A stretch of DNA of 36,085 nucleotides from Odoribacteraceae bacterium. GTDB taxonomy: Bacteria > Bacteroidota > Bacteroidia > Bacteroidales > Marinifilaceae. The stretch's first letter is position 1; each line of letters opens with the position of its first letter. Shown here piece by piece: positions 1-36,085 of the stretch. The stretch lies in NCBI GenBank assembly GCA_031279175.1, contig JAITJA010000034.1:1-36085 (forward strand). Direction: 5' to 3'. The position numbers were made by a program, and so were the translations under genes. The notes under the pieces were generated by a model. It worked only from the letters and a program-made list of their open reading frames with translations, did no database searches and had not been told where the DNA came from.

Positions 1-618
1 GATGATTTTCTTTTCCTCGATATTCCACCCGAGCAGCTTGCAAGCCTCGCGGGCGACGAAAGCGTGCGAGGTGCCGTGAAACCCGTACCGCCGGACGCCA
101 TACTTCCGGTAGAGGGCCAGTGGCAGGCCGTAGATGTAGGCTTTCTCGGGGAGCGTCTGGTGGAAGGAAGTGTCGAAGACAGCCACTTGCGGGGTTCCGG
201 GCAGCAACTTCTCGAGGGTCTCGATACCGGTCAGGTGCGCTGGATTATGCAGTGGGGCGAGTTCCCGGCAGGCGGCGATTTTCATTTTCACGTCGTCATT
301 GACGATCACGCTCCCGGAGAAATACTCCCCGCCGTGCGCCACGCGATGCCCGACGGCGTGGATATCGTTCAGTGAAGAGAGCACGCCGTTTGTCGCGTCG
401 ACGAGCGCCTCGAGGATCAGGTTTACTCCCGAGGCGTGATCGGGCACGGGTTGTTCCACCTCCAGCGCGGCTTTCCCGGCGGGCTTGTGCGTGAACTTCC
501 CGGCGGGCAGGGTGATCTTGTCGACGATTCCCTTGGCCAGGAGGAGTGGCTCGCCTGCCATGTCCAGGAGCTGGTACTTGATAGAGGAACTGCCACAGTT
601 TAAGACTAGAATATTCAT
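1..618 (-). CDS. ackA: Acetate kinase, C-terminal part beyond window edge (N-terminus MNILVLNCGSSSIKYQLLDM on minus strand)
   Basis: Reverse-strand translation from cat at 616-618 reads MNILVLNCGSSSIKYQLLDMAGEPLLLAKG, the typical acetate kinase start; directly upstream of pta; runs off the left edge. Confidence 0.93.
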   Translation of the reverse strand, partial: MNILVLNCGSSSIKYQLLDMAGEPLLLAKGIVDKITLPAGKFTHKPAGKAALEVEQPVPDHASGVNLILEALVDATNGVLSSLNDIHAVGHRVAHGGEYFSGSVIVNDDVKMKIAACRELAPLHNPAHLTGIETLEKLLPGTPQVAVFDTSFHQTLPEKAYIYGLPLALYRKYGVRRYGFHGTSHAFVAREACKLLGWNIEEKKII

Positions 619-624
619 GATATA

Positions 625-1653
625 TTAATAAGAGTTACTTGCCTGGTTCGCGGTGATGGCCACGAGATTCACGATATCGCTCACGGAACATCCCCTCGAG
701 AGGTCATTGATTGGCGCGGCCATTCCCTGTAGCACGGGCCCGACGGCCTCTGCCCCGGCGATACGTTGCACGAGCTTGTAGGCGATATTCCCGACCTCCA
801 GGTTGGGGAACACCAGCACGTTCGCCCTTCCCGCCACGGGGCTTCCCGGCGCCTTGCTCTCGCCGACGGAGGGAACGATCGCGGCGTCGGCCTGCAACTC
901 CCCGTCGATATTCAGCCCGGGCATCATCTCCCTTGCCAGCGCGGTAGCCTTGATCACCTTATCCGCGAGCGGGTGCCTGGCAGATCCTTTCGTCGAGAAG
1001 CTCAACATGGCCACGCGCGGTTCGATGCCGGCGAGCGCGCGGGCGGTACTGGCGGTAGAGACGGCGATCTGCGCCAGCTCCTCCGCCGTCGGGTTAGGCA
1101 TCACGGCGCAATCCGCGCAGACGATCAGCCCGTTCTCGCCGAATTCCGGCTTGCCGGTCAGTAGCAGGAATGCCCCCGACACGACTGATATTCCCGGTCG
1201 CGTCTTGACCACCTGCAAGGCGGGGCGCAAGACGTCTCCCGTGGCATTTCGCGCGCCGGCGACCTCCCCGTCGGCGTCCCCGTTCTTGATCATCAAGACG
1301 GCCAGGTAGAGGGGGTTCAGCACCAGGTCGGCGGCTGCCTCGCGGGTCAAGCCCTTTCCCTCGCGCGCCTTCATCAGGAGGTCGACGTACAGTTCTCTCT
1401 TCTCGTGGCGGGCGGGGTCGACGATGGTTGCCTTCTCGACGTGCGCGAGCCCTTTCCCGGCGGCCAATTGCTTTATCTCTACCGGGTCCCCGACGAGGAT
1501 CACGCGCGCGATCCCCTTGTCGAGGATCTCGTTTGCCGCCTCGAGCGTTCGCGCCTCGGAGCCTTCCGGGAGCACGATTCGTTTGTCGAGCTTCCGGGCA
1601 TTTTCTTTCATTTGATCAAGGATATTCATGGATGAATTATTTAGATGGTACAC
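625..1653 (-). CDS. pta: Phosphate acetyltransferase (true start probably MNILDQMKENARK near 1629)
   Basis: ORF of 342 aa with KRIVLPEGSEARTLEAANEI, DGEVAGARNATGDVLRPALQVVKT and C-terminal GCSVSDIVNLVAITANQA, typical of Pta; paired with ackA. Confidence 0.95.
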   Translation of the reverse strand: MYHLNNSSMNILDQMKENARKLDKRIVLPEGSEARTLEAANEILDKGIARVILVGDPVEIKQLAAGKGLAHVEKATIVDPARHEKRELYVDLLMKAREGKGLTREAAADLVLNPLYLAVLMIKNGDADGEVAGARNATGDVLRPALQVVKTRPGISVVSGAFLLLTGKPEFGENGLIVCADCAVMPNPTAEELAQIAVSTASTARALAGIEPRVAMLSFSTKGSARHPLADKVIKATALAREMMPGLNIDGELQADAAIVPSVGESKAPGSPVAGRANVLVFPNLEVGNIAYKLVQRIAGAEAVGPVLQGMAAPINDLSRGCSVSDIVNLVAITANQASNSY

Positions 1654-1702
1654 TTTCGTTTGTCTCGCGAATTTAGTAATAAATCCGGAACGGCCTCCCG
1701 GC

Positions 1703-2161
1703 TCATAGCAGCTTGAAGCGGAGGCGCAGGACGGGCGCGCGGTAATCGAAAGAAGTGATCCGGAACGTGCCTATCTCGCTCGTGTTCTTGACATGCGCGC
1801 CGAGGCACGCGCACGCGTCATAGTCCCCGACCCGCACGACGCGCAACGTTTCGCTCGCGTTCGCGGGCAGCTTCCCGGTATCGATCCCCCCTGGCAGGTG
1901 TTCCCTGTCGGTAAAAGAGATCTCCACCGGCAGCCCGCGCGCGATGACCTCGTTCACGGCCCGTTCGATCTCCCGCGCGCCCTCTTCCGTCAGTGGTTCC
2001 GGGAGGATATAATCGCATTTCCCCTTCTTCCGCTCGATATGCGCGTTTCGCGACCTGGGGCACCCGTGCAGGCGTATCATCGTCTGGTTCAGGATATGCT
2101 CGGCGGTATGCATCGGGGGATATTCCTGCTTGTTGTGCTCGTTCAAGAGAGGTTCGTCCAT
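1703..2161 (-). CDS. AlaX-like alanyl-tRNA editing protein
   Basis: MHTAEHILNQTM (HxxxH) and CLGAHVKNT (CxxxH) match the zinc-binding AlaRS editing-domain motifs; small stand-alone protein. Start codon uncertain (MHTAEH is internal). Confidence 0.8.
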   Translation of the reverse strand: MDEPLLNEHNKQEYPPMHTAEHILNQTMIRLHGCPRSRNAHIERKKGKCDYILPEPLTEEGAREIERAVNEVIARGLPVEISFTDREHLPGGIDTGKLPANASETLRVVRVGDYDACACLGAHVKNTSEIGTFRITSFDYRAPVLRLRFKLL

Positions 2162-2213
2162 GTTGTTGTTTTGGTGGCGTGGTGACTACTGTCCGCGAAA
2201 CTACGATTTTTTC

Positions 2214-2223
2214 CCTACATTTG
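2214..2223 (+). promoter_or_regulatory. Putative Bacteroidetes -7 box upstream of fabG (TACATTTG)
   Basis: ccctacatttgcc matches the TAnnTTTG Bacteroidetes -7 consensus about 55 nt upstream of the fabG ATG; -33 element not clear. Confidence 0.5.
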
Positions 2224-2275
2224 CCTCTTGATAGGGCCAGCGGCCCGCTAAATTTGAACATTAAAAGAGAAAAGT

Positions 2276-3022
2276 ATGAAACTATTAGAAGGAAAAGTTG
2301 CCATCGTCACCGGTGCTTCCCGGGGCATCGGGAAAGCCGTCGCGAAAGAGCTCGCCCGGCAAGGGGCCGCCATCGCTTTTACCGACCTGAAACGGGACGA
2401 TGTCGCGCGGGAGACTGAAAACGAGATCGCCGCGACCGGCGCGCGGGTGAAGATGTACGCTTCTAACGCCGCCAGCTTCGCCGACACGGCCGCCACGGTC
2501 GAGGAGATCATCAAGGAGTTCGGGCGCGTGGATATCCTCGTCAATAACGCCGGCATCACCCGCGACGGCCTGTTGATGCGCGCGACCGAGGAGCAATGGG
2601 ACATGGTGATTAACGTGAACCTGAAGTCCGTGTTTAACTTCACGAAGGCGGTTTCCGCGACGATGATTCGCCAGCGCGCCGGGTCGATCATCAACATGAG
2701 CTCCGTCGTCGGGGTCAGTGGCAATGCCGGGCAATCCAACTACGCCGCCTCGAAAGCCGGGATCATCGGGTTCACGAAGAGCATCGCCAAGGAGCTGGGA
2801 TCCCGCGACATCCGCGTGAACGCCATCGCCCCCGGGTTCATTATTACCGAGATGACCGGGCAGCTCCCCGAGGAGGTGCGGAAGGAATGGGCCGCGAAAA
2901 TCCCGTTGAAACGCGGTGGCACGCCGGAGGATATCGCCAGCGTGTGTCTCTTCCTGGCATCGGACATGTCCGCCTACGTCACCGGGCAAACCATCCACGT
3001 CTGTGGCGGGATGAACACTTGA
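2276..3022 (+). CDS. fabG: 3-oxoacyl-[acyl-carrier-protein] reductase
   Basis: SDR with TGASRGIG, NNAG, YAASKAG and AYVTGQTIHVCGGM. Confidence 0.93.
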   Translation: MKLLEGKVAIVTGASRGIGKAVAKELARQGAAIAFTDLKRDDVARETENEIAATGARVKMYASNAASFADTAATVEEIIKEFGRVDILVNNAGITRDGLLMRATEEQWDMVINVNLKSVFNFTKAVSATMIRQRAGSIINMSSVVGVSGNAGQSNYAASKAGIIGFTKSIAKELGSRDIRVNAIAPGFIITEMTGQLPEEVRKEWAAKIPLKRGGTPEDIASVCLFLASDMSAYVTGQTIHVCGGMNT

Positions 3023-3045
3023 TATCTCCTTCTCCCGTCGATCGC

Positions 3046-3080
3046 GCCGCGACGTTCTTGTAGAGCGTCGCGGCTCTTTT
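3046..3080 (+). terminator. Rho-independent terminator of fabG
   Basis: GCCGCGACG (3046-3054) / CGTCGCGGC (3066-3074) perfect stem followed by tcTTTTat. Confidence 0.85.
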
Positions 3081-3102
3081 ATAGCGCGTTCACTACCGGT
3101 TA

Positions 3103-3316
3103 GACAGGCGAGAAATCTAGTTAGACAGGCGACTTTTCTAGTTAGACAGGCGAGAAATCTAATTAGACAAGCAGGAAATCTAGTTAGACAAATGACTTGT
3201 CTAATTAGACAAGCGACTTTTCTAGTTAGACAATCGAGAAATCTAGTTAGACAAATGACTTTTCTAGTTAGACAAATGACTTGTCTAACTAGACAAGCGA
3301 GAAATCTAATTAGACA
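3103..3316. repeat. 21-bp tandem array 1: 10 units plus a partial, consensus GACARGCGA-[GAAA/CTTT/CTTG]-TCTARTTA
   Basis: GACA recurs at exactly 3103, 3124, 3145, 3166, 3187, 3208, 3229, 3250, 3271, 3292 and 3313 (21-bp steps); no spacers. Confidence 0.95.
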
Positions 3317-3327
3317 GAAGGGGGGGA

Positions 3328-4740
3328 TCAGGCGTCGCGGGAGAGATCGTGGAACGCCTTCCGGTAAGGGACGCCGTAAAGTTGCTCGTACTCGCGGGCG
3401 AACCGGGCGTACGCGGCGCTGGCCAGCGAATGTTTCCCGGTTTGCACGAGCGCCTTGCATTTCAGTTGCAGGGCCTCCTCGTTCAGCGGGTCGAAGAGCA
3501 GCACGGCGTCCGAGAGCTCGACCACGAGACGTTCCTCCCCGCTACCCACCATCGCGGCGAACCCTACCAGCGCGTCCACCAGCGCGGCGGACACGTCAGC
3601 CTTGAAAGCGTCCAGCCAGGCGTGATTACACCCCGGGAGCAAGGGGCCACGGCTCGCCAGGCGGGCCAGCTCGCGCACCTGCCGCTCGTCAAGCGAGGGC
3701 TCGCGGAGGAGGGCGGTAAACGAGACATAGTCGCACGAGATCCCCTCGCGCAGCTCTAGACGGATGCTCGAGGAATTCGAGACAATCTCGTAATCACCGA
3801 CCGCGTCAAGGATCGTCTTCAGCTTGCCGATGTTGACAGCGCGGTTATTGCTGGCACTTTGCGCGCTCTTGTCGAGCCACAACATCTCGTGCAGGGTCGT
3901 GATCGCGATCCCGCCGGCGTCCCGCCGGGAGTGGAGCAAGAGAATGAGAAACAACTCCTTCAACAAGGGAGTGAAGCGCCGCGACACGTCCTTCCCGGAA
4001 CGATCGATCACGCGGAAACCGCCAAAGAGCGCGACGTCACTTGCCCGCGGCGCGTCGCGATGGCCCGCGCCCCGTCCCGGGTGATACACGATGCCGGGCG
4101 CCTCCCCTTTCCCGCGTTCACGCTCGCGCTTGCGCCTGACGTAGAGGAGGAACACGCAAATGTCTACCAGCAGTATGCCGATCAACCAGTACAACGCGGC
4201 GCTCCCGGAGCGCGAGAAGTCCCTGGAAAAGACAATGTCAGGGTCGGCTTGTAGATTCTCGAGGCGAAGCGGCGAGCCGGCAGCGCCAATCGTGATCTTG
4301 TAATCGGCGCGGGGGTGCAGGCCCAGGCGACTCTCGACGAGCACCGTGTCGCCGACGGTCAACGCGAGCTGGTCGCGTTTCAAGTCAAAATGAAAGGAGA
4401 AACGGACGGGCGACGGACCGGGGACGCGCACGCGCGGGATGCTCTTGGAAAGCCGTTCGCCGGCGACGATCAGGATCTCGGGGTGCTCCCCGCCGGCGTT
4501 CAGGATCACGTCGACGCCCTGCTTGTTCAGGTTCGTCAGCCGGAGGATGTAGGTGAGATACCCGGCCCGTCCCTGCTCGAGAGAGAGGTCGAAAGCGAGA
4601 CGGATGTCGTTGTTGAACCGGAAGAAGTGCCCGTTGTTCAGCGCCAGGACGGGGACGCTCCCCGTTTCCCCGTCATTCGCTGGCGATAACGGGGCGCGGA
4701 CGAGGGAGAGAATCATTGCAAACAGTCTAAGAGGGTACAT
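3328..4740 (-). CDS. Membrane-anchored SARP/BTAD-like transcriptional regulator with periplasmic beta-rich sensor domain
   Basis: ORF 3328-4770; probable start MYPLRLFAMILSLVRA (signal/anchor) at 4740; beta-rich N-terminal region; TM helix ALYWLIGILLVDICVFLLYV followed by RRKRERER; cytoplasmic VALFGGFRVIDRSGKDV...FTPLLKELFLILLLHSR...LWLDKSAQSASNNRAVNIGKLKTIL winged-helix-like region, then a helical BTAD/TPR-like region ending YARFAREYEQLYGVPY. Confidence 0.7.
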   Translation of the reverse strand: MYPLRLFAMILSLVRAPLSPANDGETGSVPVLALNNGHFFRFNNDIRLAFDLSLEQGRAGYLTYILRLTNLNKQGVDVILNAGGEHPEILIVAGERLSKSIPRVRVPGPSPVRFSFHFDLKRDQLALTVGDTVLVESRLGLHPRADYKITIGAAGSPLRLENLQADPDIVFSRDFSRSGSAALYWLIGILLVDICVFLLYVRRKRERERGKGEAPGIVYHPGRGAGHRDAPRASDVALFGGFRVIDRSGKDVSRRFTPLLKELFLILLLHSRRDAGGIAITTLHEMLWLDKSAQSASNNRAVNIGKLKTILDAVGDYEIVSNSSSIRLELREGISCDYVSFTALLREPSLDERQVRELARLASRGPLLPGCNHAWLDAFKADVSAALVDALVGFAAMVGSGEERLVVELSDAVLLFDPLNEEALQLKCKALVQTGKHSLASAAYARFAREYEQLYGVPYRKAFHDLSRDA

Positions 4741-4930
4741 GGCGTTCGAGCGGGTTAAAGAACGCAACAATAGTACGGTAAAAAATCGAGGGGCGCGGGT
4801 TGATATTACTTTTTAACGCGGTCGCGGGTAAAGAAAATCGTCGTTACAGGGTTTGTTCACGCGTTTATTAATGTTTTATTTGGGTTGCCGCTCTACATTC
4901 GCGATGCATAACATCAAAAAACGGAATGTC

Positions 4931-6253
4931 ATGAGAAAGTACCGGTTTATCATTTTAGTGTTACTCGCGTCCGCGTACGCGGGATCGTGCTCGACCGATG
5001 ACGTGATTGTCGAGAATGACGGGACGCCTGACGCCCGGCGCGTTATCCCTGACGTGGCCTTCGCGGAGTACTTGCAATACCGAGGCGTGGGCAACGTTTA
5101 CCAGGAAGAGGGTGCGTTCACGTTGAGCGAACGGGCGGCCGCGGCGGTGACGGGCAAGCTTGACTTGAGGAAAAACGCGAATAGCATCACCGCGTTGGAA
5201 GGCGCTGGCGTCGCGTCCGCCGCCACGAAGATCGCGAGCCTCGAGGGGATCCAGTATTTCACGGGAATCGACACGCTGTTGCTCGTGTCCAACGAGCTGG
5301 CGGCTTTAGACGTTTCGGCGCTCGAGCAGCTGGTCATGTTAGACATTAACGCCAACTTCATCACGTCGCTGGATCTCTCGGGGAATGGCGCGTTGACGTA
5401 CCTTCGCTTCGGGGCAAGCACGCGCGCCCCGGCGCTCCTCGAGGAGATTGACCTGTCGGCGAACACGGCGCTCGAGTACCTGGACCTGAACGGTCATGCC
5501 CTCGCGGCGATTGATCTATCGGCGAACGCGGCTTTGAAGGAGGTGAATCTCTCGGGGAATCCCGGCGCGCCGTTCGCGATCCCCGCGGCGATATATGACC
5601 AGCTCGCGACACGGAACGGGGTGATTTCTGACGCGGAAATACCACCGGCCGACGAGACGCGCGAGATCGCGGACGTGGCCTTCGCGGAATACTTGCAGTA
5701 CTTGCAAGTGGGTAACGTGCAGCAAGTAGAAGGGAAGTACATGCTCGATGTCGCCGCCGCCGCCGCCGCGACGGGAAAGCTTGACTTGAGGAAGAATGCC
5801 GCGCGGATCACCGTCTTGACGAACGCTAACGTGCCCTCCGCGGCAACGAAGATCACGAATCTCGACGGGATCCAGTATTTCACGGGTATCGACACGCTCC
5901 AGCTGACTTCTAACGAGCTGCCATCCATTGACCTGTCGGCGCTCGCGAAACTGGTCTACCTGGACTTGAATAATAACTTTATCTCGTCGCTTGACCTGTC
6001 GGCGAACGCGGCGCTCGAGTACCTGAGTTTCACCGCCAGCACGAAGGCAACGGAGAAGTTAACGACGATTAACCTGTCGGCAAACACGGCGCTCGTCACG
6101 CTCAATCTCTCGTCGCACTCGCTGACGACGATCGACCTGTCGGCGAATACCGCGTTGAAGAGCGTGACGCTGACCGGAAACCCCGGCGCCCCGTTTACCA
6201 TTCCGGCGGCGATCCACGACCAGTTGACCACGAAACAAGGCGTGCAGAAATGA
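4931..6253 (+). CDS. Secreted lipoprotein with leucine-rich repeats, internally duplicated
   Basis: MRKYRFIILVLLASAYAGSC-STDD lipobox; many LDLSANxALxxLxL motifs; two ~200-aa halves each starting (I)xDVAFAEYLQY and ending NPGAPFxIPAAIxDQL. Confidence 0.8.
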   Translation: MRKYRFIILVLLASAYAGSCSTDDVIVENDGTPDARRVIPDVAFAEYLQYRGVGNVYQEEGAFTLSERAAAAVTGKLDLRKNANSITALEGAGVASAATKIASLEGIQYFTGIDTLLLVSNELAALDVSALEQLVMLDINANFITSLDLSGNGALTYLRFGASTRAPALLEEIDLSANTALEYLDLNGHALAAIDLSANAALKEVNLSGNPGAPFAIPAAIYDQLATRNGVISDAEIPPADETREIADVAFAEYLQYLQVGNVQQVEGKYMLDVAAAAAATGKLDLRKNAARITVLTNANVPSAATKITNLDGIQYFTGIDTLQLTSNELPSIDLSALAKLVYLDLNNNFISSLDLSANAALEYLSFTASTKATEKLTTINLSANTALVTLNLSSHSLTTIDLSANTALKSVTLTGNPGAPFTIPAAIHDQLTTKQGVQK

Positions 6254-7620
6254 CCGCGATCGTCGGGATCGTGATCCCATTGCAAATCATCGCGATTGCC
6301 GCGTACTTGCTCTTCAAGCATTATCACCCGCAGGCCGTCCTCCTGTCGTGCGGGTTTGTCATGATGGCGATTGCCATCAGCTTCGGGTTCGAGATACCGG
6401 AACTGAAGGAGAGCACGGGCCTCCCGTTCTTCGATCTCTTCCAGCGACTCAAGGAATCAATGGTCGCGCGGGTCTCGGGAGCGGGTCTCATGATCATGGC
6501 CATCGGCGGGTTTGTCGCTTACATGAAGAAAATCGGCGCGAGCGAGGTCCTGGTATATATCTCGATGCAGCCGCTCTCTTTTTTCCGGAAATATCCTTAC
6601 ATCGCGGCCATACTCGTGATTCCCATCGGGCAATTGTTGTTCATCTGCACCCCGTCGGCGACGGGCCTTGGCTTATTGTTAGTCGCGTCGATCTACCCGG
6701 TGCTCGTGGGGCTGGGAGTGAGTCGTTTGTCGGCCGTGTCGGTGATTTCCGCCTGCACTGTCTTTGACATGGGGCCGGCGTCGGCGAATACAGCCCGCGC
6801 CGCCGAGCTTATCGGGAAGAGCAACGTCGCTTATTTCGTCGAGAACCAACTGGCATTGACAATCCCGCTGACGATCCTGTTGATGGTGCTCTATTTTTTC
6901 GTGAACCGTCATTTCGACAAGCGAGAGGGCGCGCGGGTGGAAACCTTCCGGAAGAGCGAGTTCAAGACCACCGTCCCGCTCGTCTACGCGCTGTTACCGC
7001 TCTTGCCGTTAATCCTCCTGATCATCTTCTCTCGCTTCGTGCAATTGTCCCCTGACAACGCCATCATCCTGGAGACGACGACCGCGACGTTCATTGGCCT
7101 GCTCGTGGCCTTCCTCTTCGAGCTGGTTCGTCGCCGCTCGTTGAAGGAGGTCTTCGCCTCCTTGAAAACTTTCTGGGAAGGCATGGGGAAAGTCTTCGCC
7201 TCGGTCATCACGCTTATCGTCTCCGCGGAGATCTTCTCGGCGGGGTTGATCAGCCTCGGCTTCATTGACGGGTTGGTGGACGCTTCGCGGCACGCTGGTC
7301 TCGGCGCGGTTGGCATTGGCATACTCATGACGGTAATCATCTTCCTGGCGTCGCTCTTGATGGGCAGTGGCAACGCGTCCTTCTTCTCTTTCGGACCGCT
7401 CGTGCCCGACATCGCGAACAGGCTGGGAGCGAATGCCTCCGACATCATCCTCCCGATGCAACTCTCCTCGAGCATGGGACGCGCCGTGTCGCCTATCTCC
7501 GGCGTCGTCGTGGCCATCTCGGAGATCGCGGGAGTATCGCCGTTCCAGCTCGCCAAGCGAAACCTGATCCCGCTATGCGCGACACTGGTATTCATGATCG
7601 CGTATCACTTCTTTTTCTGA
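6250..7620 (+). CDS. dcuC: DcuC-family anaerobic C4-dicarboxylate transporter
   Basis: 456-aa polytopic membrane protein with CTPSATGLGLLLVASIYPVLVGLG, FDMGPASANTARAAEL and QLSSSMGRAVSPISGVVVAIS, typical of DcuC/CitMHS-like transporters; start overlaps the previous stop (ATGA). Confidence 0.82.
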   Translation: MTAIVGIVIPLQIIAIAAYLLFKHYHPQAVLLSCGFVMMAIAISFGFEIPELKESTGLPFFDLFQRLKESMVARVSGAGLMIMAIGGFVAYMKKIGASEVLVYISMQPLSFFRKYPYIAAILVIPIGQLLFICTPSATGLGLLLVASIYPVLVGLGVSRLSAVSVISACTVFDMGPASANTARAAELIGKSNVAYFVENQLALTIPLTILLMVLYFFVNRHFDKREGARVETFRKSEFKTTVPLVYALLPLLPLILLIIFSRFVQLSPDNAIILETTTATFIGLLVAFLFELVRRRSLKEVFASLKTFWEGMGKVFASVITLIVSAEIFSAGLISLGFIDGLVDASRHAGLGAVGIGILMTVIIFLASLLMGSGNASFFSFGPLVPDIANRLGANASDIILPMQLSSSMGRAVSPISGVVVAISEIAGVSPFQLAKRNLIPLCATLVFMIAYHFFF

Positions 7621-7626
7621 CCGGCC

Positions 7627-8772
7627 ATGAAGCTTGTGAAAAACGCTAACATCCTGGCCCCGGAAGCCATCGGGGTACGCGACATGCTTGTCGGTGGCGG
7701 GAAAATCCTGGCCATCGAACCAAAAATCCATCTCTCCGGCACGGATCTCGAGGTGATCGACGCCAACGGGCTGACGCTCGTCCCGGGATTGATCGACCAG
7801 CACGTGCACGTGACAGGGGCGGGAGGACAGCAGGGATTTGCATCGATGACCCCGCCCGTCGAGCTGGGAGCGCTTGTCGCTTGTGGCACGACAACGGTCG
7901 TCGGGCTGCTCGGCACGGATAGCACCACGCGCGACCTTCGCTCCCTGTATGCCAAGGTCCGCGCGCTTGACCAGGAGGGGATCACCGCTTACATGCTGAC
8001 CGGCTCGTTCGTCTACCCGCCCGTCACGATTACCGGCACCCTCCGCGGTGACATGCTATTCATCGATAAAGTCCTCGGGTGCAAGATTGCCATCAGCGAC
8101 GACAGATCCTCGTTCCCCACCGCCGGGGAGCTGGCGCGGTTAGTCGCGGACTTGCATGTTGCCGGCATGTTATCCGGGAAGGGGGGAATACTTCACGTTC
8201 ATCTCGGCGCGTTAGACACCGGCATGAAAGTGCTACTGGAGCTTGTCGAGCGATATCACCTGCCTGCCCGCCGCCTGTCTCCCACGCACGTCGGGCGCGC
8301 GCCGGAACTCTTCGACGAGGCAATCCGTTTCGCCCTCGCCGGCGGGATGATCGACATCTCTACCGGCGGCACGCGTTTCGACGAGCCGTACAAGCAAGTG
8401 CTGCTCGCCCTTCAGCGCGGCGTGCCCATCTCGCGCCTTACGTTCAGTAGCGACGGTAATGCCGGGGTTGTCAAGAGAGACGCCGCCGGGAACGTTCTCG
8501 ACTATCATCGCGCTCCCCTCGGCAAGAACCTCGAGCAGGTGATCAAGCTGATCACGGATGGAGGCCTTTCCCCTTCCGACGCTTTCCGGCTCGTGACGAG
8601 CAACCCCGCCGACAATCTTTCGTTGTCGTGCAAGGGGAGGATCTTCGCGGGGGCAGACGCTGACTTCTGCCTCTTCGATGAACACTTCTCCCCGAGACAT
8701 CTTTTCGCGCGAGGAGAGGCGATCACGCGCGACGGGGTAATCCTGAAGAAAGGAAACTTTGAAAATGCATAA
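7627..8772 (+). CDS. iadA: Isoaspartyl dipeptidase (beta-aspartyl peptidase, amidohydrolase family)
   Basis: GLTLVPGLIDQHVHVTGAGGQQGFASMTPPVEL, GTTTVVGLLGTDSTTR, HVHLGAL, SSDGNAGV and VTSNPA, typical of IadA. Confidence 0.93.
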   Translation: MKLVKNANILAPEAIGVRDMLVGGGKILAIEPKIHLSGTDLEVIDANGLTLVPGLIDQHVHVTGAGGQQGFASMTPPVELGALVACGTTTVVGLLGTDSTTRDLRSLYAKVRALDQEGITAYMLTGSFVYPPVTITGTLRGDMLFIDKVLGCKIAISDDRSSFPTAGELARLVADLHVAGMLSGKGGILHVHLGALDTGMKVLLELVERYHLPARRLSPTHVGRAPELFDEAIRFALAGGMIDISTGGTRFDEPYKQVLLALQRGVPISRLTFSSDGNAGVVKRDAAGNVLDYHRAPLGKNLEQVIKLITDGGLSPSDAFRLVTSNPADNLSLSCKGRIFAGADADFCLFDEHFSPRHLFARGEAITRDGVILKKGNFENA

Positions 8773-10129
8773 AACCATGAAAACACTCGCGATTCTATCC
8801 CTTCTTTCCCGGACGCCCGCCCGCCGCGCGCGTCTTCCCCTGCTACATGGCTTGTCGTGGTTACTCGTTCTCCTTTTCGCCCCGGGAGTCGCCCGGGCGC
8901 AGGAAGCGCGTCTCGACGCTTACACCATCGGCGAGGGTTTTACCTTCTCTTTCCCGGCTATTAATTATAGCATGACCCTCCGCGGCTACGTGCAAATGCA
9001 GTCTGACTCCCGCTTCTATACCGGCGACGCGGACGCGAGTCATCGTTTCCGCGTCCGGCGCGCCCGGCTACGTCTCTCCGGGCGATTACTTGACGGGCGG
9101 TTGACGTACCGGCTAACCGCTGATTTCTCCGAGTCCCTCTCGAGTGACGAGGCCAACAGTCTTTTGCACGACGCGTTCATCGCGTATAAACCCGCGTCCG
9201 GCATCACGATTACCATCGGGCAAGCGCCCGTCTCCACGGACAGCCGCGAAATGGGAATCTCGTCGAACACGCTCGCCTTCACCGACCGCAGCAAGCTCTC
9301 CTCCGCCTTCAGCACCATCCGCGAGGTTGGCGTCTCCGTCGAGGGTGATTTCCGCGTCGGGCAGCGGGCCGTGCTTCGTCCCGAGATCTCCGTTACTGAT
9401 GGTGACGGGAGCGTCACCCTCTCCCGCCGGTTCGGGGGGTTAAAGTACGGCGCGCGCGTGAATTTCCTTCCCTTCGGTCGCTTCCGGCAGTTCGGCGAAT
9501 TCTCCGGTACAGACCTCGTGCGCGAGGTAGCGCCGAGACTCTCCATCGGTGCCGCCGTCAGTTACAACGATGGCGTTAGCGATCGACGCGGCGGCAGGTC
9601 TTCGGGGGACATACTCTACCTTGACGCGGGGCAGCGTCATCTCCTCCCGGGATACGGCAAGATTGTCGCCGATTTCCTTTTCAAGTACCGGGGGCTTTAT
9701 CTCCTTGGCGAGTATGCCCGCGCGTGGGCCGACGTGCCCGGGGACATTGTTTACCGCGTCCGCGAGGACGGCTCGCTGGCCACGACCTTTGACGGTGGCG
9801 TCGAGGCCTACGTCAAGGGGCGCATGATGCTTGGCTCGGGGATCAATCTCGAGGCCTCGTATCTCTTCCCGCGCTGGCTGGCTTCCGCGGGGGCGCGTTA
9901 CACCCGGCTCTTCCCCGACGACAATTCTTACCTCAACAACACCTTGTATTATAACCGTAACACGGTACATGAATTGTCCGCCGCCAAGTACCTCAATCGC
10001 TCGCACGCCGTCAAGCTACAGGCATCCGTCGCGCGCGTCGCTGCCGGGGAAGGCAACCGCGACGTCTCCGGGAATGTCTTCACCGGCCCCGAGATTCTTT
10101 TCCAGTGTCTGTTACAGGTCTCCTTCTAA
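8764..10129 (+). CDS. Phosphate-selective porin O/P-like outer-membrane beta-barrel
   Basis: Signal peptide ending GVARAQEA; YSMTLRGYVQMQSD..FRVRRARLRLSGRLLDGRLTYRLTADFSES; C-terminal aromatic residue (LLQVSF). Confidence 0.75.
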
Positions 10130-10140
10130 ATCGCGTCCTC

Positions 10141-11658
10141 ATGTCACCCTACCCCCTGCTCCTCGCGTTACTATTTCCAGCGTGCGCGCTCGCCCAACAA
10201 CCGCGCGCGATGACCGAAAAGTTCTTTCCCGACCCCGGGATAGAGATCCCCACGCCCTCGTTCCAGAAAAAGCGCGGGTTTGCCTCTCTCCAGGAGACGC
10301 TCGCGTACATCCGGGCGACCATAAAAGATGATCCCCTGGCCACGCGTACCGTTATCGGGAAGACGAGGGGAGGGAAGGAGATACCGGCCGTCATCCTCCG
10401 CCGGGAAGATGGCAAACGAAAAACGCGCGTCCTGCTGCTCGCAAGGATTCACGGCGACGAGCCCGCCGGGACGGAGGCGCTCCTCTACTTCCTGCATCGC
10501 GTCTTCAGCGACAGCGACACGCGCGCGTTACTCGACCACCTCGACATCGCCCTGCTCCCGTTCATCAACATCGACGGCGGGGAGAAGCTCCGGAGAGAGC
10601 TCGACGGCGGGTTAGACATGAACAGGGACATGACAAAGTTGCTCGCGCCCGAGACCGTGGCGCTGAACCGGTTCGCGACAGCATTCTCTCCCGATATAGT
10701 GCTTGACTTGCACGAGTACCGGCCGTTTCGCGCCGACTACGCGCGCCTCGCCTCCTTCGGTGCTTGCGCGGCGCCCGACGTGATGTTGCTTCACAGTGAC
10801 AACCTCAATCGCGCGCCCGCTCTCGGGCTACTCCTCGAGCAGGCATTTTTACCTTCCATACACCGCGCGCTCTCGGACGCGGGAATGACGTCGCACCTTT
10901 ACTTCACGTCACGGCGAGAGGGTGGGGAGATCGTGTTAAATCTTGGTGGAGCCAGTCCCCGGTCATCGTCAACGTCGTTCGCGTTACGCGGCGCGATATC
11001 CATCCTCGCCGAGATCCGCGGGGCCGACATCGGGAGGACAGCCTTCAAGCGTCGCGTGCTCTCGGCGTATCTCGTGCTCGAGACCTTGTTGCGCGACGCC
11101 GTCGAACAGGCAACAGCCTTGCATGACGCGATCGCCGCCAACAACCAAGACTCGATCGTCGTCACCGCCACCCGTCCCGTCGCCCGCCGCCCGTTCCCAT
11201 TCATTGACATCGAGAAGAACGCGCGCGTCGACATCGACTTGCCCGCCCGCGCGGCTGCCGACGCGATACCCGTGATTGTCCGTTCGAGACCACTGGCATA
11301 TGCCATCGCCCCCGGGAATGACCACCTTGTCGAAAAGCTCGACGCGCTCGGCGTCATCACCCGCCGCCTGGATCGCGAGCAACGCGTCGACGGGGAAACA
11401 TTCCTCGTCTCCGCCTGCCGCCGCGCCGACACGCCCTTCGAGGGAATCGTCGAGCAGACCGTCACTACCTCCATTGTCCCACGCGCACTGCTTCTCCCAC
11501 CGGGTAGCGCGCTCGTGGAAATGAATCAACGAGCGGCAAACCTTGCCGCCATGCTGCTCGAGCCGGAAGCCGAAAACAGCTTCACGCGATACGGTCTCGT
11601 GACCGCGATCGCCGGACAAGAGTTACCCCTGTACAGGATCACCGGAAATATTCCATAA
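10141..11658 (+). CDS. Secreted M14-family zinc carboxypeptidase-like protein
   Basis: Signal peptide MSPYPLLLALLFPACALAQQ; HGDEPAGTE (HxxE zinc ligands), DMNRD substrate site, DLHEY third zinc ligand. Confidence 0.8.
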   Translation: MSPYPLLLALLFPACALAQQPRAMTEKFFPDPGIEIPTPSFQKKRGFASLQETLAYIRATIKDDPLATRTVIGKTRGGKEIPAVILRREDGKRKTRVLLLARIHGDEPAGTEALLYFLHRVFSDSDTRALLDHLDIALLPFINIDGGEKLRRELDGGLDMNRDMTKLLAPETVALNRFATAFSPDIVLDLHEYRPFRADYARLASFGACAAPDVMLLHSDNLNRAPALGLLLEQAFLPSIHRALSDAGMTSHLYFTSRREGGEIVLNLGGASPRSSSTSFALRGAISILAEIRGADIGRTAFKRRVLSAYLVLETLLRDAVEQATALHDAIAANNQDSIVVTATRPVARRPFPFIDIEKNARVDIDLPARAAADAIPVIVRSRPLAYAIAPGNDHLVEKLDALGVITRRLDREQRVDGETFLVSACRRADTPFEGIVEQTVTTSIVPRALLLPPGSALVEMNQRAANLAAMLLEPEAENSFTRYGLVTAIAGQELPLYRITGNIP

Positions 11659-11670
11659 ACATTATACACG

Positions 11671-12879
11671 ATGAAAAGAGTTACCATTATCACCATGACA
11701 CTCCTCCTCGCCGCCGCCGCGCGGGCACAGGAGAACGCGATCGCGTACCAACCAGGGAACGGCGTCGAACTGCGTCTCGACGAGGGCAATTACGCCTTCC
11801 GCGTCGGCGGGATGCTACAGCCCGCTCTCGTCTATTCCGCCGCGACTACCGGCGAGGCCGAAAAACGCTTCACCGTCAAGCGCGGCTTATTCTCGTTACG
11901 CGGGGAAGCGCGACGGGAACGCGTCGAATTCTTCATGCAAGTCGATTTCGCGCGCAACTCTCCACTCCTCGACGCGTATCTCTCCTATCGCCCCCGCCCC
12001 TTTATCGCGCTGCACGCCGGGCAAAGGCAGTCGCCAACGAACAACCGCGAGATCAACCTACAGGAAAGCATGATCGCGATGGCGGACTACTCGTTATTGT
12101 CCACCATGTTCTCTGCCACCGGACGCGAGTTCGGCCTCTTCGTCGAGGGAGAGTTCAACGCCGGCCCGATTGTCCTGTTCCCGGCGCTCTCCGCGACTTC
12201 CGGCGACGGGATTAATGCATTCGGGACCACCTCCACCGATGTCGATCTCGGCGGCGTCAAGCTCGGCGTGCGCCTGGACATTGCCCCCTTTGGCCGCTTT
12301 GCTCCAGGGAACGATCGCTCGACGGTGGACCTTGCCCGCGAACCTGCACCGAGGCTCAGGGCCGGCGTCGCCGGCAACTACAACCGCGGGGCGAGCCACG
12401 CCACGGGCGACGGGCACGGCGCTTTCACGCTCCACGACGCGGATGGAAAGCCCGCCTACCCGGACTACCGCCGGTTACATGTCGACCTCTTGTTCAAGTT
12501 CCGGGGCTTCACGCTCCTGGGAGAGTACACCGTTGCCACCGCCACGGCCCTCGATGGCCTGTACACCGCCGCCGGTGGATCCTCCAAACTCCTCCCCGGG
12601 CAAGTCAGTCACTACCTGGCGCTCGGGGAAGCATTTCACCTCCAGGCCGGTTACATCTTCAAGTCCGGGTGGGAGATTGACGCCCGACACGTCCGCGCGC
12701 GCCCGGAATTTGCACGCGAAACGGCCTCCATCTTCCGCCGCGTCGACGCCTACGAGGCCGCCATTGCCCGCCATGTCGCGAACGGCCGCCTCAAGATACA
12801 GCTCGACGTCGAGCGGGAAATACGCGAGAGAGAGGATAACGTCACCCGCGCCGGCATGATCTTGCAAATCACCTTCTGA
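11671..12879 (+). CDS. Second OprO/P-like porin, paralogous to 8764-10129
   Basis: Signal peptide LLLAAAARAQE; RFTVKRGLFSLRGEARRERVEFFMQVDF; GQRQSPTNNREINLQESMIAMADYSLLSTMFSATGREFGLFVEGEF; ends MILQITF. Confidence 0.75.
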   Translation: MKRVTIITMTLLLAAAARAQENAIAYQPGNGVELRLDEGNYAFRVGGMLQPALVYSAATTGEAEKRFTVKRGLFSLRGEARRERVEFFMQVDFARNSPLLDAYLSYRPRPFIALHAGQRQSPTNNREINLQESMIAMADYSLLSTMFSATGREFGLFVEGEFNAGPIVLFPALSATSGDGINAFGTTSTDVDLGGVKLGVRLDIAPFGRFAPGNDRSTVDLAREPAPRLRAGVAGNYNRGASHATGDGHGAFTLHDADGKPAYPDYRRLHVDLLFKFRGFTLLGEYTVATATALDGLYTAAGGSSKLLPGQVSHYLALGEAFHLQAGYIFKSGWEIDARHVRARPEFARETASIFRRVDAYEAAIARHVANGRLKIQLDVEREIREREDNVTRAGMILQITF

Positions 12880-13736
12880 TGCGATTGTCGATCCCCGCCG
12901 CGCTCCTGGCGCTGCTCGTCGCCTGCGACAAGGACGCGCCCGCGCCGTTCCTCGAGGGCCGCGGGACGACCGCGCTCGACGTCAACGGCAAGTCGATCGT
13001 CCTGCATTACTTCGTGCCCGGCAACGCGAGCGCCGGAACGCCACTACTCTTCCTCTTCCCCGGGATCGAACGCGACGCGAGTAACTATCTCGACGCGTGG
13101 ATCGAGAACGCCACCGCGGACGGACGCGCGGTGATCGCCTTCGAGTTTCCCGCGGCGACCTTCACGACGAGTGAATACATCACCGGGAACGTCATCGACG
13201 CCGCCGGCCGACTGGTAGATCCCGGCGAACGATCGTTCGCGGCGGTAGAACGCGCGTTTGATTACTTGAAGGAGGCCACCGGCAACCGCGTCGCGCGTCA
13301 CGACATGTTCGGACATTCTGCCGGCGCGCAATTCGTTCATCGTTACTTGATTTTCACCCCCGGCGCGCGGGTGAGAAGGGCTGTCGCGGCCAACGCCGGG
13401 TGGTATACCGTCCCCGATTTCTCGATTGACTTCCCGCACGGGTTGAAGGGAACGGGAGTCACAGCGGAAAGCCTCCGCGTGGCGTTTGCCGTCCCGCTCA
13501 CCATCCATCTCGGCATGAACGACACCCGGCAGGACGCGTCGTTAAATACTTCTCCCGGATCGACGCGACAGGGAGCCAACCGGTATGCCCGGGGGCGTTA
13601 TTTTTATAACGAGTGCTCCGCGATCGCTCGCGAGAATTCATTCCCTCTCGCGTGGACGAAACGCGAGCTTCCCGGCGTTGGCCACGAGCAAGCCAAAATG
13701 GCTCGAGACGCTGCCGCTATCTTCCGCGAGGAGTAG
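12879..13736 (+). CDS. Lipoprotein alpha/beta-hydrolase (esterase/depolymerase-like)
   Basis: N-terminal lipobox LLALLVAC-DKDAP; nucleophile elbow FGHSAGAQF; GVGHEQAKMA near the C-terminus as candidate catalytic His; GMNDTRQDASL. Confidence 0.7.
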   Translation: MRLSIPAALLALLVACDKDAPAPFLEGRGTTALDVNGKSIVLHYFVPGNASAGTPLLFLFPGIERDASNYLDAWIENATADGRAVIAFEFPAATFTTSEYITGNVIDAAGRLVDPGERSFAAVERAFDYLKEATGNRVARHDMFGHSAGAQFVHRYLIFTPGARVRRAVAANAGWYTVPDFSIDFPHGLKGTGVTAESLRVAFAVPLTIHLGMNDTRQDASLNTSPGSTRQGANRYARGRYFYNECSAIARENSFPLAWTKRELPGVGHEQAKMARDAAAIFREE

Positions 13737-13786
13737 TGCTATACTCGTCGCTCTACCAGGGCTTTTAATCATGCCCGCGCCATCCC

Positions 13787-13817
13787 GCGACGTCTTTCCC
13801 GGACGTCGCTATTTTTT
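13787..13817 (+). terminator. Rho-independent terminator of the iadA operon
   Basis: GCGACGTC (13787-13794) / GACGTCGC (13802-13809), 7-nt loop, then TATTTTTT. Confidence 0.85.
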
Positions 13818-13878
13818 CACGGTCGCGCGTCCCGGTCTCGTGCACCGTCGCGTGGGATACAGTTGACCACGCGATGTT

Positions 13879-14004
13879 AGCGCCCGACAATGGAATGTTG
13901 GCGCCCGACAATGCAATGTTGACGGCCGACAATGCAATGTCGACGGCCGACAATGCAATGTCGACGGCCGACAATGCAATGTTGACGGCCGACTATCGGG
14001 CATG
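13879..14004. repeat. 21-bp tandem array 2: GACGGCCGA-CAATGCAATGTY and variants, ~6 units plus a decayed upstream unit
   Basis: Units at 13879, 13900, 13921, 13942, 13963 and 13984 (21-bp steps); the three central units are identical or one base apart. Confidence 0.95.
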
Positions 14005-14056
14005 AAAAACCGGCGAAGCGTCAGGTAGTTGGAGACCTGAACGCGTCTCGCCGGTT
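14004..14056 (-). terminator. Long hairpin terminator for the M60 gene (minus strand)
   Basis: AACCGGCGA (14008-14016) / TCGCCGGTT (14048-14056), inner GCGT-CAGGT / ACCTG-a-ACGC; on minus strand followed by TTTTT (aaaaa at 14005-14009 on plus). Confidence 0.75.
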
Positions 14057-14092
14057 ATTTACAGGTGATACTCGCGCGGGCGAGGGGAGATG

Positions 14093-16444
14093 TTAGCGGG
14101 TGATACTCCCTTGCATTTCGAATATCGTGTTTTTGCTGATGTGTTCCAGCGCGGTCATGCCGGAGATTTTCCGGCGGGCGTCTATCGTGCTGCCGTTCGC
14201 GGAGAAGGTGATGTAGATGTCCCCGTCGCCGGCGCACTCGAGCTTGAACGTGAAGGTGACCGGTAGCGCGGTCGGGCGCGGGAACGAGGTGGCGGTGTTG
14301 TTGAACGAGATCACGCCGTTCTTGTTGGTCGGGGCGTTCCAGTAGTACTGGAATTTCTGGAGTCCCCCGTCTTTCCCGGGGTCCTCGTCGGAGGCCAGCA
14401 GTGCCGATCCCCAGGAGTTGACGTGCTCTTCCGCGGTCCAGGTGGTGGACAGGTCGATCGTCCACGTGTCGGAGGTGCTTAGTTCGGGGATGAGGTACAG
14501 TACTTTATGTCCCGTCCCGATCGTGAAGTTGTCTGGTGTTGGTGTTGTCCCGGCGAGCGTCACGGGTACTTCGCGTCGTTCCCCGTCGTGCCCGACGGCG
14601 TAGAGGCGGTGCACGTCGATGTCGTAGAGGAAGCCGTTTCCGCTGAATGGCTGGGCGGTGACGGCGTTCCCGGCGGTGTAGACGCGCCTGAGATCCCCGG
14701 TTGGTCCACCCGCGCGCGCCTCGAAGGCCACGGCGTTTGTCCATCCTTCCGGTGGCGAGACGAAGACGTTGTTCCTGACCTCGGCGGTGTATCCCGTTTG
14801 GAGGGGTAGCTTGTCGCGGAAGACGTGCACGTTCGCGTCGGTGATGTATTCCATGGCCTGTGTTAGTGGTGGGTATCCCTTGATGTTGTTGATCGCGGTT
14901 TCGATCATGGCCTCGCTGACGAGGCGCGTTCCCGACCCGTAGGGTTGCAGGAATCCCGTTTTCTTGAAGAAGTCGGTCAGGTCGAGGTTGGCTAACCGGC
15001 AGACGAGCTCGACGAAGTAGATTTGGTGCTGTCCGTCGGTGCGACTGCTGGCATACGGGTCTTGCTTGCGGTAGTGCTCGTAGATGTCCTCGTAGAAGCT
15101 CGCGCCGTGCGTGCCTGTTTTCCCGAGGACGTTGTCGAGGTAGAGGTATATTTGCCAGAAGGGGACGAGCTGGTGGAAGAGGTGGGCGTTGTCCTCGTTG
15201 AGGTTGTGCGGCGTGGGGGTTGAGTTTGGCCTGTCTTTCCCGAAGAACCAGTTGAATGCTCGTTCGTAGGTGTTGACGTACCCGCCGTCGGTGACGGTTT
15301 GCAGGTTGGTTCTGAGGTTGGTGTGAGGGCTGCTGGGCACGAGTTCGCGGGCGTGTGTCAGGAGGTACAGGGCCTCGATGTTGTTCGTGACCTCGACCAT
15401 TCCGCCCCATCGGAAGGCGGGGCGCGTTTGGTTGACGTGCCCGTGTTCGTGCCCGAAGACCCAGACGTTGGCCCCGACGATGGCGTCAGGATTTGCCATG
15501 TAGTTTCCGGGGTATGCGGTGTGGTAGTCAGAGGCGTAGGCGCCGACGCCGGTGTTCATGACCTCGTGGTGGAAGTAGGCGCGGGTGCGGTGTTTCCCCC
15601 CGAACCCGTTTGGCGGGTCGAGTAGTCCCATGAATTTCCATTCCAGGTAGACGACCGCGTCGTAGGCGTCGATGAGGTCTTTTCCTCTCCCGCCGGTGTA
15701 TTGCCTGAACCAGTCGGTTGGCGCGGTGACGGTGGCGTATTTCCCGACGAGGTCGAAGTAGGGGTTCACGGCGGCGGAGATCAGGCGTTGCCAGTCGTCG
15801 TTCGTGTGCTTTCGGAGGTCGAAGCATCCGTTGACTTCTCCCCCGTGTATGTTGAGCTTGATGTCGGGAGGTCGGGTGGCGCTCGTGTAGTAGTAGCGGA
15901 TGTATGCCAGTCCGTTCCCGCTTCCGGGCAGGATTCCCGGGACGATGATGTTTTCCCCGTTGGAGAGGGGTATCGCTGCCGGTCCGGAGGAGTACCCGCC
16001 TGTTGTCGCGGTGGTGAGTGTTTGGATCTTGAGCGTTGCTTCCCCGGGGTTTTGCAGGCCGCTGACGAAGACGTGTAGCGTGTCGCCGGATTTCAAGGAG
16101 ATGCCCGTCGGGTAGTCCATCACGCCGTACTTGGCCGTTTTGTTGATCGACGCGTCGACGGAGGGTTCGGGAAGCGGCTCCACGCGCGCGACGCGGAACT
16201 CGGAGGCGTACGTGCCGTCGAGCATTTGCAGGGCGATGGAGCGGTACATGGCGTTGTCGCATACCGAGTCGATGAAGGCTTTCGTCATTCCCTCGCGTAA
16301 TTCGGTGCACGAGACGTCGGTGAAGATCGTCACGGGGTTGAAGGTTCCCGGGCGCGGGGGCAAGTTCGTGGTGCCGTCCGGGAGGTCGTCCCCGGAACAG
16401 TTCGAGAAAAGGATGAATAGAAGTAAGTAGAAAATGTTTTTCAT
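14093..16444 (-). CDS. M60-family (enhancin/mucinase-like) metallopeptidase, surface lipoprotein
   Basis: Lipobox LFSNC-SGDD; HEHGH zinc motif in VFGHEHGHVNQTRPAFRWGGMVEVTNNI; FHHEVMNTGVGAYAS; 783 aa. Confidence 0.82.
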   Translation of the reverse strand: MKNIFYLLLFILFSNCSGDDLPDGTTNLPPRPGTFNPVTIFTDVSCTELREGMTKAFIDSVCDNAMYRSIALQMLDGTYASEFRVARVEPLPEPSVDASINKTAKYGVMDYPTGISLKSGDTLHVFVSGLQNPGEATLKIQTLTTATTGGYSSGPAAIPLSNGENIIVPGILPGSGNGLAYIRYYYTSATRPPDIKLNIHGGEVNGCFDLRKHTNDDWQRLISAAVNPYFDLVGKYATVTAPTDWFRQYTGGRGKDLIDAYDAVVYLEWKFMGLLDPPNGFGGKHRTRAYFHHEVMNTGVGAYASDYHTAYPGNYMANPDAIVGANVWVFGHEHGHVNQTRPAFRWGGMVEVTNNIEALYLLTHARELVPSSPHTNLRTNLQTVTDGGYVNTYERAFNWFFGKDRPNSTPTPHNLNEDNAHLFHQLVPFWQIYLYLDNVLGKTGTHGASFYEDIYEHYRKQDPYASSRTDGQHQIYFVELVCRLANLDLTDFFKKTGFLQPYGSGTRLVSEAMIETAINNIKGYPPLTQAMEYITDANVHVFRDKLPLQTGYTAEVRNNVFVSPPEGWTNAVAFEARAGGPTGDLRRVYTAGNAVTAQPFSGNGFLYDIDVHRLYAVGHDGERREVPVTLAGTTPTPDNFTIGTGHKVLYLIPELSTSDTWTIDLSTTWTAEEHVNSWGSALLASDEDPGKDGGLQKFQYYWNAPTNKNGVISFNNTATSFPRPTALPVTFTFKLECAGDGDIYITFSANGSTIDARRKISGMTALEHISKNTIFEMQGSITR

Positions 16445-16527
16445 CTGAACGTGTTATTAACGAGTTATGGTTGTTTGTTGTCCCGGCAGCAGGAGACGTC
16501 GCCTCGCGCCAGCGGGATGAGGATAAA

Positions 16528-16570
16528 GAAAGGGGCGAAGTAATGAGCTTCGCCCCCCCTTTTCTTTCTC
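16528..16570 (-). terminator. Bidirectional-looking terminator downstream of the BspA-like gene
   Basis: GGGGCGAAG (16532-16540) / CTTCGCCCC (16548-16556); T-rich tail on plus (TTTTCTTT); minus-strand tail is CTTTCTTT. Confidence 0.75.
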
Positions 16571-16590
16571 TGTTTTCGTCTACACTATGT

Positions 16591-16639
16591 CGTTCCCCTC
16601 TGGCCGTCCCCTCTTCCGTTCCCCTCTGGCCGTCCCCTC
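16591..16639. repeat. Short direct repeat, 23-nt copies CGTTCCCCTCTGGCCGTCCCCTC at 26-bp spacing (underlying 13-bp TCCCCTCTKSCSG-like period)
   Basis: 16591-16613 and 16617-16639 are identical by eye. Confidence 0.85.
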
Positions 16640-16662
16640 GCGCTATCTACTTGTCGATAGCG

Positions 16663-18081
16663 TTATCTCCGCTTGACATAGACGGAGGTTGTCGCGGCGT
16701 GCGCGGCCCCGACTTGCGTGACGGTTTCCACTCCGGTAGCGGTCTTGAAGTCGATGGGCTCCCCACCATTCACGCCCTCGTTCTGGACGGTCATCGAGAT
16801 GCTTCCATTCCCGGTGCACGTCAGCGTGATCGTCACCGGCTTGTTCAGCGTGATGGCATACGGGGTCATCGTGTGGGTCGTGGAGTTCCAGTTCCCGCGT
16901 CCGATGGCTCCTACCTTCGTGCTTCCCTGTGATTTTCCACCGAGGTAGAACTCGAAGGGTTTAGAACCGAGGGATTCGACTACCGTCCCCGTGTACACGA
17001 TGTTGAGCAAGTGAACGCCCCAGCCGGCGCTACCGAACGTGACCGTGTTGATGTCGGTCGAGGCCTGCGTGCTGACGGCCGTGATGGTCCACTCGCTGGT
17101 CGTGTAGAGCGGTGTCGACAAGGTGGCGTATTGCCAGCCCTCGACGGCTGATGCTGCCGGGATCGTGTATGCCTCCGATACTTCCGGCGAGGCCCCGTTC
17201 ACGGTCATCTCTTTCCACACGTCTCGCTCGCGGTAGGCGCTTCCCGAGGCGGTGGGCACGGTCAGGGCGATGTTCTTCAGGGTAAGTCCCTCGAAAGCGT
17301 TGGCGGCCACCGTTGGCGGCGCGGTCGCGTCGAGGAAGATGGAGGTGAGGTTCGCGCATCCCTTGAAGGCCTGTTGTCCGACGGAGGTGACCGTTGCCGG
17401 TAGGGTGACCGTCGCGAGTGCAGGCGCGTTCTGGAAGCAGTTGGCCCCGATAGCGGTTATCGTCCCGGGGGCGGTGACACTCTCGAGCTTCGCGGCGCCC
17501 TCGAAGAGGCCGACGCCTGTCGCGCCATGCCCTTTCAAGGAGTTATCCGGGATGCTGGTGACGCCCGACAGGTCGATCTTCGTCAGCGACTTTGTTGTTG
17601 CCAGCGAGGTGATTGTTTTCATGTCTTCGGCGTTGAGCGTCCCGACGACGACGAGCTCCGTGGAGGTGAGGGAGGCGGTGAGTTGCGCGAGCGAGCCGGG
17701 CGTTTTCACGTTGGTGATGCCTTCCCTGTAGTCCACGTCGACGGGTATCTCGATGTTCGTGCCACTTCCGTCAGCGGCAAAGGCGCGTAGCGTGGCCACC
17801 CCGTGGGCGACCCCGGTGATCACGCCTGCTTGCGTGACGGTGAAGATCGTCTCGTCGCTGCTCTCGAAGAGCACTCTCCGGTAGGAGGCGTTCTCGGGAA
17901 GGGCCACGGCGGTGACGCGAAGGGTTTGGTTTTCCTTCAGCGTGAGATCACTGCCTGACGCTCCCGCGACCGTGATTTCCGTTACGGGGATGACGGTTTT
18001 TTTATCGTCTTCGCTACAGGCCGCGAGCATGAAGCAGGCGGCGAGGATGACGAGTCCGCGTGATTGTGTGATGGTTTTCAT
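16663..18081 (-). CDS. BspA-like (LRR_5) surface lipoprotein with N-terminal Ig-like (BIG_2-type) domain
   Basis: Lipobox LAAC-SEDDKK; LTLKENQTLRVTAVALPENASYRRVLFESSDETIFTVTQAGVITGVAHGVATLRAFAADGS; LRR_5-like TAIGANCFQNAPALATVTLPATVTSVGQQAFKGCANLTSIFL. Confidence 0.82.
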   Translation of the reverse strand: MKTITQSRGLVILAACFMLAACSEDDKKTVIPVTEITVAGASGSDLTLKENQTLRVTAVALPENASYRRVLFESSDETIFTVTQAGVITGVAHGVATLRAFAADGSGTNIEIPVDVDYREGITNVKTPGSLAQLTASLTSTELVVVGTLNAEDMKTITSLATTKSLTKIDLSGVTSIPDNSLKGHGATGVGLFEGAAKLESVTAPGTITAIGANCFQNAPALATVTLPATVTSVGQQAFKGCANLTSIFLDATAPPTVAANAFEGLTLKNIALTVPTASGSAYRERDVWKEMTVNGASPEVSEAYTIPAASAVEGWQYATLSTPLYTTSEWTITAVSTQASTDINTVTFGSAGWGVHLLNIVYTGTVVESLGSKPFEFYLGGKSQGSTKVGAIGRGNWNSTTHTMTPYAITLNKPVTITLTCTGNGSISMTVQNEGVNGGEPIDFKTATGVETVTQVGAAHAATTSVYVKRR

Positions 18082-18100
18082 GTCCGAGTATTTATGTGTG

Positions 18101-19990
18101 TTAATAACCGGTGTTCTGCACCAGGTTCTCGTTCACGTTGATGTAGGAGAGACGGATGGGAACCAGGTAGTGACGTTTGTCGAAGATGTACGGGAATACC
18201 GTGAGCTGGGTCTCCTTGTAGAATTCGGCGTTGGTTTTTCCCTCGTCGTTTAATCCCCACACTCCGTTCCTGTCGTTGGCGAACCATTCTTCAGCCTTTC
18301 TCCAGCGGCGAAGGTCAAAGTACCATTGCGACTCGAAGGCCAGCTCGACCATCCGCTCGCGACGTATCGCGTTGACGAGCGCCTCGCCGCTCTTGCCGGT
18401 GAAGTAGTTCATGGTGAGGCCGGCGCGGGCACGTACCTTGCTAAGGTATTCTTGTGCCTTGGCGTCCAGCGATCCCTGGAACTCGGCACATGCCTCGGCG
18501 TATTGCAGGTAGAGGTCGGCCATGCGGATCAGCGGGTAGCAGTATTGCTGGTGGCTGTAGGAGGCGCCGGTGGCTACCCCGTCGGGATCGATGATTTTCT
18601 TGACAGCGTACGCGCTGTAGAGGTGGTCATTTCCCTTGGAGACCATGCCGTTTTTCTCTCCTGCCTTCATCTTGAGCTGGTAGGTGGAGTCGCTGTTGAA
18701 CTCGTACGGTCCCCTGTCGAAACCGATCGCGGCGTAGAAGCGGGCTTCGCGGTTCAGGTGGAGGTTACAAGTTTCGGCGCCAGGAGGCACGGTCATGCGC
18801 CCTGCCTCGTTCCAGGTATATCCCAGGTCCGGATCTTCCTCTGGCGGTAGTCCGTTCTTGGTGTAGAAGATCTTGGCGGTGGTGAGCGACGCTCCCAGGC
18901 CACCCACGGGGTCACTTCCGGAGAGCCGCGAGTCAATTCCCTTGATGATCGCGTGCCGCTGCGGGCTGTTCCCGTTGTTTTCGCTCCGTGTGTTTGCCCA
19001 GATGATCTCCTTGTTCCAGTCGTCCACGAGCACCATGCGGCAACTCAGGTAGTTCGCGCGGAAGTCTTTCGTGTAGTGCTTGACGGCCTCTTCCTCGTGG
19101 AACGGGTCAGCCTTGTCGAAATTGTAGATATCGAAGCCCTGGCTTCTGGCAAAGGTGATCGCTGAGTCGATGGCTAACATGGCGCGTTGCCACTTGTTCT
19201 TGTCGCTGGTCTGGCTGATCAGGTGCTCTCCCGTGGTCTTGTCGACGAGGAGGTTGTAGTCCGTGTTCCCGTTGAATAGCGGGCTGGCGGCGTAGAGCAG
19301 CAGTTTTCCTTTCAAGGCCTTGGCGATGGTTTTGGTGGCTCTTCCATACTCCGAACGTAGCGTGCGCGTGTCCGGTAGCAACTCGATTGCCTGGTCGTAC
19401 ATGTTGTTGATCTTGTTGACGCTCTCGTCCAGCGTGAGGCGCGGGAGCTTCGCGTCGGTCTCGTTTTCGACGAAAACGATCGGGCCGTAGCACTGTAACA
19501 ACAAGTGATGGTAGTACGCGATCAGGAACTTTGCCTCTCCTTTCCACTGGTTTTTCAACCGCTCGAAGGTTTCAGGATCAACGTTCGAAGGCTTGGCCTG
19601 GTCGGCGTTGTTCAGGAAGATGTAACACTGGCGAATCCCCTGGTACACGCTCGGCGACGAGTAATTGTAGAAGGAGAAGCCGCCCCACGGGTCCATCATG
19701 GGGTTCGCGGAGTTATGTTGTCCCGCGTTGAAGGCGATGCACCCGAACCATTGCGAGGTCCAGTGGTAGGCGTGTACCAGCTCGTTGGAGGTGGCCAGGC
19801 CGGGCGTTCCGCGGAAGTCGAAGTAGTCGTACTGGTAAGAGTAGCAGGTGTACAGGAAGCCCTCCAGCGTGTTTTCGTTCTTGAAGGCGTCCGACAAAGC
19901 GGGGGTGTCGTCGGGAACGATGTCGAGGAAATCGCACGACGTTAACAGTACCCCGGCGAACAGGCTGAGTAGGATATTTCTCATTTTCAT
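18101..19990 (-). CDS. SusD/RagB-like nutrient-binding outer-membrane lipoprotein
   Basis: Lipobox LLTSC-DFLDIVPDD; typical C-terminal SusD signature PLIRMADLYLQYAEACAE...AIRRERMVELAFESQWYFDLRRW. Confidence 0.95.
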   Translation of the reverse strand: MKMRNILLSLFAGVLLTSCDFLDIVPDDTPALSDAFKNENTLEGFLYTCYSYQYDYFDFRGTPGLATSNELVHAYHWTSQWFGCIAFNAGQHNSANPMMDPWGGFSFYNYSSPSVYQGIRQCYIFLNNADQAKPSNVDPETFERLKNQWKGEAKFLIAYYHHLLLQCYGPIVFVENETDAKLPRLTLDESVNKINNMYDQAIELLPDTRTLRSEYGRATKTIAKALKGKLLLYAASPLFNGNTDYNLLVDKTTGEHLISQTSDKNKWQRAMLAIDSAITFARSQGFDIYNFDKADPFHEEEAVKHYTKDFRANYLSCRMVLVDDWNKEIIWANTRSENNGNSPQRHAIIKGIDSRLSGSDPVGGLGASLTTAKIFYTKNGLPPEEDPDLGYTWNEAGRMTVPPGAETCNLHLNREARFYAAIGFDRGPYEFNSDSTYQLKMKAGEKNGMVSKGNDHLYSAYAVKKIIDPDGVATGASYSHQQYCYPLIRMADLYLQYAEACAEFQGSLDAKAQEYLSKVRARAGLTMNYFTGKSGEALVNAIRRERMVELAFESQWYFDLRRWRKAEEWFANDRNGVWGLNDEGKTNAEFYKETQLTVFPYIFDKRHYLVPIRLSYINVNENLVQNTGY

Positions 19991-20008
19991 ATTCTCTTGT
20001 GTTATTCG

Positions 20009-23000
20009 TTAAAATGTCAGTTGAAGACCGAGCGAAACCGTGCGTGACGGGGGGTAAGCAAGACCGCGTCCACCACCTACCTCGGGATCCCAATGCTTGA
20101 ATTTGCTAAACGTGACGAGGTTTCTCCCGGCCAGGTAGAGCCGCGCGCGCTCGTAGGTGTATCCTACCTCGGCATCTTTGAGCCGCACGAAGGAGGCGTC
20201 GCGTAACCAGTAGCTGGAGTTCTCGAAGTTGTTGTGAGAGGCCAGGCCCGAGACAAGACGAGGATAAGCAGCGTTGGTGTTCGGGTTGCTTTCCGACCAG
20301 TAGTCGTCGGCAATGAACTGGTAGAGCTGCGTGTACATCGCGCCAAACGGGTGCATTCCGGACATCATCAAACTGGTCTTGGCCGCTCCCTGGAAGAAGA
20401 TGGAGGCGTCAAAGCCCTTGTAGGAAGCCGACGCTCCAATACCGTACACGATTTGCGGGGTCGTGGGATCGCCGAGCTGTGTCATGTCGTTTCCGTCCAG
20501 TGAATTGTCCTGGTTCAGGTCAAGGTACTTGATGTCCCCGGGTTGGACGTTGTAGATGCTGCTGGGAAGGCTCGCCTTCAGCGTGTAGTTGCCCTGTCCG
20601 TCCACGTCAAAGTCGTCGTAGGAGTAAAGTCCGTTGGCAACGTATCCCTTGGAACGGTTTAACGGCTTGCCGAGGTCGGACTGGTGACGGTTGTACTCGT
20701 CATAAGTCGGCTCGTCGCGATCGACTAACGTGTTCTTGGCGTAGGTGAAGGTACCGCGAACGGAGAGTATCAGCTCGTTGTTCAGGAACGCCTTGTTGTA
20801 ATCGACGGAGATGTCAAAGCCTTCGTTCTTTACCTTTCCGATGTTGGCGTACGGGATGTTACCCACGATGCCGGACTCGGTCGGGATGGTGCGATATTGC
20901 ATGAAGATGCCATCGCGGTCCTCCCTGTATAGGTCAGCCGTGATGGAAAGCGCGCGGAATAACTCCAGGTCAAAGCCCAGGTTTATCTTTACTCCTTCTT
21001 CCCAGCTAGCGCCGGAAGCACCGAACTTCGTGATGGAGGCCCCTGACTTGCTGACGCGAGCGTCCACGGACCCGAACTGGTAGCTACGTCCCGAGAGATT
21101 TACTTCCGTCAGGTAGGGGAATCTCGAACCGGAGATGCTGGAGTTTCCCACGATACCGTAGGAGGCGCGCAATTTCAGGTTGTTGATGATGTGCTCGATC
21201 GGCGTCCAGAAGTTTTCACGGGAGATGTTGTATCCCACGGCGAACGCGGGGAATGTGCCGAAACGCTTGCCTTCTTCAAAGTTCTCGGAACCGGTGTACC
21301 CGATGTTGACCTCGGCCAGGTATTTCCCGTCGTACCCGTAGGTGACGCGTCCGGATACGCCCTGGTAGCGCGTGGGTAAGGCGTCGCGGAAGTTGCCGGG
21401 GGCGTTGTTGTGGTAATCCCTCTGGAGGTATACCACCAGGGCGCTGATGTCATGCGCGTCAAACGTGCGGGCGTAATCCGCGCTGAATTGCATGGTCATT
21501 AACCTGTCGCCCGAAGCGGACGTGGCGGTGTTTAACGCTGTTCTCCCGGGGTTAAGGTTGCTCGAGAGGATGTCAACCGAGTAGGTCGCGTCGGGATTGG
21601 CCGCGAGTTTGTCGGGGTCAACCTCGTAGAAGGTCGGCTGGAACTCGCGGGTGATCGTGGTCGAGGACCAGTTCTTGAAAGAGACAAGTCCCTTGACGGT
21701 GAGTCCGGGAGTCAAGAAGCCCAGGTCTTGTGCCACGTCGAAGGACGCGATGCTCGTGTTCGTGTTGCGCTCGCTGTACCCGCGAACCATCTCCGCGTAC
21801 GGGTTGTGGTAGAGAGGCGTGTTGCCGTCCATAGGATGCGGTCCGCCGTATTTGTTACCGAAACGAACGCGGTCGCCATCCATGTCAGGATAATAGGCAG
21901 GGAAAAGCACGCCCGGGGAGTCGAATAACTCGCTGTAGATGCTCGACGACGACGCGTACGAACCACCGTAGTTTAGTATTTGCGAGTTGAGGCGCACGGC
22001 GGTCTTGGTCGTCGGCGTCACGTCTGCCACGATGTTCCCCTGGATGGAGTAACGTTGCTGGCGGATGTTGTTGTTGAACTTGTTCTGCGGGTCGCTACGC
22101 AACATACCGTCGTCGTTGTTGAACGTGGCATTGAGGAAGTAGGTCACTTTCGATCCACCACCCGTCACGTTCAGGTTGACTGTCTGGTTGTAGGAAGCGT
22201 CCTTGAAGAGCACCTTCTGCCAGTCCACGTTCGGGTAGAGCAACGGGTCGGCGCCCGCGGCGGTGTGATCGATCTTGCTCTGGCTAAAAGGTAGGTTTTC
22301 AAGCGGTGTGCTCGGGGAACGCGTCAGTACGGCCTCGTTGAACATTCGCATGTATTCTACCCCGTCAGCCAAATCCACGATCTGCGTGGGCTGTGACATC
22401 TGTCCCTCGACGCGGATGTTGACTTTCGCTCTCTCGTCGGTTTTCCCCTGGCGCGTGGTTACCAGCATGACGCCGCTCGCGCCTCTCGAACCGTAGAGTG
22501 CCGTTGCCGCCGCGTCCTTCAGGATGGAGAAGTTTTCGATGACCTCGGGAGGTAACGCGTTCAGGTCTCCCGTGCTGACTTCCACCCCGTCGATGAAGAT
22601 CAAGGGCGTGGAACCACCACCAAACGTGGAGATACCGCGAATCCAGAAGCTCGCCCCGTCAGCTCCAGGCTCGCCGGAACGCTGCACGGAGATCACGCCG
22701 GCCAGTTTGCCCGCGAAGGCCGAGCTCAAGGTGCTCGACGGTACGCGTAACTCGCTCGGGTTGATAGATTGTATGGCGCCGACCACGCTCGCCTTTTTCT
22801 GTTTGCCGAAGCCGACCACGACAACCTCTTCTAACATTTTTTCGTCGATAACCAGGCGTATAACCAGGCTGTTGGTGTTCCGGACAGGCAGTTCCACGGA
22901 GAGGTATCCGATGTATGACACGACGATCACTGCACCCCTGGGTACTAGTAACGAGAAGTTACCGTTCGCGTCGGTTATCGTTCCCACGCCAAGTTGGTCT

Positions 23001-23431
23001 TTTAACCGGATGTTGACGCCCGGTATGCTTACGCCGTTTTCATCGAGTACTTGCCCGTTCGCTCTTATCCGGTTATCCTCTTGTTGTTGCTCGCGGGGGC
23101 TGGTCACGATTACTTGCCGGTCGTTGATGATATGTTCAATACCGGTCGTCGAGGATAACTCTTTCAGGATGTCTTCCATGCTTCTCCCGTCCAGGTTGAC
23201 GGTAACCGTCTTCTCCAACTCGGATAAGAGGGTTTTCGAATACATGATGACAAGGTTGCTGTTCTGTTCAATGTAATTGAACACGTCTCTCACCGTTTGC
23301 ACGGCTTGCTCTTCATTTGCCACGCGAATGTCCGCGGCATGAAGAGGCTCTATTAAGAGAAAACTACTGATTAATAGATAAAGAGATATAAAGTATCCCT
23401 TCTTCTGTCGAAAAGTCACGTTTTTTTTCAT
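20009..23431 (-). CDS. SusC/RagA-like TonB-dependent transporter with N-terminal STN domain
   Basis: STN-like ILKELSSTTGIEHIINDRQVIV; carboxypeptidase-D-like domain; EVVVVGFGKQKKASVVGAIQSI; plug FSILKDAAATALYGSRGASGVMLVTTRQGK. Confidence 0.96.
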   Translation of the reverse strand: MKKNVTFRQKKGYFISLYLLISSFLLIEPLHAADIRVANEEQAVQTVRDVFNYIEQNSNLVIMYSKTLLSELEKTVTVNLDGRSMEDILKELSSTTGIEHIINDRQVIVTSPREQQQEDNRIRANGQVLDENGVSIPGVNIRLKDQLGVGTITDANGNFSLLVPRGAVIVVSYIGYLSVELPVRNTNSLVIRLVIDEKMLEEVVVVGFGKQKKASVVGAIQSINPSELRVPSSTLSSAFAGKLAGVISVQRSGEPGADGASFWIRGISTFGGGSTPLIFIDGVEVSTGDLNALPPEVIENFSILKDAAATALYGSRGASGVMLVTTRQGKTDERAKVNIRVEGQMSQPTQIVDLADGVEYMRMFNEAVLTRSPSTPLENLPFSQSKIDHTAAGADPLLYPNVDWQKVLFKDASYNQTVNLNVTGGGSKVTYFLNATFNNDDGMLRSDPQNKFNNNIRQQRYSIQGNIVADVTPTTKTAVRLNSQILNYGGSYASSSSIYSELFDSPGVLFPAYYPDMDGDRVRFGNKYGGPHPMDGNTPLYHNPYAEMVRGYSERNTNTSIASFDVAQDLGFLTPGLTVKGLVSFKNWSSTTITREFQPTFYEVDPDKLAANPDATYSVDILSSNLNPGRTALNTATSASGDRLMTMQFSADYARTFDAHDISALVVYLQRDYHNNAPGNFRDALPTRYQGVSGRVTYGYDGKYLAEVNIGYTGSENFEEGKRFGTFPAFAVGYNISRENFWTPIEHIINNLKLRASYGIVGNSSISGSRFPYLTEVNLSGRSYQFGSVDARVSKSGASITKFGASGASWEEGVKINLGFDLELFRALSITADLYREDRDGIFMQYRTIPTESGIVGNIPYANIGKVKNEGFDISVDYNKAFLNNELILSVRGTFTYAKNTLVDRDEPTYDEYNRHQSDLGKPLNRSKGYVANGLYSYDDFDVDGQGNYTLKASLPSSIYNVQPGDIKYLDLNQDNSLDGNDMTQLGDPTTPQIVYGIGASASYKGFDASIFFQGAAKTSLMMSGMHPFGAMYTQLYQFIADDYWSESNPNTNAAYPRLVSGLASHNNFENSSYWLRDASFVRLKDAEVGYTYERARLYLAGRNLVTFSKFKHWDPEVGGGRGLAYPPSRTVSLGLQLTF

Positions 23432-23578
23432 ACTCTCGTGCTGATTTTTGTTATTAACATTTGATGTTTAAATGGAAATTACTTGCTGGCGGACGGTACT
23501 CGCGGTATAGTCCGACTTTCTTCTTTAACTACGTTTTCTTCATATCTGTGCTTTTTTAGGTTGATACTTGTTTTATGT

Positions 23579-24757
23579 TTATCTCGTCGAGATCATATTC
23601 TCGTTTTCATTTAAGGACAATGCCTGCCTGATGGATCCCAGTACTTTGTGTAGGTCGTCGTTCAAGAATAACTTGCCATAGACAGGTTCGTCATCAAGGG
23701 ACGGATCGTGGTAAACGGGCTGTCCGTAATACTCGACCAGGTGCAGGAGTACCTCTTTCAGCGATTTGCCATTTAATATCCACACGCCGTTCACCCACGC
23801 GATGTAATCGCCCGCGTTTACTGTTTCTTTTTTCAAGATGCCGGTTTCGTCCATTTCCACCCGTTCGTTCGGCTGTACCTTCACGCATCGTTCCTGGAGG
23901 TCTGTTACCTCTACCGCTCCTTCTACCAGCACAACCGACGCCTCCGAATGTTCCTTGTACGCGGTCACGTTGAACGAGGTGCCGAGCACTTGCACGTCGA
24001 AGGTGGGCGTGCTCGCGATAAAAGGTCTCGTTTCGTCGCGGGAAACTTGCAGGTAGACCTCGCCTTCCACGAAGATTTTTCTTTTCCCCTGGCCGAAGGA
24101 ACGCGGGTAAACTACCTGACTGCCGGAATTTATCCAGATCTGGCTGCTGTCGGCAAGCACGATCATGGAGCGCCTCCCCTTGGGTACGATAATCCGGTTG
24201 TATTCTTCTTCTTCGTTTTTCGTTCCTGCCGGTATTCCGTTTAGTGTCTCGGAATTAACCTGCACGTCTCCTGCTGCCGAATAGGCTATCTTGGAATTGT
24301 TGGCTATTTGTATTTGCTTTTTGCCCGCCACGACAAGTGTTACCTCTTTTATCGTGTCTCCTGAGATGTCCTCTTGCACGTGTTGTTCTGTTCCCAGTGC
24401 GAGATCTTTTTCTTCTCTCGAGAGAAAAAGGAAAATGGAAAGAGTTGCCGCGATAATAATGGCGGCCACCGCACCACGTGTCCTCGCGGACGCGAATAAT
24501 TTCCCGCGAGAAGCGTTTCGCGATTCCCGCGCGTCATGTTCTTTAATTTTTTTCTCGATTTTGTACCACGTGTCTCCTGTACTGCTTTCCGCGGGAAGAC
24601 ATTCGTCCCACAGGAAGAACAGTTTCCGGAGTTCGTCTTCTTCGATCATTTTTGGCGTGAATGCCTGATCTCCAGGATGCGTGAGACGACGATCCAGGTA
24701 GGATGCTAATGACTCGTAATCGTCTTTATTTCCCATTTCACGTGATTTTTTGAACAT
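23579..24757 (-). CDS. FecR-family anti-sigma factor
   Basis: NRIIVPKGRRSMIVLADSSQIWINSGSQVVYPRSFGQGKRKIFVEGEVYLQVSRDETRPFIASTPTFDVQVLGTSFNVTAY, with TM segment GAVAAIIIAATLSIFLFL. Confidence 0.95.
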   Translation of the reverse strand: MFKKSREMGNKDDYESLASYLDRRLTHPGDQAFTPKMIEEDELRKLFFLWDECLPAESSTGDTWYKIEKKIKEHDARESRNASRGKLFASARTRGAVAAIIIAATLSIFLFLSREEKDLALGTEQHVQEDISGDTIKEVTLVVAGKKQIQIANNSKIAYSAAGDVQVNSETLNGIPAGTKNEEEEYNRIIVPKGRRSMIVLADSSQIWINSGSQVVYPRSFGQGKRKIFVEGEVYLQVSRDETRPFIASTPTFDVQVLGTSFNVTAYKEHSEASVVLVEGAVEVTDLQERCVKVQPNERVEMDETGILKKETVNAGDYIAWVNGVWILNGKSLKEVLLHLVEYYGQPVYHDPSLDDEPVYGKLFLNDDLHKVLGSIRQALSLNENENMISTR

Positions 24758-24807
24758 AAAGACGCAATATTTTCGAAGATCTCCTATCTTCGAGCGAGTT
24801 TTTTTAA

Positions 24808-25311
24808 TTATTTTTTCAGGGCTTTCGAGATTAGGCGCAATGAATTAGAGATATGTATGTTGATCGTTTTGATAGAAATACCGAGCATGGTCGCTATCTC
24901 TTTATAAGGTAGCCTTTCTATTTTTGCGAGCACGAAGACTTGTTGACACCTGGAAGGGAGTGTCCCGATAGCGCGGTTGATTCTTTCCATGTTTTCCTGG
25001 CTAATAACCTGTTCGTCGGGAGTCTGCAGGTCGCCGGGCACGAAAAACTCTCCTACCTCGTCCCACGAGACAGTGTTACCTTCATTCTTTTTCTTCCGCA
25101 AGTGAGAGATGGTTTTATTGTGAGCAATCGTGATCAACCATGCTTTCGGGTGAACGATGTCGTCTATTTTCTCCCTGTTTTGCCAGACCTCGAGGAACAC
25201 GTCACTTACGATTTCCTCCGCTTCTTCCCTCGAGAGCAGAAAGCCTCGGACATAGTAAAGTAGGTTGTCCGAATAAAGCTTGACAAAATGCTTAAAAGAG
25301 TGTTGATCCAT
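24808..25311 (-). CDS. ECF-type RNA polymerase sigma factor
   Basis: 167 aa; EEAEEIVSDVFLEVWQNRE region 2 and LPSRCQQVFVLAKIERLPYKEIATMLGISIKTINIHISNSL region 4. Confidence 0.95.
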   Translation of the reverse strand: MDQHSFKHFVKLYSDNLLYYVRGFLLSREEAEEIVSDVFLEVWQNREKIDDIVHPKAWLITIAHNKTISHLRKKKNEGNTVSWDEVGEFFVPGDLQTPDEQVISQENMERINRAIGTLPSRCQQVFVLAKIERLPYKEIATMLGISIKTINIHISNSLRLISKALKK

Positions 25312-25420
25312 GTCGACGATATAATTCCGAAATTTATTCTACTGCCATTTAAATTCACTAATAACGCGAACGCGATGTCGTGAGTAATGAACTTATAGAG
25401 CCGCCCCTTTTTGTCAACTA

Positions 25421-25428
25421 CAAAGATA
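25421..25428 (-). promoter_or_regulatory. Putative Bacteroidetes -7 box TATCTTTG upstream of the ECF sigma gene
   Basis: Plus-strand CAAAGATA = minus TATCTTTG, matches TAnnTTTG. Confidence 0.5.
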
Positions 25429-25642
25429 GTGTTTTTCGGATGAAAGAATGGACGTGCATTAAAAAAAATTAGACGAACAGACGACCACTCCTTAAAATAT
25501 TCATCATGGGAGGCGGCAAGCAATGAAATATTTGGGGAAACAAAACAAAGGGGGGCGCTATAGAATGAGACGTGACGAACGCGATTCGTGCAATCCGATA
25601 CCACCTCGCAAGGGGCAACTTGATCTGGCGCGAGAGGCTTTT

Positions 25643-26824
25643 CTACACGGCCTTGTGACAAAGGAGTAGCACCCCTCCTCGTCCGACAAGTGTCGTGGCG
25701 AACAGGTAGACGTCACCGCCTTCTTTGATACCGCTTTTTTCGCGCAGTGCGGCGACGGAGAGAGTGAAATTACGGGCCGTGATGTTGGCTTTCTGGCAGC
25801 GCGCGGCGAGAAGTCGAAGGGCCTTCCCTGAGAAGTCAATGATCTCGTCCACGGCGAAGATCCTACCGGGGAAGGCGGGAAGAAGGTGGTCAGAGGTGTA
25901 GAGGTTGCCGCGCGAGTGTAGTTTCTCGAGATCGAGGCGAGTGGCGACGGTCTTGAACGCACCTGCTTTCAGGAGTGCGCTATTCGGTTCGTAGAGGTAG
26001 GCGCGCATGGCAGTGGCTTGCGTGGCAGTGGCTTCCAGCTCCTCCTGTCGGGTAAAGGAGAAGTGCTGCTCCCCACCGGTCGTGATGTTGACTGCGTGGA
26101 GCGTGGCCTGCTCGGGACGGTATTCCCTGCCCAGGAGGAGGAGTACCTCTTTGCACTCGTTTTTCACGGCAAGGACGTGGATCTCCTCGCATTCCGGGAA
26201 GAGGTGGAGCGTCTCGGTGATGTCGAGCATCGGGGAGCATTTCACGATGACGCGGCGGGAGCGTTCCAGTAGCAGCGGTTTCAACTGGAGTACGTCCGGC
26301 TCGCAATCGGCGAGGGCAAAGACTCGTTTGTTTTCCCTTGTCCTGCGGGAAGGGTCTATATAAAAGGTGTCGGCCGTGATTGATCCTGCCGCGTTGGCCG
26401 CGTCCTCGTGGAGCACGCGGGTGTTTGCGGCGTTCAGTACCGCGAAGTTTTCTTGCGCGGCGCGACAACAGGTGGGGTCTCGTTCGACATAGATAACTTC
26501 CCGTGCCGCCCTAGAGAGATAATAGGCGTCAACACCGAGTCCCCCTGTTAGGTCGCAGGCGGTTTCCCCGGCAATAAGGCGCTGTTTGTAAATGGCGGTG
26601 ATTTCCGATGAGGATTGTTCAACGGCGAGGCGGGAGGGGTAGACAAGCCGTCGTTCCGCGTGCCATGTCGGGATCTTTTCCTGCGCCGCCTGTCGGGCAA
26701 TGATCTGCTCGACAACGAAGGGGATGTCCACGCCGGGATATTTTCCAGCGGATAGGAGCAGGCGATCCGTCGCGTCTTGTTCGTGCGAGTGGATAAATTC
26801 GATTAAGCCGGGAGTCAATAGCAT
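25643..26824 (-). CDS. Class I SAM-dependent methyltransferase, THUMP-like
   Basis: MLLTPGLIEFIHSHEQDATDRLLLSAGKY; SAM motif ACDLTGGLGVDAYYLSR; YIDPSRR; start at 26824 because the longer ORF runs into the tRNA. Confidence 0.78.
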   Translation of the reverse strand: MLLTPGLIEFIHSHEQDATDRLLLSAGKYPGVDIPFVVEQIIARQAAQEKIPTWHAERRLVYPSRLAVEQSSSEITAIYKQRLIAGETACDLTGGLGVDAYYLSRAAREVIYVERDPTCCRAAQENFAVLNAANTRVLHEDAANAAGSITADTFYIDPSRRTRENKRVFALADCEPDVLQLKPLLLERSRRVIVKCSPMLDITETLHLFPECEEIHVLAVKNECKEVLLLLGREYRPEQATLHAVNITTGGEQHFSFTRQEELEATATQATAMRAYLYEPNSALLKAGAFKTVATRLDLEKLHSRGNLYTSDHLLPAFPGRIFAVDEIIDFSGKALRLLAARCQKANITARNFTLSVAALREKSGIKEGGDVYLFATTLVGRGGVLLLCHKAV

Positions 26825-26832
26825 GTTAATGG

Positions 26833-26868
26833 TATAAAAAAAGGCAACCACTCTCGTGAAGTGGTCGT
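26833..26868 (-). terminator. Terminator downstream of tRNA-Cys
   Basis: Minus strand reads ACCACTTCACGAGAGTGGTTGCCTTTTTTT: hairpin then T-run. Confidence 0.7.
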
Positions 26869-26874
26869 CTCTTG

Positions 26875-26945
26875 AGGTCGGTAGCAGAATCGAACTGCTG
26901 TACACGGTTTTGCAGACCGTTGCCTAACCGCTCGGCCAACCGACC
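26875..26945 (-). tRNA. tRNA-Cys (anticodon GCA)
   Basis: Minus strand GGTCGGTTGGCCGAGCGGTTAGGCAACGGTCTGCAAAACCGTGTACAGCAGTTCGATTCTGCTACCGACCT: acceptor GGTCGGT/ACCGACC, anticodon stem-loop CGGTCTGCAAAACCG, T-loop TTCGATT, discriminator U. Confidence 0.93.
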
Positions 26946-27007
26946 CTGTCGCGATTTTGCAGGGCAAAAATAGATGGATTATTCTATACGTGCAAGAATC
27001 TCCCGGA

Positions 27008-27376
27008 TTATTTTGAGAGGGTGACGCTGGTAGCGGCAACCTTTCCTCCCAGCGGGGGGTTGAGCTTGGATACTTTGACGGTCGCGCGGAGGAGTTCGGG
27101 GAAGGTGTCGTGGAGGGCCTCGAGGACGCGCCGGGCGACATGCTCCAGCAGGCGGGAGGGGGTTTTCATCTCTCTGGCGACGATCTCGTACGCGGAGAGA
27201 TAATTCAGCGTATCGTGAATGTTGTCACTGACAGTCGCTTTGTCGCAATTAGTGATTAATGTAACGTGCACTATAAATTTGTTTCCCACGAGGCGTTCCG
27301 TGTCATAACAGCCGTGGTAAGCAAAAAACTCCATTCCTTCCATTTCGATGATTCCTTCCATATCGATGTATTTCAT
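27008..27376 (-). CDS. folB: Dihydroneopterin aldolase
   Basis: MEFFAYHGCYDTERLVGNKFIVHVTL, LNYLSAYEIV, LLEHVARRVLEAL, VKVSKLNPPLGGKV. Confidence 0.93.
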   Translation of the reverse strand: MKYIDMEGIIEMEGMEFFAYHGCYDTERLVGNKFIVHVTLITNCDKATVSDNIHDTLNYLSAYEIVAREMKTPSRLLEHVARRVLEALHDTFPELLRATVKVSKLNPPLGGKVAATSVTLSK

Positions 27377-27449
27377 TTGCCCGCGAAGAAAGGGAATTTT
27401 CCCGACATCGGGAGAGGGAACGCGATGATCCCGGGATAGTCAACGAGAG

Positions 27450-28424
27450 TTATAGTATCATTAACATGGATGCGGTGAGAAGGGCGAGGAGGAGGAGGCG
27501 CCCCACGTAACGTCTCCGGTACGAGGCGAAATAATGCGCGTAGAGATAAGATAGGGGGACGAAGAGTACAAAGAGAAAAGTATGGCCAGGTAGTGGAATA
27601 AGAAGGAACGTGCTTCCCAGGAAGAATGATAATGAAATCATAGCGAGTATCTCGCGGCGCCGTGAGACCGCTTCGTAAAGAGTACGGGTCAACGCGTGGG
27701 TCATCGTCGCGAGAGATACCGCGACGAGTAACGCGATTGCAACCCACTCCAACGGGTGGAAGCGATAATCGGGCCACTCGCCCGCGTGTAAGGCGTTCAT
27801 GATCCTGTCGCGCACCGTCTCCAGGTTGTCGAACAAGAAGAAGTAGGCGACAATGAAGAGAAGCACGGTGACGAACCCGAGGAGTAATGCCATCATGTCT
27901 TTGAGAGTACTCCTGCCGGAGAAAGGCAGGACGAGTATCGCCCATGGTAACAGGAGCGCGAGCTTCGGGCAAAGGAGCACGGTAATGGCGATCAGCAGCC
28001 CGAAATCAAACACGGGAGCGTTGGAGTTAAGGCGCGTGATGATGAGTTGCAGGCGATCGATGGCCAGGGCAACCGGTGCTGCGGCGATCGCGTAGGCGTT
28101 GAGGCCGTGGCGGCAGAAAAGCCCGGCGGAGAGAATAAGATAGATGAACGCCGGCAGCACCGTCGTGCGGGAAAGTTCCCTGTGGCGGTCTGCGATAAAG
28201 AAAAGCAGGTAAGAGAGCAGGAGTAACCACAATGCACCTAACCAGAAAAGCCATTGCGTGTCGTGGTACTTATCGAGGAAGGGGAGGGCTATAATTCCTT
28301 CCTCGCTACACGCGTGGGTGCTCTCCCCGAGGTAGCGATACCCGGCGATAATCCCCGCCAGGATAAAGGGAAGGAGAAAAAGAAGATGAATCCGTTTGGT
28401 CTGGATGATCTGTTCGATGCTCAT
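27450..28424 (-). CDS. Polytopic integral membrane protein of unknown function
   Basis: 324 aa with many hydrophobic helices; starts 10 nt downstream of the purD stop, same strand. Confidence 0.7.
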   Translation of the reverse strand: MSIEQIIQTKRIHLLFLLPFILAGIIAGYRYLGESTHACSEEGIIALPFLDKYHDTQWLFWLGALWLLLLSYLLFFIADRHRELSRTTVLPAFIYLILSAGLFCRHGLNAYAIAAAPVALAIDRLQLIITRLNSNAPVFDFGLLIAITVLLCPKLALLLPWAILVLPFSGRSTLKDMMALLLGFVTVLLFIVAYFFLFDNLETVRDRIMNALHAGEWPDYRFHPLEWVAIALLVAVSLATMTHALTRTLYEAVSRRREILAMISLSFFLGSTFLLIPLPGHTFLFVLFVPLSYLYAHYFASYRRRYVGRLLLLALLTASMLMIL

Positions 28425-28433
28425 CGTGAGGGA

Positions 28434-29705
28434 CTACTTAAGGTCGCACCCGATGTCGTGCCTGTAATAGACTCCCTTGAAGTGGATTTTTCCTGCCCCG
28501 TCGTAAGAGCGTTGCAGGGCCTCTTCCAGGGTGTTTCCGCGGGAACTGACGGCGATCACGCGCCCCCCGTTGGTGAGCACGGCGCCGTTGCGGAAGGTTG
28601 TGCCGGCGTGGAACACGAGACACTCCCGCGTCTCTTTCAACCCGCTGATCTTGTGTCCTTTTTCGTAGCTCACCGGGTACCCGCCTGCCGTCAACATCAC
28701 GGCGGCCCGGTATCCGTCATCCAGCGTGCAGTCGTGCTCTCGCAGGGTACCTTTCTCCATTGCCTCGAAGAGCGAGAGGAGGTCGACGTTCAGGCGCGGG
28801 ATCACGACCTCCGTTTCCGGGTCTCCCATGCGGACGTTGTACTCGATCACGAAGGGATCTCCCCCGACGTTCATTAACCCGAGGAAGATAAAGCCCTTGT
28901 AGGGGATGCCATCGGCACGTAGTCCCTCGATCGTGGGGATCACGATGCGCTCTTCTACCTTCCGGTTGAAGGCTGCATCGGCGAACGGCACGGGGGAGAT
29001 CGCTCCCATCCCGCCCGTGTTGAGACCGGTATCACCCTCGCCGACACGCTTGTAATCCTTGGCCGCCCCGAGGATCTTGTAGTCCCGTCCGTCCGTCAGC
29101 ACGAAGACGGACAGCTCGATGCCCCGCAGGAATTCCTCGATCACGACCCGTTCCCCGGCCTTCCCGAACTTTCCCCCGAGCATCAGCCCCAACTCCCGTG
29201 CGGCCTCCGCCGGATCGTCCACGATTAGCACTCCTTTTCCAGCGGCCAGCCCGTCGGCCTTCAGGACGAGTGGCGGGCGTTGCCGTTGCAGGAAGGCGAT
29301 CCCTTCCGCGAGGTTCTCGCGTGTCACTGGCAGGTAGGCGGCGGTTGGGATCCCATGTCGTGTCATGAAATGCTTGGCAAACTCCTTGCTCCCCTCGAGT
29401 GCCGCCCCGGCGCGTCCCGGTCCGACGATCGTGAGAGAAGAATGCTTCCCGCTAGCCTCGAGATAGTCCCGGATGCCCTCCACGAGTGGTTCTTCCGGCC
29501 CGACAACGAGCATATCGATAGCCTCTCGTTCCACGAGGTGTGATACCCCCTCAAAGTCGGTCGGTCGGAGATTCACGTTCGTTGCCACCTCGCTCGTGCC
29601 GGCGTTCCCCGGTGCCACGAATAGCTTTGTCAACCGCTTGCTCCGGCTGATTTTCCACGCCAGCGCGTGTTCGCGGCCCCCGCCGCCAAGTAGTAAGACT
29701 CGCAT
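28434..29705 (-). CDS. purD: Phosphoribosylamine-glycine ligase
   Basis: MRVLLLGGGGREHALAWKI, VGPEEPLVEGI, ADGLAAGKGV, GFIFLGLM, EYNVRMGDPETE. Confidence 0.97.
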   Translation of the reverse strand: MRVLLLGGGGREHALAWKISRSKRLTKLFVAPGNAGTSEVATNVNLRPTDFEGVSHLVEREAIDMLVVGPEEPLVEGIRDYLEASGKHSSLTIVGPGRAGAALEGSKEFAKHFMTRHGIPTAAYLPVTRENLAEGIAFLQRQRPPLVLKADGLAAGKGVLIVDDPAEAARELGLMLGGKFGKAGERVVIEEFLRGIELSVFVLTDGRDYKILGAAKDYKRVGEGDTGLNTGGMGAISPVPFADAAFNRKVEERIVIPTIEGLRADGIPYKGFIFLGLMNVGGDPFVIEYNVRMGDPETEVVIPRLNVDLLSLFEAMEKGTLREHDCTLDDGYRAAVMLTAGGYPVSYEKGHKISGLKETRECLVFHAGTTFRNGAVLTNGGRVIAVSSRGNTLEEALQRSYDGAGKIHFKGVYYRHDIGCDLK

Positions 29706-29726
29706 GATGAATGTATTTGCTTGCGA

Positions 29727-30533
29727 TTATTCCATCAGGTTATCGAAAAACTCGGAGTAGGCATTGATATATTCCTTCTCACCGGGGTTCTCCAGGACAG
29801 GTTTCCCGAGTTTGTTAGCGAATTGTTTCAGCTCGTCCGACACCTCCTTGTGGTGCAGGATGACCGCGTCGGCGTATTGGCAGGCGAGCTTGTTCAGGTT
29901 GATATGACTGGGTTCTTTGGCGACCGCGAGATCCTTGAGGGTGACGCCTTCCGTAACGGCTTTCTTGGCGAATTCGCTATCGAGCGCTCCGTCGAAATGG
30001 TCGTTGTAGGTGGAAAAGACGACTTTCGCTCGCGAGAAAATGGGGTCGTAGTAGTATTCTTTCTTCAGGTATAGTGGTGCCAGTGCCGTGAACCATCCCT
30101 GGCAGTAGATGAGGTCGGGCGACCAGCGTAATTTCCTGACTGTCTCGAAGACGCCGCGGTTAAAGAAGATTAGTCGCTCATCGTTATCCGGGAACAGGTG
30201 TCCCTCCTCGTCGAGTACCACGTGCTTGCGTTGAAAGTAATCGTCGTTGTCGATGAAGTAGACTTGCATCCGGGCGGATTGTATGGAGGCGACTTTAATG
30301 ATCAACGGGTGGTCTGTTTCGTTGATAATCACGTTCATGCCGGATAGACGGATGACTTCGTGCAGTTGGTTGCGCCGCTCGTTGATACACCCGTAACGAG
30401 GCATGAATGTCCTGATTTCTTTCCCCTTGTCCTGTATCCCCTGTGGGAGGTACCTGCCAATGTGCGCCATCTCCGTTTCCGGTAGGTAAGGGACGATCTC
30501 CTGGGATATGAATAGTACTCTTTTTTTTGCCAT
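29727..30533 (-). CDS. Short GT5 (glycogen/starch synthase)-like protein, N-terminal lobe only
   Basis: MAKKRVLFISQEIVPYLPETEMAHIGRYLPQGIQDKGKEIRTFMPRYG...DNDDYF...LIYCQGWFTALAPLYL; start set at 30533, downstream of the putative promoter. Confidence 0.78.
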   Translation of the reverse strand: MAKKRVLFISQEIVPYLPETEMAHIGRYLPQGIQDKGKEIRTFMPRYGCINERRNQLHEVIRLSGMNVIINETDHPLIIKVASIQSARMQVYFIDNDDYFQRKHVVLDEEGHLFPDNDERLIFFNRGVFETVRKLRWSPDLIYCQGWFTALAPLYLKKEYYYDPIFSRAKVVFSTYNDHFDGALDSEFAKKAVTEGVTLKDLAVAKEPSHINLNKLACQYADAVILHHKEVSDELKQFANKLGKPVLENPGEKEYINAYSEFFDNLME

Positions 30534-30560
30534 AACAACTACTTTTTCGGAAAAATCACA

Positions 30561-30568
30561 CAAAGATA
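30561..30568 (-). promoter_or_regulatory. Putative -7 box TATCTTTG for the GT5-like gene/purD run
   Basis: Plus CAAAGATA; matches TAnnTTTG; ~28 nt upstream of the MAKKRV start. Confidence 0.5.
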
Positions 30569-30700
30569 GCGATTTCATCACAGACCCCAAAATATCGCGA
30601 GTATAAAAATGTCCGGGATGCGAATGTGGGGGAGGGACGACGGGAGAAGGTTGATTAAGTGCATCACATGGTCGATGATTTACGGGGGGGACAAACTATT

Positions 30701-30742
30701 GACGGGCGATGATCGACCATCGACAGGCGATGATCGATCATC
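30701..30742. repeat. 21-bp tandem array 3: two units GACGGGCGA-TGATCGACCATC / GACAGGCGA-TGATCGATCATC
   Basis: Units at 30701 and 30722, differing at two positions; second unit contains perfect palindrome GATGATCGATCATC. Confidence 0.85.
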
Positions 30743-30820
30743 CCCAGTGGATGAATGGAAAAGAACTGGCAATAATGATAAAGAGGCAGTTGTGCCAATC
30801 TTTCTCTCTGCCAGGAGGCT

Positions 30821-33800
30821 CTACTTGCCTGGCGATTTGTCCGGGAACGAGGGGATTGGTGGGGGAGTAGCGCGTTCTGTTTTTAGTTTATCGAGGATAA
30901 CCTCGATGGCCTTCTCGAGTTGTGCGTCGTACCCGTGATACTCCTGGTAGGGGTCGTTGGATATATCGATATCCGGTTCCACGCCGTGTCCCTCGATGAT
31001 AAAGCCGGATCCGTCGGTGGCGAATGGCGCGTAAGAGGGCGTGACGATGGATCCGCCATCGACGACGGGGATGCTCCCGCTGTACCCGACGACGCCTCCC
31101 CAGGTGCGTCGCCCGATGATGACGCCCAGGGCGTGGCGACGGAAACGGTAGGGGAAGAGATCGCCGTCGGAGGCGGAGTATTCGTTCACGAGTAGCACCT
31201 TGGGGCCGACAAACGTGCCGACGGGGCTTGTCGTTCCCTCCACCTGGTTGGTGTGCATGGTGTAATAATCGGGCACGCGGGCGAGACGCTCCGTGATCAT
31301 GGGTGAGACATTCCCTCCGCCGTTCCCCCGGTCGTCGATGATGAGGGCCTTTTTGTCGAGTTGCGGGTAGTAGTACTTGACGAACTCGTTGAGGCCGGCG
31401 GCGCTCATGTCCGGGATGTGTATGTAACCGACCTCGCCGTTGGTGGCCTCGTTAACGCGGCGAATATTGTCGCGCACGTGGCGGAAATAGTATAGGTTAG
31501 CCTCGCTGGCGAGTGGGGTGACGAGTACCTCCCGGGCACCGTTCTCCGATGGGACAGTGTTGATACTCAATGCGACGGTTCTCCGGGCCTTTCCAACGAG
31601 TTCGGAGAATAGATTGTCGATGTCGGCGAGATTTTTCCCGTCGATGGCGATGATGTAGTCTCCCTCGCGGGCGTCTACCCCGGGCATGGTGAGGGGCGAG
31701 CGGGTGGTGGATGACCAGTTGTCTCCCTCGATGATCTTTTTCACACGGAAGTAGCCCGATGAGTGTTTCTCGAAAGTAGCGCCGAGAAGGCCGGTGAAGA
31801 TGCGTGGCGGTCGCGGGTAGTTGCCGTTCTGCGAGTAGGCGTGCCCGACGTTCAGCTCGGCGATCATTTCACCGATGAGGTAGGCGAGGTCGATGCGGTG
31901 CTTCACGTGCGGAACGAGATCCCGGTATTTGTCGCGGATAGCTTGCCAGTTGACGCCGTGCATGTTGGGTGCGTAGAAAAAGTCGCGCATCTGTCGCCAG
32001 CTTTCGTCGAAGATTTGTAGCCATTCGGCGGCGTAGTCTACACGGCGACGTAGGCCGTCAAGAGGAACCGCTTTCGTAATGTTGACGTTCGTGACCGGCA
32101 TCTCGACGACCTGGAAGTTGTTTCCCGAGATGGCCAGGCCGCGGGAGTAGCCGTTGCTGAAGAGAAGTTTGCCGTGCGTGTCGCTTTCTTTCCGGTCGTC
32201 GAGGTCGTACACCATCGTGTTTTCCTCGCGATTATAGAAGAGCTTTTTCCCGAGGAGGTGGAGATTGACGTAGTTATCCGCCGCGTTGACGGGTACCTCG
32301 ACCAGACGACGCTGTAGATCCGTGAAGTCGATGTGATTTTTTTTGTTTTCCTTTTTCTTCTCTTGTGCGGGCTTGTCATTTCGCGGTGCGAAGGGGATCT
32401 CCGCGTCCCGGTCGAGCGGCAGGATGTAGATCTTGTTCATTCGGGTGTAGGCATGATTCCATTCCGTGCGGCTATATGTCGGGTTGAAGGTGCGGGCAGA
32501 AGAAAAGAGGAGGTATTTCCCGTCGTCGCTGAAGTTGGGGGAGGAGACGTTGAACCAGCCATCGGTGACGACGTGCTCCTGGCCTCGCTCTAGGTCGCGG
32601 ACGATGATGTTATTTGTCGTTCTCCCGGGGCGGATGTATGTGATAAACTTGCTGTCCGGTGACCAGTTGAAGGAATTGATCGGCCCGATCCCCGATTGCT
32701 CGATGATCTCGTTTTTTCCCGACGCAACGTTGAGGATGTGAAGCGTGTTACGTTTCTCACTCCAGGCGATCTTATGAGAGTCCGGCGACCACTTGTAGCT
32801 GAAGATGTAGCCGGTGAAGTTCTGTAGGAGCGGGCGCTCGTTCCCGGAGGCGACCTCCCGTGCGTAGATGTTAAACTCCCCATCCTTGTCGGAGATATAC
32901 GTGATGTGTTTCCCGTCCGGCGACCAGGCGGGTTCCCTGTCGTTGGCGTCGGAGGAGTTCGTTAGGTTGTAGGTAATTCCCTCGTGCGCCGGCAGTGAGA
33001 AGATGTCCCCTCGTGCGGCAACCAGCACCCGTGTGCCGTCGGGCGACACGGCAGCCCCGGAGATCTCCTCTCGCACGTCCTGCCATTCCATGCGGGCGAT
33101 GGGATGGTCGTTCGCGATGACGAGTGGGATCTTGGCGATGCGGCGTTCGGCGAGATCGTAGTGGTACAGGTCTCCGCCACGCTCGAAGACAACGCGTTTA
33201 TCGCCGATGGCGGGGAACTTGATGTCGTAGTCAACGTAGTTCGTGATGGGGCGTTCTTGCCCGGTCGTGAGGTTGTAAACGTGGAGGTTCATGACATCGC
33301 TCTTGTCCGAGAGGTAGAATATCTCGTCTCCCGCCGGCCCCCACATGGGGATAATCTCTTGGCTATCGCCCGTGGTAATCTTCTCCGAGATTCCCGTCGT
33401 GAGGTCGATCACGCGGATGTCATCGGCCATCCCGCCCGCGTAGCGTTTCCACGTGCGGAACTCCCGGAAGATGTAGTTATAGACTAACCGCTTGCCGTCG
33501 GGCGAGAAGGAGGCGAAGCCACCGTTCTTTAACGGGATCTCGACGGGAAGACCCCCTGCAGCGGAGACCGTGAAGAGTTGCCCCGTGAAATGGTTAAAGG
33601 AGTAGCAGCGAGAGCGGAAGAGGATCTGTTTACTGTCCGGCGTCCACCCGATGACGATATTGTTCGGCCCCATCCTATCCCCCGGGTCGTCCCTGGTAAG
33701 CGTGGCAGTGTAGGTGAGTCGCCGTGGTTCCCCGCCGTCGGAGGGGATGATGTATACCTCCGTGTTCCCGTCGTATTGCCCGGTAAAGGCGATGTACTTA

Positions 33801-34015
33801 CCATCCGGGGAGATTCTGGGGAACATCTCGTAGCCCACGTGCGAGGTGAGCCGCCGGGCTATCCCGCCGGCAATCGTCACCGTGTAGATGTCTCCCCCGT
33901 GCGAGAAAACAACCCTGTCGCCCACCGAGTGGGGGAATCGTGCCACGTGCGCCTCCTGTGCCGGGAGGAGCAGGTGACAGGAACAAATTGCGATCGTAAT
34001 AATAAGGTGTCTCAT
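30821..34015 (-). CDS. Tricorn-like S41-family protease with N-terminal beta-propeller repeats and PDZ
   Basis: 1064 aa; signal peptide; TolB/WD40-like SPDGKYIAFTGQYDGNTEVYIIPSDGGEPRRLTY repeats; S41 core DDRGNGGGNVSPMI, LLVNEYSASDGDLFPYRFR, IGRRTWGGVVGYSGSIPVVDGG. Confidence 0.93.
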   Translation of the reverse strand: MRHLIITIAICSCHLLLPAQEAHVARFPHSVGDRVVFSHGGDIYTVTIAGGIARRLTSHVGYEMFPRISPDGKYIAFTGQYDGNTEVYIIPSDGGEPRRLTYTATLTRDDPGDRMGPNNIVIGWTPDSKQILFRSRCYSFNHFTGQLFTVSAAGGLPVEIPLKNGGFASFSPDGKRLVYNYIFREFRTWKRYAGGMADDIRVIDLTTGISEKITTGDSQEIIPMWGPAGDEIFYLSDKSDVMNLHVYNLTTGQERPITNYVDYDIKFPAIGDKRVVFERGGDLYHYDLAERRIAKIPLVIANDHPIARMEWQDVREEISGAAVSPDGTRVLVAARGDIFSLPAHEGITYNLTNSSDANDREPAWSPDGKHITYISDKDGEFNIYAREVASGNERPLLQNFTGYIFSYKWSPDSHKIAWSEKRNTLHILNVASGKNEIIEQSGIGPINSFNWSPDSKFITYIRPGRTTNNIIVRDLERGQEHVVTDGWFNVSSPNFSDDGKYLLFSSARTFNPTYSRTEWNHAYTRMNKIYILPLDRDAEIPFAPRNDKPAQEKKKENKKNHIDFTDLQRRLVEVPVNAADNYVNLHLLGKKLFYNREENTMVYDLDDRKESDTHGKLLFSNGYSRGLAISGNNFQVVEMPVTNVNITKAVPLDGLRRRVDYAAEWLQIFDESWRQMRDFFYAPNMHGVNWQAIRDKYRDLVPHVKHRIDLAYLIGEMIAELNVGHAYSQNGNYPRPPRIFTGLLGATFEKHSSGYFRVKKIIEGDNWSSTTRSPLTMPGVDAREGDYIIAIDGKNLADIDNLFSELVGKARRTVALSINTVPSENGAREVLVTPLASEANLYYFRHVRDNIRRVNEATNGEVGYIHIPDMSAAGLNEFVKYYYPQLDKKALIIDDRGNGGGNVSPMITERLARVPDYYTMHTNQVEGTTSPVGTFVGPKVLLVNEYSASDGDLFPYRFRRHALGVIIGRRTWGGVVGYSGSIPVVDGGSIVTPSYAPFATDGSGFIIEGHGVEPDIDISNDPYQEYHGYDAQLEKAIEVILDKLKTERATPPPIPSFPDKSPGK

Positions 34016-34626
34016 GTCGTGTATTTATTATAAGGTGTATTATTTCGTGTTGTCCCGTGTTGTCTCTCGAGGAGCACCCGTATGACTGCGGGAAAATGCG
34101 CGTGCTCCAACGCGTGAATCTTGGTTGCCAGGCTCCCCGGGGTCTCCCCCGGCTCCACGTCGCACGAGGTCTGGAAGATGATAGCCCCCTCGTCGTACTG
34201 TTCGTTCACGTGATGAATCGTGATCCCACTTTTCTTGTCTCCTGCCCGGATAACCGCCTCGTGCACCCGCTCCCCGTACATTCCCTTCCCTCCGTGTGCG
34301 GGCAGCAACGCCGGGTGAATGTTGATCACCCGACCGGGATATTCCTCCAGGATAATCGCCGGCATTCGCCACAGGAAGCCAGCCAGCACGATTAGATCGG
34401 CCCCCAACACGCGTAATCTTGCCGACACCCCGTCCGCGGAGGTCAACTCCTCCCGGTCAAAAACGATCCCCGGGACCCCCAGCCGCCTTGCTCGTTCCAG
34501 CGCGAACGCGTCCGGTCGATTGCAGAAAAGAGCAACAACCCGGATCTTCCTGTTCCCCTCGAAGTACTTTATAATGTTTTCAGCATTAGAGCCTGAGCCG
34601 GAAGCGAAAATAACAATCTTCTTCAT
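34012..34626 (-). CDS. purN: Phosphoribosylglycinamide formyltransferase
   Basis: KKIVIFASGSGSNAENII, VIVLAGFLWRMPAIIL-like, GRVINIHPALLPAHGGKGMYGERVHEAVI, GITIHHVNEQYDEGAII. Confidence 0.95.
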   Translation of the reverse strand: MKKIVIFASGSGSNAENIIKYFEGNRKIRVVALFCNRPDAFALERARRLGVPGIVFDREELTSADGVSARLRVLGADLIVLAGFLWRMPAIILEEYPGRVINIHPALLPAHGGKGMYGERVHEAVIRAGDKKSGITIHHVNEQYDEGAIIFQTSCDVEPGETPGSLATKIHALEHAHFPAVIRVLLERQHGTTRNNTPYNKYTT

Positions 34627-34705
34627 AGTACCGATTAAATATCAACGCCATAAAGGTATGAAAACATTATTCGCGTGAAAAATTTTCTATGAAAAATAAA
34701 ATCCA

Positions 34706-34713
34706 TAACTTTG
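34706..34713 (+). promoter_or_regulatory. Putative -7 box TAACTTTG upstream of acpP
   Basis: Matches TAnnTTTG in an AT-rich region ~80 nt upstream of the acpP start. Confidence 0.55.
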
Positions 34714-34794
34714 CCGCCGAACTTTGAGGGTCATGTTACACTCAAAGGAAACGCAGAGAAAAACAAAAAATGTCTAATTCTAAAATTGAAAATT

Positions 34795-35034
34795 ATGTCT
34801 GACATTACAAGCAGAGTGCAAGCAATCATCGTTGATAAACTGGGAGTCGACGAGTCAGAGGTAAAACCCGAAGCAACCTTTACGAACGACCTGGGGGCCG
34901 ACTCTTTGGACACGGTAGAGTTGATCATGGAGCTGGAAAAGGAATTCAACATTACGATTCCGGACGATCAAGCCGAGAAGATCGTGACCGTGGGTGATGC
35001 CGTCGCTTATGTTGAAGCCAACGTTAATAAGTAA
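34795..35034 (+). CDS. acpP: Acyl carrier protein
   Basis: [63 protein letters not shown]; phosphopantetheine site DSL. Confidence 0.97.
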
Positions 35035-35049
35035 TTTAATATCGAATTC

Positions 35050-36085
35050 ATGAATCTCAAACGAGTAGTAATTACCGGTCTCGGAACCATCAATCCCCTC
35101 GGGAATAACGTGCCGGAGTGTTGGGATAACCTCGTGAAAGGCGTCAGTGGCGCCGGAGCGATTACTCGTTTTGATGTATCCAAGTTTCGTACACGGTTCG
35201 CTTGTGAGATAAAAAATTACGAGCCGACAGTATATTTTGACAAGAAAGAGGCCCGTAAACTGGATCTGTATACCCAATTCGGGTTGATCGCCGCGAAAGA
35301 GGCTATTAAAGATTCAGGAATTGACCTGGAACAAGAGAACAAGAAAAGAATTGGTGTGATCTGGGGCGCCGGCATAGGAGGTCTGGAAACATTCTTCGAG
35401 GAGTGTAAGACATTCGTCCTGGGTGACGGCACTCCCAGATTTAACCCTTTCTTTATTCCGAAGATGATCGCCAATATGGCTGGCGCGCTCGTGTCTATCG
35501 AGTACGGACTGAAAGGCCCGAGTTACACGACGGTCTCCGCGTGTGCCTCGTCGGCCCATGCGCTGGTGGACGCGTTAAACACTATCCGTTTGGGGAAAGC
35601 AGACGTGATCATCGCCGGGGGATCGGAAGCAGCGATTACACACGCGGGAGTGGGAGGGTTTAATTCCATGAAAGCGTTGTCCACGCGAAACGAGGATCCG
35701 GGGAGCGCGTCGCGCCCGTTCGACACGGACCGGGACGGGTTCGTGATCGGGGAAGGAGGTGCATGCTTGATCGTGGAGGAGTACGAACACGCCGTGAAAC
35801 GAGGAGCCACTATCTATGCCGAGTTGGCAGGTGGGGGTATCAATGGTGATGCTTACCACATGACGGCTCCAGATCCGGAAGGAGAAGGGGCCGCCGACGT
35901 GATGAAGTTGGCCCTCGAGGATGCAGGGTTACCTCTCGAAAAGGTGGATTATATTAACGTTCACGGGACCTCCACCGGGCTGGGAGATATTGCCGAGAGT
36001 AAGGCCATCTTAAAGGCCTTTGGTGAACATGCGTATAAACTAAATATCAGTTCTTCCAAATCAATGACCGGACACCTGTTGGGTG
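35050..36085 (+). CDS. fabF: 3-oxoacyl-[acyl-carrier-protein] synthase II, 3'-truncated by window edge
   Basis: MNLKRVVITGLGTINPLGNN, SACASSAHAL active-site Cys, FDTDRDGFVIGEG, NVHGTSTGLGD, SSSKSMTGHLLG; follows acpP. Confidence 0.97.
   Translation, partial: MNLKRVVITGLGTINPLGNNVPECWDNLVKGVSGAGAITRFDVSKFRTRFACEIKNYEPTVYFDKKEARKLDLYTQFGLIAAKEAIKDSGIDLEQENKKRIGVIWGAGIGGLETFFEECKTFVLGDGTPRFNPFFIPKMIANMAGALVSIEYGLKGPSYTTVSACASSAHALVDALNTIRLGKADVIIAGGSEAAITHAGVGGFNSMKALSTRNEDPGSASRPFDTDRDGFVIGEGGACLIVEEYEHAVKRGATIYAELAGGGINGDAYHMTAPDPEGEGAADVMKLALEDAGLPLEKVDYINVHGTSTGLGDIAESKAILKAFGEHAYKLNISSSKSMTGHLLG

Follow-up and report, generated by a model that had tools for sequence, protein, structure and literature searches.

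Seven genes at 4931-13736 of the window, the whole 36,085-nucleotide stretch of Odoribacteraceae DNA that was analysed, form a genuine, conserved operon, and we put at about one in two the probability that it is a Bacteroidota nutrient-scavenging locus for beta-linked aspartyl-type polyanions. Its gene order, its conservation, the homologies of its products and the changes in one active site are direct observations. The features are as follows.

3328..4740, minus strand: divergent regulator with a periplasmic/signal part, one transmembrane segment and a cytoplasmic winged-helix/BTAD-type part
4931..6253, plus strand: predicted surface LRR lipoprotein (LRR Pfam matches; lipobox AGSC)
6250..7620, plus strand: DcuC-family inner-membrane carrier (NF037994)
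7627..8772, plus strand: IadA-like metallo-amidohydrolase of a distinct clade (TIGR01975, alignments, tree)
8777..10129, plus strand: outer-membrane porin A (porA), OprP/OprO-like (PF07396)
10141..11658, plus strand: predicted secreted M14 zinc carboxypeptidase (PF00246)
11671..12879, plus strand: outer-membrane porin B (porB), about 30% identical to porA
12879..13736, plus strand: lipoprotein alpha/beta-hydrolase, PahZ1 homologue (PDB matches 6ve6 and 9o7u)
13787-13816, plus strand: intrinsic terminator, a 9-bp stem followed by TATTTTTT

All seven operon genes lie on one strand in this order, from the LRR lipoprotein to the hydrolase, with intergenic distances of at most 12 nt. The LRR and dcuC genes share an ATGA overlap (6250-6253), and porB and the hydrolase gene overlap by 1 nt. 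The gaps are 6 nt from dcuC to the iadA-like gene, 4 nt from the stop of the latter to the porA ATG (8777), 11 nt from porA to the M14 ATG (10141) and 12 nt from M14 to porB. The terminator has the longest stem of the scan and is sited at the operon end, in a scan where terminator-like sites were overall no commoner than in shuffled sequence. An earlier note on this DNA had described a tightly packed seven-gene operon ending at a terminator, and its junctions and positions were borne out, as were by profile matches the identities DcuC, IadA family, Porin_O_P (porA) and Peptidase_M14. No SusC/SusD pair was found inside the operon; the SusCD genes of the window (18101-23431) belong to a separate minus-strand cluster.

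We compared 80 named Bacteroidota loci with an operon-type IadA. The core dcuC-iadA-porA-M14-porB is conserved among them, with a gene order common to other genera and families and median core-gene gaps of 2-13 nt. DcuC accompanies the operon-type IadA in 78 of the 80 loci, porins are present in up to 73 and M14 in 72, porB is kept after M14 in 63, and a homologous LRR or Calx-beta+LTD lipoprotein lies upstream of dcuC in 58. The PahZ1-like hydrolase is found in 50/80, in some as two copies, and DASS and SDF carriers occur in 29 loci and two loci, respectively. DcuC lies within 1.5 kb of the operon-type IadA in 85/87 cases versus 0/32 for canonical Bacteroidota IadA, and none of these 32 canonical genes has a DcuC, porin, M14 or PahZ1-like neighbour within that distance. 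The earlier note had suggested a gene-neighbourhood search, in which a lack of co-occurrence would speak against the operon; the search instead revealed conservation in the 80 loci. Its remark that porins replace SusCD describes a real feature of most loci, while in three (L082, L090 and L102) SusCD replaces the porins. We found no description of the locus in the open-access literature. As a whole, the operon resembles SusC/SusD polysaccharide utilisation loci, which likewise combine a surface binding lipoprotein, a surface hydrolase, outer-membrane import, periplasmic trimming, an inner-membrane carrier and a local regulator. Unlike those loci, it has peptide-type enzymes rather than glycosidases, and OprP/O-like porins are used in most loci, SusCD only in the three relatives.

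The idea of a polymer as substrate, raised in the earlier note, is greatly strengthened by the last gene. The hydrolase has no Pfam or NCBIfam match, and in the PDB it matches poly(aspartic acid) hydrolase-1, PahZ1, which cleaves beta-linked Asp polymers (6ve6, E=7.9e-53; 9o7u, E=1.4e-47). Its identity to these two proteins is 40% (6ve6) and 36% over most of the chain, the two solved PahZ1s being 41% identical to each other. It scores 183 and 166 bits against the PahZ1s versus 130 against LpqC (3d0k), a putative esterase of the PahZ1 family, and its profile gives 265-268 bits for the two PahZ1 structures versus 198 for LpqC. Judged by these scores, the hydrolase is homologous to PahZ1 over the whole catalytic domain and is nearer to PahZ1 than to LpqC. 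Ser147, Asp215 and His269 are invariant in six operon hydrolases. The same Ser/Asp/His residues are present in PahZ1 of Sphingomonas sp. KT-1 and Pedobacter sp. KP-2 (40% and 36% identity), but the operon hydrolase, unlike the described enzymes, is a probable surface lipoprotein within a conserved uptake operon. PahZ1KP-2 cleaves beta-linked tri-Asp and not the alpha-linked form, leaves dimers as products and does not cleave after D-Asp (PMC4456602). Among 396 genomes of the phylum, the hydrolase occurs in 4/4 with an operon-type IadA versus 15/392 others (Fisher p=4e-6, or 8e-5 without the genome of the window, both uncorrected for phylogeny). A related pair of PahZ1 and M14 genes was found again in distant genomes (L217-L219). 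In 14/16 tested genomes whose locus is without a PahZ1-like gene, none was found elsewhere, suggesting that polymer cleavage by a PahZ1-like protein is not obligatory. Plasmid-borne homologues were dropped as support, their neighbourhoods being uninformative. A Microvirga homologue that adjoins genes for an M20 peptidase and for an oligopeptide ABC transporter is of LpqC rather than PahZ1 type and was likewise set aside. The M20-type genes near the plasmid-borne homologues and in L217 match PepT or other M20 peptidases, and no PahZ2 record was found for comparison.

The IadA-like enzyme is a different matter. The window protein exceeds the TIGR01975 cut-off of 331 with 358 bits, the other operon members score 348-399 and canonical Bacteroidota proteins 480-490, and the operon-type IadAs form a single branch (SH-aLRT 100). 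This separate clade, which is linked to DcuC, porins and M14, shares with E. coli and Colwellia IadA (M38) the fold family, the two-metal ligands, Lys162 (type II), Arg169, Arg233 and Thr106. H68, H70, K/E162, H201, H230, D285, R169 and R233 are kept in the operon type, and the window enzyme retains the metal ligands, Lys162, Arg169 and Arg233. Arg169 and Arg233 hold the C-terminal carboxylate of the substrate, Glu77 holds its alpha-amino group, and Ser/Cys289 and Glu77 together bind the amino and carboxylate groups of an L-beta-aspartyl unit. Unlike E. coli and Colwellia IadA, the operon type has Lys, Gln or Thr for Glu77, Gly for Ser289 and either Phe or Tyr at Tyr137. Glu77 is present in 0/91 operon-type sequences (Lys or Gln, one Thr) versus 28/28 canonical rows, E. 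coli included; Ser289 is Gly in 89/91; and 24 positions in total are clade-specific. The window enzyme has Q, F and G at Glu77, Tyr137 and Ser289, respectively. In CpsIadA, a Glu-to-Gln mutant at the Glu77 site has no activity on beta-Asp-Leu, and Tyr-to-Phe, the change present in the window enzyme, leaves less than 10% (PMC5517026). Because Glu77 and Ser289 are replaced and the Glu-to-Gln mutant is inactive, the dipeptidase of the operon is unlikely to cleave ordinary L-beta-aspartyl dipeptides. Thus, the earlier claim that IadA cleaves beta-aspartyl dipeptides here could not be upheld. The same residues bear on the simplest alternative, in which an IadA of normal specificity serves ordinary scavenging of L-isoaspartyl dipeptides from aged or deamidated protein. 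The scores above the curated cut-off (348-399 bits) and the retained metal ligands and substrate arginines suit it, but the loss of Glu77 in all 91 sequences and of Ser289 in 89, together with the CpsIadA mutants, makes it improbable.

As the amino-group pocket is altered, the acyl side is probably not an L-beta-aspartyl residue whose amino group is free. Substrates of the D-beta-aspartyl, N-blocked or beta-malyl kind would be a better fit to the pocket, and we favour D-beta-aspartyl or N-blocked beta-aspartyl units. Since the changed pocket speaks against a plain beta-aspartyl dipeptide step, the common substrate could also be something else. It might be a different C4 polyanion with beta linkages, in the first place beta-poly(malate) cleaved as an ester; the PahZ1-like protein would then depolymerise it, the IadA-like enzyme would act on malyl-malate and DcuC/DASS would carry malate. 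Lys or Gln at Glu77 would be explained if the substrate had an alpha-hydroxyl rather than an alpha-ammonium group, C4-dicarboxylates suit DcuC, DASS and SDF carriers, and the hydrolase family takes in putative polyester depolymerases such as LpqC (3d0k). We nevertheless regard polymalate as rather unlikely: the M14 fold and residues are those of a typical peptide carboxypeptidase, PahZ1KP-2, a homologue whose activity has been characterised, acts on beta-Asp as an amidase (PMC4456602), and a purified Comamonas polymalate hydrolase reportedly lacks serine-esterase character (PMC9210645). A general uptake route for anionic peptides or N-acyl amino acids, in which the PahZ1-like gene is incidental and the IadA-like enzyme hydrolyses some other N-acyl amino acid, would explain the many loci and genomes without that gene, as well as the kept Arg169/Arg233 beside a remodelled acyl pocket. 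The presence of the gene in 50 loci, with duplication in some, and the distant PahZ1 and M14 pair argue against this reading, which seems to us a poor prospect.

The other proteins fit the aspartyl-polyanion reading as follows. In the LRR lipoprotein, STDDV follows the lipobox, as in surface-export signals, and the protein is a probable substrate binder. The carrier, with 386 bits to NF037994 (cut-off 100) and 320 bits to TIGR00771 (cut-off 187), is by these profiles a member of the DcuC family. porA matches PF07396 (41 bits; cut-off 20.9), and its AlphaFold model (pLDDT 82.5) has OprP (2o4v) and OprO (4rjw) as best PDB matches by Foldseek; porB has no Pfam match and was placed by homology to porA. 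The conserved columns of porA hold 24 K/R versus 13 D/E, and OprP/OprO-like porins with such a basic excess would be compatible with polyanion uptake, in agreement with a polymer substrate. The M14 protein matches PF00246 (57 bits); H101, E104, N158, R159, H188 and E288 (numbered from base 10150) are invariant in 41 sequences, which thus all keep the HxxE...H zinc site, the Asn-Arg pair and the catalytic Glu. Its AlphaFold model (pLDDT 94.7) has a carboxypeptidase A/T fold. An aspartoacylase-type enzyme was considered and rejected, as AstE_AspA matched only at cut-off and the fold agrees with carboxypeptidases. The divergent membrane-anchored BTAD-type protein at 3328-4740, absent from the earlier description, is probably a local regulator: it matches BTAD PF03704 at cut-off, its transmembrane segment is read from the translation, and a homologue (cluster C10) adjoins the operon in 10 Bacteroidales loci. 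A MocR (GntR/aminotransferase) regulator beside 39 flavobacterial-type loci was dropped as a sign of an amino-compound inducer; its PLP lysine is Arg in 38/39, so that it gives no such indication.

We propose a scheme in which protein locations, step order and substrate are predicted from sequence. The surface LRR lipoprotein (elsewhere Calx-beta/lamin-tail) would bind the polymer, and the PahZ1-like surface lipoprotein, where present, would cleave its internal beta-amide bonds. Oligomers would enter through the pair of OprP/O-like porins, both of anion type, or in some relatives through SusCD, and the periplasmic M14 carboxypeptidase would remove C-terminal residues. The DcuC-family carrier, often with a DASS or SDF carrier, would move small products over the inner membrane, and the IadA-like enzyme would make the final cut in the cytoplasm. 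Of the earlier reading, one conserved operon over every envelope layer and the beta-aspartyl theme thus stand, and the IadA dipeptide step does not. Its suggestion of cyanophycin finds little encouragement: among the gene clusters that the loci have in common, no cyanophycinase-type gene was noticed. Clusters for the degradation of cyanophycin that contain IadA/IaaA share the beta-aspartyl linkage and an IadA-family enzyme (PMC10206079), but no cyanophycinase or cyanophycin synthetase was noticed among the conserved genes of the operon. The characterised IadAs of those clusters retain normal dipeptidase activity (PMC10206079). The proposed feeding of aspartate to fumarate is likewise disfavoured, with no aspartase above cut-off in the genome of the window (82% complete), where isoaspartyl aminopeptidase (IaaA) also gave no match over cut-off.

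A more specific version, which we offer tentatively and with considerable doubt, is that the operon serves D-aspartate-containing beta-linked aspartyl polymers or peptides, with the IadA-like enzyme as a D-beta-aspartyl dipeptidase. Lys or Gln for Glu77 and Gly for Ser289 would swap charges, so that the alpha-carboxylate takes the place of the amino group. If so, the enzyme would finish the D-L dimers resistant to PahZ1, PahZ1 would gain a natural setting, and it would be explained how isoaspartyl material that resists breakdown is cleared from guts, soil and sea.

The clade is named 'beta-aspartyl-peptidase' in databases though the residue needed for the reaction is replaced, so that the current names are probably misleading. 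The locus is a candidate for a clearance role in Butyricimonas, Bacteroides, Dysgonomonas and Prevotella, and the operon may be relevant to the biodegradation of poly(aspartic acid). PahZ1 was reportedly discovered on a synthetic polymer, and we know of no natural role or substrate for it; the presence of its homologues in a conserved uptake operon offers a direct way of finding what PahZ1 acts on in nature.

All seven genes of the tight operon proposed in the earlier note were confirmed on one strand, with intergenic gaps of -4 to 12 nt.

3328-4740, minus strand: membrane-anchored BTAD-type regulator, also in 10 Bacteroidales loci
4931-13736, plus strand: operon, LRR lipoprotein-dcuC-iadA-porA-M14-porB-hydrolase
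13787-13816: hairpin terminator at the operon end

Pfam and NCBIfam profiles identified the LRR lipoprotein, DcuC, IadA, Porin_O_P and Peptidase_M14 families. PorB has no Pfam match, yet is homologous to PorA, and the last gene, the hydrolase, gave no match in Pfam or NCBIfam. The contig belongs to a 2.06-Mb draft genome, ~82% complete, whose nearest named relatives are Odoribacteraceae metagenome genomes. Two different arrays of 21-bp tandem repeats, one in the gap past the regulator gene (3099-3316) and one directly past the operon terminator (13884-13993), bracket the locus, one per side. In one relative (L072), the regulator reading frame carries a long repeat-like N-terminal extension.

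Gene content and conservation of the operon are directly observed. In a set of 60 relatives, M14 is present in each genome that has a close IadA (53-84% identity), and the arrangement of IadA, M14 and porA is identical as far as contigs extend. The full seven-gene order is found in Butyricimonas (L068, L069) and Dysgonomonas (L067). A scan of named genomes yielded 80 loci with this type of IadA, by title nearly all from Bacteroidota (Bacteroidales, Flavobacteriaceae, Chitinophagaceae, Cryomorphaceae and Cytophagaceae). These loci contain DcuC (78), porA (73), M14 (72), porB (63) and the hydrolase (50), counts that are lower bounds since some contigs are short. Core genes are separated by a median of 2-13 nt. 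DcuC lies within 1.5 kb of 85 of 87 IadA genes of the operon type, whereas none of 32 ordinary-type Bacteroidota IadA genes has DcuC, porin or M14 within that distance.

The operon-type IadA forms a single branch separate from canonical IadA (SH-aLRT 100, in a quick tree with a long E. coli branch). It retains the metal ligands, Lys162, Thr106, Arg169 and Arg233 (E. coli numbering, from the aligned sequence with its first ten residues added). Position 77 is Glu in 28/28 canonical rows; in 91 operon-type sequences it is Lys (73), Gln (17) or Thr (1), never Glu. Ser289 is replaced by Gly in 89/91, and further co-varying positions include 199, 232, 234, 256 and 288. In the characterised Colwellia enzyme CpsIadA, Glu80 (= Glu77) and Thr109 contact the substrate amino group, Cys297 (= position 289) contacts another substrate oxygen, and two arginines hold the remaining carboxylate end; we take the oxygen held by Cys297 for the alpha-carboxylate. 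CpsIadA E80Q has zero activity on beta-Asp-Leu and Y140F <10% (PMC5517026), and the window IadA has Gln and Phe at these positions. The loss of Glu77 in 91/91 and the inactivity of E80Q argue against the ordinary beta-aspartyl dipeptidase that the earlier note had assumed. The kept arginines and altered pocket at 77 and 289 suggest that the leaving group is probably still an amino acid and that the acyl part is probably not an L-beta-aspartyl unit whose amino group is free. Groups compatible with the changed pocket would be D-beta-aspartyl, with its charges swapped, N-blocked or malyl.

The only PDB relatives of the hydrolase are poly(aspartic acid) hydrolase-1, PahZ1 (6ve6, E=7.9e-53; 9o7u, 1.4e-47), plus weaker LpqC (3d0k, 1.4e-36). 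It is 40% identical to 6ve6, the two PahZ1s being 41% identical to each other, and the profile of operon-member hydrolases scores PahZ1 (265-268 bits) above LpqC (198). PahZ1KP-2 cleaves tri-aspartate if beta-linked but not if alpha-linked, requires three units, leaves dimers behind, and is unable to cleave D-Asp-L-Asp or D-Asp-D-Asp bonds (PMC4456602). In 396 genomes of the phylum, a PahZ1-like hydrolase occurs in 4/4 with operon-type IadA vs 15/392 others. The hydrolase is optional to the locus, because 14 of 16 genomes lacking it there have none elsewhere. Three more distant loci (L217-L219) pair a PahZ1-like gene with a PepT-type (M20) peptidase, a carrier and an M14 protein that shares 26-31% identity with that of the window, possibly a second, independent version of the same pathway. 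Off-operon PahZ1-like proteins (L213-L215, L220-L222) carry a cysteine-rich, heavy-metal-binding-domain-like N terminus (CPPC...CPVCGMNL).

The M14 AlphaFold model (pLDDT 94.7) has carboxypeptidases A, B and T as Foldseek neighbours, and its zinc ligands, Asn-Arg and catalytic Glu are unchanged across 41 sequences. For the PorA model (pLDDT 82.5) the nearest folds are OprP and OprO; the channel DcaP also ranks high. The PorA alignment has 24 conserved basic vs 13 acidic columns. SusC/SusD replaces the porins in three loci (L082, L090, L102), and other carriers are DASS (29 loci) and an SDF dicarboxylate carrier (two). In 58 loci the gene upstream of dcuC encodes a surface lipoprotein, of LRR type in Bacteroidales and some Flavobacteriaceae and otherwise with Calx-beta and lamin-tail domains. 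Acidic residues at +2 to +6 are a feature of Bacteroidota surface export signals. Among proteins with a recognised lipobox, 35/51 LRR/LTD proteins and 23/34 hydrolases have at least two, by a simple pattern test that is rough since gene starts were chosen automatically. In 39 other loci the regulator is a MocR-type protein. In flavobacterial loci (cluster C6, e.g. L110:4170-5660), its PLP-binding lysine is Arg in 38/39, so these regulators may respond to something without PLP; NCBIfam labels one PdxR.

Our best reading, whose compartments, step order and substrate we infer, is a surface-to-cytoplasm pathway. A polymer would be captured at the cell surface, where its beta-amide bonds might optionally be endo-cleaved; anionic oligomers would enter through the porins and undergo C-terminal trimming in the periplasm. 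The DcuC-type carrier would import the products, and an amidohydrolase of altered specificity would make the last cut in the cytoplasm. Neither an aspartase above the cut-off nor IaaA was found in the organism's own ~82% complete genome. In both Butyricimonas loci, nadB-nadC-nadA (aspartate-consuming NAD synthesis; identified by eye) lies downstream of the operon.

A separate cluster adjoins the operon (14093-25311, minus strand: Peptidase M60 lipoprotein, BspA-type LRR/Big_2 protein, SusD, SusC, FecR anti-sigma, ECF sigma factor) and resembles a mucin-type M60 utilisation locus. Beside the regulator ends a plus-strand frame (2276-3022, 248 aa), which by eye resembles a 3-oxoacyl-ACP reductase; the reverse-strand ORF 2285-3460 has no Pfam match and is probably spurious. 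In the literature searched, largely open-access papers, no description of the locus was found, which is weak evidence. The component families are already known, and we rate the locus as a Bacteroidota nutrient-utilisation locus in kind; what appears new is the way the genes are combined, how widely this combination occurs, and the remodelled IadA clade.
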